Shown: positions 1-64,000 of the stretch, piece after piece
Layout: every line of letters begins with the position of its first letter
How positions within the stretch are numbered: position 1 is the stretch's first letter
NCBI GenBank assembly: GCA_958296025.1
Contig: OY282430.1
Span: forward strand, 186,001-250,000
Length of the DNA stretch: 64,000 nucleotides
Origin: an uncultured Pseudomonadales bacterium
GTDB taxonomy: Bacteria; Pseudomonadota; Gammaproteobacteria; Pseudomonadales; Azotimanducaceae
Direction: 5' to 3'
Position numbers and translations under genes: made by a program
The notes under the pieces: model-generated
The model's database searches: none
What the model was told of the DNA's origin: nothing
The model's input: the letters and a program-made list of their open reading frames with translations, nothing else

Positions 1-441
1 GGCGATAGCGCTTTTGTTGAGGGCGCCGAATTGGGCAATTCCCCGGATGTGTCCTTTAATCTGCTTGCGTCACAGGAGTTTTATCTAAATAATGGCAGCT
101 TGCTTACCCTTACAGCCAATGTTTCCCATACCGGAGACCAGGTTAAAGTCACGGCTACGAGGGGAAACAGTCGGGTTGTGGATCAGCTAAGCACTGATGC
201 ATACACGTTGCTGAATGCGAATGTAAGCTATCGATTCGGAGGGGAACAGCAGTACAATCTATCGATATACGGCAGCAACCTGACCGACGAACATTTTTGC
301 GGGGCAGTGTTGATTAACGACGGCAATGCCATATTGGGGAATGCGACCAACGCCCGAACACATATCCACATGAACGCATTGTGTAGGGTCAGCAACGCTT
401 CTACGCGCACATATGGTGTTTCATTCAGCGTTGAATTTTAG
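1..441 (+). CDS. TonB-dependent receptor, C-terminal part (cut by window edge)
   Basis: The frame is open from base 1 and ends at the tag at 439-441, so this is only the last ~146 residues of a larger gene. Alternating polar and hydrophobic strands and the end VSFSVEF, with a terminal Phe, fit the last beta-strands of an outer-membrane barrel. The strand region YNLSIYGSNLTDEHF is typical of TonB-dependent receptors, where an N-L-(T/F)-(D/N) motif precedes the last strands. The metallo-beta-lactamase gene follows within 15 bases, so the two are probably co-transcribed. The substrate cannot be read from this fragment. Confidence 0.85.
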   Translation, partial: GDSAFVEGAELGNSPDVSFNLLASQEFYLNNGSLLTLTANVSHTGDQVKVTATRGNSRVVDQLSTDAYTLLNANVSYRFGGEQQYNLSIYGSNLTDEHFCGAVLINDGNAILGNATNARTHIHMNALCRVSNASTRTYGVSFSVEF

Positions 442-455
442 GAGCGGTGTCTGAC

Positions 456-1832
456 ATGAAATTTGGCATTGGAATCTGCTCGCGGTTATGGGCAGCGCTC
501 ATTGGGGCTATGGTTATTGTCGGCAGCGCCTTCGCAGCCGAGTCTGATGCAACCCGTCAGCTCAAAAGCCGTACTGCGGAGTTCGATAGGGATATCATCA
601 GGGTATCGGATAACGTACATACCGCCGTAGGCTACGGTGTTTCAGCCGTAAGCATGATCGTCGGTTCGCAAGGTATTGTGATTATTGATACCGGAATAGA
701 CGTAGCGACCAGCAAGGAGATACGAGAGGACTTTCGCCGCTTGGTAGATAAGCCGGTGAAGGCCATCATATTAACCCATGGCCACCCCGACCATATCCTT
801 GGCGCATCAGCTTTTGTGGATACACCAGACGTCCAGATCTGGGCTCGAAAAGGGTTTCGGCATGAACAGCGCACGCTGGAGCAAGCAGGAATAGTGATTC
901 AAAGACGCCGTGGCGTTAGGCAGGCGGGGTTCGCGTTATCGGCAGAGCAGCGCATTAATAACGGTATCGCGCAAGCCTATTGGCCCAAGCGAAAAGGCGG
1001 TGTTTTTGCCGGGGATCATCAGATTACTCCTACACACTTGGTTGAGGGCAGGCGGGAAAAACTCTCGATTGCGGGCATAGAGCTCGAGTTGGTCGCTTCG
1101 ACTGGCGAAACGTATGACCATCTTTACGTCTGGTTTCCGAAAGAGCGCGTTGCCTTTTCGGGCGATAACTTCTATAAGTCCTGGCCGAACCTGTACGCGC
1201 TTCGCGGTACTCCGTACCGGGACGTCCGGCAATGGGCCAATGCAATCGATCGTATCCTGCAGGAACGCCCAGCAGCGGTGGTGGGTGGGCATACCCGTCC
1301 AATCGTCGGTGAAGCAGCGGTAGGTGAAACGCTAACCAATTACAGTGAGGCGATTCGCTTCCTATTCGACAAGACAGTTGAGGGCATTAACAAGGGAATG
1401 ACACCGAACCAACTGGTTGAGTACGTCGTTCTTCCGGACAAATACCAAGGCTTGGATTATCTGCAGCCCTACTACGGCAATCCTGAGTGGGCTGTCCGTG
1501 CCATTTTCGGCGGCTACTTGGGTTGGTTTGATGGCAATGCCACCAATTTGTTTCCGCTCAGTGATAGGGCGGAGGCTGAACGGATGGCCAAGATTGCCGG
1601 GGGCGATGATGCTCTACTTAGATGGATCGACACGGCGATTAAGGAAGATGATCACCAATGGGCAGCTCAGCTATGCGATTATGTGTTGACGCTTGAGCCT
1701 GACAACAAAGCTGCAATGATGAGCAAGGCCGAAGCGTTGACCGCGCTTGCTGACCAAACTCTCACTGCCACTGCGAGAAATTATTATCTCAGTAGTGCAA
1801 TTGAGCTTCGTAAATTGGCAAGCGATTCCTAG
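456..1832 (+). CDS. Secreted metallo-beta-lactamase fold hydrolase, alkylsulfatase (SdsA/BDS1)-like, lacking the SCP2-like tail
   Basis: A Sec signal peptide ends near AFAAES. The zinc motif T-H-G-H-P-D-H lies near residue 110. The block S-G-D-N-F-Y-K-S-W-P-N-L-Y followed by R-G-T-P-Y-R-D is characteristic of linear alkylsulfatases, and GGHTRP would hold a later His ligand. The end, T-A-R-N-Y-Y-L-S-S-A-I-E-L-R, matches the dimerisation domain. The protein stops there at ~460 residues, whereas SdsA-type enzymes of ~650 continue into an SCP2-like substrate-binding domain that is missing here. I chose ATG 456 over GTG 447 because the GGAG at 441-444 is too close to 447. It probably hydrolyses a sulfate or other ester in the periplasm. 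The substrate is unknown. Confidence 0.8.
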   Translation: MKFGIGICSRLWAALIGAMVIVGSAFAAESDATRQLKSRTAEFDRDIIRVSDNVHTAVGYGVSAVSMIVGSQGIVIIDTGIDVATSKEIREDFRRLVDKPVKAIILTHGHPDHILGASAFVDTPDVQIWARKGFRHEQRTLEQAGIVIQRRRGVRQAGFALSAEQRINNGIAQAYWPKRKGGVFAGDHQITPTHLVEGRREKLSIAGIELELVASTGETYDHLYVWFPKERVAFSGDNFYKSWPNLYALRGTPYRDVRQWANAIDRILQERPAAVVGGHTRPIVGEAAVGETLTNYSEAIRFLFDKTVEGINKGMTPNQLVEYVVLPDKYQGLDYLQPYYGNPEWAVRAIFGGYLGWFDGNATNLFPLSDRAEAERMAKIAGGDDALLRWIDTAIKEDDHQWAAQLCDYVLTLEPDNKAAMMSKAEALTALADQTLTATARNYYLSSAIELRKLASDS

Positions 1833-1960
1833 GCAGAGCCTTTTTCGCAGCCACGCCCCCAACATCCAGCCCTCGCCGCCTTCCTGTACCATGCAGCCCT
1901 CCCCGGCCCCTCACTTCCGCTCCCGTTGGCATAGGCGCCAGGCCGATTGACCGCGTTTTG

Positions 1961-2095
1961 CGAACAGGTAGATGCTGCAAGGCCCTATTGTCATTCGGAT
2001 CGTTGTCAATCAATATCCCGGATGGGCGCGGAGCGCCATGCTGGTCACTGGTCGTATGGGCTCAAGCTCGCAACAAGGGGAGCAGAATTTCATGA
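1961..2095 (+). repeat. Upstream element, copy 1 (resembles 5302-5405)
   Basis: A stretch of about 55 bases (GCGAACAGGTAGATGC through ATTCGGATCGTTGTCAAT) aligns with 5302-5355 with one gap and roughly three-quarters identity by eye. Further on, GGGGAGCAGAATTT before the receptor start resembles GGGGAGCAATTCTG at 5385-5398. The element lies just before the TonB-receptor gene and includes its probable ribosome-binding site. Its position suggests a shared promoter or operator. The imperfect dyad ATTGTCA...TTGTCAAT could be a protein-binding site. Confidence 0.5.
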
Positions 2096-4407
2096 ACCCA
2101 AATCATCGTTTAGCGAAGTATGCGCCGTTGATGGTTTTATCGGCGTTAGTATTAAGTCACTCGATCGCATACGGTCAGATTGAGGAAATTATCGTCACGG
2201 CTCAAAAACGTTCCGAATCGCTTCAGGATGTGCCCGTCTCGGTTAGCGTAGTATCTGCCGAACAAGTCGAGACCCTAGGTATCGCCGACATGGAAGATCT
2301 ATCGCTATTCGTCCCCAACTTCGAGATTAACAGCGCGTCCATTCTGCCGAACCTTTACATGCGCGGCCTCGGGTCCGGTGCAACACATTCAATCGAGCAG
2401 TCCGTTGGCCGGTTTGTCGATGGTGTTTACATCGGTCGAGCAGCAATCAACTTGCACGGATTCATGGACCTCGAGAACGTGGAAGTGCTACGTGGGCCGC
2501 AGGGTACGTTGTTTGGAAAGAACACGGTTGCCGGCGCACTTATCATGAACACGGCTGATCCTACCGACAACTTTGAGAGCGGGATCACCGCTTCGGTAAG
2601 CGATTACAGTACGACAGGTGGGAATAGGGACCTTCAGGCCTTTCTCTCAGGACCTCTGAGTGAGAGCTTGGCTGCAAGGTTTGCCTTTCGGGTCAAGGAC
2701 ACTGACGGTTTTTATGAGAATCGACTGGAAGGTCCAGGCGGGCCAAACAGAACCGATACCGGCGCAAGGCTGAAGCTTGCATGGGCGCCGGGAGACCGGA
2801 CAAGCGTGGGTCTCAAGATCGAGTACAACGAGTTCGAGTCGAAAGGACCCGATGCTGCGGAAATTGCCGATGTCGGTGGACCGCCGCTATTCGTTTACCA
2901 GATCCCATCGCCGGACTTCACACCGGAGCTGGATTGGATCATCGACGTCGATTGCACGGACATCATCGCTAATCGCGATACCGACGGAGACGGCACAGCC
3001 GATACCGCATTTAATACGGGTTCCTTCTGCCCCAGCCGTGACCAGGAATCCTCGAACGTCACCCTGACGGTCGAGCATGATTTCTCTGGCGGAACTCTCA
3101 CTTCGGTCAGCGCATATCAGGACTACGATTATAGGCACGACTTCGTGGGGCTCGACATGGGGCTTGCCGGCGGATTCCGCGCCCGGAGAAATGAGGAATA
3201 CGAGAACCTCTCCCAGGAGTTGCGCTACACGTCGATCAAAGCAGACGCATTCGATTACATTGTCGGTGCTTACTTCGAGAACAGTGAAGTCAGCCGCTTT
3301 CAAAACTCAAGTATCAACCTGGTAACAATATTCCTTGATCCGACCGGAGGGTTTCTGGACCGCTACGAACCCTGGACGATCGAGACAAAGACCATTGCCG
3401 CATTTGGACAGGTCCGATGGTACTTCACGGACGATCTGACGCTGATATTGGGTGGCCGGTACGCAAGTGAGGATAAGGATTTTGAATTCGAACGCTACTT
3501 CGCGGAGTACGGAACCGACAATCGGCTCAACATTCCCGGCGGCCCTGGGGGTCCGCCGCTTGCCGTAACCGACAGTCGTTCAGAGAGCAAATTTACAGGC
3601 TCGGCAACGCTGCAATGGCATGTGAAGGAAAACGCGATGCTCTACGCCGCATTTTCGCAAGGTCACAAGACTGGCGGCTTCAGCGATCGGATTGAAAATC
3701 CGCTTGCGGATTACGAATACGATGAGGAAAATGTTGATTCCATTGAGCTTGGCGCAAAAACCCTGTGGCTGAATGGCGCGCTGGCGCTGAATATAGCGGC
3801 GTTCAGCATGGATGTCGAGGGCCTGCAGCTGGCAACCCAGATACCCGGCACGGTACCCGCGTTCTCTGTTTCGAACGCCGCAGACTCAACCAGTAAAGGC
3901 GTGGAGATGGACGTGACTTGGGCCGTCAATGACGTCTGGACATTGGGTGCGAATGCCGCCTTCACGGATGCAAGCTACGGCTCGTTTCCCGGGGCCGAAT
4001 GTTTCGACGACACGCCTGTGACGCCGGACCCGGTCACCGGCACTTGCGATCTTGCCGGACTGCCGCTAATATTCGCGCCGGACGTTAAGGGCACCATATT
4101 CGCCGATTTCCTGGTGGAGGATGCGTTTGGCGGCTGGGACCTTGGCGGTCGCTTCGACTACACTTACTCCGACGAGCACTACACCGACATCTCCTATCAG
4201 GATAACGTTTTGACCGATTCGTACTCTATTAGCAACGCGGCCTTGCGGCTCATTTCGCCGAACGATCGAGTTACGGTATCCCTGATTGGACGTAATCTTT
4301 CTGAGGAAGGTTATTGCGCGTGGTGCATTCCATCCGGCCCCAACGTGCTGGCCTCGATGAACCCGCCACGGGAAATAGTATTGAAGATTTCGGCTAGATT
4401 CGAGTAG
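2092..4407 (+). CDS. TonB-dependent receptor
   Basis: Outer-membrane active-transport receptor. From ATG 2092 the protein has a Sec signal peptide (ending near AYGQ), then the TonB-box-like stretch IEEIIVTAQKR and a plug domain (SLQDVPVSVSVV..., LRGPQGTLFGKNTVAGAL). A long barrel ends ...VLKISARFE with C-terminal Phe-Glu. At ~770 residues it is normal for the family. The frame extends back to 1972, but 2092 gives a proper signal peptide and is preceded by GGGGAGCAGAATTTC. It sits between an alkylsulfatase-like hydrolase and GST/SDR/ALDH genes, so it may import an organic substrate processed by them. Iron uptake cannot be excluded. Confidence 0.93.
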   Translation: MNPNHRLAKYAPLMVLSALVLSHSIAYGQIEEIIVTAQKRSESLQDVPVSVSVVSAEQVETLGIADMEDLSLFVPNFEINSASILPNLYMRGLGSGATHSIEQSVGRFVDGVYIGRAAINLHGFMDLENVEVLRGPQGTLFGKNTVAGALIMNTADPTDNFESGITASVSDYSTTGGNRDLQAFLSGPLSESLAARFAFRVKDTDGFYENRLEGPGGPNRTDTGARLKLAWAPGDRTSVGLKIEYNEFESKGPDAAEIADVGGPPLFVYQIPSPDFTPELDWIIDVDCTDIIANRDTDGDGTADTAFNTGSFCPSRDQESSNVTLTVEHDFSGGTLTSVSAYQDYDYRHDFVGLDMGLAGGFRARRNEEYENLSQELRYTSIKADAFDYIVGAYFENSEVSRFQNSSINLVTIFLDPTGGFLDRYEPWTIETKTIAAFGQVRWYFTDDLTLILGGRYASEDKDFEFERYFAEYGTDNRLNIPGGPGGPPLAVTDSRSESKFTGSATLQWHVKENAMLYAAFSQGHKTGGFSDRIENPLADYEYDEENVDSIELGAKTLWLNGALALNIAAFSMDVEGLQLATQIPGTVPAFSVSNAADSTSKGVEMDVTWAVNDVWTLGANAAFTDASYGSFPGAECFDDTPVTPDPVTGTCDLAGLPLIFAPDVKGTIFADFLVEDAFGGWDLGGRFDYTYSDEHYTDISYQDNVLTDSYSISNAALRLISPNDRVTVSLIGRNLSEEGYCAWCIPSGPNVLASMNPPREIVLKISARFE

Positions 4408-4448
4408 CGCACTTAACGAACAATTGTCGTAAAACGTATAGATCGATC

Positions 4449-5222
4449 ATGGGCATTGTCACTCCTACAAACGAGTCAGTACTCGAGTTCAGGGGATTGC
4501 ATCTCTATCATGCCCATGTGTCCAATTGTTCGATGCGTGTGCGAATGGCGCTCGACGAAAAACGGCTTTCGTGGACGAGTCATCATCTGAATATTCTCCG
4601 TAAGGAACACATCACACCGGAGTATTTCGGTATCAACCCAAATGGCTTGGTGCCGACGCTGGTGCATGACGGTAAAGTCATCATCGAATCGGACGACATC
4701 ATCGATTATCTCGATGACGAATTCCCCGAGCCGCCGCTTAAACCGGCCGAGGAAGACGACCGGGACGAAATGTATCACTGGCTGCGCCGCGCAACGGCGA
4801 TCCATTTGCAGGCCGTAAAGCCATACATCTACTTCAAGCGTGTCGGCAAGCGAATGGCGCACTCGGAAGCGGAGGACGAGAAGTATAGGTTGCTGCAAAA
4901 GAACCCCGATCTCTTGGAATTTCATCGCAAGAGTACGCATGAGGGCTTTTCTGACGAAGAAATCGCTCGGGCCAGGACGGTGCTGAATGATTGTTTCTCT
5001 GAAATGGATGCTATCTTGGAGAAGCACGACTGGCTTGCGGGAAACAGGTTTTCATTGGCGGACATCGCCTGGGTTCCGCTGCAGTTTACCTTAGAGAGGC
5101 TGGCGGGATACGAATTTGAAGCTCTCAGAAACGTTGCCAATTGGACGCAACGACTAATTGCGCTGAATAGCTACCAGAGGGGAATAGTGAAATGGTGGCC
5201 ACCGGAGCTCAGTCAGGCTTAG
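4449..5222 (+). CDS. Glutathione S-transferase family protein
   Basis: The N-terminal thioredoxin-like half has L-Y-H-A-H-V-S-N-C-S-M-R-V-R near residues 18-31, the NPNGLVPTLVHDGKVIIESDDI segment (cis-Pro and ESDD glutathione-binding positions) and then an all-helical half with D-W-L-A-G-N-R-F-S-L-A-D-I-A, the GST capping motif. Length is 257 residues, slightly long for the family. It begins 41 bases after the TonB receptor and is followed by a paralogous GST. Lignin-type beta-etherases (LigE/LigF) and isomerases are GSTs found in comparable catabolic clusters, but nothing here fixes the reaction. Confidence 0.85.
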   Translation: MGIVTPTNESVLEFRGLHLYHAHVSNCSMRVRMALDEKRLSWTSHHLNILRKEHITPEYFGINPNGLVPTLVHDGKVIIESDDIIDYLDDEFPEPPLKPAEEDDRDEMYHWLRRATAIHLQAVKPYIYFKRVGKRMAHSEAEDEKYRLLQKNPDLLEFHRKSTHEGFSDEEIARARTVLNDCFSEMDAILEKHDWLAGNRFSLADIAWVPLQFTLERLAGYEFEALRNVANWTQRLIALNSYQRGIVKWWPPELSQA

Positions 5223-5301
5223 CGCAGTGTCGCACTTGGGTCACACGATTGGTATGCCGGATCTATATCTCAACGGCCAGCTTCGATCGACCTCATTTAG
5301 C

Positions 5302-5405
5302 GAACAAATAGACGCCAAATGCCCAATTATCATTCGCATCGCGGTCAATTATAATGAAAAAACTTGCAACATCGCCCACGAGGGCGGGGAGCAATTCTGT
5401 GGACC
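5302..5405 (+). repeat. Upstream element, copy 2, in the 308-base gap before the second GST
   Basis: Degenerate copy of the element at 1961-2095: GCGAACAAATAGACGC, ATTATCATTCGCATCGCGGTCAAT and GGGGAGCAATTCTG match it in order. No receptor start survives here. It may be a duplicated promoter that now drives GST-SDR-ALDH. The reverse complement of 5325-5345 contains AATGATAAT, a half-site like that of Fur. That reading is weak, because the other half does not match. The rest of 5223-5530 holds nothing I recognise. Confidence 0.45.
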
Positions 5406-5530
5406 AGCTCATGGATAATCAAAACCGTCCTGCGCACACTTCTAATCTGTGTGATGGGTTCGACCACCTCCCCTCACCGAGGATCTTGACATGATCATTG
5501 GCCCGGTGGGTGATCTATGACTCTGGGTGC

Positions 5531-6349
5531 ATGGCGATGTTAGAGCTCTACCACCATGGCTCATCTGTCTGCGCGGCGAAAGTGCGATTCGCACTCGCCG
5601 AAAAGGGCGTAGTACCGGACAAGATGCACTACATTGATATTCTCAAAGGCGAGCAGTTCGATCCGGAATATCTCAAGATTAATCCGAAGGCAGTCGTGCC
5701 GGCTCTTGTGCATGATGACCACATCATCAATGAATCCACAGTCATTTGTGAGTACGTCAACGATGCCTTCGATGGACCCTCGCTCGTATCCGGCGACCCG
5801 CTGTCCCGCGCACGTATGCGGATTTGGGAAAAGGCGGTGGACGAACAACTTCATCCGGCCTGTGGGGAGCTCACCTTCGTCTGCTGTCACCGCCACATTG
5901 TTATGCGATTGGGTGAGGAAAAGCTTCGCGAATTCCTAGGCAGCACGCCGGACCAGTCCGTCACGTCAACGTGGAAGGAGCGAAAAAAGGAGATTGTTCG
6001 TCGCGGTTTCGACGCGCCAGGCATCGAAGGTGGGATTAGTCTGTACGACGGCTATCTCTTCAAGATGGAAGAAGCGCTCAAGCAGCACGACTGGCTTGCC
6101 GGCGATACGTTCTCTTTGGCGGATATTGCCCTGACACCCTACGTCAATCGACTGGACATGCTGAGTATGTCGGGCATGTGGACGGCTGGCCGTTTGCCGC
6201 ATGTCGAGGCCTGGTTCAATCGCGTTAAGGCGATGGGTTCCTTCGCGCCGACATTTCTGCACTGGTGCCCCGAAGAGTTGACGAACGATCTGAGGGCGTT
6301 CGGTGCGCGGAGTTGGCCGGACGTAAAGCGAATCATTGGAATGAATTGA
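5531..6349 (+). CDS. Glutathione S-transferase family protein (paralogue of the preceding GST)
   Basis: The same architecture as 4449-5222: L-E-L-Y-H-H-G-S-S-V-C-A-A-K-V-R-F at the N-terminus, NPKAVVPALVHDDHIINESTVI, and D-W-L-A-G-D-T-F-S-L-A-D-I-A in the helical half. The start is ambiguous. The frame is open from 5498, but GST proteins normally begin a few residues before the first beta-strand, so ATG 5531 or ATG 5537 is preferred. No strong ribosome-binding site is visible. It ends nine bases before the SDR gene, so GST, SDR and ALDH very likely form one transcript. The pair of diverged GSTs suggests sequential or stereospecific glutathione-dependent steps. Confidence 0.83.
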   Translation: MAMLELYHHGSSVCAAKVRFALAEKGVVPDKMHYIDILKGEQFDPEYLKINPKAVVPALVHDDHIINESTVICEYVNDAFDGPSLVSGDPLSRARMRIWEKAVDEQLHPACGELTFVCCHRHIVMRLGEEKLREFLGSTPDQSVTSTWKERKKEIVRRGFDAPGIEGGISLYDGYLFKMEEALKQHDWLAGDTFSLADIALTPYVNRLDMLSMSGMWTAGRLPHVEAWFNRVKAMGSFAPTFLHWCPEELTNDLRAFGARSWPDVKRIIGMN

Positions 6350-6358
6350 GGTGTCCAG

Positions 6359-7114
6359 ATGGGACGAATGAGCGGAAAAGTGGCAGTCGTAACCGGGGCG
6401 GCGCAGGGGATTGGCCGGACGTACGCGGAGTCGCTGGCAATACATGGTGCGCAGGTCGTCGTAACGGATGTTCAAGATCCTGGTGAGACAGTCGCCGCAA
6501 TCAAATCGGCCGGCGGGAAGGCGATCGGGTTGAAGACCGATGTAACCTCAGATGAATCCCTGTCGGCAATGGTCGAGGAGACGGAATCGACGTTCGGTCC
6601 GATCGAGATTCTCGTCAACAACGCAGCGGTGTTCGCGACGCTGAAACTAAAGCCTTTTTCGCAAATTCCGAACGATGAGTGGGACTTAGTGATGCGTGTG
6701 AACGTACGCGGGCCATTCCAGGCGGCGAAAGCCGTTGTCCCCAGCATGAGGAAGAACGGCCGCGGCAAGATCATCAACATCTCTTCAGGCACGGTGCTTC
6801 GCGGTGCGCCGATGTTTCTTCACTATGTGTCCTCAAAGGGTGCCGTGATTGCGCAGACAAGAGCCATTAGCCGCGAGCTTGCCGCCGATAACATCCACGT
6901 CAATACGATCGTAATTGGATTGACCGAAAGCGAAGGCGTCAAAGAACACGCGCAGCTTAGTGCCTTGCGCGCACCGACGGTAGCAGTGCGGGCGATCCAG
7001 CGGGAGATGCTGCCTGAGGACGTGCTGGGCACGATGTTGTTCTTGGCCAGCGAGGACAGCGACTTCATCACCGGGCAAAGCATCAATGTGGATGGTGGGG
7101 CCTTGAATCAATAG
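6359..7114 (+). CDS. Short-chain dehydrogenase/reductase
   Basis: Classical SDR of 251 residues. The dinucleotide-binding motif T-G-A-A-Q-G-I-G lies near residues 12-19, N-N-A-A near 87-90, the catalytic Ser in I-N-I-S-S-G, and Y-x-x-x-K in Y-V-S-S-K. The C-terminus has F-I-T-G-Q-S-I-N-V-D-G-G, typical of the family. The aspartate at the end of beta-2 (VVVTDVQD) favours NAD over NADP. It sits between the second GST and an aldehyde dehydrogenase, so an alcohol-to-carbonyl oxidation feeding the ALDH is a reasonable inference. Confidence 0.9.
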   Translation: MGRMSGKVAVVTGAAQGIGRTYAESLAIHGAQVVVTDVQDPGETVAAIKSAGGKAIGLKTDVTSDESLSAMVEETESTFGPIEILVNNAAVFATLKLKPFSQIPNDEWDLVMRVNVRGPFQAAKAVVPSMRKNGRGKIINISSGTVLRGAPMFLHYVSSKGAVIAQTRAISRELAADNIHVNTIVIGLTESEGVKEHAQLSALRAPTVAVRAIQREMLPEDVLGTMLFLASEDSDFITGQSINVDGGALNQ

Positions 7115-7137
7115 CGGTTACCGCGGAGGTACGAACC

Positions 7138-8586
7138 ATGAGTACATCATTGGCAGCGCAAGACTACGAATCGGTCGATCATTGGATCGATGGAAGGAGT
7201 ACACCGCCGCAAAGCGGCAAGTATTTTCCGACACGCAATCCACTGGACGACAAAGTACTGAGCGAAGCTGCCGCCGGTTCCGTCGAGGATGTAAACAAAG
7301 CGGTCGAAACGGCCCATGAGGCGTTCGCGTCATTTCGTGCATCGCTGCCCAAAGAACGGGAGCAAATACTCTCTAAGGCCGCCGAGCTCTTGGAACGTGA
7401 CCGCAACGAGTTTGTTGACATTCTCGTGGATGAGATCGGCTCGCCCATCAGGAAAGCAGCATTCGAAGTGGAGAAGGGCGTAGCCTTTCTACGCGCTGCG
7501 GCTGGCATGACGCGGCACGTTACTGGAAAGACCATCCCCTCGGATGTGCTAGGCAAGTTCAGCATGAGCATTCGATCACCGATTGGAGTGATCGCCGCCA
7601 TCACGCCATTCAATGTGCCGTTGATAAAAGGGGTTCGGCTCAGCTGTAATCCCATCGCCTTAGGCAACACCGTTGTGATGCTGCCATCCGAGGAAGCACC
7701 GATTCTGTCGAATCGATTGGCGCGGTTGTATGCCGAGGCCGGATTACCCGAGGGCGTGTTCAACGTCGTCTCTGGAAGCGGTTATGAGATCGGTGACACA
7801 CTTACGACGCACCCCCAGGTGAGGATGGTGACATTCACGGGATCCTGCCGCGTCGGTCAACATATACGCGAGCTCTGCGGAAAGCACGGTAAGCGGATGA
7901 CCCTGGAATTGGGCGGCAAAAGTCCTTTGGTTGTGCTGGGAGACTCTTGTCTGCAGAAAGCAGTGGCCGGGGCGGTGCACAGTATCTTCATGTACCAAGG
8001 CCAGGTATGCATGGGCGCGAGTCGCGTTTACGTTCAGGAAGAGGTGTTTGCATCGTTTGTCAAAGGTTTTGCGAAAGCGGCAAGCAGTTTGGGAATGGGC
8101 GACTTGCGCGATCCAAACACGATGATTGGTCCGATTATCAGCGAGCGCCAACGCGGCCGTGTGCGCCGGCACATCGAAGATGCGTGCGAGAAGGGCGCGA
8201 CCGTCGTCACCGGCGGCAAATGGGTTGGCAATCGTTGCGAGCCCACCGTCCTAACCGACGTTACGCCTGAGATGACGGTGTACGCCGAGGAGACGTTCGG
8301 GCCAGTGGTGTCCGTCTATCCGATTACGGGCCTTGACGAGGCAATTGAGGCGGCGAATGATTCAGCCTTTGGCCTGAGCGCAGCGATCTTCACGCAAAAC
8401 ATCTCGGATGCGATGCGCTTCGTGATGGAAGTCGAGTCTGGGATGGTGCATGTGAACGGGTCATCGCTCCACGACGAGCCGAATGTGCCATTCGGCGGTA
8501 CAAAAGAGAGCGGTTTTGGCCGGGAAGGCACTGAAGAAGATATAGAGGCGATGACCGAGTGGAAATGGGTCACTATCCAAATGTAA
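7138..8586 (+). CDS. NAD(P)-dependent aldehyde dehydrogenase
   Basis: Oxidises an aldehyde to a carboxylic acid. The 482-residue protein has F-T-G-S-C-R-V-G in the cofactor-binding domain, the general-base Glu in L-E-L-G-G-K-S-P, and the nucleophilic Cys in G-Q-V-C-M-G. The motif E-E-T-F-G-P-V and the end PFGGTKESGFGREG are also standard. ATG 7138 has GCGGAGG upstream. Sequence character resembles benzaldehyde/vanillin-type dehydrogenases, so an aromatic aldehyde substrate is plausible but unproven. It is the last gene of the lower-GC block. The next gene, on the same strand, has clearly higher GC and overlaps its 3' end if its earliest start is used. Confidence 0.92.
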   Translation: MSTSLAAQDYESVDHWIDGRSTPPQSGKYFPTRNPLDDKVLSEAAAGSVEDVNKAVETAHEAFASFRASLPKEREQILSKAAELLERDRNEFVDILVDEIGSPIRKAAFEVEKGVAFLRAAAGMTRHVTGKTIPSDVLGKFSMSIRSPIGVIAAITPFNVPLIKGVRLSCNPIALGNTVVMLPSEEAPILSNRLARLYAEAGLPEGVFNVVSGSGYEIGDTLTTHPQVRMVTFTGSCRVGQHIRELCGKHGKRMTLELGGKSPLVVLGDSCLQKAVAGAVHSIFMYQGQVCMGASRVYVQEEVFASFVKGFAKAASSLGMGDLRDPNTMIGPIISERQRGRVRRHIEDACEKGATVVTGGKWVGNRCEPTVLTDVTPEMTVYAEETFGPVVSVYPITGLDEAIEAANDSAFGLSAAIFTQNISDAMRFVMEVESGMVHVNGSSLHDEPNVPFGGTKESGFGREGTEEDIEAMTEWKWVTIQM

Positions 8587-10118
8587 GTGCCAGTCTCTTC
8601 GCCCCCACCAACGCGTTGAGCTTTTGGCGATTGCTTCGCGTTCGCCTGAGCGCCTTGCAGGGCTTGGCCCTTGTCTGCGCCCTGCTGCTGACGAGCGTTC
8701 CAGGGACGGCTTGGTCATCCGCCCCACAAGTGCATCCGCCGAACTTGGTCCTGGTCCTGGCGGACGATCTGGGCTGGAACGATCTGGGCTACCACGGCAG
8801 CGAGATTCGCACCCCAACCATCGACCGGCTGGCCAAGGGGGGTGTGCGCTTGAATCGGCTGTACGCCTATCCCGCCTGCACCCAGACGCGAGGGGCCATT
8901 CTCTCGGGGGAGCGCATGCTCACCCTAGGCCTCATCGAGCCCACGCCGCCTTGGTCCAGCGCCGGCCTGCCCTTGGGCATCGCCACTCTTGCGGACGATC
9001 TGCGGGAGGCCGGCTACGCCACTTGGAAGGTGGGCAAATGGCATTTGGGCGAGTTCTTTGCGGAACAGTCGCCGAACGCCCGGGGCTTCGCTCATTTCTA
9101 CGGCTATCTCGGCGGCGAGATCAATCATTACACCCACAGCCTGCATTCTCGGCTGGATTGGCAGCGCAACGGCAGTTCGGTGGATGAGGCCGGCTACGTC
9201 GCCGACCTGCTGACCGCAGAGGCCATCCGCTTGCTCGGGAATCACCCGGCCGGCAAGCCGTTCTTTCTGGACCTTTCCTACAGCTTGCCACACACGCCCC
9301 TGCAAGCGCCGGACGGCGCCTTGGCGGCCTATTCCCATATTGAGGACGACCACCGTCGCCGCTATGCGGCCATGGTGGCGATTTTGGACGCAAACTTGGG
9401 CTCAGTGATTCAAGCCATCAAGCAGCGGCCCGATGCTGACAACACCTTGGTGTTGTTCATGAGCGACAACGGCGGCGCTGCGAAGTTCGGCGCCGACAAC
9501 GCGCCGCTCAAGGGCGGCAAGGCAACTGCCTACGAAGGCGGCATTCGGGTTCCGGGCATTGCCTGGTGGCCCGGCCGCCTGCCGCCCGGAGAGCTGCGCG
9601 AGCAGTTCATCAGCGTGCATGACCTGCATCCCACATTCCGTGCCCTAGCTGGTTTGCCGCCCAACGCGGACCGACGCAAGGTGGGGCAAAACGTCTGGCC
9701 GAGCATCGAAAGCAACGCAGCCATTAAGCGGCGCAATCCCATCGTTTTGGGCCTCGCCCTGGGCACCCTGCGCACCGCCCTGATTCAAGACGGCTGGAAA
9801 CTGGTGCGGGCGCTGAACTTCAACTTGATGGCGGCGCCGGCCGAGCAGATCGGCGAAGTGGTCAAGCAGGAGCTCTACAACCTGATGGAAGACCCCCGTG
9901 AGACCGAGGATTTGGCCGCCAGCCGTCCGGAAAAGCTGGCGCAACTGACCGCCTTGATGGACACCGTGCCCTTGGGACCGCCCATCGGCGTCGGCCCGCC
10001 GCCGAAGGACTGGACAGGCCCCATGGGGCCCACCGCCGAGCCGGACAACTCCGAACCCCGCAAAACCCCCAAGGCGGAGGCGGCGAAGGAACGCTCCGCG
10101 GGCCGCAAACAGGCCTGA
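8559..10118 (+). CDS. Arylsulfatase-family (type I sulfatase-like) secreted hydrolase with unusual C-T-Q-T-R motif
   Basis: Alkaline-phosphatase-fold sulfatase. A hydrophobic export signal (LALVCALLLTSVPGTAWS) is followed by N-L-V-L-V-L-A-D-D-L-G-W-N-D-L-G, which carries the metal-binding Asp pair. The formylglycine position is Cys107 in P-A-C-T-Q-T-R-G-A-I-L-S-G-E. The canonical motif is C/S-x-P-x-R (or C-x-A-x-R), so Gln in place of Pro/Ala is odd. W-K-V-G-K-W-H-L-G and F-M-S-D-N-G-G are typical. The C-terminal ~50 residues are Pro- and Lys-rich. The start is uncertain: GTG 8559 overlaps the ALDH by 28 bases, and ATG 8565 or TTG 8616 (giving MSFWRLLRVRLS...) are alternatives. The natural start may have been lost at the composition junction. 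Confidence 0.82.
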   Translation: MEMGHYPNVSASLFAPTNALSFWRLLRVRLSALQGLALVCALLLTSVPGTAWSSAPQVHPPNLVLVLADDLGWNDLGYHGSEIRTPTIDRLAKGGVRLNRLYAYPACTQTRGAILSGERMLTLGLIEPTPPWSSAGLPLGIATLADDLREAGYATWKVGKWHLGEFFAEQSPNARGFAHFYGYLGGEINHYTHSLHSRLDWQRNGSSVDEAGYVADLLTAEAIRLLGNHPAGKPFFLDLSYSLPHTPLQAPDGALAAYSHIEDDHRRRYAAMVAILDANLGSVIQAIKQRPDADNTLVLFMSDNGGAAKFGADNAPLKGGKATAYEGGIRVPGIAWWPGRLPPGELREQFISVHDLHPTFRALAGLPPNADRRKVGQNVWPSIESNAAIKRRNPIVLGLALGTLRTALIQDGWKLVRALNFNLMAAPAEQIGEVVKQELYNLMEDPRETEDLAASRPEKLAQLTALMDTVPLGPPIGVGPPPKDWTGPMGPTAEPDNSEPRKTPKAEAAKERSAGRKQA

Positions 10119-10225
10119 TCCGCCCATTGCAGCAAATCGGCTTCCTTGCCCGTCCCGTCGTCTTCGCTGTTTCGCCCCCCAGATCGTCGCCGCTCATGAA
10201 TGGTGCCGTAGATGGGCGCTGCCGC

Positions 10226-10726
10226 CTAGGGGTGGAAAGAGTGGAAGCCGATTCCCGCTGGGGATAGCGTCCAGCACAGGGGGCTGGCCGTATTGATCTC
10301 CACGGCGGAAAGCCGCGGCCCAATGTTAGCCGCCATAGCTGGGGCGCTCGCTAGCCGATGCCCTGCCAGACGCTCGGCAGGCTGGCACCACACCAAGCCG
10401 TGCCCGTGGTCTCGGGCCAGTTCGCCTAGGACGAAGGCGCTGTAGCCCGGCGTCAGCCCGGCGATGTGGGCTTTGCCGCGCCGCACCAAGGGTTCGATTT
10501 CGGCACTCCACAGGTGCGTCAAATCATCACCGATCTCCACCATTCTAAGGGCGCGGGGCGCCGTCCAAGCGGCGAAGGCTGGTTGCTCAAGGCCGGTGCG
10601 CCACACCGCGAGGTCTAGGAAGTCATCGTGCTGGTCCAGTGCCTTGGGCGCACCAATGGCGGGCATGGTGCCGGCCAAGGCGGCCAACGCCGAAGCGGCC
10701 TTGGCGAATTCTCGGCGCGTTGCCAC
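10226..10726 (-). CDS. Tat-exported protein of unknown function
   Basis: It starts M-A-T-R-R-E-F-A-K-A-A-S-A-L-A-A-L-A-G, a twin-arginine signal peptide, and the mature part is ~135 residues. I recognise no domain. It has one Cys, several His and the stretch G-H-G-L-V-W. It begins three bases after the cytochrome c gene stop on the same strand, so it is the third gene of a flavoprotein-cytochrome-Tat operon. Export by Tat suggests that it folds or binds a cofactor in the cytoplasm and acts in the periplasm with its neighbours. It could be an accessory factor for the flavocytochrome. That is inference from position only. Confidence 0.75.
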   Translation of the reverse strand: MATRREFAKAASALAALAGTMPAIGAPKALDQHDDFLDLAVWRTGLEQPAFAAWTAPRALRMVEIGDDLTHLWSAEIEPLVRRGKAHIAGLTPGYSAFVLGELARDHGHGLVWCQPAERLAGHRLASAPAMAANIGPRLSAVEINTASPLCWTLSPAGIGFHSFHP

Positions 10727-10729
10727 GGT

Positions 10730-11188
10730 TCAGTCCCCCGCCGGTGGCTTGACTAGGTACAGATTCAGGGCGGCCAAGTCCTCATTGCCGATCTCCGTCT
10801 TGCGGAAGAACGGCATGGACTTCACGCCTTGGCGCACCAGCGCGGAGATGTATTCGGCGGTAAGGTCCTCCCGCTCGGTGAGCAGCGCCGGAATCTTTCC
10901 TTGATAGCGCCGCTGCAACGCCGAAGTGCCGGCCATGCCGGGGCCGGCGTCGTGGCAGATGATGCACCATTGCTCATAGACTTGCTTGCCCCGGGCCGCG
11001 CCTTCGGCCGATTCAGCCGCTTCGTAGCCGTAGGTTTCGATGATGCGCCATTGCCGCTCCTCGGATAGAGCCGCTGGCGCGAAGGCGAGCAGGGACCAGC
11101 TGGCGCAAACCGCCGCCAAGCGGTTCGAGGAAAAATTTCGTCGCCTCTCGGCTGTTCCCATAGCCAAGCGGACCAAGCGTTGCAGCAT
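10730..11188 (-). CDS. Periplasmic c-type cytochrome, probable electron acceptor of the adjacent flavoprotein
   Basis: An N-terminal signal (LAAVCASWSLLAFAPAALS) leads to the single haem motif C-I-I-C-H followed by D-A-G-P-G-M-A-G. A downstream Met in V-K-S-M-P-F-F is a candidate axial ligand. The mature chain is ~100 residues, the size of a class I cytochrome c. ATG 11188 follows the flavoprotein stop by ten bases. The frame is open further upstream, but that would overlap the flavoprotein. In 4-cresol dehydrogenase a small cytochrome subunit (PchC) takes electrons from the FAD subunit, and the order here fits such a pair. Confidence 0.85.
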   Translation of the reverse strand: MLQRLVRLAMGTAERRRNFSSNRLAAVCASWSLLAFAPAALSEERQWRIIETYGYEAAESAEGAARGKQVYEQWCIICHDAGPGMAGTSALQRRYQGKIPALLTEREDLTAEYISALVRQGVKSMPFFRKTEIGNEDLAALNLYLVKPPAGD

Positions 11189-11198
11189 GGCCCTGCCC

Positions 11199-12881
11199 TC
11201 AGCCCCGTGCATCGCGCAAGTGCTTAGGCCAGATGCCGGACTTGCCGGCCGCCAGCACGCCGTTCGGATCCAGCGTATCCTTGATGGCTTCATGCACCCG
11301 CAGCAGGGCGTGATCGTTGAAGCTATAGGCCCGCATCACATCGTCCTGAAACAGGGCGTGGGTGCGGTATTCGCCCCAGCCATGCTCGGCGGCCAACTGG
11401 ATCATTTCTCGGTAGAGGGCCACTTCGGCTTGGTTCACCTCCTTGTTGCGGGTGACGTTGAAGCCCATCAGGTAGATGAAGCAGCGATGGTACCAGCCGA
11501 GGGGCATGCGCCCGAAAAAGCCTGGCGGCACGCGCCGGCCGCCGGCCGTGAACGCTTTGTGGAACACATCCTGGGCCTTGAGTACGCTGGCCGCGTCCTT
11601 CGGAATCAAGGGCGCGAAGTACAGATGCCCGGCACTGGGCGCCTCTGGCGTGGACATCATGTCGTTCATCATCGCCTGCATGTCGAAGCGGTTCAGGCTG
11701 GGGATGCCCAAATGCACTTTCTCGGCGTGGCCGAAGGTGTTGAGCTGCGCCTCCTGCTCCCGGCTTAGCGGGAAGGTCACCACCGGACCGTGGTCTTCGC
11801 ACCAGGTGCCGGGAATTTCCAGGAACTTCTCCTGGCAGTATTCCCATTGCGCCGCAATGATTTTCTGCGGGCCGTGGAACTTGATGTCCGCACTCCAAAA
11901 GCCTAGATTGTTGTCCGCCGCGTAGCGCTCCAGCTTGGCCGCATCCGGCCGGCCGGGCACGGCGAGAATCTTCATGAGTTCCGGGTTCGAGAAGAACTGC
12001 TGCATGGCCTGTGGCGGGGCCCCCATGGGCGGCCCCTGCACCGGGCTGCCGAAATGGGTCATGCCGTTGGCGATGCCGGAATGGGTTACATGGGCCTCCA
12101 CCTCGATGAGCCGCTGCAAGTCCTCGAACTTGGGCACATAGACCATGCCGGAGCGATAGGCTTCATGCTCTGGGCGCAGCTGGACGCCCATTTTAGTGAC
12201 CACGCCGAAGTTCGATTGGGAGAAGATGCCGTCGATGTAGGGGCCGAAGCCGTAATGGAACTCCGCAAACATGTTCGACCCTGACAGGGCGCCCATGCCG
12301 GTGCGCAGCAGGTCCCCGGTGGGCAGCACCACCTCCATGCCGCACTGATCGTGGAAGCGGTCTCGCCCGTAGGTGGTGGTGTGGGCGCAGCCGTGGTCCA
12401 AGGCATTGCCGATGACGCTGCCCCAAGCCGGGTCCATCATCTCCATCGACAGCCGATGGCCTTTCTCCTGAATGTGGCGGTAAAGGTCGAATAGGGTGAC
12501 GCCCGGTTCGACGATGGCGTAGTGCTTTTTGTCGTTGACCTCGATGATGCGGTTCATGCGCTTGAGGTCCAGCACCACGCTGTCCTTATAGATGGGTGCC
12601 GATCCGCCGTAGCCGAGGTTCTTGCCGGTGCTGAAGGCGAATATGGGGATGCGGTGCTCGTTGCAGACCCGCATAATGGCCTGCACCTGCTCAACGGAAT
12701 CTGGTGCCACGGCGGCGGAGGCGGTCAAGTCCTCCTCCTCGCCCCAAAGCGGGGAGTAGGCGTCCCGGTACAGATTGACGTCTTGGGCGTCGGCGAACAC
12801 CCAGCGCTCCCCAACGATGCGGGCGAACTTGCCGAGTGCGGCGCGAAATTCCGATTCCTCAACGCCCGATGGTGTGCGCAT
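11199..12881 (-). CDS. FAD-linked oxidase, 4-cresol dehydrogenase / vanillyl-alcohol oxidase family
   Basis: A 560-residue flavoprotein of the VAO/PCMH family. The FAD-binding half has S-T-G-K-N-L-G-Y-G-G, D-L-K-R-M-N-R-I and the glycine-rich H-G-C-A-H-T-T-T-Y-G-R-D. The C-terminal half ends G-W-G-E-Y-R-T-H-A-L-F-Q-D, then L-D-P-N-G-V-L-A-A-G-K-S-G-I-W-P, closely like 4-cresol dehydrogenase and vanillyl-alcohol oxidase. The G-W-Y-H-R stretch sits where those enzymes carry their covalent flavin link (Tyr or His). It would oxidise a para-alkyl or para-hydroxymethyl phenol to the alcohol or aldehyde, with electrons passing to the next-gene cytochrome. The pobA/lig genes nearby can use the resulting 4-hydroxybenzoate after an aldehyde dehydrogenase step. 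Confidence 0.88.
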   Translation of the reverse strand: MRTPSGVEESEFRAALGKFARIVGERWVFADAQDVNLYRDAYSPLWGEEEDLTASAAVAPDSVEQVQAIMRVCNEHRIPIFAFSTGKNLGYGGSAPIYKDSVVLDLKRMNRIIEVNDKKHYAIVEPGVTLFDLYRHIQEKGHRLSMEMMDPAWGSVIGNALDHGCAHTTTYGRDRFHDQCGMEVVLPTGDLLRTGMGALSGSNMFAEFHYGFGPYIDGIFSQSNFGVVTKMGVQLRPEHEAYRSGMVYVPKFEDLQRLIEVEAHVTHSGIANGMTHFGSPVQGPPMGAPPQAMQQFFSNPELMKILAVPGRPDAAKLERYAADNNLGFWSADIKFHGPQKIIAAQWEYCQEKFLEIPGTWCEDHGPVVTFPLSREQEAQLNTFGHAEKVHLGIPSLNRFDMQAMMNDMMSTPEAPSAGHLYFAPLIPKDAASVLKAQDVFHKAFTAGGRRVPPGFFGRMPLGWYHRCFIYLMGFNVTRNKEVNQAEVALYREMIQLAAEHGWGEYRTHALFQDDVMRAYSFNDHALLRVHEAIKDTLDPNGVLAAGKSGIWPKHLRDARG

Positions 12882-13000
12882 CGCGCTACCCCTGCCGTTA
12901 ACCCCAACTCAAGAAAAAATTGTACGCGCCGAAATCCTGCGTTTGAAGTGGCGCTGCAAGGCAATTCATAACTAGGCCACAAGATTGCATGGGTGCCGCA

Positions 13001-13039
13001 CCATGCCACCTATCCTTGGAACCTAATTGACAGTTGCGC
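13001..13039 (+). repeat. 39-base dispersed repeat, copy 1
   Basis: The 39 bases starting ACCATGCCACCTATCCTTGG recur at 20341-20379 with two differences. Both copies lie in short intergenic gaps, and CCGTTAACCCCA is found nearby each time (12895 and 20330). No ORF or transposase is attached. It may be a remnant of a mobile-element end or a regulatory module. Confidence 0.7.
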
Positions 13040-13109
13040 CTCCAGTTGCGAACAGGGGTTAGGGTTGCCAATTCGCCCACGTCAGCACGGCCCTTGGCGA
13101 AATGCGGGG

Positions 13110-14405
13110 TTAAACGTAGAACGCCCGCATGGGCGTTTGATGCAGCTTCAGGGGTTCGCCCTCGGTGCAGATCATGGCGTCGCCATATACATGCCAAGGC
13201 GGGCCGCCGGGGGCGATGAAGAACGGCTGGTTGTAGGCCAACATGTTCGGCGCTAGGGTGATGTTGTCGTGCCAGAAGGAGGTTTCGTGCTCCCCGGCTT
13301 GGAAGCCGAACAGGGTAGTGATCACGCCGTCGGAGGCCTGCTTGGTGTGTTCCGCGCACTGCTCGTCCAAGCCCTTCACGGTGGCGCCGGGCCGGTACTT
13401 GGTCAGCAGGTGGGCATAGACGTCGTCGCACAGCGCGAGGTCCGCCAGGAACTGCTCGCCCGGCTCGCCCAGCACCACGGGCACCGTTAGCTGAGTGAAA
13501 TAGCCCTTGTAGTTGGAGGTGACCTCGGGAATGATGACATCGCCTAGCTGCAAGGTGCGGGCGGTGCGCGGGTCTAAGAAGACCTGGGAGCGGCGGCCCC
13601 GCCAAGGCCCGGTGGCCAGCAATTGCTGGCCACCCGGGGGAGCCCCGGCCTCCGTGCAGGCTTGGTCCATGGCGAAGAACAGGTCCCAATCCGTGTTGCC
13701 CACTTGGGCGGCGGCGATCATGGCCTGGATGCCTTTGTCCGCGCAGTAGGCGGAGCGGCGCAGGAATTTCACCTCCTCGTCGCTTTTGAGGTACCGCAAC
13801 TCCAGGAACAGCCGCTCCGCATCGACGAAGCTGGCATTCGGCAGTTCCCGCTGCATGGCCAGCAGCACTTCAGCCGGCAGCACCCGGGGCGAGACCAAGC
13901 CGATTTTGCCCTTGCCCAGCCCCATCTTCCGCAACTGCCGGGCGATGGCCGGGCCGTGGTCGTTGGCGTTGCGGGTGCCGGGCCGCACGCTGGATTTGAT
14001 GTACTCGAACTCCACCGTGCCGCGACTGACGAAAGGCGGCGTCATGCCGCCGTGCTTGGCGGGCACGATGGGCGTTCCCTGCTTGGGGAAGATGACGTAG
14101 GTGGGCTCCCAGTCGATATCCACGCCGACGTAGCGCAGGTTGCCGAGTTCGCCTTCGCACCAATCCCGATTGCCGCCGACCACCAGGCAGTCGATGCCTT
14201 GCCGCTCCATGCCGGCGCGGATGTTGCGGTAGCGCCGGTCGTATTCGGCTTGGCTGAAGAGCAAATCCCCGGCGATGCCCGCGTCCAGTTTGACGGTCGA
14301 TGCCGGAGCTTGAGCGGGTGTGGCGGCCTGGACGCCCATCGCAGAGACGGCACCGGCGGCGGCTGTGCCAGTGGCCAAGGTCTTGATGAAATGACGGCGT
14401 TCCAT
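13110..14405 (-). CDS. Tat-exported M24 (creatinase / Xaa-Pro peptidase fold) protein, probably metal-independent
   Basis: M-E-R-R-H-F-I-K-T-L-A-T-G-T-A-A-A-G-A-V opens a Tat signal. The rest (431 residues in all) shows the two-domain pita-bread architecture: creatinase-like N-domain (...YDRRYRNIRAGMERQGID) and catalytic-like domain from about residue 210. In metallo-aminopeptidases the first ligands fall in a D-A-G...D-I-T-R stretch. Here that region reads P-E-V-T-S-N-Y-K-G-Y-F-T-Q-L-T-V, so the second Asp is Gln and the first is not conserved. This points to a creatinase- or ectoine-hydrolase-like C-N hydrolase. It is divergent from pobA. Confidence 0.75.
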   Translation of the reverse strand: MERRHFIKTLATGTAAAGAVSAMGVQAATPAQAPASTVKLDAGIAGDLLFSQAEYDRRYRNIRAGMERQGIDCLVVGGNRDWCEGELGNLRYVGVDIDWEPTYVIFPKQGTPIVPAKHGGMTPPFVSRGTVEFEYIKSSVRPGTRNANDHGPAIARQLRKMGLGKGKIGLVSPRVLPAEVLLAMQRELPNASFVDAERLFLELRYLKSDEEVKFLRRSAYCADKGIQAMIAAAQVGNTDWDLFFAMDQACTEAGAPPGGQQLLATGPWRGRRSQVFLDPRTARTLQLGDVIIPEVTSNYKGYFTQLTVPVVLGEPGEQFLADLALCDDVYAHLLTKYRPGATVKGLDEQCAEHTKQASDGVITTLFGFQAGEHETSFWHDNITLAPNMLAYNQPFFIAPGGPPWHVYGDAMICTEGEPLKLHQTPMRAFYV

Positions 14406-14453
14406 AGTTCACATCATATGCCCTGCTCGCTTGTGAATAATTGGTTCCGCCAT

Positions 14454-14499
14454 GAATTTTGCTTGCCGACGCCACTGAATTTTGCTTGCCGACGCCACT
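14454..14499 (+). repeat. Exact 23-base tandem duplication in the divergent gap upstream of pobA
   Basis: GAATTTTGCTTGCCGACGCC plus ACT occurs at 14454-14476 and again, identically, at 14477-14499. It lies in the 365-base gap (14406-14770) between the minus-strand M24 gene and pobA, which must hold both promoters. It may be a recent slippage duplication or a doubled operator. I see no other clear motif or small gene in that gap. Confidence 0.9.
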
Positions 14500-14770
14500 A
14501 ACCGCGAATCGCCCCTAGTCTGTGGCCGCAGCGGAAGGCGGAGCCCTAAGCCGGGGTGCGCGAGGAAGAACCCCTCGCATGGAGATGGCGGGTGCTGTGG
14601 TTGAGGAAGGATGGGCAGGCCGGGGGCAAAAAACAAAGGCGTGGTCAGCCTAGTTTGCATTGGCGGGTTTGTCGATGCGCACTTGGTGAGTACCTTGGCG
14701 AGCATGTAGTTAAGGTGCGCCTAGATGCGTTGCGCAGCGCAAGAACTGGAGGTAGAGCGGAGGAAGTTGC

Positions 14771-15946
14771 ATGAAGACGCCCGTAGTCATCATCGGCGGC
14801 GGCCCGGCCGGGCTGCTGCTTTCCCAACGGCTGCATCTGCAGGGCATTCCAAGCGTTGTGCTGGAGCGCCAGGCCCGCGCCTACGTTCTGGCCCGCATTC
14901 GCGCCGGGGTGCTGGAGTGGGGCTCCGTCGAAGTGCTGCGCAATTCCGACATCGGCGAGCGCATGGACCGGGAAGGCCATATACATGACGGCACGGACAT
15001 CGTTTGGAGCAACCGCCATCGGCTGACCCTGAACACCCGCCGCCACGCGGGCCGACCCATGATGGCCTACGGGCAAACCAACATCACGGAGGACCTCTAC
15101 GCGGCGCGGGACGCCTTGGGCGGCCAAGTCATCGACGAAGCCCAAAATGTGGCCCTGCACGACATCGACGGCGCTTCCCCTTGCGTTACCTACGTCAAGG
15201 ACGGCAAGACGCATCGGATCGATTGCGAGTTCATCGCCGGGTGCGACGGTTTCCACGGGGTGAGCCGCCAGGCCATCCCCGCCGCCAAGCGTCGCGAATA
15301 CGAGAAAGTCTATCCCTTCGGCTGGCTGGGCATCCTCTCGGAAACGCCGCCGCTGCCGGAGCTCATCTACGCCAACAGCGAGCGCGGCTTCGCCCTGTGC
15401 TCCATGCGCAACCCCATGCTCAGCCGCTATTACATTCAGTGCGAACTGGAAACTAACTTGGACGACTGGCCGGACCACCGCTTCTGGGCGGAACTGAAGG
15501 CCCGCTACCCGAGGGAAGTGGCGGAGGCCGTCGTCACTGGCCCCTCCATAGAGAAATCCATCGCCCCCTTGCGCAGCTTCGTTTCCGAACCCATGGCCCA
15601 CGGCCGCCTGTTCTTGGCCGGGGACGCCGCCCATATCGTCCCTCCCACCGGGGCCAAGGGCCTTAACCTAGCCATCTCCGATGTGTTCTACCTCTCCCGC
15701 GCCCTGACCGCCCACTTCAAGCAGGGCAATGACGCCTATCTGTCCTCCTATTCCGACATGGCCCTGCGCCGCATCTGGGGCGCCGCCCGCTTCTCCTGGT
15801 GGTTGACTGGCCTGCTGCACCGCTTCCCCGACCAGAAGGCATTCGATCTGCGGGCACAGGAGCAGGAACTCAGCTACCTGTCTGCATCGGAGGCTTACAT
15901 GAAAGCCGTTTGCGAGCAGTACGCGGGCCTGCCGTTCGAGGGCTAG
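14771..15946 (+). CDS. pobA: 4-hydroxybenzoate 3-monooxygenase
   Basis: Flavoprotein hydroxylase converting 4-hydroxybenzoate to protocatechuate with NAD(P)H and O2. At 391 residues it matches PobA (~394). The Rossmann motif G-G-G-P-A-G is near residues 9-14 and R-A-G-V-L-E is conserved. The DG motif is C-D-G-F-H-G-V-S-R, and the FAD ribityl motif G-D-A-A-H-I-V-P-P-T-G-A-K-G-L-N-L-A is essentially identical to PobA. ATG 14771 has GGAGGAAG upstream. Next on the strand come a LysR regulator and ligAB, which cleave its product, so this is a complete 4-hydroxybenzoate-to-ring-cleavage unit. Confidence 0.95.
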   Translation: MKTPVVIIGGGPAGLLLSQRLHLQGIPSVVLERQARAYVLARIRAGVLEWGSVEVLRNSDIGERMDREGHIHDGTDIVWSNRHRLTLNTRRHAGRPMMAYGQTNITEDLYAARDALGGQVIDEAQNVALHDIDGASPCVTYVKDGKTHRIDCEFIAGCDGFHGVSRQAIPAAKRREYEKVYPFGWLGILSETPPLPELIYANSERGFALCSMRNPMLSRYYIQCELETNLDDWPDHRFWAELKARYPREVAEAVVTGPSIEKSIAPLRSFVSEPMAHGRLFLAGDAAHIVPPTGAKGLNLAISDVFYLSRALTAHFKQGNDAYLSSYSDMALRRIWGAARFSWWLTGLLHRFPDQKAFDLRAQEQELSYLSASEAYMKAVCEQYAGLPFEG

Positions 15947-15999
15947 GCGCCCCAGGGTCGCCATTGAATTCCGTACCGGCCCAAGCCCATAATCAGGGG

Positions 16000-17229
16000 A
16001 TGGAGACCATCAGGGTACGTCAAGCTCGAACCTTTTTGAAGGTGACCGACAAGGGCAGCATCACCAAGGCGGCGGCGACGCTCAACAGGTCGCAAACCAG
16101 CGTCACCAAGACCATTCAAGATGTGGAGAATGCCTTGGGCTTGGAGCTCTTTTCAAGGTCCTCTAGAGGCGTCAAGTTGTCGGTGTATGGGGAAACGCTG
16201 CTGCCCAAGGCGCAAGCCGCGCTGGAGGAATTCCGCAAGGCGGAAGCCTTCGTGCCGCCGGCGACGCTACGCGCCTTCCACAGCGCCGCGCGCTTTTTCC
16301 GCATGGATGTGTCTGACAAGTGGCTGGACGCCCTGATCGCTGCGGCGGAAACGCGCAGCGTCGCGGCCGCCGGCCAGCAGCTCGGCATCACCTCATCCGC
16401 CGTGTCCGCATCCCTGCGCAAACTGCAGGACAGCTTGGGCGTCACCCTCTTCGAGCGAACTTCGGCGGCGCTGGAGCCCACTTCGTTCTCGCGCAACGCT
16501 GTTAGGCACCTGAAGTTGGCCCGCAACTATCTGCGCCAAGGGGTGGAGGAGATGGCCAGCGTCACGGGCGTCATCCGCGGCCGCGTGGTGGTGGGTTCGC
16601 TGCCCTTCGTGCGTACGCGGATTTTGCCCCAGGCGATCATCAACGTGCTGTCGGCGCATCCGCAGCTGGACATCGCCACCGCGGAGTTGCCCTACGACGG
16701 CCTAATCACCGGGCTGCGCTGTGGTGACGTGGATTTTCTGCTGGGCGCATTGCGCGGCAGGGACGCCGACGCCGATGTCGGCGAGGAAGAGCTGCTGCGC
16801 GACGGCCTGTCGGTGATCGTCCGGTTCGGCCATCCGCTGATGGGGTGCAAGCCTGTACGGTGGGAGGATCTGCTGGAATATCCTTGGGTGCTGCCGCATC
16901 AGGGTACGCCCACTCGGCTGCGGATACGCCAACTGTTGGCGAAGCGCGGGCTGAAGGAGCCGGAGCACATCGTCGAAACCAGTTCGTTCGTAATTCAGCG
17001 CGGGATAGTGATGGACAACGACAGCGTCACGGTGCTGTCCCGGCATCAAGCCCAACGGGAGGTGCGCGCCGGCATGCTGGCCGCCCTGAACGTTGAGCTG
17101 CCCGGTACGGAAAGGCCCATCGGCCTAACGACCCGGGTTCAAGACGCCCTGGCCCCCGCCGCGCAAGCCTTGGCGGACGAGGTACGCAAGGTGGTCGCAG
17201 AGCTTGGCCGAGACGGCTGCGTCCGCTAG
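16000..17229 (+). CDS. LysR-family regulator with two tandem HTH domains
   Basis: ATG 16000 follows AGGGG. Residues ~1-60 form a LysR helix-turn-helix: R-Q-A-R-T-F-L-K-V...S-I-T-K-A-A-A-T-L-N-R-S-Q-T-S-V-T-K-T-I. Residues ~105-170 form a second one: L-I-A-A-A-E-T-R-S-V-A-A-A-G-Q-Q-L-G-I-T-S-S-A-V-S-A-S-L, with L-G-V-T-L-F-E-R-T. A periplasmic-binding-like effector domain fills ~190-405. Ordinary LysR proteins have one HTH and ~300 residues, while this has 409. It is placed between pobA and ligAB on the same strand and probably controls them in response to 4-hydroxybenzoate, protocatechuate or a cleavage product. Confidence 0.88.
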   Translation: METIRVRQARTFLKVTDKGSITKAAATLNRSQTSVTKTIQDVENALGLELFSRSSRGVKLSVYGETLLPKAQAALEEFRKAEAFVPPATLRAFHSAARFFRMDVSDKWLDALIAAAETRSVAAAGQQLGITSSAVSASLRKLQDSLGVTLFERTSAALEPTSFSRNAVRHLKLARNYLRQGVEEMASVTGVIRGRVVVGSLPFVRTRILPQAIINVLSAHPQLDIATAELPYDGLITGLRCGDVDFLLGALRGRDADADVGEEELLRDGLSVIVRFGHPLMGCKPVRWEDLLEYPWVLPHQGTPTRLRIRQLLAKRGLKEPEHIVETSSFVIQRGIVMDNDSVTVLSRHQAQREVRAGMLAALNVELPGTERPIGLTTRVQDALAPAAQALADEVRKVVAELGRDGCVR

Positions 17230-17269
17230 GAAAAATCCGGCTGCCTCCATGCGAAATTTTTGCCTGCCC

Positions 17270-17297
17270 TTGTCGGCGTTCGTCTATTCTGGATACT
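17270..17297 (+). promoter_or_regulatory. Possible sigma-70 promoter upstream of ligA
   Basis: TTGTCG and GATACT are separated by 16 bases in the 95-base gap between the LysR gene and ligA. Both hexamers are imperfect matches to -35 and -10. It would let ligAB be expressed apart from pobA and the regulator. The call rests only on hexamer similarity. Confidence 0.3.
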
Positions 17298-17324
17298 GAC
17301 CGGTACACCCAAGGAGGGCAATCC

Positions 17325-18618
<1,294 letters not shown>

Positions 18619-18927
18619 GGCCGGTTAACACTATTTTGGCTGGCAAGGCGGAGCCTGGGTCCTATGGCCCACCCCACATGAGCGCACGACAACGCCGCAA
18701 CCAAGCCCTTGAACTGTCTGACGAAACAGGACCAGCGCACAACTTTGGACTATCCTCGGTTGCTGCGGTGCGGCTGCACTGACTGTGGGCTGTCTCAGCA
18801 TCGGCCACTGATGTGCGCCGCCTGCCTTGCAGTTCAAGCTGAGGTGGGGCGGCGGCGAAATAGTGCTTGACATTCGGCGGGCAGATTGCCACTTTCCGCC
18901 GAGGCTATTTTTTTCGGAGGCAGTGCC
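18619..18927. other. 309-base gap without a recognisable gene
   Basis: It separates ligB from a small hypothetical gene beside a transposase fragment. TTGACA at 18868-18873 is a good -35 hexamer, but there is no convincing -10 at the right distance. Short open frames here have no ribosome-binding site and no family resemblance. Confidence 0.4.
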
Positions 18928-19197
18928 ATGGCGAGCGCGAAGGCCAATGACATTGACGGCGATTCAGGGCACATCCGCGAGGGTCGCCGCATGTGCTTCG
19001 AGCAGGGCAAGGCATTCGTTCACATGCCCTCGCCGGACAGCGGGTTCATCATTACCGAAGAGCCCAACGGCGTTGTGCGCAAGCTCCGGTTGTCGGACCG
19101 GACCATCATCCGCACTTGGCCCGATGGAAGTGTTGACCATTTCCGCGAAGGCGACCTCCAGGACCTGCAGCCCTCATACATCCCGCCGAGGGCTTAA
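18928..19197 (+). CDS. Small conserved-looking hypothetical protein
   Basis: ATG 18928 is preceded by CGGAGG at 18915-18920. The product is 89 residues, charged and apparently soluble, with F-V-H-M-P-S-P-D-S-G-F-I-I-T-E-E-P-N-G-V and T-I-I-R-T-W-P-D-G-S-V-D-H-F in a beta-rich pattern. No family is recognised. It directly abuts the IS3-type transposase remnant (two bases apart), so it may be carried with, or truncated by, that element. Confidence 0.6.
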   Translation: MASAKANDIDGDSGHIREGRRMCFEQGKAFVHMPSPDSGFIITEEPNGVVRKLRLSDRTIIRTWPDGSVDHFREGDLQDLQPSYIPPRA

Positions 19198-19199
19198 AC

Positions 19200-19523
19200 G
19201 CCGATGCCCTGCGCTTCGCCGCCGCGTTAGGCATATTCAACACGGACCAAGGTGCGCAGTTCACCAGCGACGCCTTTACCGGGGCGGTTCTGGCTTGCGG
19301 TGCGCGGGTGTCGATGGACAACGTCTTCATCGAACGACTTTGGCGCTCGCTCAAGCACGAGGCGGCGCATCTGCACGACTTGGCCGATGGACTGGATGTG
19401 CATCGGGTAATCGGCGCATGGCTGGCGTTCCACAACGACTGCCGCCCGCACTCGGCGCTGTGCGAAAGGACGCCGCGCATGGCCTACGAGGGGCTGCCCA
19501 TGCCCTTGGCGAAAGCGGCGTGA
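19200..19523 (+). pseudogene. IS3-family transposase fragment (integrase core C-terminus)
   Basis: The translation in one frame gives F-N-T-D-Q-G-A-Q-F-T-S-D-A-F-T-G, then S-M-D-N-V-F-I-E-R-L-W-R-S-L-K and F-H-N-D-C-R-P-H-S-A-L, the end of an IS3-type DDE integrase. N-T-D-Q-G carries the second catalytic Asp and F-I-E-R carries the Glu. A short stretch normally found between the G-x-R-x-S-M region and D-N-V-F-I-E-R (G-x-G-x-W-M-type) is missing, and the N-terminal half, orfA and inverted repeats are absent. It is a dead remnant and marks past insertion beside AT-richer foreign DNA. Confidence 0.88.
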
Positions 19524-19673
19524 TCATGACGTTGACGTGCGCAGGGAAAGGGCTAGGATGCCCTAGGACAGAGGGCGACATTCACTGCTTGAATGGACTC
19601 TATTTCAGCCCTCGACCTGTGACAAGAATCGGACCCACCTCACTGGGGATGGTTAGGAAGGAGAACAGATGCC

Positions 19674-20261
19674 ATGACGCTCAAGAGGTTCCGCGAAGGG
19701 CTTGAGGCTTTGATGCCGAGTCCTGATGCAAGGCCATTCACATGCACTGGGTCGCCTCTTGAGTGCCGCCTTTTCATTGTTGGACTAAACTCGGCCACGC
19801 AGTTGAAACAGGACTTTTTCCGTCGCTATTGGTGCGATGACAGAGGCTTTCTTCGAGACGTTTTTGAAGACGACTACTCGCACATGCGCAAGAAGGCAGG
19901 CACCCGTCCGCGAATTGAAGCTTTCGTGGAAGGGGCGTCGCCGGTGCCTTGCCTTGAAACGAATATCTACGCTGCGCCTACAAAAAAAGCATCTCAGCTA
20001 AAGCTAGAAGATAAGAACACGGATATCATTGAATACCTCATAAAAACAATCCGTCCTGCCGGAATTTTTGTTCACACCAACAAGCCAATAGAGTTTTTCC
20101 AAAAAATATCGGGTTGCAATAACATTGCCGGCGACGCACCCAAGTTGGTGAAGATATTTAGGCAACCAACCCAATTGTTGGGAGTGCCTGGCCCGTTGTG
20201 GAGACAGAGTATTGATTCTGCGAGAAAGGCAGGCACCAAGATGAAGAAAGCCTGTGTATAG
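19674..20261 (+). CDS. Hypothetical protein, tentatively uracil-DNA-glycosylase-like fold
   Basis: ATG 19674 has AGGAAGGAG upstream. The 195-residue product has C-R-L-F-I-V-G-L-N-S-A-T followed by a Phe/Trp-rich stretch, like the G-x-N-P motif region that opens uracil-DNA-glycosylase-superfamily proteins, and later I-F-V-H-T-N-K-P, where such proteins often have a conserved His. The assignment is a fold-level guess. Base composition, especially in the second half (runs of A), is clearly lower in GC than the neighbours, and the gene lies after an IS remnant, so it was probably acquired horizontally. Confidence 0.5.
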   Translation: MTLKRFREGLEALMPSPDARPFTCTGSPLECRLFIVGLNSATQLKQDFFRRYWCDDRGFLRDVFEDDYSHMRKKAGTRPRIEAFVEGASPVPCLETNIYAAPTKKASQLKLEDKNTDIIEYLIKTIRPAGIFVHTNKPIEFFQKISGCNNIAGDAPKLVKIFRQPTQLLGVPGPLWRQSIDSARKAGTKMKKACV

Positions 20262-20340
20262 AGACAACATTCATGAATTCCACTGGCCTGCCTTGCCCGG
20301 CGAGACCCGCGCTGCGTAGCGCTGCCGTACCGTTAACCCC

Positions 20341-20379
20341 ACCATGCCACCTATCCTTGGACCCTAATTGGCAGTTGCG
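20341..20379 (+). repeat. 39-base dispersed repeat, copy 2
   Basis: Matches 13001-13039 except for two single-base changes. It is located in the 179-base gap before the YefM/YoeB pair, preceded by CCGTTAACCCC. Confidence 0.7.
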
Positions 20380-20440
20380 TCTTGCAAAAGCATGAGTACA
20401 ATAATCCGTACTTCAATTGAGCCTGTATATGGTGGTAACC

Positions 20441-20719
20441 ATGACTGGACCGATGTTCAACTACTCCGAGGCGCGCCGTGGCTTGAAGGCGCTGATGGAC
20501 GCGGCCATCTCCGATCGGGTGGCCATCACCATAACGCGAAGCAGAAGCGAGCCCGTCGTCATGATCGCAAAATCGGAATACGATGCCTTGGTGGAAACGC
20601 TCCATCTCATTCGCTCCCCCCGCAACGCCGAACGGCTGCGGGAGGCCATTGCCGAAACCACCGCCGGCAAGATGGTCAAAGCCAAGTTGGTCGATGGCGA
20701 AATCCACGAAGCACCCTAA
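20441..20719 (+). CDS. yefM: Phd/YefM-type antitoxin
   Basis: Ninety-two residues from ATG 20441. F-N-Y-S-E-A-R-R-G-L-K-A-L-M-D at the start, V-A-I-T-I-T-R and P-V-V-M-I-A-K-S-E-Y-D-A-L-V-E-T form the YefM/Phd DNA-binding fold, followed by the toxin-binding tail (LREAIAET...). Alternative in-frame starts lie at 20417 and 20453. The toxin gene overlaps the last 26 bases, the usual antitoxin-first order. It would neutralise YoeB and repress the shared promoter. Confidence 0.9.
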   Translation: MTGPMFNYSEARRGLKALMDAAISDRVAITITRSRSEPVVMIAKSEYDALVETLHLIRSPRNAERLREAIAETTAGKMVKAKLVDGEIHEAP

Positions 20720-20990
20720 GGCGAAAGGCGTCAAGCCGGATTTAGCATTCTCCCGCCAAGGCTGGGAGGACTACCAGCACTGGGTCCGCACCGACCGCAA
20801 GACTGCCGGGAGGATTGCGCGGCTGATCGAAGCCTGCTTGCAGGATCCATTCCAGGGCATCGGCCACCCCGAACCGCTCAAGCACGAATTCGCCGGCATT
20901 TGGTCGCGCCGGATCGCCCAGGAGCACCGCCTCGTGTACAAAGTAGATGGCGATGTCTGCCTCATTCTTCAATGCCGATATCATTACTGA
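20694..20990 (+). CDS. yoeB: YoeB-type ribosome-dependent mRNA interferase toxin
   Basis: From ATG 20694 the product is 98 residues with a slightly extended N-terminus (AKSTKHPKAKGVKP). F-S-R-Q-G-W-E-D-Y-Q-H-W, L-I-E-A-C-L-Q-D-P-F-Q-G-I-G-H-P-E-P-L-K, W-S-R-R-I-A-Q-E-H-R-L-V-Y and the end R-Y-H-Y are the YoeB signature. The catalytic Glu and Arg and the C-terminal His-Tyr are present, so it looks active. The start overlaps yefM. Confidence 0.92.
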   Translation: MAKSTKHPKAKGVKPDLAFSRQGWEDYQHWVRTDRKTAGRIARLIEACLQDPFQGIGHPEPLKHEFAGIWSRRIAQEHRLVYKVDGDVCLILQCRYHY

Positions 20991-21118
20991 GCATCCTTCG
21001 CCCCTTCTAGGCACGGCGACCGAGCAAGGAGCCCATGCCGGCGAGAGGTGCGTTGACGCACGACGGGGGTGGGGCGCGTCAAGAACGCTGCGCAGTTTCC
21101 TGGCGGCCTCGTAAACGC

Positions 21119-23938
21119 CTATTCGAAGTCATACGAGATTCTCACCCCCAGGCTGCGCGGCCGCTGCATGGTGACCACCGGCGTGTAGCGCCCGCCGACC
21201 TGCACGACGGGGGCCTTTTCGTTGCCTAGGTTGTCGATGAACAGTTCCGCCCGCCAATCGTCCTTCGTCAGGCCGACGGAGACGTTGAAGGTGGTCGCCG
21301 CCGGATTGACGAAGCGGGAGTTCAAGGGCAGGCGCCGCCCGTCTTCGGCGCTGGCGTCCGGAATGGCGATGTTGCCGAAGGCGCCGCCCTCGTTGTGGAT
21401 TTGCAGGCCGGAGTGGCGCCCGGTTTGGTGGAACAGCGTGTCGTCCATGTACTCCGCCTTGCCGACCATGCCGGAGAGGCTGCGGCCGCGGTGGATGACG
21501 CTGGCCGTGAGGAAGGCGTCGGCACCCCAGCGGTTGAGCGGAAAGTCGTAGCGGACCCGCAAGTTGCCGGAAAACTTGGGCGACAACGGCAGGTCCGCCC
21601 CCACCGGCACGGAAACGCCGATCAACTGCGGATTTACCCGCTTCAGCCGCGTATCCAAGACGCTGAAGGCGCCGGTGAGCGTCAAGGCTTGGGTAGGCAG
21701 CCATTGGAAGTCCACTTCCAGGCCCTGCGCCCGGGCATCGCCCACGTTTTCGATGAAGTAGTTGAACGCCACGTTTAGCGGGTCGTAGCGGGAAACCTGC
21801 ATGTCTTCGATCTCGGACCGATAGGCGGTGGCGTTCACCCGCAGCAGGCCACCCAGAAAATCCCCCTTCATGCCCAGTTCGTAGTTGTACAAACGGTCGG
21901 TTAGCGCCACTGGCGGCACCGCGTAGTTCTCGAACACGCCGGTTTGGACGTTGGCGAACTGGCCGCCGTTGCGGTTCAGCGTGGCCGGGCGATAGCCTTC
22001 CGAAAAGGTGGCGAACACCAGCAAATCATCAGTCGGCAGCCAAGTCAGGGTGGCGTGGATGATGGTATCGACCTCGTTGATCGTGCCGTCCGGCTGCATT
22101 CCGGCAAGGCTTAAACTGCCGCTCTTGATGGCGTCTAGGGTGGCCTGGTTGCTGCCGCCGCCGCGAAACAGGTCCCGTGGCGAACCGTCCTCACCGTTGG
22201 GGCTGCGGGCGTTGAGGATCAGGCTGTCGTCGCCGCTGTCCGCATACTGGCCGAGCAGCCGCAGCCGCAGCGTCACGTCGTTGCTGAAGTCGGTGCCGTT
22301 GCAGCGGCCGTCGGCGGTTCCTTGCGCATTCGGCCCGATGCCGTAGCGGCAGCCGAATGACAAGTTGGAGGCGCCCTGCAGGCCGGAAGTCAGGTCGTAG
22401 CGGCGGGCGCTGAGCGACAGGATCCATTGATCGGTCAGATCGAACGCCGCCTCCCCGAAGAAAGCCAACTCCTCCTCGGTGCGGGTGTAGTCGTTGAAGA
22501 ACGTGACCGACGAGGCGCGCGGGCCGGACGAATTGACGCCGGGCGTGGGCAGGGCGGTGTTGCCGAGCAGAAAGCCGTCGCCGGAGTTGTCGTTGTTGAA
22601 GTTGTTGATGTGCTCGGCGTGCGCCGCATTGACCGCGCCATCGTGATAGTCACCCACATGGGTGGTCTTCGTGTCGTTTATGTACAGGCCGCCGAGCAGT
22701 CGCCAGCGTCGGCTGGGGTCCGTTGCGACTCTGAATTCGTGTGTGGTGCGGGTGTTCGTCGTGTCGTCCACGTACTGCTTGGTGGGGTCGTAGCAGTTGT
22801 TGGGATCGGTCGGTTCGTAGATGTTGCCACTGCACAGGTAGTAGGTGATGTAGCCGCCGCCGCTGTTGTAGTGGGTGTAATCGACCACGCTGTCCACTTC
22901 GCGGGATAGATGCCCGCCCGTGTACACCATGTCCAGGTTGGCGAGCCGCCCGCTCAACGTCCAGGTGGTTAAGCCGAACTCGTCGCGGTTGAAGTCCGGG
23001 GTGAAGGTGGCGGACGCATGCGCCCTGCCCAGGCTGGGATCGATGAGGAAGCTGCCCTCCGCCTCCAAGGTTTGGGCGGTGTGCTGCACCAGCGCCTCCC
23101 AGTCGTCGTTGACGCCGTACAGCAAGCCGATGCGTCCGCCCCGATAGGAGGCGTCGTTCCAGTCCTTTTGCACCAGCCCGTCGTTGCGGGCGCTGGCTAT
23201 GGCGTCGGCCTCCGCCAGCCGGGGGCCGTAGCCGGCGTTGTTGCGGTCCACCACCTCCGCGGACGGAGTGAAAGTGGCCGGAACGTTGTCGATCCAGCCG
23301 CCCTGCTTGTCGCTATGGACGGTTAGGCGCACGGCGAGCGCATCCGTGACGGGCCAGTTCAGGAAGGCATCGACTGCGGCGCTTTCGGCCCCGCCGTCGG
23401 TGAACCCGTAGCGGCTGTTGAAGCCGGCGGCAAAACCGGCGGGGTTCGGCTTGCGCGTGATGAAACGCAAGTTGCCGGACTGCGAGCTGGCCCCGAACAA
23501 CGTGCCTTGCGGCCCCGCCAGGACTTCAATGCGTTCGAGGTCCACGGCGTACACGTCCAGATTGCGCCCGCCGAAGGACACCGGCTGTTCGTCCACATAG
23601 AGTGCGACGCCCGGAGCGGAGCCTTGCTGGGTGGAGACGGTCACCCCGGACTGCTCCGTGGCGCTGCCGCGGATGTACAGCTCCTTCTTGCCCGGGCCGT
23701 TGCCGGCGCTGAGCACGTTGGGCAGGAACTCCACGTATTCGTCGAAGGTCTCGACGCCGAGTTCCCGCATCGCCTCGCCGGTCATCGCCTGCACGGGAAT
23801 GCTCACGTCTTGCGCACTCTCGGCGCGCTTGGTGGCGGTGACGATGATGGTTTCCACGCTGCGCTGCGCATCTTCGGTTTGGGCGCCGGCTGCTGCTGCG
23901 GTCACCGCAGCCGACACCGCAAGGCTCAGCTTCTTCAT
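21119..23938 (-). CDS. TonB-dependent receptor
   Basis: Outer-membrane receptor of ~939 residues. It has a signal peptide (MKKLSLAVSAAVTAAAAGAQ), the TonB box V-E-T-I-I-V-T-A-T-K-R, a plug with V-L-A-G-P-Q-G-T-L-F-G-A-S-S-Q-S-G, and a long barrel ending Y-D-F-E. ATG 23938 gives the cleanest signal peptide. An upstream ATG at 23986 would add 16 residues. An unusually large periplasmic/extracellular loop region (residues ~330-460) carries many Asn, Asp and Tyr. It is divergent from the class III aminotransferase. Confidence 0.92.
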   Translation of the reverse strand: MKKLSLAVSAAVTAAAAGAQTEDAQRSVETIIVTATKRAESAQDVSIPVQAMTGEAMRELGVETFDEYVEFLPNVLSAGNGPGKKELYIRGSATEQSGVTVSTQQGSAPGVALYVDEQPVSFGGRNLDVYAVDLERIEVLAGPQGTLFGASSQSGNLRFITRKPNPAGFAAGFNSRYGFTDGGAESAAVDAFLNWPVTDALAVRLTVHSDKQGGWIDNVPATFTPSAEVVDRNNAGYGPRLAEADAIASARNDGLVQKDWNDASYRGGRIGLLYGVNDDWEALVQHTAQTLEAEGSFLIDPSLGRAHASATFTPDFNRDEFGLTTWTLSGRLANLDMVYTGGHLSREVDSVVDYTHYNSGGGYITYYLCSGNIYEPTDPNNCYDPTKQYVDDTTNTRTTHEFRVATDPSRRWRLLGGLYINDTKTTHVGDYHDGAVNAAHAEHINNFNNDNSGDGFLLGNTALPTPGVNSSGPRASSVTFFNDYTRTEEELAFFGEAAFDLTDQWILSLSARRYDLTSGLQGASNLSFGCRYGIGPNAQGTADGRCNGTDFSNDVTLRLRLLGQYADSGDDSLILNARSPNGEDGSPRDLFRGGGSNQATLDAIKSGSLSLAGMQPDGTINEVDTIIHATLTWLPTDDLLVFATFSEGYRPATLNRNGGQFANVQTGVFENYAVPPVALTDRLYNYELGMKGDFLGGLLRVNATAYRSEIEDMQVSRYDPLNVAFNYFIENVGDARAQGLEVDFQWLPTQALTLTGAFSVLDTRLKRVNPQLIGVSVPVGADLPLSPKFSGNLRVRYDFPLNRWGADAFLTASVIHRGRSLSGMVGKAEYMDDTLFHQTGRHSGLQIHNEGGAFGNIAIPDASAEDGRRLPLNSRFVNPAATTFNVSVGLTKDDWRAELFIDNLGNEKAPVVQVGGRYTPVVTMQRPRSLGVRISYDFE

Positions 23939-24340
23939 GCGCCAAGGTCCGCGATGGAGCGCCGTCGGCCTTGGTTTCTCAACCATGTTTTCCTCTAGGC
24001 TGCGCTGAACCAGGAGGCCATTTTAGCAGTCACGAAACTCTTGGAGTTCAAGCAACGTCCGTATGCAAGGCGAAAGCCCAACCGGATTAGACTTCCTGTG
24101 GGGCTGACTTAGCTTGCGCTTGATGTGGCCCTAGCAATAGCGCCATTAAATGGCGGCCTGGCGAAAACTTGGTTTCGGTGCCTTGGCTGGACGCGGTGCC
24201 TCTGCTTGAACCTGACTGTGCCGCGGCCTATCATCACTCGCCAATTTCGGCTGGCGTTGTTCTCCCCAGCCGCTTTTTGGCTGGGCAGATGCGCCGTTCC
24301 CACCGAGGGGTTCGCCTCTAGGCCAGCATTGGAGGGCGAC
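23939..24340. promoter_or_regulatory. 402-base divergent intergenic region (TonB receptor / aminotransferase)
   Basis: It must contain the promoters of both flanking genes. GGAGGG at 24331-24336 is the ribosome-binding site of the aminotransferase. The frame open upstream of that gene (from 24125) lacks a signal or domain and is not counted. I see no clear operator or hairpin. Confidence 0.4.
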
Positions 24341-25738
24341 ATGTACGACCTTCCCGGTCCCCGCAGCCGGGCGCTGCTGGCGCGGGGCCTGCCCCATCTG
24401 CGTGACGGCAAGCGGTATGAGGCCGCCAGCCAGCGCAGCGCCGCCAAAGGCCATGTGCCGCCGGCTCAGGTCATTGTCGATCGGGCGGAGGGGGATTACG
24501 TCTGGGATCTGGACGGCAATCGCTACATCGACTTTCAGAACGGCTGGGCCACCAACCCTCTTGGCAACTGCCATCCGGAGATCATCGAGGCGGTGCATCA
24601 GGCGCAGCGGCGTTACGGCTACCACTGGGAGCATCCCCTGCGCATCCCCTTGGCGGAGAAGTTGGCGGCGTTGATGCCGGGCCAGGCGTTGCCGCGCTTC
24701 AGTTTTGAGGTCTCCGGCACCGAAGCTGCGGAAGCCGCAGTGCATCTGGCGTTGTGCCACATGCAGCGGCGCTACGTCATCAGCTTCACCTCCGCCTTCC
24801 ACGGCGAGAGCTTGGGCACCAAGATGATCAGCGGCTACGGCAGCGCCAACAACCTCTACATGGAGGGCTGGGCCGGAGGCGTGATCAAGGCGCCCTATCC
24901 CTACTCCGAGGGCGTTCCCGCCAACATGACCGAAGAGCAGTACGTTGACTACTGCCTTTGGTATCTGGATACCCACATTCCCGAATATCTGGTTCCGCCG
25001 GAGAACATCGCCGCCATTCTCATCGAACCCGGCTTGGCCGAGGGCGGCAATTGGATTCCCAGCTTGACGTTCATGCAGGGCATCCGCCGCCTGTGCGACA
25101 AGCACGGCTGGCTGATGATCGCGGACGAAGTGCTCACCGGCTTGGGGCGCACCGGCAAGATGTGGTCGGTGGAGCACTACGGCCTAGTGCCGGACATCTT
25201 GGTGGCCGGCAAGAACCTTTCCGGCGGCATCGAACCCTGCGCCGGCGTGGCCGCCAAGGACGACATCTTGGGGGACAACCCCCGAGCCAGCGGCGGCGGC
25301 ACCTTCGCCGGCACCCCGGCCGGTTGCGCCGCCGCCTTGAAAACCTTGGAGATCTACGAACGGGACAACATCGTGGCCTCCGCCGCCCATCTAGGCGAAG
25401 TCGCCGCCAAGCGCATGGCGGACTGGCCGGCCCGCTACCCCATCGTCGGCCAAGTGCGCACCCTCGGCTTGCTGATGGGCGTCTCCTTCAATGCGCAGGA
25501 TGGTCAGGAGGACGACGCGCATGTGGCCCGCACCGTCCGCGACGAGATGCTCAAGCGCGGCGTCTGGGCGATCTGCGAATTGGAGCGCCAAGTGCGCATG
25601 TACCCCGCCCTGAACATGGACGAAGCGGTGCTGCGGCGCGGCCTCGATCTTATGGAGGAGTCCATCGATCAAGTGCAGCGCCACGGCGCCACCGTCGGCG
25701 ATTATCCGCCCATGCCCAGCGGCGTCGTCGGCTTCTGA
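24341..25738 (+). CDS. Class III pyridoxal-phosphate aminotransferase
   Basis: Four hundred and sixty-five residues, fold type I. W-D-L-D-G-N-R-Y-I-D-F near the start, the PLP-phosphate region V-S-G-T-E-A-A-E-A-A, I-A-D-E-V-L-T-G-L-G-R-T-G-K-M-W with the PLP-pyridine Asp, and the Schiff-base Lys in L-V-A-G-K-N-L-S-G-G are all present. T-F-A-G-T-P-A-G-C-A-A follows. The sequence belongs with omega-aminotransferases and glutamate-1-semialdehyde-type enzymes, but the amino donor and acceptor cannot be deduced. ATG 24341 has GGAGGG. It stands alone, between a divergent TonB receptor and the first defence island. Confidence 0.9.
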   Translation: MYDLPGPRSRALLARGLPHLRDGKRYEAASQRSAAKGHVPPAQVIVDRAEGDYVWDLDGNRYIDFQNGWATNPLGNCHPEIIEAVHQAQRRYGYHWEHPLRIPLAEKLAALMPGQALPRFSFEVSGTEAAEAAVHLALCHMQRRYVISFTSAFHGESLGTKMISGYGSANNLYMEGWAGGVIKAPYPYSEGVPANMTEEQYVDYCLWYLDTHIPEYLVPPENIAAILIEPGLAEGGNWIPSLTFMQGIRRLCDKHGWLMIADEVLTGLGRTGKMWSVEHYGLVPDILVAGKNLSGGIEPCAGVAAKDDILGDNPRASGGGTFAGTPAGCAAALKTLEIYERDNIVASAAHLGEVAAKRMADWPARYPIVGQVRTLGLLMGVSFNAQDGQEDDAHVARTVRDEMLKRGVWAICELERQVRMYPALNMDEAVLRRGLDLMEESIDQVQRHGATVGDYPPMPSGVVGF

Positions 25739-25884
25739 GAATGCATTAAGGCGAAGTGATCGCGCCCAGCTTTTTGAGTATCTCCTTGCGACAAAGTTTC
25801 TTCTTCAAGAGGTGTCTTCTGCTGGATGCGGTTTAGGCAGCGGCGCAGAGACTCCAGTTTTTCCGCAACAATTAGCCGATCCAT
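25702..25884 (-). pseudogene. Truncated HepT (HEPN) toxin
   Basis: It starts M-D-R-L-I-V-A-E-K-L-E-S-L-R-R-C-L-N-R-I-Q-Q-K-T-P, the normal N-terminus of HepT/DUF86 proteins. After ~33 residues the similarity ends, and the frame runs on antisense to the aminotransferase 3' end. The HEPN catalytic R-x4-6-H and Tyr lie further on in the family and are lost. It begins inside the stop region of the MntA gene, the usual coupling. The toxin is therefore dead and was cut where the island meets the aminotransferase. Confidence 0.75.
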
Positions 25885-26258
25885 GCCGCCCGCCTCTCTG
25901 CGAGGATTCTCTCCCGCAGCGGAAGGAAGTCGGCGCTGTCGATGAGATGCCTTGTCAACAACTTGGCGTAGGTTTCGTCATCGCCCAACAGCCTTTTTCC
26001 TTTGAAAATCTCTCCTAAAAGCGGTTCGCCGGCGCTGTGCAAATCGATGATATCGACCGGACGGCCAAATTCCGCTCCTATGGCGCCCATGAGTTCCAGC
26101 TTGAGGCCGCTTGGCAATGGGCCGTCGCCCAGCAGCGCCAAGTCAATGTCGCTGTCTGCGGAGGGAGTGCCGGCAGCATGCGAGCCAAATAGTATGGCTA
26201 GCCGGATTTGCGGGCAGCGGCCCAGCAACTGGAGCAATTTTTCATGGGAAACAAGCAT
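25872..26258 (-). CDS. mntA: MntA-type nucleotidyltransferase antitoxin
   Basis: Minimal nucleotidyltransferase of 128 residues. The active-site motif G-S-H-A-A-G-T-P-S-A-D-S-D-I-D-L-A and a third acidic residue in V-D-I-I-D-L are present. In MntA/HepT systems it AMPylates the HepT toxin. Here the partner that follows is only a fragment, so this is an orphan antitoxin. A start at 26282 would add eight residues. It looks intact and may still be expressed. Confidence 0.83.
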   Translation of the reverse strand: MLVSHEKLLQLLGRCPQIRLAILFGSHAAGTPSADSDIDLALLGDGPLPSGLKLELMGAIGAEFGRPVDIIDLHSAGEPLLGEIFKGKRLLGDDETYAKLLTRHLIDSADFLPLRERILAERRAAWIG

Positions 26259-26281
26259 GACGGCATTGTAGCGACTCCTCA

Positions 26282-26494
26282 TCAGGACTCAACGGGCGTC
26301 GGGACCCGGTAGGGGAGACTGCGGCGTCGCCGACCAACGCGGCTACGACCTGCACCCACGGAGTGTCTTCGGTGGTCATCGCGTCTTCGATCCATTGCAG
26401 GTATTCGGTGAAGATCGATTCCATGTCCTGCTGACCGCTCTGGTAGCGGGCGCGTTTGAGCGGTTCGGCCAAATTGGAATGCGCCAGCCACGCT
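26282..26494 (-). pseudogene. Unidentified protein fragment in the defence-gene graveyard
   Basis: The frame encodes K-L-R-Q-L-E-A-W-L-A-H-S-N-L-A-E-P-L and Y-L-Q-W-I-E-D-A-M-T-T-E-D-T-P-W-V-Q-V-V-A-A-L-V-G, which reads like the C-terminal helices of a larger protein. There is no good start. Its upstream part runs antiparallel in frame to the decayed RelE-helicase. I do not recognise the family. Position between two defence remnants suggests it is another. Confidence 0.4.
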
Positions 26495-26867
26495 TCAAGC
26501 TGGCGCAGCTTGCGGCGCTTCGGCGGGGCTGTTGTCTTGTGGCGCACACACCTGCATTGCACCGGTCTCGGGGTTGACATCGCAGCGACGGCGCGTGGCC
26601 CAGTGGTAGGCGTCGTCATGCTTATCCGCCCAACAGCATGTGAATGTCGCCCCGCGCCGGCTTCAAGACGATGGCGCGATAGCTGCCGTTGATGCGCAGC
26701 GAACGCATGTTCGGGTCTTTCGCGCCGTGGATGCGCTCGTAGTTCAAGCCGCTGGCGGTGGGGTTGCTGTTGAAGCGGGCGATGAGCGAACGCACATTGC
26801 GCTGCTGCGCTCCCGGCAGGCGGGCGAAGGCGGACAGGAAGTCCACGGACATGGCCATGTTGGTCAT
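26495..26867 (-). pseudogene. RelE-like N-terminal domain of a UvrD-type helicase, frameshifted and truncated
   Basis: The first frame (26867 to ~26625) gives F-L-S-A-F-A-R-L-P-G-A-Q-Q-R-N-V, Y-E-R-I-H-G-A-K-D-P-N-M-R-S-L-R-I-N and Y-R-A-I-V-L-K-P. After I-H-M-L-L the frame breaks. One base off, it continues W-A-D-K-H-D-D-A-Y-H-W-A-T-R-R-R-C-D-V-N-P-E-T-G-A-M-Q-V and stops near 26495. Together these match the N-terminal module of long UvrD-like helicases that begin with a RelE-like domain. The helicase body is gone. Confidence 0.75.
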
Positions 26868-26995
26868 GGCGACTTATCCCTCAGCAGAGAAAAACAGCTT
26901 GTAACCCGTCTGCCGGGCAACCCAGTAGCGTGAGAGGAGGCTGCGTGAGAGCAAGTAGTACCCGCCAAGCGCGGGAATCAGGAGGAGGCCGAGGT

Positions 26996-27208
26996 TCACC
27001 GCTCGCGAGACGGGCCTTGGCGCTCGGGTGCCGAGCCTCCGGGATCTTGGTGTCCGCGGCCCTCGCTCTGCAAGACTCGGCCCATCTTCTCCATCATATC
27101 CTGCGCGGCCTTGCTGCGGAGGAGCTCTCGTTCGTTCACATAGAGGCCCCCTAGGGGCGTCACATGCACCTTCACGGTGTCTTCGTCCGGCTCGCTACGT
27201 TTGCTCAT
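26996..27208 (-). CDS. Small hypothetical protein between helicase remnants
   Basis: From ATG 27208 (AGGAACAG upstream) the ~70-residue product reads M-S-K-R-S-E-P-D-E-D-T-V-K-V-H-V-T-P-L-G-G-L-Y-V-N-E-R-E-L-L, then an Arg-, Gly- and Glu-rich tail. The first half looks folded, while the tail may be frameshifted. No family is recognised. It lies between a helicase C-terminal fragment and the RelE-helicase fragment on the same strand, so it may be a leftover small subunit of the same lost system. Confidence 0.45.
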   Translation of the reverse strand: MSKRSEPDEDTVKVHVTPLGGLYVNERELLRSKAAQDMMEKMGRVLQSEGRGHQDPGGSAPERQGPSRER

Positions 27209-27261
27209 CTGTTCCTCCAAGTCTCCACGGCGGCAATCTAGCACAGGGCGCACCGTCGGCG

Positions 27262-27768
27262 CTATGGTTGGCCTAGGACGCTGTTGATGATGCGCTCGGC
27301 TCCTTCGCTGTCATCGCCGACCGAGCAAACCTGCCAGCCCGCCTGCTCGAACAGGGCTGCCTTCTCGGCTTGCTCGCCTTGGAGCAGGGCCACCCGGTGC
27401 TTCGTCCAAGCGAGCTCGGCCTCGGCCAGCACACGGCCCGCTTCGTCGGCAAGTTCGAACCCTACCTCTGGGGCCGGCAGGCCGTTCGCCGCCCATTGCT
27501 GCATCGCGCCGTGCAGCGCTTCGACGGCCAGTTCCATCGCCATGTCCCACGCGGTGGACTCGGTTGGCGGCCTGTCGTCCGGCGGTGGTTGGCCAGCGGT
27601 GGCGAACTCCGGGTAGCGGCCCCCCTGCACGCCTTGCTGCGTGATCCACCAAGCGTTGGGGAGGAATTGCAGCAGGTTAAATAGGCGCAATGCGCCGTTC
27701 CAAGCAGGGCGGTAGTCGGCGTGGTGGCAGCTTGCGTCGTCATCGCGCAGGTGGAGGATGGCCAGCAA
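27262..27768 (-). pseudogene. C-terminal fragment of a large protein, probably a defence-type DEAD/DEAH helicase
   Basis: A stop codon (27769-27771) precedes the first usable codon, and the frame opens in the middle of a fold: A-L-R-L-F-N-L-L-Q-F-L-P-N-A-W-W-I-T. It later reads V-G-F-E-L-A-D-E-A-G-R-V-L-A-E-A-E-L-A-W-T, then E-Q-A-G-W-Q-V. A D/E-rich strand followed by A-E-A-E-L-A-W and an A-G-W-x-V end is a pattern I associate with the C-terminus of long DUF1998-like or restriction-helicase proteins. The family name is tentative. It is probably not functional alone. Confidence 0.5.
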
Positions 27769-27921
27769 CTAAGTGGGATCGGGCGGTTCCAAGCCTGATC
27801 CGCCGAGGCTCGCCGCGCCAGCTATAATCCGACTCACGAACCTAGCCGTTGGGAGTTATATACTTGAATCCCCAATCTCATTGTGCGCTTACCCTTGGGA
27901 GGCAAATCATTTCCGGTCAGA

Positions 27922-28965
27922 CTAAACGCCATACCTGCGCCGCCAATACGCGGCCCATTGGTCCGCCGACTCCCTACATTTAGCCTCCACTGAATCGACC
28001 AATGTAGCAGGTGCAACCACGGCAAATTGTTCCCTCGGCTGCTTTAGCACAGTTTCCATAACGTCAGCCACCGTCTTGGTTTCAGGGAACCGCTCCTTCA
28101 GCCCCGGCGAGGTGATTATCTCCCGGTAGGCAAGGTTCTCTGCAGGAACCACAACCACCACTTTAGCCTCAGAGACACCGAGTTCTGCCTTCTGCACCAT
28201 CCGGTCGGCCAACAGCCTTTGCCGCATAATCTGATAAAAGGGCTCGTAGAGGAATTCATCCATTTTCGGGGCGGTGGCCGGGTTAAAGGAAGAAGCGTCG
28301 GCATAGTACCAGGGCGAGTATATCTGCCGCCGGGTCTTCCCCGCTTTGCCCAAGCCCTTGTAAGCGCGTTCCGGCCTACTGCAAAAATACTGCTCAACGT
28401 ATTTCCATTCCAGCAGGTAGGCCCGTTTCTGTCCGGTTTCCGTTTCAGCCACCAAAAAGGCGTCAATACTGGTGGTTTGAGTGCCCCGAGTTCTCCGACC
28501 CTCCAGAGAACGCTCCAAGCCAATCCACTCGAATTCCACGGGCGACTTCTTGCCCTGATAGCTAATGTCAACTATGCTGCGCACGTCATCGTCTATGCTC
28601 TTTAGCGTCGCAAGCAACGCGCCGGGAATCTCAATCAGGGGGAGCAAGAAGTTCACGCAGGCAACTTGCGAACTCGCCATATTCCGCGTCGGCCCGTCCA
28701 CTTTACTATTGTCGCCGCTCCGAGGAGATTTCCACCATTTAATAGCTCTGTCCTTGAAGAACCGCATCGCGCCAGCGGCATTTCTTATTGAGGGATAGAG
28801 ATTATCAACTTCGCTGCCAAGAGCCAGCAGGTGCCGATGGCGAGTACCTTTATCATCCGACGGATTACGACCTTCAAGACTGATAGTGTCCGAACTATCC
28901 CGAAAATTGCCCTGATGCTTTCTTGTCGAATACTCAAACTTTGGTTCCCTGCTTTGGCCGGTCAC
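27922..28965 (-). CDS. PGN_0703-type putative restriction endonuclease, PD-(D/E)XK
   Basis: A 347-residue nuclease. M-A-S-S-Q-V-A-C-V-N-F-L-L-P-L near residues 96-110 is the N-terminal hallmark of the PGN_0703 group. The catalytic core shows Asp168 (S-I-D-A-F-L-V-A) and Glu186/Lys188 (L-L-E-W-K-Y), i.e. D-Xn-E-X-K. It lies 71 bases after the DNA methyltransferase on the same strand and is the last gene of a HerA-NurA-methyltransferase-nuclease set. A likely role is cutting unmodified or HerA/NurA-processed DNA. The protein looks intact, with no internal stop, and has lower GC than the chromosomal neighbours. Confidence 0.75.
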   Translation of the reverse strand: MTGQSREPKFEYSTRKHQGNFRDSSDTISLEGRNPSDDKGTRHRHLLALGSEVDNLYPSIRNAAGAMRFFKDRAIKWWKSPRSGDNSKVDGPTRNMASSQVACVNFLLPLIEIPGALLATLKSIDDDVRSIVDISYQGKKSPVEFEWIGLERSLEGRRTRGTQTTSIDAFLVAETETGQKRAYLLEWKYVEQYFCSRPERAYKGLGKAGKTRRQIYSPWYYADASSFNPATAPKMDEFLYEPFYQIMRQRLLADRMVQKAELGVSEAKVVVVVPAENLAYREIITSPGLKERFPETKTVADVMETVLKQPREQFAVVAPATLVDSVEAKCRESADQWAAYWRRRYGV

Positions 28966-29036
28966 ACCAATCCTCCTTGGTTCTGCTGTACCACCAGGAA
29001 CGCCACCGCCTCGCGCAGCGTCATCCCCTTCCGCCC

Positions 29037-30167
29037 CTATCTCGGCTCTAGTATGAGGTCAATTTCGCAGTTCGCCCGCTTGGGTGCGCCACCGCGGCTG
29101 TAGGCCTTGGTCTGGCATTGTGCTGGAAGCGGGCGTGATTGCTCGACGATGCGCTTTTCCGGAAAAACACTCTCCAGCGTGGCCTTGGTATTTCGGTAGG
29201 TGGACTCTCGCTGGTCGGTACGAACATAGATCACCGCATCGTCGGCTAACAGCCGTCTGCACTTGCGAAATACCTGATCAAGTAGCGCTCTGTATCGACT
29301 TTCGTTGCCAAATTTTCCGCCGTAGTGATTGCTTACATTTGCATTAGGACGCATCGGGCCGCCTAACAGCCATAGCCTGAGCCACTGGTCGTAATAATAG
29401 TTAGTGACGCCGAGATAAGGCGGCGAGGTGATAAGAAGTCTTGCCTTAGTCCGTTTCCCATCCTCGACTTCCCGCACAAACCGGGACAGTTGCTGCCGAC
29501 TGTCGCCCAGATACACGGCGGCCTTGCCGGCCTGTGGCGTACCGTGAACATATCGCCAGCCGATGCGCCTTTGGAGGAACGCCACCAAGTCAACTTCAGG
29601 TGGCTCCATTTCTCTTTCGTGCCACCAGCGGATGCAGTAGTCCGGTGCCATTGCGGTGCTTTGCCGCATCTGATTGGATAAGGCTCTACCTTGCTTGCCG
29701 TGCAGCGAAATAAGGACAAGGGCCATCAGAACCCGGTCTGCATTTGCTCGCCGCCAATCAAGATTTCTGCGTGCCGCCAGAAGGAACTCACACACCTTTG
29801 GCGAGTAGCAATGATGGAAGAATGCCGGCAACGCATCCGCGTCGGTACGATACCTGCCCGCGTTCTCAGCTAGGAACTCCAACTTGGCTGTAACGGCTTC
29901 AAGCCGAGCCGGCTTGAGCTTCGCGTTGGCGTAGACGTAGCCTAGGGGATTGATATCGACACCAATGGCGGAGCGTCCCTTGATGGCGGCACTGAACATA
30001 GCCGATCCTCGGCCGGCGAAGGGGTCAACAACGGTGTCGCCTACGCCAGTGTACTTGGCGATTGCCCAATCGGTGAACGTTGTGGGGAACATTCCGTAGT
30101 ACGGTCCAATGCCTGCCCAGCGGGATGCAGCTGTCCCATATCGCGTAGCTCCGTTCGCAGCTTTCAT
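29037..30167 (-). CDS. DNA methyltransferase (amino-methylating, S-P-P-Y type)
   Basis: Three hundred and seventy-six residues. The SAM-binding motif I is D-P-F-A-G-R-G-S at ~48-55, followed by G-V-D-I-N-P-L-G. The catalytic motif IV is T-S-P-P-Y-L-G-V near residue 247. Order I then IV fits an N6-adenine or N4-cytosine enzyme. It overlaps the NurA stop by 4 bases (ATGA) and is followed by a PD-(D/E)XK nuclease, so the two would form a modification/restriction pair inside a HerA-NurA cassette. The target sequence is unknown. Confidence 0.88.
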   Translation of the reverse strand: MKAANGATRYGTAASRWAGIGPYYGMFPTTFTDWAIAKYTGVGDTVVDPFAGRGSAMFSAAIKGRSAIGVDINPLGYVYANAKLKPARLEAVTAKLEFLAENAGRYRTDADALPAFFHHCYSPKVCEFLLAARRNLDWRRANADRVLMALVLISLHGKQGRALSNQMRQSTAMAPDYCIRWWHEREMEPPEVDLVAFLQRRIGWRYVHGTPQAGKAAVYLGDSRQQLSRFVREVEDGKRTKARLLITSPPYLGVTNYYYDQWLRLWLLGGPMRPNANVSNHYGGKFGNESRYRALLDQVFRKCRRLLADDAVIYVRTDQRESTYRNTKATLESVFPEKRIVEQSRPLPAQCQTKAYSRGGAPKRANCEIDLILEPR

Positions 30168-31519
30168 GATCGCGGAAACATCTTGTGGAGAATCTCCGCC
30201 CCTGCCTTGAGCGGTATGGCCGCATGTGCGTGCGCCCTAACCAGCGGCGCAAAACCGTCCTCGTACAGATAGGTCGATAGATCGTCCATGATGTCTAGGG
30301 CTTCGCCCAGTCGCGGGAACGCTTCCGCGTCAACGCAATCCAAATTGCGTCCGGTGTCGTTCACGATGGGGGTAGTGATGACGGAGTGCTGACCTTTGCT
30401 GTTCTTGTAAAGAACCTTCCTGCCGTAGTAAGTCTGCCGCCCGAATGCGTTCGATCCTGCGGGGCGATGGAGAATGTGTTGACTGATGTATTCTGACGTC
30501 GGCGCATATGCGGTTGCATCAGGTAAGGCTTGCCTGGGGCCATCGTCGTCCGACCAGTCCAGTAACTTCAAGTGTTCCATGAAGTGCCCGGTCTTTTCGA
30601 CGCCCACAAGCAAGACCCCGGAGTGGCCGGTGCCTATTTGGATACTGTGGATGCGTTCTACTTCGCGCTGCATCCAAGTGCGCATCCAAGCAGATGACCC
30701 AAATACCGCCAGCGGACCGTCCATGATGAAAGCGGTGTCGCGGATGAAGGCCGGGTTTCCGGCCTGCTCACAGTAACGCAGTATGTTTGCTAACGTAAGC
30801 TGTTCAGTGACCTGTTGGAACAGAGTATAGATTTGTCCATTCGGCCCGAGGTCATCAAACCTCTCGTGAATGCCCAATATATCTGTTTGGTAGAGGACCT
30901 CCCGCCGAGAGCAGGGGCATCTGGCTTCGCCAGCTGCAGGCGGTGTTACGTGCCCATTTCCGACTTCCTTCGGACAGTCTTCTACAGGACAGACAACTTG
31001 CTGCGCCGGTCTCCCACGAATTATGGCAGCCAGCGTCTCTAGCAAGGTTTCGTGACCGCTTTCGATTCGACCCTGCAAGGTTTGGTAGATCGTCCGACGA
31101 AAAAAACGTTGAGGCGAATCGTCAGGGTGGTCTCGCTCCGTCACGTTGCACCCAGGTAGAACGGCATCCATCGCATCGCATTTCTCCATGCGCCGGATAT
31201 CGCTGGGACGTGGTATCCACCTTGGGTCTTGGTTTCTGATGGCCTGCAGATCCAACACCACTGCCGCAATTCGCATCAGAGCCGCCTCCGCACCGGGATA
31301 GCCGTTGCGAACCGCAGTGCGGACAGTGGAGCCGTCTATAGCAATAATCCTAGTAATACGGTTTCTGTGGCGGTCCGGATCGACAATCGCCGGCAACACA
31401 TGCTGGTCGTTGGAGTCTTTGGTGCTAATCGTACCGTGGAAGTCACGGACGCTCTGGCTGGTTGTCAAGCCGGGCAGTGACTCGCCGCTCGCAAACTCAT
31501 CCTTGTAGGGCATGGCCAC
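30164..31519 (-). CDS. nurA: NurA-domain nuclease
   Basis: A 451-residue protein. The conserved NurA motif appears as I-I-A-I-D-G-S near residues 54-60, with Asp as a metal ligand. The later I-M-D-G-P-L-A-V-F and the C-terminal H-A-H-A-A-I fit the NurA fold. In archaea NurA works with the HerA hexamer to resect DNA ends, and in bacteria the pair occurs mostly in defence loci. The start codon follows a GGGGGG run. The stop overlaps the methyltransferase start, and HerA is upstream on the same strand with 124 bases between. It is longer than typical archaeal NurA (~350), with an inserted Cys-rich segment (CPVEDCPKEVG...CPCS) that could bind zinc. Confidence 0.85.
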   Translation of the reverse strand: MAMPYKDEFASGESLPGLTTSQSVRDFHGTISTKDSNDQHVLPAIVDPDRHRNRITRIIAIDGSTVRTAVRNGYPGAEAALMRIAAVVLDLQAIRNQDPRWIPRPSDIRRMEKCDAMDAVLPGCNVTERDHPDDSPQRFFRRTIYQTLQGRIESGHETLLETLAAIIRGRPAQQVVCPVEDCPKEVGNGHVTPPAAGEARCPCSRREVLYQTDILGIHERFDDLGPNGQIYTLFQQVTEQLTLANILRYCEQAGNPAFIRDTAFIMDGPLAVFGSSAWMRTWMQREVERIHSIQIGTGHSGVLLVGVEKTGHFMEHLKLLDWSDDDGPRQALPDATAYAPTSEYISQHILHRPAGSNAFGRQTYYGRKVLYKNSKGQHSVITTPIVNDTGRNLDCVDAEAFPRLGEALDIMDDLSTYLYEDGFAPLVRAHAHAAIPLKAGAEILHKMFPRS

Positions 31520-31643
31520 CCCCCGGCCAAACAGGAAGTCCTAATACGAACCGATAGCTCGCATACGGTATCACCTCGAACATCAACCCCTCTGGAGATC
31601 TCATAGGAGCAGCTCGCTAGACACAACGACCATCAAGGTCAAT

Positions 31644-33806
31644 CTAAGTCGCCTGCTGTTGAGGTGGCGCGAAGCGGTGTATCTGCACCGGCATGGTATA
31701 GGGGCTTGAGTGCGTCCGCACTCGCACGAATCCGGCTTCGTTGGTCTTGCGGATACCCGCCGTGAAGTCGGAGAAATCGTAGTATCTATCCAGTTCTCTC
31801 GTTTCTCCGGAACTATTTATGTAGGAAAGAAACCAATTCTCGGTATTCGTGAGAATGTTAGCTTGCACAGAGGATGGCTCTTGTGTGGAATAGACTAAGC
31901 CGATGTTGAACTTAGCTCCCTCTTTTGCGACGCGAGGCCAGACTTCTGTGGTATCCCGCTCATTTCCTTTTGGCAGCAGAGTATGAGCTTCTTCGACGTA
32001 TACTATGACGGGGGGTGGCTTCTGGAGATTTCCGTCTTCGTCAACTCTTGGATTGACGAAGTGACGTTGTTGCCTCTCGAAGATACGCCACATTATCTGC
32101 TTCGCCGACTGGTTGTTCATATCTGGGCTCCCTAGCGCTTGATCGAGGATTACCAAGCGTCCCTTTTCCAAGTCATCGAGAACGCGTTGTATAGGATCCT
32201 CTTGATTTTGCGTGGGGCTGTGCCAGTTGCGGCACTCCCGAATAGCTTGTATGCCTCGAGTGTTTTCGAAAATGCGGAGCAGGTTGTTGATGCGATCGTC
32301 GTGCCAGTCGCGACGATCGTGTTTTGATAGGTAGTCTTTATTGAAATTTTTGTAACCATGATCGCCCTTCCAAGCGGCGAATGCGCGGCAAAAGTTGGCG
32401 GCTTGGCCCCAAGTTAACTTGTCTTCCTTCAACGCATACACAAAATGCTGCATATGCTCATCCGATTCCATAGCCTTCCTGATTTCTGCGCCAAACAGCC
32501 CGCGGATCGATGGAGCTCCCTGCGCCGCCGCGAAACCAGCACTGTGTAAGATAGCTCTATAGAAAAAAATAGCACGGTTGTAACGGACGCTAGTGCCCCA
32601 GTCGCTCACATCGGGAGGAGCGGTGATCTCGGTACTAACGAAAGCTTGGATATAGCCACCGCTCTCGGTCAGCAGACGCTGATTTACGAGATCCTTGCCT
32701 GCATAAAGACTAGCCAATGCTTCGTCATAGTCACCTTTATCGGGGCTATTTTGCGTGGGGATGCTCCCGCCATAGAAGTTGACCTTCATGACGCGGCGGT
32801 AAGGATCTCCCTCACGCTCGATGAGACTGTGAATCACGACATCGCCCTTTACGGACTGGTCAACGTTATTTAAGTTGCGCAGAGCTCCTTGGTCTTGAGC
32901 ATTCGGGTTGGCATACTCGCCTTCTGGGTCGATGATGAGCTGGGCGACGCGAATTGGGTTGTCTTTATCCAGTCGCATCCGAAACACGGCGTCGGCTATG
33001 GTCTTGACGGTGTTGGATTTGCCGGTGCGCGTCATCCCGAACAGGGCTGTGCGTTTGGCAATGATGTCGGCGGTAGTCATTTCTATCGGAACGGCCTCGG
33101 GTGCATTGGCGTCGTAGGCACTGGCTGAGTACCGCAAGCGCCCAATTTCAATACGCGGTTGGCTAGAACTCTCCCCTTTGGCGTGGTTGACGATGCGTTG
33201 CAGGCCAGCCCCGGCCGGCTTGTATATCTTCATACCTTGCCCAGCGTAGAAGTTCTCGATATCGCCACCGAAAGCGAGCTCGTGGAGCTCAGTGTGCGGA
33301 TTTTTTCGGGGACGGAATGTGCCTAGAATTCGACAATGAGCACCAGCATAGCGCATCTGGTGCAGCGTAAGTACGTCGGTGGTGTTGTCCTCATCGTAGT
33401 TGGACGGTGAATCCGAGGCCCGTTTGGTGGCCTCAAGACGTTTCTGCTGAACCTCAATGTCGTTGGGCAATTTGCTAGAGCCGAGGACACGGAGAAGAAT
33501 AAACTGAGCGTCGGGGTCGCTTAGTTCGGGCATAGCGTCCGGCTTCATGCGGGTAGCGATGAGCAGGCACCCGTGAGGCACACCTCCAACCTCCTTTTTC
33601 ATGGAGTCGTGGATGAGTACCTCGGCGGTCTCGTAGTCCATGCTGATGAGGTCCCCGACGTAGCGATCCTCTTGCACGGCGTCGCTGAGGTTCTGGATTA
33701 CCTCACTCTCGTGGGACTCCTCTTGGTGGGCTCGTTGGGCGCTGGCGACGGCGGTGCCACCTTCGACCGACCGGGCGCCCGTCCTATAGGGGTCAATGGC
33801 GGTCAT
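31644..33806 (-). CDS. herA: HerA-like ATPase / DNA translocase
   Basis: About 720 residues from ATG 33806. Walker A is [10 protein letters not shown] near residue 257. A conserved [10 protein letters not shown] follows, and Walker B is [12 protein letters not shown] near residue 600. An arginine-finger-like R-V-A-K-E-G-A-K-F and S-T-Q-E-P-S-S-V downstream match HerA/FtsK-family translocases. The N-terminal ~200 residues include a HAS-barrel-like region. It should form a hexamer that pumps DNA into NurA. The start lies inside the decayed type IIG gene fragment, so its original promoter may come from that gene. Confidence 0.88.
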
Positions 33807-34345
33807 GGGGTGGGCCCAGGTCGAACGGAGCACGATGCACGACTTCGTACTGCCGCATGACGGGGAACTGGACGCGGTAGATAGTTTGGAGCTCGTCCAA
33901 GGTTAGGTTAAGGGCTTTGGCGGCTAGGACGTCGATTTCGACTAGGGCTTGCCGGCGGGCGTAGTCGGTGCGTAGGGCGTGGTCTTGGTGCCATTTTGGG
34001 GTTAGCTGCGCCCAGTCGTTGGGGAGGCGCGGGTCTGGGCGTGTCCAAGCGTCTTGGCGGAAGGCGTGGATGGCGGTCATTGTGGTGCCGTTGGCTGATG
34101 GCCGTGGAGACATGCAGGTATCGTACCACAAGTCGGCGTAGTGGTTAGTTAGGCAGCATAGACGTAAGGCTCTGATTCTTAAGGCGGCTCGGATGCGGGG
34201 GGGCGCTGTCTTCGGTGAGGATGGGGAGGCGACTTAGCCAAGATAGGTTTATCTCGCGGTGCCGGTTCTCTTGGCGAGAAAGTCCAAGACGATAGACATG
34301 GATAGGGCCGCGAAGTCGAGGAAGTCGCCTACTCGTTGTGAATGC
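33793..34345 (-). pseudogene. C-terminal remnant of an Eco57I-like type IIG restriction-methylation enzyme, in three frames
   Basis: Read on the minus strand in three frames, the pieces join as V-G-D-F-L-D-F-A-A-L-S-M-S-I-V-L-D-F-L-A-K (34340 to ~34265), [19 protein letters not shown] (~34265 to 34205), and then [13 protein letters not shown]. The last frame runs to [19 protein letters not shown] and [13 protein letters not shown] near 33830. These are the closing segments of large type IIG enzymes. One break lies in a run of seven C (34199-34205). The N-terminal nuclease and methylase domains are missing. It overlaps the herA start. Confidence 0.8.
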
Positions 34346-34543
34346 CGGTTAGGGGCATGGCTGGCGCGTCCGCGGCTCGGTAGTGTGACAGTATGCTACG
34401 AACATGCCGGGCGAAAGGTGCCAAGTGCTCACGAAATTGGCGGCAGGCAGGCAGCCGCACCTTGCCTGAACAGTTTCGGGGCCTTGGCTGGCCCCGCGCC
34501 CTTCCTTGAAGGGGGCTGCTCCACTGCCTATGATCGCCCCCCA

Positions 34544-36163
34544 ATGATGAAGCAATACGACGCCATCGTCATCGGCGCCGGGCACAACGGCCTGTGCAAC
34601 GCCGCCTATCTGGCCAAGGCCGGGTTGGATGTGCTGGTCTTGGAGCGCAATCCTCATATTGGTGGGGCCAGCGTCAGCCGGGAGCTTTACCCCGGATGGA
34701 CCTACTCCAACTGCTCCTACGTCTGCTCCCTGCTCCGGCCGGAGATCTCCCGGGATCTGGAGCTGCCGAAGCATGGCCTGCAGGTGGTGCCCTACCACGG
34801 CGGCGTCACCTTCACCCAAGATGGGGACTACTTCGGCAACTACCCCGACGAGGAGCGTCAGCTTCGGGAGATGGCCCGCCACTCCCCGCGGGACGCCAGC
34901 GCTCATCAGCGCTTTGAAGTGGATGTGATGAAGCAGACCCGGCTGATACGGCAATTTCTGCTGAAGACGCCGCCGGACCCCACCTCCTTCAAGCCCAAGG
35001 ACTTGAAGGGCCTGTTGGAACTGGCCGCCGCCTTCACCGAGCTGGGCGAGGAGGGCCTGCTGGACACCCTGCGCTTCTGGACCCTGAGCATTGGCGACTT
35101 TTTGGACGAATACTTCGAGACGGACGTCATCAAGGCGCATATGTCCGGCAGCGGCATCATCGGCACGGCCTTGGGCGTGTATTCGCCGGGCACCGCCTAT
35201 GTTCTGCTGCATCACTACATGGGCGAAGTCGATGGCAGCGTCGGTGCTTGGGGCTTCGCCCGGGGCGGCATGGGGGCGGTGGCCAACGCACTCGCCAGCA
35301 GCTTCCTCGCCCACGGCGGCGAAATCCTCTGCGCTGCGGACGTGCGGCGCATCATCGTGGAGAAGGGCCGGGCGGTTGGCGTGGCGCTGGCTAATGGCGA
35401 TGAGCATCGGGCCGGCATCGTCGTCTCCAACCTGGACCCCAAGCGCACCTTTCTGCAGTGCTTCGATGCCGGGGACCTGCCGGCGGAAGTGCGCACCCGC
35501 GCCAAGAACTTCAAGATTCGCGGCTCCTCCGGCAAGCTGAACATCGCGTTGGACGGCCTGCCAACTTTCCCGGCCTTGCCGAAGCACAGCCCGTTGATGC
35601 TGGCGGACATGCACTTTTCGGACTCCTTGGAGCGGCTGGAGCGGGCCTATGACGACTGGAAGGCCGGAACCTGGTCCCAGGATCCCTATCTGGACATGCT
35701 GATCCCTTCCACCGTCGATCCAACCATGGCCCCGCCGGGCAAGCACATGATGACGGTGTTCGTGCAGTATTGCCCTCCGACCTTGGCCAGCGGCCCTTGG
35801 ACGCCGGAGGCCAGGGACGCCTTCGGCCAAACCGTGATCGACCAGATCGCCCAATACAGCCCGGACTTCAAGAGCCTGATTTTGGACTGCGAGGTGCGCA
35901 CCCCCAGGGAGTTGGAGGACGAAGTGGGGCTGACCGAGGGCAACATCTTCCAAGGCGAACTGACCTTCGACCAACTGCTGTTCAACCGCCCCTTCCCCGG
36001 CTGCGCCCAGTACCGCGGGCCGTTGCCGGGCCTGTACCTGTGCGGTTCCGGCACCCATCCCGGCGGCGGCGTGATGGCCGCGCCGGGCGCCAACGCCGCC
36101 CGGGAAATTCTCCGCGACCTGCGCCGCCCCAACACGGTGCCGCCGGGCTATCCCAATGACTGA
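34544..36163 (+). CDS. Phytoene-desaturase / PYROXD2-like FAD-dependent oxidoreductase (paralogue 1)
   Basis: From ATG 34544 the product is 539 residues, with an N-terminal FAD motif (A-I-V-I-G-A-G-H-N-G-L-C-N-A-A-Y-L-A, then V-L-E-R-N-P-H-I-G-G-A-S). A second FAD-binding block near the C-terminus reads G-L-Y-L-C-G-S-G-T-H-P-G-G-G-V-M. This is the carotenoid-desaturase-like amine-oxidase superfamily, subgroup of uncharacterised bacterial and mitochondrial proteins such as PYROXD2. The substrate is unknown. It is the first gene of a tight + strand operon with a paralogue and a GcvT-like gene. The upstream frame to 34259 crosses pseudogene DNA and is not part of the gene. Confidence 0.88.
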   Translation: MMKQYDAIVIGAGHNGLCNAAYLAKAGLDVLVLERNPHIGGASVSRELYPGWTYSNCSYVCSLLRPEISRDLELPKHGLQVVPYHGGVTFTQDGDYFGNYPDEERQLREMARHSPRDASAHQRFEVDVMKQTRLIRQFLLKTPPDPTSFKPKDLKGLLELAAAFTELGEEGLLDTLRFWTLSIGDFLDEYFETDVIKAHMSGSGIIGTALGVYSPGTAYVLLHHYMGEVDGSVGAWGFARGGMGAVANALASSFLAHGGEILCAADVRRIIVEKGRAVGVALANGDEHRAGIVVSNLDPKRTFLQCFDAGDLPAEVRTRAKNFKIRGSSGKLNIALDGLPTFPALPKHSPLMLADMHFSDSLERLERAYDDWKAGTWSQDPYLDMLIPSTVDPTMAPPGKHMMTVFVQYCPPTLASGPWTPEARDAFGQTVIDQIAQYSPDFKSLILDCEVRTPRELEDEVGLTEGNIFQGELTFDQLLFNRPFPGCAQYRGPLPGLYLCGSGTHPGGGVMAAPGANAAREILRDLRRPNTVPPGYPND

Positions 36164-36302
36164 AGTTGCTCATGACGCCGCTGTCATTGGCGCTGGGCAC
36201 GAAGGCTTGGCCCCGCGCCGGCTGCCTGGCGCGGGCGGCCCGGGAAATTCTCCGCAACCAAAGATGCGCCGCGTGAATTCGGTCAGCTACCCCAATGACT
36301 GA
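36156..36302 (+). other. 48-codon junction mini-ORF: decayed hybrid of the next gene's start and the previous gene's end
   Basis: ATG 36156 overlaps the stop of the upstream flavoprotein, and its TGA (36300-36302) overlaps the ATG of the next one; both overlaps are the eight bases ATGACTGA. It begins M-T-E-V-A-H-D-A-A-V-I-G-A-G-H-E-G-L, a decayed copy of M-T-E-A-A-Y-D-A-I-V-I-G-A-G-H-N-G-L. It ends Y-P-N-D like the upstream gene. The exact 18 bases GCCCGGGAAATTCTCCGC recur 140 bases apart (36098, 36238). It is the scar of a tandem duplication of the junction. Whether it is translated is unknown. Confidence 0.75.
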
Positions 36303-37854
36303 AGCGGCCTACGACGCCATCGTCATCGGCGCTGGCCACAACGGCTTGACCTGCGCCGGCTACTTGGCGCGTAGCGGGCGCAAGGTGCTGGTGCTGGAGG
36401 CCAACGACCATCCGGGCGGCTTGGCCGCCACTTGGGAGTTCGCCGAAGGTTTCCGGGTCTCCGCCGCCCATCTTCTGCACATACTGAACCCCCAGGTCGC
36501 CAAGGACTTGGCCTTGGAGCTACATGGCCTGAAATGCGCCGCCGCCGACCTCAGAACGGTGGCGCTGGATGGGGCAGGCGGGCAGGTGGCCATCTACGGC
36601 GGCAAGGTCGAAGGCGTTGACGCGGCGGATGCAGTGGCCTATGCGGAGTTCCACCGCCAAACCCAGCGCTTCACCAAGGTGCTGGCCCGCTTTTGCGCCC
36701 GAACGCCGCCACGCCTCGCGGAACGGGGCTGGGAGGACAACTTGGCGCTGACGCGGCTGGGCTGGGATTTGCGCAGCCTCGGCAAGGCCGACATGCGGGA
36801 ACTGCTGCGCATCGCCGCCATCAACATCTACGACGTCGCCAACGACCGCTTCGAGAACCCTTTGCTCAAGGCCGCTATTGGCTTGGATGCGGTGCTGGGC
36901 TCGCACATGGGGCCGCGCTCCCCGAACAGCGTTTACGGCTATCTGCATCGGCATGTCAACGATGGCCTCGGCGGTGGTGGGCCGAGGGTGGTGCAGGGCG
37001 GCATGGGTGCGCTCGGCGAAGCCTTCGCCACAGCCGCCGAGGCGGCCGGCGTGGAAATCCGCTACGGCAGCCGCGTTGTGCGCATTGACTTGCAGGATGG
37101 CCGGGCGGCCGGCGTCACCTTGGCGGATGGCAATGGCTTTACGGCCAACTTGGTGCTGTCCAACGCGGACTTAAAAACCACCTTTATGGATTTAGTGGGG
37201 CCGGCGAACTTGGACGCCGGGTTCGTGCGACGGGTGCATAACTTCCGCGCCCAAGGCGTCACCGCCAAGCTGCATTTGGCGCTTGACGGCCTGCCGGAGT
37301 TCCGCGGCCTTGCCTCAACCGACGCCAGTGCCCGGCTGCTTCTGACGCCCTCCATGGACGACATAGAACTTGCCTTCAACCACGCCAAGTACGGCGAATG
37401 CTCCCCGTCCCCCGTCATGGAGGTCTCCATTCCCACGCTGCATGATCCGGCGCTGGCCCCGGTAGGCAAGCATGTGCTCTCCGCGGTGGTGCAATATGCG
37501 CCCCATCGGTTGCAGGGCGGCTGGGAAGCCGGCCGCACGGCCTTTCTGCAAACTTGCCTAGACCGGCTGGAAGCCTTCGCGCCGGGCATCGGCGGCATGG
37601 TCCTCGCCTCCGAACTGCTGGCGCCGCCGGATTTGGAGAAGCAGTTCAACCTGCGCGGCGGCCACTGGCACCACGGCGAAATCGCCCTGGACCAAGCCCT
37701 GTTCATGCGCCCGGTGCCGGGAGCGCACAGATACGCCACACCGGTTCCGGGCCTATATCTGTGTGGTGCCAGCGCCCATCCCGGCGGCGGCCTTTCCGGT
37801 CTGGCCGGCCGCAACGCCGCCCTGCAAGCCATCCGCGAGCAGGAGGCAAAGTGA
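36295..37854 (+). CDS. Phytoene-desaturase / PYROXD2-like FAD-dependent oxidoreductase (paralogue 2)
   Basis: Five hundred and nineteen residues. A-I-V-I-G-A-G-H-N-G-L-T-C-A-G-Y-L-A followed by V-L-E-A-N-D-H-P-G-G-L-A is the N-terminal FAD motif. The C-terminal FAD block is L-Y-L-C-G-A-S-A-H-P-G-G-G-L-S-G-L. It clearly shares ancestry with the previous gene, including V-V-Q-Y-A-P/C-P-P-T, N-I-A/L-H-L-A-L-D-G-L-P and the G-G-M-G-A-L/V block. Two diverged copies side by side suggest a heterodimer or two sequential oxidations. Its stop shares the bases GTGA with the following mini-ORF. Confidence 0.88.
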   Translation: MTEAAYDAIVIGAGHNGLTCAGYLARSGRKVLVLEANDHPGGLAATWEFAEGFRVSAAHLLHILNPQVAKDLALELHGLKCAAADLRTVALDGAGGQVAIYGGKVEGVDAADAVAYAEFHRQTQRFTKVLARFCARTPPRLAERGWEDNLALTRLGWDLRSLGKADMRELLRIAAINIYDVANDRFENPLLKAAIGLDAVLGSHMGPRSPNSVYGYLHRHVNDGLGGGGPRVVQGGMGALGEAFATAAEAAGVEIRYGSRVVRIDLQDGRAAGVTLADGNGFTANLVLSNADLKTTFMDLVGPANLDAGFVRRVHNFRAQGVTAKLHLALDGLPEFRGLASTDASARLLLTPSMDDIELAFNHAKYGECSPSPVMEVSIPTLHDPALAPVGKHVLSAVVQYAPHRLQGGWEAGRTAFLQTCLDRLEAFAPGIGGMVLASELLAPPDLEKQFNLRGGHWHHGEIALDQALFMRPVPGAHRYATPVPGLYLCGASAHPGGGLSGLAGRNAALQAIREQEAK

Positions 37855-37952
37855 AGCCCCACGGCGAAACGCTACTGCCGGAAATGCCCTTCGCCGACAG
37901 GGTGCGCCGTGCCGGTCGATTGCCGGCCATGCGCGGGCGGGAGGGAACATGA
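37851..37952 (+). other. 33-codon junction mini-ORF: decayed duplicate of the GcvT-like gene's start
   Basis: GTG 37851 overlaps the flavoprotein stop (GTGA), and the TGA at 37950-37952 overlaps the ATG of the next gene (ATGA). V-K-P-H-G-E-T-L-L-P-E-M-P-F-A-D-R-V-R-R-A is a diverged copy of M-K-P-H-D-E-T-L-L-L-D-T-P-F-A-A-G-V-R-R-A, offset by 98 bases. It continues to a stop without further similarity. It has the same arrangement as 36156-36302. It would keep ribosomes coupled across the junction. Confidence 0.75.
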
Positions 37953-39133
37953 AGCCCCACGACGAAACCCTGCTGCTGGACACCCCCTTTGCCGCCGGAG
38001 TGCGCCGCGCCTGCCAATTGCAGGATTGGGGCCACTGGAAGGGCTACGCCACACCCAACGCCTATGAGGACGTGGAGCAGGAGTATTTCGCCCTGCGCAA
38101 CGCCGCCGGCGTTTTCGACCTGTCGCCCATGACCAAGTACCGCATTAGCGGCCCGGACGCGGGGGCTTTCCTCAACCGGTTGCTGACTCGGGATGTCGGC
38201 AAAATTGGCCCCGGTCGGGTGGGCTACTGCGTTTGGTGTGACGACGCCGGCATGGTGTTGGATGACGGCACCCTATTCCATCTAAGCGAAGGCGACTACC
38301 GGCTCTGCGCCCAAGAGCGCTGCTTGGATTGGCTGCACTGGTCGGCGCTGGGCTTCGACGTGTACATTCAGGACGAAACCGCCGCAGTGGCCGCTCTGGC
38401 CGTACAAGGGCCGACCTCCTGCGCCGCCCTGCAGGCGTTGGGATTGGACGGCCTGCAGGACCTCAAGCCCTTCGCTCTGCGCAGCTTCGCCTTTGACGGC
38501 GGCGAGTTGCTGGTTTCCCGCACCGGCTTCACCGGGGATCTGGGCTACGAACTCTGGACCGCGCCGAATCATGCACAGACCCTGTGGGACGCCCTGTTCA
38601 AAGCGGGGCGGGACTACCTGATCCGGCCCATCGGCATGGCGGCGTTGGACCTCGCCCGCATCGAGGCGGGCTTCATCCAAGCCGGGGAGGACTTCGTGCC
38701 GGCGGATCAGGTATTGCGCCCCGGCCGCGGCCGGTCGCCCTTTGAACTGGGCTTGGGCTGGCTGGTCGATTTCGGCAAGGGGCCGTTCACCGGCCGCAGC
38801 GCTCTGTTGCGGGAGCGGCAGCGGGGTTCCCGCTTCCGCTTCGTCAAGCTGGACGTGCAGGGCGACAAGCCGGCGGCGGACTCCTTCATACTGAACAAGT
38901 CCGGCAAGGTGGTGGGCCACGTCACCTCCGCCGCTTGGTGCCCATCGGCCAAGCGCAACCTGGCCTTGGCCTCCTTGCAAATGCCTTGGGGCCGACCGGA
39001 CGATGCGCTCTACGCGGAGATCTACTACAGCCGCGAACTGCACTGGACCCGCCTGGAAGCCCGCTGCAAGGTCATTGAAGGGCCGCTGTGGGACCCACCC
39101 CGCCGCCGCCAAACCCCAGCGCCGGATTTCTAA
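37949..39133 (+). CDS. GcvT-like (aminomethyltransferase / folate-binding) family protein
   Basis: From ATG 37949 (GAGGG upstream) the product is 394 residues. F-A-L-R-N-A-A-G-V-F-D-L-S-P-M-T-K-Y, G-Y-C-V-W-C-D-D-A-G-M-V-L-D-D-G-T-L, V-S-R-T-G-F-T-G-D-L-G-Y-E-L-W and L-D-L-A-R-I-E-A-G-F match the folate-binding domain. The C-terminal barrel with G-K-V-V-G-H-V-T-S-A-A-W-C-P is also typical. Family members accept a one-carbon unit on tetrahydrofolate (glycine cleavage, dimethylglycine or DMSP demethylation). With two flavoproteins upstream and a Rieske oxygenase nearby, a demethylation pathway is a possible role. The substrate is not evident. Confidence 0.87.
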   Translation: MKPHDETLLLDTPFAAGVRRACQLQDWGHWKGYATPNAYEDVEQEYFALRNAAGVFDLSPMTKYRISGPDAGAFLNRLLTRDVGKIGPGRVGYCVWCDDAGMVLDDGTLFHLSEGDYRLCAQERCLDWLHWSALGFDVYIQDETAAVAALAVQGPTSCAALQALGLDGLQDLKPFALRSFAFDGGELLVSRTGFTGDLGYELWTAPNHAQTLWDALFKAGRDYLIRPIGMAALDLARIEAGFIQAGEDFVPADQVLRPGRGRSPFELGLGWLVDFGKGPFTGRSALLRERQRGSRFRFVKLDVQGDKPAADSFILNKSGKVVGHVTSAAWCPSAKRNLALASLQMPWGRPDDALYAEIYYSRELHWTRLEARCKVIEGPLWDPPRRRQTPAPDF

Positions 39134-39391
39134 GGGAATTGTCAGGAAAGTTGGTGAAACCTACCTCCACCCACGCCTTGCAGCACGCTCTGGGGCCAAA
39201 TCAAATTGCAGTACACCTGAATGACCAAAAACCTCACCCGCCTAGAACGCCTCCAATCGGCGCAATACCGTCTCGCCGGCTGCTTGTCCTGTCAGTAGGA
39301 ATTGCGTTGCCGCTAGCCTGCCCTGGGCTGGTGGGTTGACATTGAGTAGCGGTTGACAGATGATTGCCGAAAAGCACAGGAGGTCGCCTCG

Positions 39392-39841
39392 TTGAGAAGC
39401 GAAGCATTGTTGCAGGGGCTTGGCCCTGAGGAGGCTGCGGCGCAAGTTCACATGGCGCACAGGCACAAGGCAGCTTGGCTTGACGTCTTTGCCGAGAGCC
39501 TCGGCCGGCGGCGAGCTGGAGAATCCCTTGCGCAAGTGTTGCAGGCTTGGGGGCTCAGCCAAGCGGAGGCGGCGCGGCTGCTTGGCGTCAGTCGCCAAGC
39601 GGTTGGCAAGTGGTTGAGGCGGGGTGCGCCAGCCGACCGGGCCGCTGCCTTTGCAGATTTGGCCGCCGCCACTGACCTGTTGGTGCGTTACTTGAAGCGC
39701 GACCGCATACCGGCCGTCGTCCGTAGGCCAGTCCCGTCCCGCGGCGGCGTTTCCCTGCTGGACTTGCTGGCGCACGGCGACACCTCGACGGTGCTGGCTG
39801 TCTGCCGCGACATGTTTCAGTTTGAGCGGGCGCATCGCTGA
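39392..39841 (+). CDS. Xre/MbcA/ParS-type antitoxin of the RES toxin
   Basis: AGGAGG at 39378-39383, eight bases before TTG 39392, decides this start, although the frame is open from 39353. The ~149-residue protein has a helix-turn-helix W-G-L-S-Q-A-E-A-A-R-L-L-G-V-S-R-Q-A-V-G-K-W-L and a C-terminal toxin-binding half. The RES gene follows after two bases. It should repress the operon and block the toxin active site. Confidence 0.82.
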   Translation: MRSEALLQGLGPEEAAAQVHMAHRHKAAWLDVFAESLGRRRAGESLAQVLQAWGLSQAEAARLLGVSRQAVGKWLRRGAPADRAAAFADLAAATDLLVRYLKRDRIPAVVRRPVPSRGGVSLLDLLAHGDTSTVLAVCRDMFQFERAHR

Positions 39842-39843
39842 CC

Positions 39844-40386
39844 GTGACACTCATTCAGGAGAGGCTTCCCAACGCCCATGTTTGGTGGCGCGTCGCTAGG
39901 CGGGATTGGGCGAACCCCTTGGACCCTAGGTTTGCGCAGGAGCAGGGCGGACGCTGGAACCCGTCGCGCAGCTTTCCTGCTCTCTACCTGAATGAGGACC
40001 AAGTCACGGCTCGTTTGAACCTCCGCACGTTCATCGCCGAGTGGCCTTATGAACCAGAGGATCTGCGCGATGACAGTGGCCCAATTTTGGTTGGCTGCAC
40101 CCTGCCGAGGTCCCAGACCGTGGCCGACATGCACACGCCGGAGGGCGTTCGCGCCGCTGGGCTGCCCCCAACTTTTCCCTACGCGAATGACGGCGTCTTG
40201 ATCCCGCACGCTCTATGCCAGCCTATTGGAGAGAGGGCCAAGGCTGCTGGCCTAAGGGGTGTTCGCGCCCGTTCAGCACAATCTCGGGACGGTGCCGGCC
40301 GCGAGTTGGCTTGGTTTCCCGCCTCCGCCCGCAGCGCCGTCCAGCAAGTTCACACCCTTGACTTCACTGCTTGGTATTGGGGGTAG
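39844..40386 (+). CDS. RES-domain toxin (NAD+-degrading)
   Basis: GTG start, 180 residues. W-W-R-V-A-R-R-D-W-A-N-P-L supplies the first Arg, and G-G-R-W-N-P-S-R-S-F-P-A-L-Y-L-N-E-D-Q-V-T-A-R-L is the core motif with Tyr and the Glu/Asp region. A late Ser-containing segment, W-F-P-A-S-A-R-S-A-V, completes the Arg-Glu-Ser signature. RES toxins deplete NAD+ and are paired with Xre/MbcA-type antitoxins as here. It has the same GC as the surroundings and appears intact. Confidence 0.83.
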   Translation: MTLIQERLPNAHVWWRVARRDWANPLDPRFAQEQGGRWNPSRSFPALYLNEDQVTARLNLRTFIAEWPYEPEDLRDDSGPILVGCTLPRSQTVADMHTPEGVRAAGLPPTFPYANDGVLIPHALCQPIGERAKAAGLRGVRARSAQSRDGAGRELAWFPASARSAVQQVHTLDFTAWYWG

Positions 40387-40472
40387 TTTGCGCCCGCCAC
40401 ACCTGTACATGACTTTCTCCCCTGCCTACTTTCCTTGATAATGCACATTCCTAGGGGCGGCAGGTCGGCAAC

Positions 40473-41732
40473 ATGGCGAGCATTGCAACCGAGCCTGAGG
40501 ACTCCTTGCAGCGGCTGGCGGAGCAGGTGGCGGTGCAGCGGGCTAGGCCGGGCTTTGCGATGGACGCCTATTTCTATCGCTCCCAGCGCGTTTATCGCAA
40601 GGAACTGGACGAAATTCTCTACAAGAGCTGGCTCTATGCCGGCCATGTCAGTCAGTTGCCCAACCCCGGCGACTACTTCCTGTTCGACTTGGGGGAGGAC
40701 TCCATCATCCTGGTCCGCGCTGGCGACGGCGCCGTCCATGCCCTGATGAATGTCTGCCGGCACCGCGGCTCGCGCCTGTGCGAGGCGGCGCAAGGCAACC
40801 GCAAGACCTTTGCCTGCCCCTACCACGGCTGGGTTTACAACTTGGACGGCAGCCTCAAGGCGGCCCGGGACATGGCCGCCAAGCCGGGCTTCGACCCGGT
40901 GGATTACGGCCTGAAAAGGGCGCAATGCTTGGTTTTCGAGGGCCTGATATTCATCAATGCGGACCCCGCCGCCGTCGATTTCCACAGCGCCTTGAACCGC
41001 ATTGCACCAGCCTTGCGCCCCTACGGGCTGCCCACCGCCAAGATCGCCCACCGCCAAGTGTATCCCGTAGAGGCCAACTGGAAGCTGGTGTTGGAAAACT
41101 ACCTGGAGTGCTACCACTGCGCCACCGCCCACCGCGCCTACGCCAAGCTGCACACCTTGGCGGAGCTAGGCGAAAAAGTGGAGCGCATCAACGCCGCCAT
41201 GCACGAACGGGCGGAGGCTCAGACCGGAGTGCGGGGCATCGCCCTGGACCTCTACCAAGCCTACGGCACCGCGCCCGCCTTTGGCGCCTGCATCTACACC
41301 AGCCGCTACGCCCTCTACGACGGTTTTCAGACCGGCAGCAAGGGGGGCAGGCCAGTGGCGCCCCTGATGGGCGACTTCAAGGGCTATGACGGCGCCGCCG
41401 GGGACTTTCAGTTCGGCCCCCTGGCCTTCATGCTGAACTACCCGGACCACTGCGTCCTGTACCGCTTCACGCCGCGCAGCCCCTCCAGCACCGACATGGA
41501 GTTGGTCTGGTTCGTGCGTGGCGACGCCGAGGCAGGCCGCGACTACGACCGTGATGCCCTCATCTGGCTATGGGACCGCACCTCGGTGGAGGATAAGCAC
41601 ATCATTGAGCGCAACAGCGCAGGAGTGAATTCCCGCTTCTTCGAGCCCGGCCCCTACCACCCAGAACACGAGAGCGCCTGCCTGGACTTCGTCGATTGGT
41701 ACCTGACGGCGATGGCCCCGCTTGAAACTTGA
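40473..41732 (+). CDS. Rieske non-haem iron oxygenase, alpha subunit
   Basis: Four hundred and nineteen residues. The Rieske [2Fe-2S] cluster ligands are C-R-H-R-G-S-R-L-C and C-P-Y-H-G-W-V-Y near residues 91 and 112. The mononuclear iron site is E-N-Y-L-E-C-Y-H-C-A-T-A-H near residues 208-220. The linking Asp is in the L-E-C-Y-H block or its equivalent. Sequence type resembles choline, carnitine or glycine-betaine oxygenases more than ring dioxygenases, but the substrate is not determined. No reductase is adjacent. Its last 11 bases overlap the TTG start of the helicase that opens the second defence island. Confidence 0.9.
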   Translation: MASIATEPEDSLQRLAEQVAVQRARPGFAMDAYFYRSQRVYRKELDEILYKSWLYAGHVSQLPNPGDYFLFDLGEDSIILVRAGDGAVHALMNVCRHRGSRLCEAAQGNRKTFACPYHGWVYNLDGSLKAARDMAAKPGFDPVDYGLKRAQCLVFEGLIFINADPAAVDFHSALNRIAPALRPYGLPTAKIAHRQVYPVEANWKLVLENYLECYHCATAHRAYAKLHTLAELGEKVERINAAMHERAEAQTGVRGIALDLYQAYGTAPAFGACIYTSRYALYDGFQTGSKGGRPVAPLMGDFKGYDGAAGDFQFGPLAFMLNYPDHCVLYRFTPRSPSSTDMELVWFVRGDAEAGRDYDRDALIWLWDRTSVEDKHIIERNSAGVNSRFFEPGPYHPEHESACLDFVDWYLTAMAPLET

Positions 41733-44700
41733 AGACCTAGCGCCGAACACTTCCGTGCGCGGCCTGTACCCGGACGCGCCGGTCGCCGTGGTCAACGTGC
41801 AATGGCATGGTTCGGATGCGCTGACGCTCATCTACCGGTCGCCATCCGGCGGCGTTGCTGAGGAAATTCTCTACCGCGATGACGAAGCTCGTCTCGAAGT
41901 GGTCGCACAAGGCCGTCCGTGGAGTTTCGACGGAGACGGCGCCAAGTACCGGCTGGTTGCCGAGGCCCACCGGATTCGCCTTGCCCACCTATTTGACCCG
42001 CTACTAGCCGTCCACACCTCCTTGGTGGAGCCGCTGCCGCACCAGATCACCGCCGTTTACGAGGCCATGCTGCCGCGCCAGCCGTTGCGCTTCCTGTTGG
42101 CGGACGATCCCGGCGCCGGCAAGACCATCATGGCCGGGCTGCTGATGAAGGAACTGGTCGTGCGCGGCGACCTGCAGCGCTGCTTGGTCGTGTGCCCCGG
42201 CAGCTTGGCGGAGCAATGGCAGGACGAACTGCATCGCCGCTTTCAACTGCCGTTCAGCATTCTCACCAACGACCAACTGCAAACGGCCCGCACCGGCAAT
42301 TGGTTCCTGGAAAACGACCTAGCCATTGCCCGGCTGGACAAACTTGCCCGCAACGAAGACCTGCAAGCGCAGCTTGCTGCGCCGGACTGCCGCTACGACT
42401 TGGTGGTGTGCGACGAAGCGCACAAGATGTCCGCAACCTTCTTCGGTGGCGAGGTCAAATACACCAAGCGCTACCGCTTGGGCCAACTGCTCTCCGGCCT
42501 CACCCGCCACTTCCTGCTGATGACCGCCACGCCGCACAACGGCAAGGAGGAGGACTTCCAGCTCTTCCTCGCCCTCTTGGACGGCGACCGTTTCGAGGGA
42601 CGCTTTCGCGACGGCGTGCATCAGGTGGATGTGTCCGACCTGATGCGCCGCAGGTCCAAGGAAAACCTGCTGAAGTTCAACGGCCGCCCGCTGTTCCCGG
42701 AGCGCATCGCCCACTCCGTGCCCTATAAGCTCTCCGCCGCTGAGGCGCGTCTCTACAAGGCCGTCACAGACTATGTGCGGGAGGAGTTCAACCGCGCCGA
42801 AGCCCTGCACAACAACAAGCGGGCCGGTGCCGTCGGTTTCGCGCTGACCATTCTGCAGCGGCGCTTGGCGTCCTCGCCGGCAGCCATCCACCAGTCGTTG
42901 CGCCGGCGGCGGGAGCGCCTTGAAAGCCGACTTCGGGAGGCGTCCCTGCTGCAGCGCGGCGCACTTCTCGACAGCCCCACCCTGGATGCCGAGGATGTGG
43001 AGGATTTAGACGAAGCGCCTTTCGATGAAGTGGAGGCGGCGGAGGCCGCCGTGCTCGACCAAGCCACCGCCGCCGGCAGCATCGCCGAACTGCAAGCGGA
43101 GATCGACTCGCTGCGGCGCTTGGAAGCCCTGGCCGCGGACCTGCGGAACAGCGGCGAGGACGCCAAATGGCAGGAACTCTCCAACCTACTGGCCATGATT
43201 TTCGCGCCCAGCCGCCTAGCAAGCGCAGTGGCGCAGGAACGAGCGCATTACCGCGGCAGCGGCCCCATCCCCCCGCCCCAGCCGTCGCCGCGCCAAAAGC
43301 TGGTGGTGTTCACGGAGCACCGCGACACCTTGCACGATCTGCAGCGGCGCATCGGCACGTTGCTGGGCCGTCCAAACGCGGTAACCCTCATTCACGGCGG
43401 CATGGGCCGGGAGGAACGCCGCAAGTCCCAGGAAACCTTCCTGCACGACCCTGAAGCGCAGGTGCTGCTGGCTACGGACGCCGCCGGCGAAGGCATCAAC
43501 CTGCAGCGCGCCCACCTGATGGTGAACTACGACCTGCCGTGGAACCCCAACCGCTTGGAGCAGCGTTTCGGGCGCATCCACCGCATCGGCCAAACGGAGG
43601 TCTGCCATCTATGGAACCTGATGGCGGCGGAAACCCGCGAAGGCGATGTTTACCGCACACTGCTCGACAAGCTGGAGCAGGCCCGCTTCGCCCTCGGCGG
43701 GCAGGTGTTCGATGTGCTGGGCAAGCTGCAATTCGAGGGCCGCCCCTTGCGCGACCTGCTGGTCGAAGCCATCCGCTATGGCGACCGCCCAGAAGTGCGG
43801 GCGCGGCTGTCCCAAGCCGTCAGCGAAGCGGTGGACCGCCGCCATTTGCAGACTCTGATCGAGGAACGCGCCCTGGCGCAGGATGCGATGGATTCCACCC
43901 AAGTCGCCCGGGTGCGCGAGGACATGGAGCGGGCCGAAGCGCGACGGCTGCAGCCGCATTACGTCGAATCCTTCTTCTTGGAAGCCTTCCGTCAACTCGG
44001 CGGCGCGGCGCGTCAGCGGGAGCCGCGCCGCTACGAGATCACCCATGTGCCCGCCGCGGTGCGCAACCGCGACCGGCAGATCGGAACCAGCGAATCCGTG
44101 CTGCGCCGCTACGAACGCATCGCCTTCGAGAAGACTTTGCTCACCCAAGCCGCCAAGCCGTCGGCGGCGTTCGTCTGCCCCGGCCATCCGCTGCTCGACG
44201 CGGTGCTGGACTTGACGCTGGAGCGCAACCGAGACCTGCTGCAACGCGGCACCGTGCTGGTGGACGACCGCGACCCCGGCACCGAACCCCGTGCGCTGTT
44301 CACCTTGGAGCACAGCATTCGAGACAACGAGCGCACCCTCTCGCAGCGCATGCTCTATGTGGAGACGGACGCCCAAGGCACCTGCCGCCATCTGCATCAT
44401 GCGCCCTATCTGGACTATCGCCCCCTTGCGGAGGGCGAACCCTTGGCAAGCGACATCCTCGCCCGCTCGGAATGCGCCTGGATCGTCCGCGAACTGGAGG
44501 AGGCGGCGCGGCGCGAAGCCATCGCCCAGATCGTGCAGGAGCACATCAAGGAAGTGCGGCAGCGGCGCTTGGCCTGGATTGACAAGACCCGCGCCGCTGT
44601 CAAGGCACGGCTGACCAAGGAAATCGCCCACTGGGACCACCGCGCCAGCGAGCTGAAGCTGCAAGAGGCAGCCGGCAAGGCCGGCGCCCGCCTGAACTCC

Positions 44701-45258
44701 ACCGAAGCCCGCCGCCGCGCCGACGACTTGCAGGAGCGCTTGCAGCAGCGCATGGCGCAACTAGACCGGGAAGCGCAGATTTCCGCGTTGCCGCCCACCG
44801 TGGTCGGCGGCTTGGTGGTGGTGCCGGCCGGATTGATCGCAGCCATGACGGGCAGCGCCCCGCCTTCACGGGTAGCGGACACTCAAGCCTCCGCAGCCCG
44901 GGCGCGGGCCATCGTCATGGCGCTGGAACGCGAACTCGGCTTCCAGCCCACCGACCGCGAGCTGGACAAACTCGGCTACGACATCGAAAGCCGCATCCCC
45001 AACACCGGCAAGCTGCGCTTCATCGAGGTGAAAGGCCGCGTGGCCGGCGCGGACAGCATCACCGTGACCCGCAACGAGGTGCTGACGGCCCTAAACAAAC
45101 CGGAGGACTTCATCCTCGCCATCGTGCGGTTCGGGGAGGACGGGCGGCACGAAGTGCGCTATGTGCGGGAACCCTTCGGGCGGGAGCCGGACTTTGGGGC
45201 GGTGAGCGTCAACTACAAGCTGGAGGAGTTGTGGGCGCGGGGGGAGGGGCCGGGATAG
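41722..45258 (+). CDS. SNF2-type helicase with C-terminal DUF3883 (PD-(D/E)XK-like) domain
   Basis: One thousand one hundred and seventy-eight residues. M(TTG)-K-L-E-D-L-A-P matches the usual start of this helicase group, so the gene is full length despite overlapping the Rieske gene. Walker A is A-D-D-P-G-A-G-K-T-I near residue 126 and the DEAH box C-D-E-A-H-K-M near 230. Motif III is L-L-M-T-A-T-P-H-N-G. Motifs V-VI are D-A-A-G-E-G-I-N-L-Q and R-F-G-R-I-H-R-I-G-Q near 613. The DUF3883 tail has E-L-G-F-Q-P-T-D...F-I-E-V-K-G near 1099, a D-Xn-E-X-K arrangement. It is the helicase of a helicase-methylase-ATPase defence set. Confidence 0.92.
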   Translation: MKLEDLAPNTSVRGLYPDAPVAVVNVQWHGSDALTLIYRSPSGGVAEEILYRDDEARLEVVAQGRPWSFDGDGAKYRLVAEAHRIRLAHLFDPLLAVHTSLVEPLPHQITAVYEAMLPRQPLRFLLADDPGAGKTIMAGLLMKELVVRGDLQRCLVVCPGSLAEQWQDELHRRFQLPFSILTNDQLQTARTGNWFLENDLAIARLDKLARNEDLQAQLAAPDCRYDLVVCDEAHKMSATFFGGEVKYTKRYRLGQLLSGLTRHFLLMTATPHNGKEEDFQLFLALLDGDRFEGRFRDGVHQVDVSDLMRRRSKENLLKFNGRPLFPERIAHSVPYKLSAAEARLYKAVTDYVREEFNRAEALHNNKRAGAVGFALTILQRRLASSPAAIHQSLRRRRERLESRLREASLLQRGALLDSPTLDAEDVEDLDEAPFDEVEAAEAAVLDQATAAGSIAELQAEIDSLRRLEALAADLRNSGEDAKWQELSNLLAMIFAPSRLASAVAQERAHYRGSGPIPPPQPSPRQKLVVFTEHRDTLHDLQRRIGTLLGRPNAVTLIHGGMGREERRKSQETFLHDPEAQVLLATDAAGEGINLQRAHLMVNYDLPWNPNRLEQRFGRIHRIGQTEVCHLWNLMAAETREGDVYRTLLDKLEQARFALGGQVFDVLGKLQFEGRPLRDLLVEAIRYGDRPEVRARLSQAVSEAVDRRHLQTLIEERALAQDAMDSTQVARVREDMERAEARRLQPHYVESFFLEAFRQLGGAARQREPRRYEITHVPAAVRNRDRQIGTSESVLRRYERIAFEKTLLTQAAKPSAAFVCPGHPLLDAVLDLTLERNRDLLQRGTVLVDDRDPGTEPRALFTLEHSIRDNERTLSQRMLYVETDAQGTCRHLHHAPYLDYRPLAEGEPLASDILARSECAWIVRELEEAARREAIAQIVQEHIKEVRQRRLAWIDKTRAAVKARLTKEIAHWDHRASELKLQEAAGKAGARLNSTEARRRADDLQERLQQRMAQLDREAQISALPPTVVGGLVVVPAGLIAAMTGSAPPSRVADTQASAARARAIVMALERELGFQPTDRELDKLGYDIESRIPNTGKLRFIEVKGRVAGADSITVTRNEVLTALNKPEDFILAIVRFGEDGRHEVRYVREPFGREPDFGAVSVNYKLEELWARGEGPG

Positions 45259-45606
45259 GCGGATTTACGGGGTGCTATTGAGTCGTGCTTTCAATTGGTT
45301 AGTAGCTGTCAACCGCAGGTAGCTGGCCATGCCAACTTGGAGCGAGATACTCGGCGAGAGCGCTGCGGAGAACTAACGCTCGAACTTCGACCGTATGCGG
45401 AGCGGGTGCTAGCAGTGCCAACCTAACAGCGGAAGGGCATGACGCCTGTGCCTTGCCGGTGTGCTTGGGTGTGTCCGTTCATCGGTTCCCTTCGAGACTA
45501 ATTCATCCGAGGACATCGCCCCTGCGCTAGGCGAGATGCCCCTTGCACACGGCACTGGAAGCGACTAGCATTACGCATCAGGTAACGAAATTTCCGGAAA
45601 GCGTGT
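45259..45606. other. 348-base gap without a recognisable gene
   Basis: It lies between the helicase and the HigB toxin. I see no open frame with a ribosome-binding site, no clear promoter and no repeat. It may be a former insertion junction, as the toxin-antitoxin and TIR genes that follow break up the helicase-methylase-ATPase set. Confidence 0.4.
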
Positions 45607-45942
45607 TTGGAAATCCAGATCAGAACGCGCCGGCTTGACAAAGTCCTCAACTCGGAGGACGAGATGCGCAAGAAGTATGGCGGTAAGATGGCGAAGGTGC
45701 TCCAGAGCAGGCTTGCCGTGCTGGGGAATGCTCCCAATCTATCCGCCGTGCCAACCGGTAAGCCGGCGAGACGCCACCAGCTGAAGGGCCGGCGGGCCGG
45801 CCAGTATGCGGTCGATCTGGTGCAGCCTTACCGGCTGATCTTTGAACCGGCCCACAGGCCGCTGCCAGAACGCCCCGAAGGTGGCGTGGATACGGACCGC
45901 GTCACGGCCATTACGATTATCGAGGTGGTGGACTACCATTGA
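45607..45942 (+). CDS. higB: HigB-type toxin (killer protein, RelE superfamily)
   Basis: TTG start, 111 residues. L-N-S-E-D-E-M-R-K-K-Y-G-G-K-M-A-K-V-L-Q-S-R, R-R-H-Q-L-K-G-R-R-A-G-Q-Y-A-V-D-L and P-Y-R-L-I-F-E-P-A end with I-I-E-V-V-D-Y-H. This is a typical HigB arrangement with a C-terminal Tyr-His pair. The antitoxin gene begins 14 bases downstream, toxin first, which is normal for higBA. It probably cuts ribosome-bound mRNA. Confidence 0.88.
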   Translation: MEIQIRTRRLDKVLNSEDEMRKKYGGKMAKVLQSRLAVLGNAPNLSAVPTGKPARRHQLKGRRAGQYAVDLVQPYRLIFEPAHRPLPERPEGGVDTDRVTAITIIEVVDYH

Positions 45943-45956
45943 CCACAGGAGTGAAC

Positions 45957-47039
45957 ATGGCGAAGACACACAGATACCGGCCTGACTACGCAGCCTCGCC
46001 GGGTGCTGTTCTCGAAGAGCATCTGGCAGCACACGGCTTATCCCACGCCGAATTTGCCCGTCGGTGCGGGCGGTCGGCAAAGCTCATCAGCGAGATTGTG
46101 GCGGGCAAGGCACCGGTCGAGCCCGTCACGGCGCTTCAGTTCGAGAAAGTGCTTGGCATGGACGCCCGCATTTGGCTGGGCATTGAGGCGGACTATCGCC
46201 TCCACCAAAAAAGAGCTGCGGAAGCTGACGACAAAACGGCGGCGGAGTGGGCGAGGCAATTTCCCATCAATGAGCTGGCGAAGCGCGGTGTTATTGACAA
46301 GCCGGCCTCTGGAAGCGATGCCGTTTCCCAACTGCTATCGTTTTTTGGCGTGGCGTCTGTGGATTCCTGGCGCGGTCGATACAGCGCGGGGAGCATCGCG
46401 TATCGTCATTCGCCTACCTTCGAGAGCGACAAGTTCGCTTTGGCGACGTGGCTTCGGCTGGCGGAAATAAAGGTGGCCGACCAAGCGCCCGCAGACTACC
46501 ATGAGTCCGCGTTTAAGGCCGCTTTGGGCCAAGTGCGCCTTTTGACGCGCGCAGAGGTCATACCAGCGCTGGAAAAGGCTGGGCAACTGTGCGGACAAGC
46601 AGGCGTTGCGCTGGCACTTGTGAAGCCCTTCCCTAAGATGCGCTTGAGTGGCGCCGCATGGTGGCTTGCTCCCCGTCGGCCCATCATCGCCCTGAGCGCC
46701 AGGCATGGGAGCAACGACCACCTGTGGTTCAGCTTCTTCCACGAGGCCGCGCACATTTTGCTGCACAGCAAGAAGAGCGTGTTCATCGATAGCGCGAACG
46801 GCGGCGAAGACGAAATCGAGGCGGAGGCAAACGAGTGGGCTGCCAACTTCCTTGTGCCCAAGAGAAATTGGCAGAGCTTCGTGAGCAACGGCATCTACAA
46901 CGGTCCTAGTATCCGTCAGTTTGCGGAGGAGCAAGGCATCGCACCGGGCATTGTGGTCGGCAGCCTTCAACATCAGCAGCTCCTACCTTGGAAAAAGCTG
47001 AACAACCTTAAGGTCAGGCTGAAATGGGCGGACGAGTGA
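45957..47039 (+). CDS. higA: HigA-type HTH antitoxin fused to ImmA/IrrE metallopeptidase
   Basis: ATG 45957 has CAGGAG upstream. Residues ~14-70 form an Xre helix-turn-helix (G-L-S-H-A-E-F-A-R-R-C-G-R-S-A-K-L-I-S-E-I). Residues ~180-340 form an ImmA/IrrE domain with the zinc motif F-H-E-A-A-H-I-L-L-H and a downstream E-A-N-E-W-A-A-N glutamate. The 360-residue protein can bind the promoter and HigB. The protease may cleave a repressor or itself on stress, coupling the toxin to a signal. Confidence 0.9.
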   Translation: MAKTHRYRPDYAASPGAVLEEHLAAHGLSHAEFARRCGRSAKLISEIVAGKAPVEPVTALQFEKVLGMDARIWLGIEADYRLHQKRAAEADDKTAAEWARQFPINELAKRGVIDKPASGSDAVSQLLSFFGVASVDSWRGRYSAGSIAYRHSPTFESDKFALATWLRLAEIKVADQAPADYHESAFKAALGQVRLLTRAEVIPALEKAGQLCGQAGVALALVKPFPKMRLSGAAWWLAPRRPIIALSARHGSNDHLWFSFFHEAAHILLHSKKSVFIDSANGGEDEIEAEANEWAANFLVPKRNWQSFVSNGIYNGPSIRQFAEEQGIAPGIVVGSLQHQQLLPWKKLNNLKVRLKWADE

Positions 47040-47076
47040 ATCACGACGAAACACTAATAGGCTGCGCTCAACTAGC

Positions 47077-47490
47077 ATGAACATTCGCTTTGAAACTGAC
47101 TCGGATGGGTTCCTATCTCAGGATTGTCCTAGCTGCCGCCAGCGTTTCAAGGTGCTTTTCGGTGCTGGGAGTGAAGCCCCCCTTTCGTTTTGCCCATATT
47201 GTCGGCATACCGGAGAGGATAACTGGTTTACGCAGGAGCAGCTAGACTATGCCAAATCAGTAGCAACTGAAGTTCTTGTCCGTCCACAGCTGGAGCAGCT
47301 CAAGCGCCAAATTGCAAGATCGGCGAGCGACATGGTTGACGTTCAGGTCACCGAAGGTATTCCTGAAACAGCGGTGTCTCCGGTTGAGACGATAGATAAT
47401 TTGGATTCGATATATTTTTCGTGTTGTGCCGAGACCATCAAGGCGAAACAGCATGAGAGATACTACTGCATAATTTGCGGAGGAAAATAG
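47077..47490 (+). CDS. Small zinc-ribbon protein, partner of the TIR protein
   Basis: One hundred and thirty-seven residues. Two Cys pairs, C-P-S-C and C-P-Y-C, lie in the first 50 residues, and C-C...C-I-I-C lies near the end, giving two likely zinc sites. The middle is helical and charged. GC is lower than that of the flanking genes. The stop is three bases before the TIR gene, so the two form a tight pair. It may sense a phage component or act as adaptor or inhibitor of the TIR enzyme. No named family is recognised. Confidence 0.65.
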   Translation: MNIRFETDSDGFLSQDCPSCRQRFKVLFGAGSEAPLSFCPYCRHTGEDNWFTQEQLDYAKSVATEVLVRPQLEQLKRQIARSASDMVDVQVTEGIPETAVSPVETIDNLDSIYFSCCAETIKAKQHERYYCIICGGK

Positions 47491-47493
47491 GAG

Positions 47494-48258
47494 ATGACAA
47501 TGGACGGGAAGCTCATCTTCCTCAGCCATAAAGGCTCAGACAAGAATATGGTGTTGGAGTACAAGGGCATTCTAGAGAAGCTAGGTTACAAACCTTGGCT
47601 GGATGAAGAAGCAATGCCGGCGGGCGCACCGCTGGAAAGAAGTCTGTTAAAAGGAATGCAGGAATCCTGTGCGGTTATCTTTTTCGTTACAGCTAATTTC
47701 AAGGACGAAGGATTCTTGGAGACGGAGATTAACTACGCAGTGGCCGAGAAGAGGGAGAAGGGGGATAGATTCGCCATTATTACGCTGATTCTTGACGATT
47801 CCGGAGGGGAACCCGATATTGAATCCGTGGTGCCGCCTTTGCTAAAGCCGTATGTCTGGAAACAGCCAAAGAGCCAGCTCCAAGCATTGGAAGAGATACT
47901 CCGGGCACTACCAAAAGATATTAGAAACGACTCCGCTAACTCGAATACGCCTAGTTCTAATCTTGTGAGCCGGCAGGAAATTGGATCAGAGCTTTCGGAA
48001 GACGCGAAATCTGTCCTGAAGGAGGCGGCAACGGGCAATGGCCAAGTGCTTTGTATTCGGACTTTTGGAGGGGTCGGGGTTAGGGCTGGCGGCAAGTCCC
48101 TAGTGGGCGATGATGGCCCACGAGAGGCAGCTCGTTGGAAAGCAGCAGTCGAGGAATTGCAGCGTCATCGTTACATCAAAGACATAGGCTACAAGGGCGA
48201 AGTCTTCGAGCTTACAAAGGCGGGCTGGGATATGGCAGATTCGCTTTTGGACGCCTGA
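47494..48258 (+). CDS. TIR-domain protein with C-terminal winged-helix-like region
   Basis: ATG 47494 with GGAG upstream; 254 residues. The TIR domain runs ~7-115: L-I-F-L-S-H-K-G-S-D-K at strand A, then the W-L-D-E-E box and C-A-V-I-F-F-V-T. F-L-E-T-E-I-N-Y-A has two Glu (75 and 77), one of which is the candidate NADase catalytic residue. After a Ser/Asn-rich linker, ~165-254 looks like a winged helix (V-L-K-E-A-A, R-H-R-Y-I-K, V-F-E-L-T-K-A-G). Bacterial TIR proteins deplete NAD+ or make cyclic ADP-ribose isomers during phage defence. Confidence 0.82.
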   Translation: MTMDGKLIFLSHKGSDKNMVLEYKGILEKLGYKPWLDEEAMPAGAPLERSLLKGMQESCAVIFFVTANFKDEGFLETEINYAVAEKREKGDRFAIITLILDDSGGEPDIESVVPPLLKPYVWKQPKSQLQALEEILRALPKDIRNDSANSNTPSSNLVSRQEIGSELSEDAKSVLKEAATGNGQVLCIRTFGGVGVRAGGKSLVGDDGPREAARWKAAVEELQRHRYIKDIGYKGEVFELTKAGWDMADSLLDA

Positions 48259-48292
48259 TGCGTTTTCTAGTGAAACGTGGGATGAGACAGCG

Positions 48293-51148
48293 GTGAAAGC
48301 AAGTTCGCGGAAAAAGCTAATCGAAGTCGCTCTGCCGCTCGACGCCATCAATAAGGCGTCGGCGCGGGAAAAGTCCATTCGGCATGGGCATCCGAGCACA
48401 TTGCATCTGTGGTGGGCGCGGCGGCCTTTGGCGGCGGCGCGGGCGGTGATCTTTGCACAGATGGTGGACGATCCTTCCTCGTGGCCGGAACTTTTTCCTA
48501 CCGAGGCGGAGCAGGAGAAGGAGCGGCAGCGGTTGTTTCGGCTGATCGAACAGTTGGTGCGGTGGGAGAACACCACCAACGAGGAACTGCTGGAGCAGGT
48601 GCGGGAGGAAATCCGCGTAAGTTGGCGACGCACCTGCGCGGAGAACCAAGACCATCCGCGGGCGGCGGAACTGTTCGACCCGGAGCGGCTGCCGGCGTTT
48701 CACGACCCGTTTGCCGGCGGTGGAACACTGCCGCTGGAGGCGCAGCGGCTAGGGTTGGAGGCGTACGCTTCGGACCTCAACCCGGTGGCGGTGCTCATCA
48801 ACAAGGCGATGATCGAGATTCCGCCGAAGTTCGCCGGAATGCCGCCGGTGAACCCGGAGTGGCGCGCCAAAGCCAAGGACAACCCGTTGGAGGCGCAGCG
48901 TCAGTGGAAAGGGGCGCAAGGGCTGGCGGAGGATGTGCGCTACTACGGCAAGTGGATGCGCGACGAGGCTGAGAAACGCATCGGGCACCTGTATCCGAAG
49001 ATCGAAGTGACGGCGGAGATGGCCAAGGAGCGGCCCGACTTGCAACCCTATGTGGGGCGCAAGCTGACCGTAATCGCTTGGCTGTGGGCACGGACGGTCA
49101 AGAGCCCGAACCCGGCGTTTCGGGATGTGGATGTGCCGTTGGCGACGACGTTTATGTTGTCCACGAAGAAGGGTAAAGAGGCTTACATTGAGCCAGTTGT
49201 TGAAGATGGCGGCTATCGCTTTTCGGTCAAGGTTGGTGCTTCGGCGAAAGATGAAGCTAAGACGGGAACGTCGGCGGGCAAGCGCCGCGCATTTCTGTGT
49301 CTGATGTCTGGAATCGCCGTGCCCTACGATTACGTCCGAAGCGAAGCGAAGGCGGGACGCATGGGTGCCCGGCTGATGGCGGTGGTTGCTGAGGGTCACC
49401 GTGGAAGAGTGTACCTGTCTCCGTCGGCGGTACACGAAGATGTTGCTAAGCAAGCAAAACCAGAGTGGAAGCCGGATTGCCAGATTCCCAAAAAGCACCG
49501 TAATTTCCAAGGTCCGGCATACGGAATCGACAATATGGGCGACCTCTTCACTCCCCGTCAGCTAGTCGCACTAACTACCTTTTCGGACTCGTTGCAAGAC
49601 GTCCGCGAACAAATGGCAAGGGATAGCGAATGCTCTCTTGCTGACTACGCCAGCGCAGTTTCAACTTACCTGGCGTTCGCACAGAGCAAGGCCGCCGATA
49701 GGAACAGCAGCCTATGTAGATGGGAAATGCGCGACAAGCTGGTTGGCACATTTGGTCGTCAGGCGCTGCCAATGGTGTGGGACTTCGCCGAGACTAATCC
49801 TTTCTCGGGCACGGGGGGTGACATTTTCGGTGCCGCAAAGTCGGTGTGTGAAGTCCTAGAGAAGCAGTGCCAGGGCCAAGTACGGCAAGGACACGGACGG
49901 CAGGAGGACTCTACACACGGCAAATCTTCCCGCGACAAGGTGGTGTCGACTGATCCGCCGTACTACGACAACGTGGCGTATGCAGACCTCTCCGACTTTT
50001 TCTATGTGTGGTTGCGCCGTTCGTTGAGATCAACCTTCCCAAGCCTGTTGGCAACCTTGGCTGTGCCCAAAGCGGAAGAGTTGGTCGCCGCACGACACCG
50101 CCACGGTACCAAGGAAAGGGCGGAGGCGTTCTTTCTGACTGGTATGACGGCAGCGATGCAACGTCTCAATGAACAAGCCCATGCTGGATTCCCCGTCACC
50201 ATCTACTATGCCTTCAAGCAGTCCGAAAGGAAGGGTGACACCGGAATCACTAGCACTGGCTGGGAGACTTTCTTGGACGCTGTAATCCACTCTGGCTTCG
50301 CCATCACAGGCACTTGGCCGATGCGCACGGAACTCAGTAACAGGATGATCGGCAAGGACGCCAATGCCCTAGCCTCCAGCATCGTCCTAGTCTGCCGCAA
50401 GCGCCCTGAAGACGCACCCTTGGCCACGCGCCGCCAGTTCATCGACACCCTCAAGTCCGAACTCCCCGCCGCCCTCGCCCACCTGCAATCCGGCAGCATC
50501 GCTCCAGTTGATCTCGCCCAGGCCGCCATCGGTCCCGGCATGGCGGTGTACACCCGTTACGCGAAGGTGGTCGATGCCTCCGGCAACCCCGTCACCGTTC
50601 GGGAGGCGCTCGCGCTTATCAACGAGACCCTCGACGAGGTGCTCACCGCACAAGAAGGCGATTTCGACGCGGACACCCGCTGGGCACTGGCCTGGTTTGA
50701 GCAGCACGGCTTTGAGGATGGCGACTACGGCGCTGCCGAGACGCTCTCCAAGGCGAAGAACACCAGCGTTGGCTTTCTGAAGGCCATTGGCATCCTCCAG
50801 TCGAAGGGCGGCAAGGTGCGGTTGCTGATCCCTCTCGCTTTGTCGCCGGATTGGGATCCGCAGGCTGCGGCGCGGCTGTCGGCCTGGCTCACGGTGCATC
50901 ACCTTATCCGCGTCCATGATGCCGGCGGGGAGCGGGCCGCGGCAGACTTGGTGCGCAAACTCGGCAGCGTGGCGGAGACCGCCCGCGAGCTCGCCTACCG
51001 CCTCTATGCCCTCGCCGAGCGCACCAAGCGCTCCCGCGAAGCCCTGTGGTACAACGCGCTGGTGCAAAGCTGGCCGGAGATCGCTCGACTGGCTCGCGAA
51101 GATAGATCGGAGCAAACGGAACTGCTTGCGCCGCTTGACGGTGTATAA
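48293..51148 (+). CDS. DUF1156 DNA methylase of a helicase-methylase-ATPase set
   Basis: GTG start, 951 residues. The N-terminus K-K-L-I-E-V-A-L-P-L-D-A-I-N-K-A-S-A-R-E matches the DUF1156 signature. L-H-L-W-W-A-R-R-P-L-A-A-A-R follows. The SAM motif is H-D-P-F-A-G-G-G-T-L near residue 137, and the catalytic D-P-P-Y-Y-D-N lies near 553. It would methylate host DNA at an unknown site, marking self for the helicase/ATPase components. Codon use changes inside the gene: roughly 49,150-50,330 has visibly lower GC than its flanks, so it may be mosaic. It ends 12 bases before an AAA ATPase. Confidence 0.9.
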   Translation: MKASSRKKLIEVALPLDAINKASAREKSIRHGHPSTLHLWWARRPLAAARAVIFAQMVDDPSSWPELFPTEAEQEKERQRLFRLIEQLVRWENTTNEELLEQVREEIRVSWRRTCAENQDHPRAAELFDPERLPAFHDPFAGGGTLPLEAQRLGLEAYASDLNPVAVLINKAMIEIPPKFAGMPPVNPEWRAKAKDNPLEAQRQWKGAQGLAEDVRYYGKWMRDEAEKRIGHLYPKIEVTAEMAKERPDLQPYVGRKLTVIAWLWARTVKSPNPAFRDVDVPLATTFMLSTKKGKEAYIEPVVEDGGYRFSVKVGASAKDEAKTGTSAGKRRAFLCLMSGIAVPYDYVRSEAKAGRMGARLMAVVAEGHRGRVYLSPSAVHEDVAKQAKPEWKPDCQIPKKHRNFQGPAYGIDNMGDLFTPRQLVALTTFSDSLQDVREQMARDSECSLADYASAVSTYLAFAQSKAADRNSSLCRWEMRDKLVGTFGRQALPMVWDFAETNPFSGTGGDIFGAAKSVCEVLEKQCQGQVRQGHGRQEDSTHGKSSRDKVVSTDPPYYDNVAYADLSDFFYVWLRRSLRSTFPSLLATLAVPKAEELVAARHRHGTKERAEAFFLTGMTAAMQRLNEQAHAGFPVTIYYAFKQSERKGDTGITSTGWETFLDAVIHSGFAITGTWPMRTELSNRMIGKDANALASSIVLVCRKRPEDAPLATRRQFIDTLKSELPAALAHLQSGSIAPVDLAQAAIGPGMAVYTRYAKVVDASGNPVTVREALALINETLDEVLTAQEGDFDADTRWALAWFEQHGFEDGDYGAAETLSKAKNTSVGFLKAIGILQSKGGKVRLLIPLALSPDWDPQAAARLSAWLTVHHLIRVHDAGGERAAADLVRKLGSVAETARELAYRLYALAERTKRSREALWYNALVQSWPEIARLAREDRSEQTELLAPLDGV

Positions 51149-51160
51149 GGAGCTTTAGCA

Positions 51161-52327
51161 ATGTCTATTGAGTATTTGGGGATTAGCAACTACCGGGTAT
51201 TCCTAAATGCGGAGTTCGATGGTCTATCCCCACTATCCGTAGTGACCGGTGCCAATGGCACGGGGAAGTCCACGCTATTTGACGTATTCACCTTTCTTAA
51301 GGACGCACTTGTTGGCGATGTCCACTCCGCCACCGCCAAACGTGGTGGATTTCGCGAATTGGTGAGCCGCGGTCAGAGCGGCCCCATTGAGATAATCATT
51401 GGCTACGGCGGTGGAAATGAGCAATTTCTCTTCTACAGTTTGCAGATCGAGCAGGAGGCCAGCCGGGTGGTGGTACGCAGGGAGTGCATCACTACTGATC
51501 TTGAAGATGATAGTGAACGGGTTTTGCAGTTCTTTCGTGGCGATGGCGTGGCCACTAGAGAAATCATCGACCTTGAAGGTGAGTTAGTAGAAGAAGAAGC
51601 CACTTACAAATTCGATGACCCAAGCATTTTGGCGATAAAGGCTCTTGGCCACCTCAGGGACTTCCCCCTAATTTCCGAATTCCGCTCACTGATAGAAAAC
51701 TGGCACATCTCCAACTTCCACATCGCTGATGCTCGAACAAGTCCCGAGGCAGGCTATGCCGAACATCTTTCCACATTGGGCGAAAACGTGGCCCAAGTGG
51801 CCCAATATCTGCGCGAAAACCATCCCCAGCAGTTCCGCCGCGTCCTAGAGGCCATGCGCACCCGCGTTCCCGGAGTCGATGCGGTGGAGGCCAAGGTCAC
51901 CGAAGATGGCCGCTTGGTGCTGCGCTTCAAAGACGGCAGCTTCAAGGATCCGTTCATCGCCCGGCACGTTTCCGATGGCACCATCAAGATGTTTGCGTAC
52001 CTGTTGCTGCTGCACGATCCAAAGCCGCATCCGCTGGTTGCCGTGGAGGAACCGGAGAATCAGCTATACCCCACCCTGCTTGGCGAACTTGTCGAGGAGT
52101 TTCGGGACTACGCCCGGCGCGGCGGTCAGGCGTTGGTTGCCACCCATTCGCCGGAGTTCCTGAACGCTGCGAATCTGGACGAGATCTTCTGGCTGGAAAA
52201 GGTCGAAGGCTTCGCCAAGGTTCACCGGGCTAGCGACAGCGAACTTTTGCGTAACCTGATCAAGGAAGGCGACTTGCCAGGTGCTCTCTGGAGGCAACGT
52301 CTCTTTGAGGGCGTGGACCCGCCGTGA
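51161..52327 (+). CDS. AAA (ABC-type) ATPase of an AAA/DUF4276 pair
   Basis: Three hundred and eighty-eight residues. Walker A is G-A-N-G-T-G-K-S-T at ~30-38, the signature-like region is R-H-V-S-D-G-T-I-K-M-F-A-Y-L-L, and Walker B is V-A-V-E-E-P-E-N-Q-L-Y-P near 293. The H-loop is A-T-H-S-P-E-F-L. This is the SMC-like AAA_21 group. The DUF4276 gene overlaps its stop. ATPase plus a TOPRIM-like partner resembles split OLD nucleases and PARIS-type pairs, where the ATPase senses a phage trigger and releases the partner. Confidence 0.88.
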   Translation: MSIEYLGISNYRVFLNAEFDGLSPLSVVTGANGTGKSTLFDVFTFLKDALVGDVHSATAKRGGFRELVSRGQSGPIEIIIGYGGGNEQFLFYSLQIEQEASRVVVRRECITTDLEDDSERVLQFFRGDGVATREIIDLEGELVEEEATYKFDDPSILAIKALGHLRDFPLISEFRSLIENWHISNFHIADARTSPEAGYAEHLSTLGENVAQVAQYLRENHPQQFRRVLEAMRTRVPGVDAVEAKVTEDGRLVLRFKDGSFKDPFIARHVSDGTIKMFAYLLLLHDPKPHPLVAVEEPENQLYPTLLGELVEEFRDYARRGGQALVATHSPEFLNAANLDEIFWLEKVEGFAKVHRASDSELLRNLIKEGDLPGALWRQRLFEGVDPP

Positions 52328-52899
52328 CCAAGCTGGTGTTTCTGGTTGAAGAACCCTCCATGGCCGACTTGCTGAACGAATTGCTGCCTAGGCTGTTTCC
52401 CAGTCTCCTCTTTCAATGCGTCCCCCACGAAGGCAAGAGCGATTTGGAGAAGAGCATCCCGCGCAAGCTCCGCGCTTGGCGGGAGCCCGGTGTGCGTTTC
52501 ATGGTGATGCGTGATCAGAACGGCGGCGACTGCCGCCAGGTCAAAGCCAAGCTAACTGAGCGGTGCAGGCAGGGCGGACGCACCGACGCCCTCGTCCGCG
52601 TGGTCTGCCGCGAACTCGAAGCCTGGTACATCGGCGACGAGGAGGCGCTGACACAAGCCTTCCCGGACACCGCCAAGCAAATACGCCACGAATTGCGCAA
52701 GAGCCAATTCCGCGACCCGGACAGCGTGGATCAGCCGGCGAAAGCCCTGTCGGGCTTCATACCGGAGTTCCGGAAGCGATCCGGCGCGAGAAGCCTAGGC
52801 CGGTATCTCTCCCGAGAAAACCACTCCTGCAGCTACCAAATCTTCCTCGCGGGCGTTGAACGCCTGCTCTCAGAGAACGCACCGAAGGCCTGTGCATGA
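52324..52899 (+). CDS. DUF4276 protein (TOPRIM-like nuclease candidate)
   Basis: GTG start overlapping the ATPase stop (GTGA), 191 residues. F-L-V-E-E-P-S-M-A-D-L-L gives the first Glu, V-M-R-D-Q-N-G-G-D-C the second acidic site, and R-E-L-E-A-W-Y-I-G-D is a third conserved block. The layout (E, then D-x-N/D after ~55 residues) is TOPRIM-like, as known for DUF4276 partners of AAA ATPases. It likely acts as the nuclease or effector of the pair. Confidence 0.82.
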   Translation: MTKLVFLVEEPSMADLLNELLPRLFPSLLFQCVPHEGKSDLEKSIPRKLRAWREPGVRFMVMRDQNGGDCRQVKAKLTERCRQGGRTDALVRVVCRELEAWYIGDEEALTQAFPDTAKQIRHELRKSQFRDPDSVDQPAKALSGFIPEFRKRSGARSLGRYLSRENHSCSYQIFLAGVERLLSENAPKACA

Positions 52900-53230
52900 G
52901 CGCTACGCATGTCGGTGCCAAAATCGCGTAGCACCCCTCATGCAATTCATCGCGCTCTCCGCCGGAACGAAACGCAGCGCTAAGAGCCCGCCGGTCGCGT
53001 CCGCGATAAATGGCGGCGGCGAGCAACGCGGCCCCGCTCTGGATTGTCAGTTGTGAGTCAGGTACGTCAAGGGCGTAGCAGTTGTGGTAGGCTTCGGCCT
53101 ACAGTCTTTGCCGGCAGCAGATGCCTGTTGGATGTGCAGCGCCTACTAGGTTTTAGGTGCAGGGTGAGCGGACGTACATTCGCAGAGCATTGGAGATTCG
53201 TGTTACTCGGCTTGGAAAGAGGAGGGCGAC
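52900..53230. other. 331-base gap with a UUCG-capped hairpin
   Basis: It separates the AAA/DUF4276 pair from the next ATPase. GTAGGC-TTCG-GCCTAC at 53087-53102 would fold into a 6-bp stem with a very stable UUCG loop. There is no T-run, so it is not a standard terminator. GGAGG at 53220-53224 serves the next gene. No coding frame is convincing. Confidence 0.45.
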
Positions 53231-54799
53231 ATGTCGCTGATCGCAAGCCAACTTAGAGATGTGTGGGACGCTCTTAGGGCGAGCCATGCCGAACGGGATA
53301 TCTATTTGGAAGAGGTGCGGATCAAGAAACTGCGCGGAATCAAAGACCTCAGGGTTCCGTTCACTTACCCTGTCTCAGTGTTGGCGGGCCCCAACGGCTG
53401 TGGAAAATCCACCGTCCTCTTTGCTTGCGCTACCGCCTATCGCGTACCTGATCGGGGACCGAGGGAGTTCGTCCCCAGCACGCTATTTCCAAACTTCAAG
53501 GATCGGCTTCAGGGAGAGCTTTCAGACCAGACAGACAGGACAGAACTTGCGTTCAGCTATCTGCACGATGGCGAACGCCTGTCCATGGCTTGGCGACGAG
53601 GAAAGTCCTGGACCCGCAGCTATATGGGGCGCAAAGGAGGCCGGCAACCAGAGAGGGAACTCTATCTTCGAACTCTAGCCAATCTCACCAACCCTTCCGA
53701 AGTTCGCGGTGTCCTGCAGATTATGCGCAAGCAATACAAATCCACCCCCCTCACCACCGATCTGCTCGTGTTCGCGCATCGCATCTTGAAGCACAGGTAC
53801 AACGACGTTTCGATCATCAGAGCACAAACGCGCGATATTTTGTTCGCTGAAGCGGAGGGACACGATGACATTCGCTATTCAGAATTCCACATGTCGTCGG
53901 GCGAGCGCACCATCTTGCGCATCTCTAAGGACATTGCGGGTCTCCGTAACGCCCTAATCCTCATCGATGAGGTTGATACTGGCTTGCACCCCTACACCCA
54001 ACAGCAAGTCATGTTGGAGTTGCAGCGGATTGCTCTGCGGCAGCAGTTGCAGATTGTGGTGGCGTCGCATAGCCCTGTGGTCTTGGACAGCGTTCCCCCA
54101 GAAGGCAGAAAATTCCTGGATCGTGATGAGACTACCAGTGACGTAAAGCTAATGCCCGCGTACAAGGATATCTTTCAGAAGTCTCTCTATGGTCAGTCCC
54201 GAGAGAAGCTCTCGATACTTTGCGAGGACGAAGTGGCGGAAGGGATGATTCTGGGTATGCTTGATGTGTTGCAACCCAGGTTGGGGCTTCGCCACGAGGA
54301 CTTTGTGATTGGCAGGAATACGGGGCGGGGAGAGTTCCCCTCGCATGTTCGCATGCTTGGCAAATTCGGGAAGCTGACGGACTTCGTTTTTGTTCTTGAC
54401 GGTGATGCAAGCGATATGACGCTTAAGGTCCGACAAGCCGCAAAGGAGTACGATCAAATTGTCGATCCGCTGTTCCTGCCGGGGAGGGAATCTCCAGAGC
54501 ACTGGATTTGGCAACGCCTGGGACAGGATGTCGAAGGCTTTGCCAGCCTCTTGGGCCTGCCCGCCGCCGAGATGAAGCGCCGGATGCAGGAAGTCCAGCA
54601 GACTATGGAAGGTGCTGTTCGCGGGCGGGACCGAGATGTCGCCAAGGCGGTGCTCGAAGCATTTGCGGCGGAGGTAAGGAGATCGTCAGCAGAACTTGGC
54701 CGCATTGTCGGCAGGCGCGACGCGGAAACCAATCACGAGGGAATGACGGAGTTGCTCATAAAGCTGGAGGAACAAATCAGCGCTTGGCGGCGATTTTGA
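53231..54799 (+). CDS. OLD-like protein: ABC ATPase fused to a TOPRIM domain
   Basis: Five hundred and twenty-two residues. The ATPase half has L-A-G-P-N-G-C-G-K-S-T near 53-60, S-S-G-E-R-T-I-L-R as ABC signature, L-I-L-I-D-E-V-D-T-G-L-H-P near 243 and the H-loop V-A-S-H-S-P-V. The TOPRIM half starts S-I-L-C-E-D-E-V-A-E-G near 328, with V-L-D-G-D-A-S-D near 388. Such proteins are single-chain relatives of the AAA/DUF4276 pair before it. Two ATPase-TOPRIM modules in sequence between the methylase and DUF499 genes is unusual. GGAGGG precedes the ATG. Confidence 0.88.
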   Translation: MSLIASQLRDVWDALRASHAERDIYLEEVRIKKLRGIKDLRVPFTYPVSVLAGPNGCGKSTVLFACATAYRVPDRGPREFVPSTLFPNFKDRLQGELSDQTDRTELAFSYLHDGERLSMAWRRGKSWTRSYMGRKGGRQPERELYLRTLANLTNPSEVRGVLQIMRKQYKSTPLTTDLLVFAHRILKHRYNDVSIIRAQTRDILFAEAEGHDDIRYSEFHMSSGERTILRISKDIAGLRNALILIDEVDTGLHPYTQQQVMLELQRIALRQQLQIVVASHSPVVLDSVPPEGRKFLDRDETTSDVKLMPAYKDIFQKSLYGQSREKLSILCEDEVAEGMILGMLDVLQPRLGLRHEDFVIGRNTGRGEFPSHVRMLGKFGKLTDFVFVLDGDASDMTLKVRQAAKEYDQIVDPLFLPGRESPEHWIWQRLGQDVEGFASLLGLPAAEMKRRMQEVQQTMEGAVRGRDRDVAKAVLEAFAAEVRRSSAELGRIVGRRDAETNHEGMTELLIKLEEQISAWRRF

Positions 54800-54838
54800 A
54801 GCAGTCGGTGTGCGGATTTTGAGTAGCTTGGAGAACTG

Positions 54839-57800
54839 ATGGCCGCCACCAACCACGAGCGCGTCAACAAGGCGCTGGAGCTGCTGCGCTCCGGCCTCGC
54901 TCCCTTCGTGCAGCGCGAAGTTATGGCCAAGGCCAAGGCCGACGCGGTGCGCATGGACACCATTCGCCGCTTTGCCGAGGATCCGAAGCTGGCCGAGAGA
55001 CCAATCGCCGATTGGGACGCCGCCGCTCTGCTCAAGCTCATGTGGGAAACCTGGAACGATGTTTTTCGGGATACTTTGGGCCACACGGAGCGCAGCCTCG
55101 TCTCCGAACTGCGGAGTTGGCGCAACAAGTGGGCGCATCAGGAGCGCTTCTCCAGCGACGATGCGGACCGGGCGCTGGATTCGGCGGAGCGGCTGCTCAC
55201 CGCCGTCTCCGCATCCCAGGCGGACGAGGTCGCCAGCATCAAGCGGGAACTGCGGCGCTTGGTGCTCGATGAGCAGGTGCGCGGCGAACGGCGCCGAGTG
55301 GCCAGCGCCTTGGTGGAAACGGCGGCTGGCGGCGCCGTCAAGCCGTGGCGGGAGGTGGCCACTCCGCATCAGGACGTGGCCAGCGGCCGCTATCAGCAGG
55401 CGGAGTTCGCGGCGGATTTGTGGCAGGTTCACCTAGGCGAAGGGGCGGATGAATACCGGGATGCGGGGGAGTTCTTTCGCCGCACCTTCCTCACCGAAAG
55501 CCTGCAAGGGCTGCTCGCCACCGGGTTGCGGCGGCTGGCGGGCAAGACCGGGGATCCGGTGGTGCAATTGCAAACCAACTTCGGCGGCGGCAAGACGCAC
55601 TCCATGCTGGCTCTCTACCATCTGTTTTCCGGTGCCCCGCCCCGAGAACTGGCTGGGGTGGAGGAGGTGCTGGCCAAGGCGGAAGTTACGGCAGCGGCGC
55701 CGGTCAAGCGCGTGGTGTTGGTGGGCAACAAGATTTCACCCGGCAATCCCGCCACGAAACCGGATGGCATCCAAGTGCGCACTCTTTGGGGCGAACTGGC
55801 TTATCAGCTTGGCGGCAGGGCGGCCTTCGAGCGCATCCGCGCCGATGACGAGAACGCCACCAACCCCGGCGACGCCTTGCGGGAACTGCTGCAAACCCAC
55901 GGCCCCTGCCTGATCCTGATCGACGAGTGGGTGTCCTACGCTCGTCAACTGCATGACGAGAGCGACCTGCCCGGCGGCAGTTTCGAGACCCAGTTCACCT
56001 TTGCGCAGACCCTCACCGAAGCGGTGAAGGCCACGGACAACTGCTTGCTGGTGGTGTCCCTGCCGGCCTCCGACACCACCGGCCAGGGTTCCTCCCATGC
56101 GGAGGCGGACGATTCGGAGGTGGGCGGCGTTCGCGGACGGGAGGCGCTGGAGCGGCTGCGCAACGTGGTCGCACGGGTGGAGTCCTCTTGGCGGCCGGCC
56201 AGCGCCGAGGAGGGCTTCGAGATCGTGCGGCGGCGTCTGTTCGAGCCACTAAACGGGTCGGACGCCTTCAAGCAGCGGGATGTCACCGCCCGCGCCTTTG
56301 CCGACCTGTATCGCTCGCAGCAGGCGGAGTTTCCGTCCGAATGCCGCAGCGCGGACTATGAACGGCGCCTTCAGGCGGCCTACCCCATTCACCCGGAGAT
56401 ATTCGACCGGCTGTACTCGGATTGGTCCGCGCTGGCCAAGTTTCAGCGCACCCGGGGCGTACTGCGGCTGATGGCGGCGGTGATTCACAGCCTGTGGGAG
56501 AGCGGCGACCGCAATCCCCTCATTCTGCCCTCCACCATTCCCATTGACGACTCCCGCGTGCAAAACGAATTGACGCGCTATCTCCCGGACAACTGGACGC
56601 CGGTGATCGAAAAGGATGTCGATGGCCCCAATTCGTTGCCGCTGCGCATCGACGCCGAAGTGCCCAATCTCGGCAAGCTCTCCGCCACGCGGCGGGTGGC
56701 GCGCACGGCCTATCTCGGCTCCGCACCCACCACGGCGGCGGCGCATCGGGGCATCGATGACGGGCGGGTGAAGCTCGGCTGCGTGTCGCCGGGGGAACCC
56801 CCAGCCACGTTCGGGGACGCCCTGCGCCGTTTGGCGGCGGCGGCCACCTACCTTTATCAGGATGGCGCGCGGGTGTGGTACGACACCCAGCCCACGGTCA
56901 CTAAGCTGGCCGAGGACCGGGCCGCGCAGTTGGGTCGGGATCCGCACCAGGCGGCGCTGGAGCTCGAACGGCGGTTGCGGGGGAGCTTACGCGCCAGCGA
57001 GGGCTTTGCCCGCATCCATGTGTTGCCGCAAACCAGCGCCGACGTGCCGGACGATTGGGATGCGCGGCTGGTGGTGCTGTCCGCCGAGCATCCCTACGCC
57101 AAGGACGCGCCGAATCCCGCCGAAGTGGCCGCCAACGCCATTCTGGAAACCCGCGGCAACGCCCCCCGGCTGTTCCGCAACACGCTGGTCTTTCTGGCCG
57201 CGGACAAGGTGCGCTGTCGAGATTTGGACGAAGCCCTGCGCCGCTGTCTGGCGTGGCGCTCCATCTTGGCGGACAAGGACGAACTGAACTTGGACCCGCA
57301 CCAGACTAAGCAAGCGGAGATGCAGCGCCAAGCGGCCGACGACACCGTTACCGCCCGCCTGCCGGAAGCCTACCAATGGCTGCTGACGCCGGAGCAGGCA
57401 ACGCCGGCGTCTTCCCTTGAATGGAAAGCCATTCGCTTGGCGGGGTCGGGGGGACTGGCCGAACGCGCCGCCAAGCGGCTGCGCAACGACGAGTTGCTGG
57501 TCATGCAGTTGGCCGGCGCGATCCTACGGATGCACATGGACAGCGTGCCCCTGTGGCGCGGGGAGCATGTGGCCGTGCGTCAGCTAGTGGAGGACTTTGC
57601 CAGCTACCCGTACCTGCCGCGCCTTGCCGGGCCAGAAGTGCTGACGGGGGCGGTGGAGGACGGCTTGGCGTCGCTCACTTGGGAGGCGGACAGCTTCGCG
57701 CTGGCGGACGGTCATGACGAAAGCAAGGGGCGTTACCTCGGCCTGCGGGCGGGGGGAAGGCCGGTGCCGGTGCTGCCGGAGAGCCCGGCCTTGCTGGTGA

Positions 57801-58159
57801 AGCCGGAAATCGCCCGCCGGCAGCTGGATGCGGAAGCGCCATCGTCGCCTCCACAGCCAGAACCGGCACCGGAAGGCAAGCTGGATGGGGGTGAACTCGC
57901 ACCGCCGCCTCCTGCCGAAAAGAAACTCCGCCGTTTCCACGGCACCGTCACATTGAACCCCACGCGGGTGGGGCGGGACGCCGGCCGCATCGCCGAGGAA
58001 GTCATCGCCCATCTGTCCGGCCTCGTCGGTGCGGAAGTGGCGGTCACCTTGGACATTGCCGCCAAACTCCCCGACGGGGCGCCGGAAAACGTCGTGCGCA
58101 CCGTCAACGAAAACAGCCGGACGCTGAAATTCAGCAACCACGGGTTCGAGGAGGCTTAA
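54839..58159 (+). CDS. DUF499 ATPase with N-terminal Swt1-like HEPN domain
   Basis: One thousand one hundred and six residues. The first ~130 residues are helical and contain S-W-R-N-K-W-A-H-Q, a HEPN-type R-x4-H motif at ~95-100. The ATPase core has T-N-F-G-G-G-K-T-H-S-M near 243-253 and Walker B C-L-I-L-I-D-E-W-V near 358. The tail is Pro-rich, then L-R-R-F-H-G-T-V-T-L-N-P-T-R. DUF499 proteins occur with DUF1156 methylases and SNF2/DUF3883 helicases in defence loci. This is the third core component. It ends the island, and the next gene has unrelated function. Confidence 0.9.
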   Translation: MAATNHERVNKALELLRSGLAPFVQREVMAKAKADAVRMDTIRRFAEDPKLAERPIADWDAAALLKLMWETWNDVFRDTLGHTERSLVSELRSWRNKWAHQERFSSDDADRALDSAERLLTAVSASQADEVASIKRELRRLVLDEQVRGERRRVASALVETAAGGAVKPWREVATPHQDVASGRYQQAEFAADLWQVHLGEGADEYRDAGEFFRRTFLTESLQGLLATGLRRLAGKTGDPVVQLQTNFGGGKTHSMLALYHLFSGAPPRELAGVEEVLAKAEVTAAAPVKRVVLVGNKISPGNPATKPDGIQVRTLWGELAYQLGGRAAFERIRADDENATNPGDALRELLQTHGPCLILIDEWVSYARQLHDESDLPGGSFETQFTFAQTLTEAVKATDNCLLVVSLPASDTTGQGSSHAEADDSEVGGVRGREALERLRNVVARVESSWRPASAEEGFEIVRRRLFEPLNGSDAFKQRDVTARAFADLYRSQQAEFPSECRSADYERRLQAAYPIHPEIFDRLYSDWSALAKFQRTRGVLRLMAAVIHSLWESGDRNPLILPSTIPIDDSRVQNELTRYLPDNWTPVIEKDVDGPNSLPLRIDAEVPNLGKLSATRRVARTAYLGSAPTTAAAHRGIDDGRVKLGCVSPGEPPATFGDALRRLAAAATYLYQDGARVWYDTQPTVTKLAEDRAAQLGRDPHQAALELERRLRGSLRASEGFARIHVLPQTSADVPDDWDARLVVLSAEHPYAKDAPNPAEVAANAILETRGNAPRLFRNTLVFLAADKVRCRDLDEALRRCLAWRSILADKDELNLDPHQTKQAEMQRQAADDTVTARLPEAYQWLLTPEQATPASSLEWKAIRLAGSGGLAERAAKRLRNDELLVMQLAGAILRMHMDSVPLWRGEHVAVRQLVEDFASYPYLPRLAGPEVLTGAVEDGLASLTWEADSFALADGHDESKGRYLGLRAGGRPVPVLPESPALLVKPEIARRQLDAEAPSSPPQPEPAPEGKLDGGELAPPPPAEKKLRRFHGTVTLNPTRVGRDAGRIAEEVIAHLSGLVGAEVAVTLDIAAKLPDGAPENVVRTVNENSRTLKFSNHGFEEA

Positions 58160-58218
58160 AAAAACGAGTGCTGGGTGGGAGTGCGAACGCGCCTCGACGG
58201 AATCAAGCGGACCTCGCC

Positions 58219-58317
58219 ATGAACGTCAACGGCCTTGTGGTGCTGGGCACCGGGGGTGCGGCAAACTTCTTTTTCCGCGTCGCCGATGACGGCACCTTCC
58301 TTAAGCTGCATGACTAG
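58219..58317 (+). other. 32-codon ORF in the 363-base gap after the defence island
   Basis: ATG 58219 to TAG 58315-58317 encodes M-N-V-N-G-L-V-V-L-G-T-G-G-A-A-N-F-F-F-R-V, a hydrophobic start that looks like the beginning of a truncated gene. No ribosome-binding site is obvious. The remaining parts of 58160-58522 hold the probable promoter of the amidohydrolase and nothing else recognisable. This marks the right edge of the island. Confidence 0.3.
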
Positions 58318-58522
58318 CTGCTGGCACACTGCGGTGGGGCGCTAAAAACGGACAGAATGCTTTACTCTCGACAGGAGAGTTGACGTAAAAAGTGACGGTG
58401 ATATTTTACTAGTGTGCTATCCTGATTGATGGCGGTGTCGGCAAACAGTCCTTGCAAATCCCCCGAGCTTGCCGGCACAAGGAACCAGCGCATAAGCGAT
58501 ACGCACCATTTGAGGAGAGAAA

Positions 58523-59863
58523 ATGCAAGGCAAATCACTCCCATTGACTTGCCTCGCCTTGTTGGCCATGCCGCTTGCGGCGTCGGCCGATTTGGTCATC
58601 AGCAACGCCCGGCTCATTGATGGCACCGGTGCCGCTCCAATGGAGGGCGCCGCCATTGTGGTCGTTCGGGACCGAATCGTCTCCGTTGACGGCAGCGGCG
58701 CCAGCGCCGACGCTCTGACCATAGACGCCGGAGGCAAGACAGTGATGCCGGGGCTTTCGGAACTGCATGTGCATTCCTCACTTGAGTTTTGGGTGGATGT
58801 GGATTCCGATGACTTCTACCCGGATCCGGAAGTGGCCATCACCAGCGACGCCGACATGGCCGAATTTCGCGCCGAGCGGCTGCCGGCGCGGTTGCTGAGC
58901 TTCCTGGACGCCGGCGTCACCACCATGATGGACCCAGGCGGCTTCCTCCCCTATGTGGTGGAAATTCGCGACCAAGTGGCGGCCGGCGAACTCCTAGGGC
59001 CGCGCATGTATGTCTCCGGGCGTTTGTTCACCGGGCCCAAGGGACATCCGGCGGTCACCGTCTGCAACAACGACGCATGGTGCATTGAGCACCTGACCTG
59101 CAACACCAATGATCCGGAAATCGCCCGGCAATGCGCCCGGGACATCGTGGCGGCCGGCGTCGATGGCCTGAAACTGGTCTATGACAGCGGTTCAGGCTGG
59201 CCTATGCAACTCGAACGCATCAGCAAGGAGGTGCTGCTAGCCATCGTTGATGAAGGCCACAAGCTGGGTGTGCCTGTGGTGGCCCACACCAGCACAGTGG
59301 ACGAAACGGTGGATGCGGTCCTTGCCGGCGTTGACGGATTGGTCCATGCGGCGGAGGACGAAGGCGGCAAGCTGTTGAGTTCAAGCGGCGAGTATCTGCC
59401 GGAGCTGCTGAACCGCTTCAATGTTCCCATGACGACCACTGTGCGCTTCGTTGGGTTGGAGTCGGAACCTGGGGAGCAGCGCGACATGGCGCTGCGGACG
59501 ATCGAGAGCGTAACTGGCCCCAGCCTGCAAGCCCATGCCAAAGCTGGCGTCGTCCTGCTGTTCGGCACTGATTTTGAGGGCATTGGTGCGCCGGCGGACC
59601 CGCGGCCTTTGATAGAGGCCGAAATGCGTGTGCTGCTCGCCAGCGGATTCAGCGAGATGGACATCATAGAAATGATGACGGGCAATGCCGCCAAGCACCC
59701 CTTCACAGCGGATGACTACGGCGTCATTGCGCCGGGAAAACTCGCGGACCTGATCGTTCTCGATGGCGACCCGCTTGAGGACCTGACGATGGCGACTCGT
59801 CCCACCCTGGTCATCAAGGGCGGCGAAATCGTCCTCGATAAGCGTCAGCCGGAAGATGAATAG
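58523..59863 (+). CDS. Secreted metal-dependent amidohydrolase (imidazolonepropionase-like)
   Basis: Four hundred and forty-six residues. GAGGAGA precedes ATG 58523. The signal peptide is L-P-L-T-C-L-A-L-L-A-M-P-L-A-A-S-A. The beta-alpha barrel has the metal H-x-H in L-H-V-H-S near residue 84 and G-V-P-V-V-A-H-T-S with a metal His. L-L-F-G-T-D-F-E carries the metal Asp near 355, and G-K-L-A-D-L-I-V-L-D-G-D-P is the C-terminal family motif. It hydrolyses a cyclic amide, dipeptide or similar bond in the periplasm. The substrate is unknown. Cys pairs (C-N-N-D-A-W-C, C-N-T) hint at disulfides. Confidence 0.9.
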   Translation: MQGKSLPLTCLALLAMPLAASADLVISNARLIDGTGAAPMEGAAIVVVRDRIVSVDGSGASADALTIDAGGKTVMPGLSELHVHSSLEFWVDVDSDDFYPDPEVAITSDADMAEFRAERLPARLLSFLDAGVTTMMDPGGFLPYVVEIRDQVAAGELLGPRMYVSGRLFTGPKGHPAVTVCNNDAWCIEHLTCNTNDPEIARQCARDIVAAGVDGLKLVYDSGSGWPMQLERISKEVLLAIVDEGHKLGVPVVAHTSTVDETVDAVLAGVDGLVHAAEDEGGKLLSSSGEYLPELLNRFNVPMTTTVRFVGLESEPGEQRDMALRTIESVTGPSLQAHAKAGVVLLFGTDFEGIGAPADPRPLIEAEMRVLLASGFSEMDIIEMMTGNAAKHPFTADDYGVIAPGKLADLIVLDGDPLEDLTMATRPTLVIKGGEIVLDKRQPEDE

Positions 59864-60028
59864 CTCCGCAGCAGCGCGGTCCGATCGATCATGTTGTCCG
59901 ACGAACAGGCCTCGGCAAAGCCAATCCCGCCAACTGAGGGCTGAGCCCATGCCGGGAGATCTGTTGGTGCGCAATCGCAACCCCTCCTGCGCGTCTTTGG
60001 GTGCATCCCTTGGGACGGCCGTTGCCCG

Positions 60029-62374
60029 GTGGGGCGGTTCGGTGGGCTTGGCCGCCAAGCGCTGACAGGATGCTTCGCGGTGCAACAAGCAGCTCGACCT
60101 AGTGAGCTGACCGGCGCGTTGGCGGCGCTGGCGGTGCTGGGCCTGTTTGGTGCGCCTGGCATTCCGCTCGCGGCGGCGGCGGCGCAAGGCGAGCTGGCGG
60201 AGGACCGTCTAACTCCGGTTATAACGATGCGTTATCGCCGGGGCAGAGGGGCAGCCGACAAAAGGTTCAACATCAGTCGCCTGCCTACTCAGCCGGTGCT
60301 GGACGGCAAGCTGGACGACCCGGCTTGGCGCTCGGCCGCCGTGCTGGCGGACCTGCACGAGGTGAACCCCGACGAGTACGATCCGCCTTCCAAGAACACC
60401 CGCATCTACATAGGCTATGACGACCATGCGCTGTACGTCGCCGCCCGGATGTTTGAAGACCGCCCGGAGGACGTCAACGCCTTCATCATGAAGCAGGGCG
60501 CCGCCCTCGACGATGACCGGTTCGTGCTGATGCTGGACCCGTTCAACAAGGGCCGCAGCGGCTACATATTCGAACTGAACGCCTTCGGGGTGCGCGACGA
60601 CGGCCTGTTCCAAGACACCACGAACCAAAACTGGGATTGGGAGGGCATTTGGCAGGGCCAATCGCGCATCGATGAGCAGGGCTGGGTAGCCGAGATGCGC
60701 ATTCCCTTCAAGACGCTGTCCTTCGACCCGAACAACGACACCTGGGGCATCAACTTCGCCCGCTTCGCAACGCGCCAACAGGAGCAAATGGGCTGGATGT
60801 CCCGCAATCGCTCCCAGGACCCGAGCAGTTTCGGCCACGCAAAGGGCTTCAAGGGCCTAAGCCAAGGGTTCGGGCTGGATTTGGTGCCGGGCATGGCGCT
60901 CAGCCGCCGCCGCGACTTCCTGCCGCAGGACACGACTGAGGACTTCGAGCCGTCCTTGGACGCCTTCTACCGCATTTCTCCCGCCGTCACCGCGGCGATC
61001 ACGGTCAATACGGACTTCTCCGGCACCGCCGTTGATGAGGTGCAGGTCAACCTATCCAGATTCGGGCTGTTTTTTCCAGAACGGCGCGATTTCTTTCTGC
61101 ACGATGTCGATATCTTCGAGTTCGGGCGCATCGGCGGCGTTGACGAATTCGATGATCCCAGCACCTTCGGCCGCGTGGACCGCGAGAACGGCAGGCCTTT
61201 CTTTTCCCGCAAGGTGGGCTTGAGCGAGAGTGGTGAGGAGGTGGGCATAAACTACGGCGGCAAGCTGACGGGGCGCATCGGCCGTTGGGACTTCGGCGTC
61301 CTAAACGTCCGCCAAGACCAGTTCCGCGATGTTGACCACAGCAATCTCTTCGTCGGACGGGCGGCCATGAAGGTTCTGAAGGAGTCCTCCCTAGGCGTCA
61401 TCCTGACCAACGGGCATCCCACCGCCAACCTGGACAACAGCTTGGTGGGGGCCGATTTCCGCTACCTGAACACCCGCCTCGCCAATGGCCGCACCCTCGA
61501 AGGCGCGGCTTGGTATCAACAGTCGGACACCGAGGGGCTTTCCGGCAAGGACGCCGCCTACGGCCTCAGCCTGAACATGGCCAGCACGGAGTTTTGGCGG
61601 GGGGCGGTGGGCTACAAGGTGCTGGAGGAGAACTTCAACCCCGCCCTTGGCTTCATCGACCGAACGGGGGTGCGCAACTACTCGCTCGAACTCGGCTACA
61701 GGCATAGGCCGGGCAACCACTTCATCCGCTCGATCTACGCCGGCGTCGATGCGCAACGCTTCGAGCGGCTGGCCGGCGGCCTGCAGTCGCAAAGCATCAA
61801 CTTCCGCTTGCTGGAGTTGGAGAACCATGCCGGGGACAACTTCGCGTTGAGCGCCATTCAGAGCAAGGAGAACGTGACCGAGCCCTTCGCCATACACAAA
61901 GACATCATCGTTCCCTCTGGGTCGTACAACAACGACGACATCGGCCTTTACCTCGACAGCGGAAAGCAGCGCCGCGTTGCCGGTGGATTGGGCCTCTACG
62001 GCGGCAAGTTCTACGGCGGGGACATCCTGACCTGGGAGCTGTCCTCAAGTTGGCGGCCTACGCCCCGCTATGAATTCGGCTTGACGGCTGAGGTCAACCA
62101 TGTTGACCTGCCGCAAGGCAAGTTCATCACCAGATTGTTCCGGTTCCGTGGCGACATCGCCTTCTCTTCCACTTGGTCTTGGGAGAACTTCGTCCAATAC
62201 GACAACGTATCCAACACGCTGGGCTGGAACAGCACGGTGCGCTGGCTGCCTGAAGCAGGCCGCGAAATGGTGCTGGTCATCAACTACGGCGCTGAGGACT
62301 TCAACGAAAATCGCCGCTTCAACACCGCCGTCACCGACTTCACCTTCAAGATCAGCCATACGTTTAGGTTTTAG
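60029..62374 (+). CDS. CBM9-like domain plus DUF5916 outer-membrane beta-barrel protein
   Basis: Seven hundred and eighty-one residues in the longest frame. A hydrophobic export segment (L-A-A-L-A-V-L-G-L-F-G-A-P-G) lies near residue 40. Then comes a CBM9-type sandwich (Q-P-V-L-D-G-K-L-D-D-P-A-W, I-Y-I-G-Y-D-D-H-A-L-Y-V-A-A-R). DUF5916 starts with F-F-P-E-R-R-D-F-F. The end is a barrel finishing S-H-T-F-R-F. GTG 60029 gives an atypically long N-region. GTG 60080 would leave a shorter signal. It is probably an outer-membrane protein linked with export, binding or hydrolysis of glycans or peptides. Confidence 0.87.
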   Translation: MGRFGGLGRQALTGCFAVQQAARPSELTGALAALAVLGLFGAPGIPLAAAAAQGELAEDRLTPVITMRYRRGRGAADKRFNISRLPTQPVLDGKLDDPAWRSAAVLADLHEVNPDEYDPPSKNTRIYIGYDDHALYVAARMFEDRPEDVNAFIMKQGAALDDDRFVLMLDPFNKGRSGYIFELNAFGVRDDGLFQDTTNQNWDWEGIWQGQSRIDEQGWVAEMRIPFKTLSFDPNNDTWGINFARFATRQQEQMGWMSRNRSQDPSSFGHAKGFKGLSQGFGLDLVPGMALSRRRDFLPQDTTEDFEPSLDAFYRISPAVTAAITVNTDFSGTAVDEVQVNLSRFGLFFPERRDFFLHDVDIFEFGRIGGVDEFDDPSTFGRVDRENGRPFFSRKVGLSESGEEVGINYGGKLTGRIGRWDFGVLNVRQDQFRDVDHSNLFVGRAAMKVLKESSLGVILTNGHPTANLDNSLVGADFRYLNTRLANGRTLEGAAWYQQSDTEGLSGKDAAYGLSLNMASTEFWRGAVGYKVLEENFNPALGFIDRTGVRNYSLELGYRHRPGNHFIRSIYAGVDAQRFERLAGGLQSQSINFRLLELENHAGDNFALSAIQSKENVTEPFAIHKDIIVPSGSYNNDDIGLYLDSGKQRRVAGGLGLYGGKFYGGDILTWELSSSWRPTPRYEFGLTAEVNHVDLPQGKFITRLFRFRGDIAFSSTWSWENFVQYDNVSNTLGWNSTVRWLPEAGREMVLVINYGAEDFNENRRFNTAVTDFTFKISHTFRF

Positions 62375-62526
62375 CCCGGATATTGCGCAAAACGCAAACA
62401 CTTTGCGTATGGGCTGTGACCTCCGATCGGTGCGCGGTTGACAGCTTATGCTCCACTGATACATTACCGACCTGCTAAGGTACCAAACCGCCCGCCGCGC
62501 CCTCAGCCAAGGAGTGACTCCTCAGC

Positions 62527-63942
62527 ATGCCCGAACTACCGATCAGCCACGCGCCGCCCCCTCAGACAGGGCCGGCCAGCCGCGACCTGCGCGGCTTCCT
62601 CGCGGACAACGAAGACATCGTCACCCGCATCGCCAAACCCGTCAGCATCGATCATGTGGGCGCTCTGTCGGCGCAAAGCGAAGGTCCCATCGTCTTCGAG
62701 CGCCTTCAGGAGTTCCCGAACTTTCGCTTGTGCGACATCCTGGTCAAGCACCGCTGGTCACAGTGCCGGGCCTTGGGGGTGGACGAGAAGGACTATCTGC
62801 GCACCCTGGCCTACCGCCTGCGGCAGCCGCCTAGAGGCTTCGTCAACGTGGCCACCGGCCCGGTCAAGGAGGTGGTGTACAGGGGTCATGAGGTGGATTG
62901 GACGCAATTGCCGGTGCCCGTCCACTCGGCCGCGGAGGACGACCCCTACATCACCGCCATGAACATCGTGCGCGACCCGGAGACGGGCTTCTACAACTCC
63001 TCCCACGCCGGCACCTCGCCGTTGAAGCCGCGTAGCGGCCTGATGAGCTTCGCCACCCCCCACACCCATATCGTCATGAACAAGCATCGCGCTCTGGGCT
63101 ACAAGGAGATGCCCATCGCTCTGGTGTTCGGCCTGCATCCCGCCTACGAGATCATGGCCAACTTCTCGGGGCTGCACATGGACATGTGGGGCGAACTGGA
63201 GATGGTCGGCACGTTGATGGCCCAGGATGTGGAGATGGTTCCCTGCGAGGAGATCGACCTGACCGTGCCGGCCCATGCGGAGATCGTCGTGGAGGGCTTG
63301 GTCAACATCGAAAAGCTCTACGACTACGGCGTGGTGGTGTCGCCCAGCGGCTATTATCTGCCGAAGACGCAGCGCTTGCCGGAAGTGCAGGTGCGGGCGG
63401 TGACCATGCGCAAGGACCGGCCCATCTACCGCAACCACCAAACCTGCCCCTTCACCGACCACCAGGTGCTGCCCCGGCTTTGCCATGAGGCCATGCTGTA
63501 CAACCGCATCACCGAGATCGGCCTGCCGGTCTTCGACGTCCGCTTCCCGCATTGGGGCGCCGCGCTGTCCTGCGTGATCCAGGTTGGCGAACCGCCCATC
63601 GCCGGCGGGGTCAACGATGCGCTGATGGCGGCCATGGGGGCGCCTTGGCTGAACACCAAGATGGTGGTGGCGGTCAGCGAAGACACCGACGTCAACAGCG
63701 CCGAGGACGTCTATCACGCCATTGCCACCCGGGTGGACCCGGCCCGAGACCTGTTCGTGGTGGGCAACACCCGAGGCTCCCCTTACGACCCGGCGGCGGC
63801 ACCGGTGAAAGGGCAGGGCATCTTCCGCAACGTCGGCAAGATGGGCATAGACGCCACCCGCAAGTCTCGGCACGATCCCAAGGACTTCACCCGCACCTGG
63901 CCCAAGCATTGGGGCGCGGTCCATCTGAAGGACTATCTATGA
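62527..63942 (+). CDS. UbiD-family prenylated-FMN decarboxylase
   Basis: Four hundred and seventy-one residues. D-L-R-G-F-L-A-D near the start, E-R-L-Q-E-F-P-N-F-R-L-C-D-I-L, N-I-V-R-D-P-E-T-G and A-E-I-V-V-E-G-L-V are UbiD features. V-F-G-L-H-P-A-Y and E-D-T-D-V-N-S-A-E-D-V are also present. The Arg in V-R-D-P and the acidic residues of E-I-V-V-E-G are positioned as UbiD catalytic residues. It would decarboxylate an aromatic or alpha,beta-unsaturated acid and need a UbiX-type flavin prenyltransferase encoded elsewhere. The next gene starts in the ATGA overlap. Confidence 0.92.
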   Translation: MPELPISHAPPPQTGPASRDLRGFLADNEDIVTRIAKPVSIDHVGALSAQSEGPIVFERLQEFPNFRLCDILVKHRWSQCRALGVDEKDYLRTLAYRLRQPPRGFVNVATGPVKEVVYRGHEVDWTQLPVPVHSAAEDDPYITAMNIVRDPETGFYNSSHAGTSPLKPRSGLMSFATPHTHIVMNKHRALGYKEMPIALVFGLHPAYEIMANFSGLHMDMWGELEMVGTLMAQDVEMVPCEEIDLTVPAHAEIVVEGLVNIEKLYDYGVVVSPSGYYLPKTQRLPEVQVRAVTMRKDRPIYRNHQTCPFTDHQVLPRLCHEAMLYNRITEIGLPVFDVRFPHWGAALSCVIQVGEPPIAGGVNDALMAAMGAPWLNTKMVVAVSEDTDVNSAEDVYHAIATRVDPARDLFVVGNTRGSPYDPAAAPVKGQGIFRNVGKMGIDATRKSRHDPKDFTRTWPKHWGAVHLKDYL

Positions 63943-64000
63943 CCAACGACGCCAACCGCCGAGACAAGCCGCCAACGCAAACAGGGTTCTTCGGCCAACC
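63939..64000 (+). CDS. Start of a gene cut by the window edge
   Basis: ATG 63939 overlaps the UbiD stop (ATGA), and 20 codons are visible: M-T-N-D-A-N-R-R-D-K-P-P-T-Q-T-G. It is clearly coupled to the decarboxylase, but too short to classify. Confidence 0.6.
   Translation, partial: MTNDANRRDKPPTQTGFFGQ

Follow-up and report, generated by a model that had tools for sequence, protein, structure and literature searches.

A HerA-NurA-methyltransferase cassette in a variable defence site of an uncultured Pseudomonadales bacterium: a candidate methylation-marked, TdpAB-like restriction system

We analysed a stretch of 64,000 nucleotides (the window) from contig OY282430.1 of an uncultured Pseudomonadales bacterium, in which a cassette of four genes lies within a variable insert between two core genes. 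The features are as follows.

24125-25738: aminotransferase, the core gene on one flank of the insert
25739-34546, no strand: variable insert of about 8.8 kb, between the two core genes
27262-27768, minus strand: scrap of a ZorE-type HNH protein (C-terminal part), downstream of the cassette
27922-28965, minus strand: PD-(D/E)XK nuclease of the REase-ARP/PDDEXK_13 (PGN_0703-like) group, by PF22558 and PF20796
29037-30167, minus strand: DNA methyltransferase (MTase), by PF01555, with an ATGA overlap with NurA
30164-31519, minus strand: NurA-type nuclease with a Zn-ribbon-like cysteine insert, by its fold and family relatives
31644-33833, minus strand: HerA-type ring ATPase/DNA translocase with a DUF87/HerA central domain, start GTG at 33833
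33793-34131, minus strand: scrap of a type IIG restriction-modification protein (C-terminus), directly upstream of HerA
from about 34547: oxidoreductase, the core gene on the other flank

The original prediction described four minus-strand genes in tight order, with an ATGA overlap between the MTase and NurA genes and intact catalytic motifs in all four proteins, and each of these points was borne out. All four reading frames are open and full length, the whole set occupying 27922-33833; for HerA, an ATG at 33806, internal to the frame that begins with the GTG, is an equally possible start. The HerA protein matches the DUF87/HerA central domain (PF01935, E 5e-9), with its Walker motif (residues 266-274, GMTRTGKSN) and Walker B motif (VEEAH) intact. 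The window NurA had no Pfam match of its own in our Pfam search; 19 of the 53 members of its family match NurA (PF09376), and relatives are annotated as NurA. Its IDGS, MDGPL and EKTG motifs are intact, and the residues D62, E239, D267, E308-K309 and H316 are invariant across the 53 sequences. The MTase matches N6_N4_Mtase (PF01555, E 6e-12), with motif I (DPFAGRG, residue 48) preceding motif IV (TSPPY, residue 247), both intact, an order common to 12 related loci; from the SPPY motif it is predicted to be of the N4-cytosine type. Finally, the nuclease gene, which begins 71 bp past the end of the MTase gene on the same strand, retains its catalytic motif (SIDA...EWK) and matches REase-ARP (PF22558, E 3e-32) and PDDEXK_13 (PF20796, E 7e-20), in agreement with its earlier placement in the PGN_0703 group.

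We identified the wrecked genes previously noted on both sides of the cassette, using PADLOC, as remains of two defence proteins. The type IIG scrap comprises the last ~75-100 residues of its protein (REase_MTase_IIG, 1e-16, profile positions 1423-1495 of 1584), and the HNH scrap matches ZorE (2e-13, profile positions 282-361 of 375). This truncation on both sides would be expected if the island were decaying and the cassette were a dead or dying relic, now functionless in the source strain, but such a reading is unlikely given that the four genes are complete and that their catalytic and family-invariant motifs are intact where checked.

The cassette has a GC content of 55%, versus 65% in the genes on either side, and its insertion site is a variable defence site. 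One congener (L135) has the flanking core genes 38 bp apart, two other genomes (L132, L134) have them at a distance of about 0.9 kb, and a sister genome (L131) holds a different insert of ~14.7 kb between the same genes, containing STAND-Mrr, an MTase and a PDDEXK_13 protein, without HerA-NurA. We found no integrase, relaxase or attachment repeat among the reading frames and repeats of the insert, only short chance repeats in a search for repeats and attachment sites around it, and no tRNA in the window.

For HerA, a profile search of the PDB identified TdpA (8wet) as the best match (E 4e-39; next 1e-19). Its AlphaFold2 model (pLDDT 85) likewise gave TdpAB (8wet_A, E 1.5e-25) as the best Foldseek match, with the best non-Tdp structure at 3e-21. 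For NurA, single-sequence and profile searches of the PDB returned chance matches only, and a fold search was therefore needed; the AlphaFold2 model (pLDDT 87) matched TdpAB best (8wfd_G, E 1.7e-8, 13% identity), followed by the NurA proteins of D. radiodurans, T. kodakarensis and Sulfolobus. The HerA-NurA fold of the pair is thus evident computationally, and judged by these models the two proteins are closest to TdpA and TdpB among solved structures.

The Tdp system combines a HerA/NurA-like pair, TdpA and TdpB, with a phosphorothioation enzyme, TdpC; the phosphorothioate mark restrains TdpAB and is read by the NurA-like partner itself. The window cassette would similarly tie a HerA-family ring and a NurA-family dimer to a DNA mark. 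In contrast to Tdp, its mark gene is a base methyltransferase belonging to one of three exchangeable groups, and NurA proteins of the window family contain about 440-460 residues with a cysteine-rich insert, versus 358. No phosphorothioation enzyme is present in the cassette, all four genes of which are assigned, with the PF01555 methyltransferase as the modification gene.

We investigated the distribution of the pair across other genomes. We identified HerA-NurA pairs in about 80 loci, which represent more than 15 phyla, and further on an archaeal plasmid, in prophages and in viral contigs. Of the NurA relatives (74 on genome contigs, with others in plasmid and phage records), nearly all have HerA directly upstream, and the same holds for nearly every locus whose flanks are complete. 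Culturable carriers of the operon include Streptomyces cyaneofuscatus, Pedobacter alluvionis and Roseateles depolymerans. Mobile settings include prophages beside an integrase, plasmids and nine viral contigs; the viral relatives were recovered by alignment of HerA, and alignment of NurA against the viral contigs gave no confirmed relative. HerA-NurA occurs once in genome G000, and among 37 relatives only as a short fragment in one (G775).

An MTase gene recurrently accompanies the pair, lying within 300 bp in 63 of the 75 NurA loci tested, about 72 of which had readable flanks. Of the 144 gene slots adjacent to the pair, 62 held an MTase, compared with 10 of the 516 slots that do not adjoin it; the odds ratio is 38 (p 4e-36, counting loci as independent and ignoring kinship), and the MTase is in this sense linked to the NurA nuclease across relatives. 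The partner MTases form three groups, namely the permuted TSPPY type of the window, a TSPPF type and a Dam/D12 type; they occur on either side of the pair, mostly on the same strand and at gaps of -4 to +30 bp. The window arrangement was also found in Gammaproteobacteria, Anaerolineae, Acidobacteria, Phycisphaerales and two Deinococcota loci, all falling in one NurA clade, and the -4 bp overlap between NurA and MTase is kept in four loci (L012, L013, L014 and L016).

Distances between NurA sequences parallel those between MTases in the window-type (r 0.90) and D12 (r 0.92) groups (p 0.0005), and HerA distances likewise parallel both, as expected if the three genes travel together. Within the TSPPF group, NurA distances are barely reflected in those of the MTases (r 0.22, p 0.05). 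In one clade from cyanobacteria, carried mostly by plasmids (L005, L006, L007, L030, L032), we additionally found HerA-NurA with no MTase nearby, indicating that encoding of the mark in cis is not universal.

The fourth gene does not share this recurrence. It had been proposed that all four genes form a unit, with HerA-NurA joined to a restriction-modification pair, for which a recurrent gene order in unrelated strains would count as support. The tight, same-strand HerA-NurA-MTase order does recur in unrelated genomes, across many bacterial phyla and in some archaea, as well as on mobile elements and in phages, and the MTase is repeatedly tied to HerA-NurA; the nuclease, however, was found with these genes in the window only. 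According to the original prediction, a grouping whose homologues did not co-occur elsewhere would be accidental, and this describes the nuclease alone. Nine other members of its family lie elsewhere, beside type III-like Res/Mod genes, DUF499/DUF1156 genes, in the sister genome's insert or in mixed contexts.

In a complete four-gene system, the PD-(D/E)XK nuclease would be the site-specific restriction enzyme of the MTase, and HerA-NurA would degrade the resulting ends. The position and intact motifs of the nuclease gene are compatible with this arrangement, as is the presence of family members in operons with other MTases. Such a system is nonetheless improbable, as six window-type operons (L012-L016 and L118) contain no nuclease, a search of the five genomes holding L012-L016, run without a positive control, found no match to it anywhere, its other family members lie away from HerA-NurA, and the PDDEXK_13 protein at the same insertion site of the sister genome, a distant member, likewise stands without the pair. 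Thus, the nuclease is probably an optional accessory outside the core.

HerA and NurA are described in two published accounts as a classic repair pair of archaea and Deinococcus (PMC9960219, PMC4351679), and the window proteins belong to the same two families. If they served as housekeeping or element-borne repair proteins, resecting breaks, the neighbouring MTase would be incidental. We consider this highly improbable, as the distribution among relatives is patchy, adjacent MTases occur far above background, and the closest folds are those of TdpAB, not of the repair proteins. The archaeal and Deinococcus pairs additionally differ in being chromosomal, linked to Mre11-Rad50 in thermophilic archaea, and in having no known MTase pairing. 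The T. kodakarensis HerA-NurA complex cuts both strands of double-stranded DNA, and a role in antiviral defence is suggested by the authors of that work (PMC12977600).

A role in DNA transfer is raised by the Thermus element ICETh1, in which one operon encodes the type IIG protein Tth111II, a NurA-like protein, TdtA of the HerA family and an N4/N6 methylase, and in which DNA donation depends on the genes for TdtA and the NurA-like protein (PMC5365140). By analogy, HerA would export DNA, and NurA and the methylase would process it. Compared by description, the two loci share three protein kinds in one operon, a low-GC mobile element and an adjacent type IIG gene, present in the window as the scrap directly 5' of HerA; ICETh1 differs in its gene order, its shorter NurA (377 aa) and its publication as DNA-donation machinery. 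A transfer machine is very unlikely here, since the insert lacks an integrase, a relaxase and attachment repeats, and since occurrence in phages, on plasmids and on chromosomes across many phyla, with exchange among unrelated MTase groups, fits self-marking better. Among 111 Deinococcota genomes, four carry the window NurA family, and an MTase adjoins the pair in the four loci read, none of which is identifiable as ICETh1.

Two other defence systems, SIR2-HerA and DUF4297-HerA, also pair a HerA-family ring with an effector that acts against phages, but their effectors are unrelated to NurA, they have no MTase, and their structural scores fall well below those of TdpAB. BREX-related and Hma-like loci (DUF1156 MTase, DUF499 ATPase and helicase) are also MTase-marked and contain PD-(D/E)XK auxiliaries (PMC12839542), and one REase-ARP member adjoins DUF499/DUF1156 genes; the window cassette, in contrast, has no DUF499, DUF1156 or SF2 helicase. 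The full MADS set (mad1-8) is absent, with a partial mad8 match for HerA (52 bits), a weak mad2 match for the MTase (33 bits) and none for the NurA or nuclease genes. PADLOC contained no model for the window NurA and matched HerA only in part. As originally suspected, the literature searched (mainly open-access) describes no HerA-NurA-MTase defence system and no named system for the set of four, the similar Thermus genes being published as DNA-donation machinery.

With fair confidence, we infer that HerA, NurA and the MTase form the three-gene core of a methylation-marked, TdpAB-like restriction system. The MTase would mark host DNA, probably with N4-methylcytosine as its TSPPY motif suggests, and a HerA hexamer seated on a NurA dimer would thread double-stranded DNA, NurA cutting both strands in passage. 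Unmarked incoming phage or plasmid DNA would be destroyed and marked host DNA spared, giving a putative methylation-dependent antiviral action. The mark would probably be read by NurA itself, or by the MTase acting as a site-recognition subunit, and the nuclease, most likely an exchangeable accessory, could provide entry cuts or add a second attack. Whether the cassette represents a widespread, unnamed restriction-modification class, with a TdpAB-like HerA-NurA engine, at least three exchangeable groups of base MTases and Tdp as one branch, we regard as evenly balanced.

HerA-NurA has so far been interpreted chiefly as repair machinery, and what it does in bacteria is debated. That its MTase partner is conserved and is exchanged between different methyltransferase groups suggests self/non-self marking and offers the pair a directly testable role, in a family that is missed by current defence annotation. 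These results also prompt re-examination of the Thermus transjugation operon. If the broader proposal is true, one DNA-shredding engine would serve different marks, and phosphorothioate-based Tdp and base-methylation systems would be joined under it.

We identified in the window a HerA-NurA pair that has a TdpAB-like fold, is recurrently coupled to a methyltransferase and is mobile, as established by computation. The four minus-strand genes claimed by the original prediction were all in place, open and with intact catalytic motifs, as were the ATGA overlap of the NurA and methyltransferase genes and the wrecked neighbours, both flanks consisting of gene remnants:

27262-27768, remnant of a ZorE-type HNH protein (PADLOC match)
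27922-28965, minus strand, PD-(D/E)XK nuclease
29037-30167, minus strand, methyltransferase
30164-31519, minus strand, NurA
31644-33833, minus strand, HerA
33793-34131, remnant of a type IIG restriction-modification protein, directly upstream of HerA (PADLOC match)

The nuclease starts 71 bp from the methyltransferase stop. HerA and NurA are separated by a 124-bp gap in the window, and abut or nearly abut in the nearest relatives. The cassette has a GC content of 55%, against approximately 65% in adjoining sequence. The type IIG scrap beside HerA recalls the Tth111II gene of the Thermus NurA-TdtA-methylase operon, and may be there by chance or be an old fourth partner.

HerA contains a DUF87/HerA domain (Pfam), and scores far below the cut-off of the NCBIfam HerA models. 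Its family profile retrieved TdpA as the top PDB match (4e-39; runner-up 1e-19), as did its predicted structure (1.5e-25; best non-Tdp match 3e-21). No Pfam model matched the window NurA; PF09376 was matched by 19 of 53 members of its family, and several relatives carry a NurA annotation. The best structural match of its AF2 model (pLDDT 87) was the TdpAB nuclease (8wfd_G, 1.7e-8), followed in order by the NurA proteins of D. radiodurans, T. kodakarensis and Sulfolobus. In PADLOC 2.0.0, no model matched the window NurA, and HerA matches were partial only. The methyltransferase is a PF01555 enzyme in which motif I precedes motif IV (TSPPY), a motif that suggests N4-cytosine methylation, and the fourth gene encodes a PD-(D/E)XK nuclease of the REase-ARP/PDDEXK_13 type (Pfam).

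Searches with the NurA family identified 74 loci in genome contigs, together with matches in further genomes, on five plasmids and in two Vibrio phage records. Going by record titles, these were distributed across Pseudomonadota, Chloroflexota, Acidobacteriota, Planctomycetota, Deinococcota, Gemmatimonadota, Actinomycetota, Cyanobacteriota, Bacillota, Bacteroidota, Desulfobacterota, Synergistota, Nitrospirota, Nitrospinota, Deferribacterota and several candidate phyla, with one archaeal locus, on a haloarchaeal plasmid. In loci whose flanks were complete, HerA was almost always the gene immediately upstream of NurA. Carriers included prophages, with the system adjoining the integrase, and nine viral contigs, seven of which have a D12 methyltransferase directly upstream of HerA. 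Among the window genome and 37 relatives, NurA was found in the window genome only, except for a short fragment in G775. In one Vibrio phage copy (L011), HerA (1309-3502) is annotated as two ORFs (1309-2583 and 2570-3502), which may reflect a frameshift; the near-identical L010 has one.

The three largest families of neighbours at HerA-NurA loci were three methyltransferase groups: the TSPPF-type PF01555 enzymes (42 loci as clustered, including a few unrelated, more distant type III-like enzymes), the D12/Dam-type PF02086 enzymes (18 loci) and the window type (12 loci). Methyltransferases occupied 62 of 144 adjacent slots against 10 of 516 non-adjacent ones (odds ratio 38, p 4e-36, ignoring relatedness), and lay within 300 bp in 63 of the 75 rows of the NurA tree. 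The 12 other rows comprise three contig ends (L034, L075, L078), four loci with a type III-like methyltransferase further off (approximately 2.7 kb in L070, L073 and L079, approximately 1.5 kb in L082), and a cyanobacterial clade, mostly of plasmids (L005, L006, L007, L030, L032), with no methyltransferase near HerA-NurA, where the mark may be of a different type or come from a gene located elsewhere. In three of these plasmids (L005-L007), an HTH gene lies upstream of the pair.

The methyltransferase group switches at least several times across the NurA tree. In both the window-type group and the D12 group, distances for NurA, HerA and the methyltransferase showed strong correlation (r 0.87-0.96, p 0.0005), a pattern expected of genes that move as a unit. 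Among TSPPF loci, NurA and methyltransferase distances were weakly correlated (r 0.22, p 0.05). Relatives of the window methyltransferase on Rhizobium (L092) and Bradyrhizobium (L094) plasmids are convergent with, and overlap by a few bases, a gene for a ~1400-aa AAA-domain protein, possibly forming another system with the same methyltransferase type.

The window's HerA-NurA-methyltransferase order recurred in Gammaproteobacteria (L012), Anaerolineae (L013), Acidobacteria (L014), Phycisphaerales (L015) and Deinococcota (L016, L118), in each case free-standing amid unrelated genes and in most with an ATGA-type overlap. The window NurA and those of L012-L016 form one starred clade. A window-type HerA-NurA pair also lies beside phage genes in a viral contig (L139), its protein starts much like those of L015.

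The recurrent four-gene set that had been proposed did not hold: the nuclease, looked for by sequence in all HerA-NurA loci, was found in the window only, and PF22558 was matched in 7 of 398 genomes of the phylum. We compared the neighbourhoods of nine other family members. Two (G552/L097 and a Phenylobacterium plasmid, L091) adjoin a type III-like Res helicase and Mod, one (L106) adjoins DUF499 and DUF1156 proteins, and those of L107-L111, one of which is a second copy from another part of the genome that holds the window, have mixed neighbours. The sister genome G776 has a strong PDDEXK_13 match in the same insertion site and lacks HerA-NurA. The varied neighbours indicate that the nuclease is most likely an exchangeable accessory here; cooperation is possible, for example if it made ends for HerA-NurA loading.

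The insertion site (25739-34546), flanked by an aminotransferase gene and an oxidoreductase gene, is a variable defence hotspot. In congeners, the bordering genes are 38 bp apart (L135), ~0.9 kb apart with an unrelated gene in between (L132, L134), or separated by a 2.3-kb filling (L133). Contig L131 of the sister genome G776 holds a different insert of ~14.7 kb (genes at 2283-14305: PDDEXK_13 nuclease, N6_N4 methyltransferase and partner, nSTAND3-Mrr_cat protein, helicase pieces). A second island lies ~12 kb from the cassette:

45607-58159, plus strand, second defence island, including a HigB-like/HTH-M78 pair
47494-48258, TIR protein
48293-51148, HmaB (DUF1156 methyltransferase)
between HmaB and HmaC, HEC-01A/B-like and HEC-04-like genes
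54839-58159, HmaC (Swt1-HEPN and DUF499)

The expected HmaA helicase is not the next gene, and 58523 onward looks like an amidohydrolase.

In Tdp systems, a phosphorothioate mark restrains TdpAB; by analogy, a methyl mark would play this part and restrain HerA-NurA. Among published relatives, HerA rings act as DNA translocases (PMC11291478). The HerA-NurA complex of T. kodakarensis exonucleolytically cuts both dsDNA strands, leaving no overhangs of the kind that recombination needs (PMC12977600). The exchange of methyltransferase groups suggests either that NurA/HerA would co-adapt to read the new mark, with which the distance correlation is consistent, or that the methyltransferase would be the recognition subunit. 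In the literature consulted, chiefly open-access with few preprints, no paper described HerA-NurA-methyltransferase as a defence set. The closest published operon, of the Thermus thermophilus element ICETh1 (NurA-like protein, TdtA, N4/N6 methylase, type IIG enzyme), was interpreted by its authors as DNA-donation machinery (PMC5365140); notably, the window too has a type IIG scrap beside HerA. We file the window system, which may represent a wider class, as a putative variant of mark-guided HerA-nuclease restriction.
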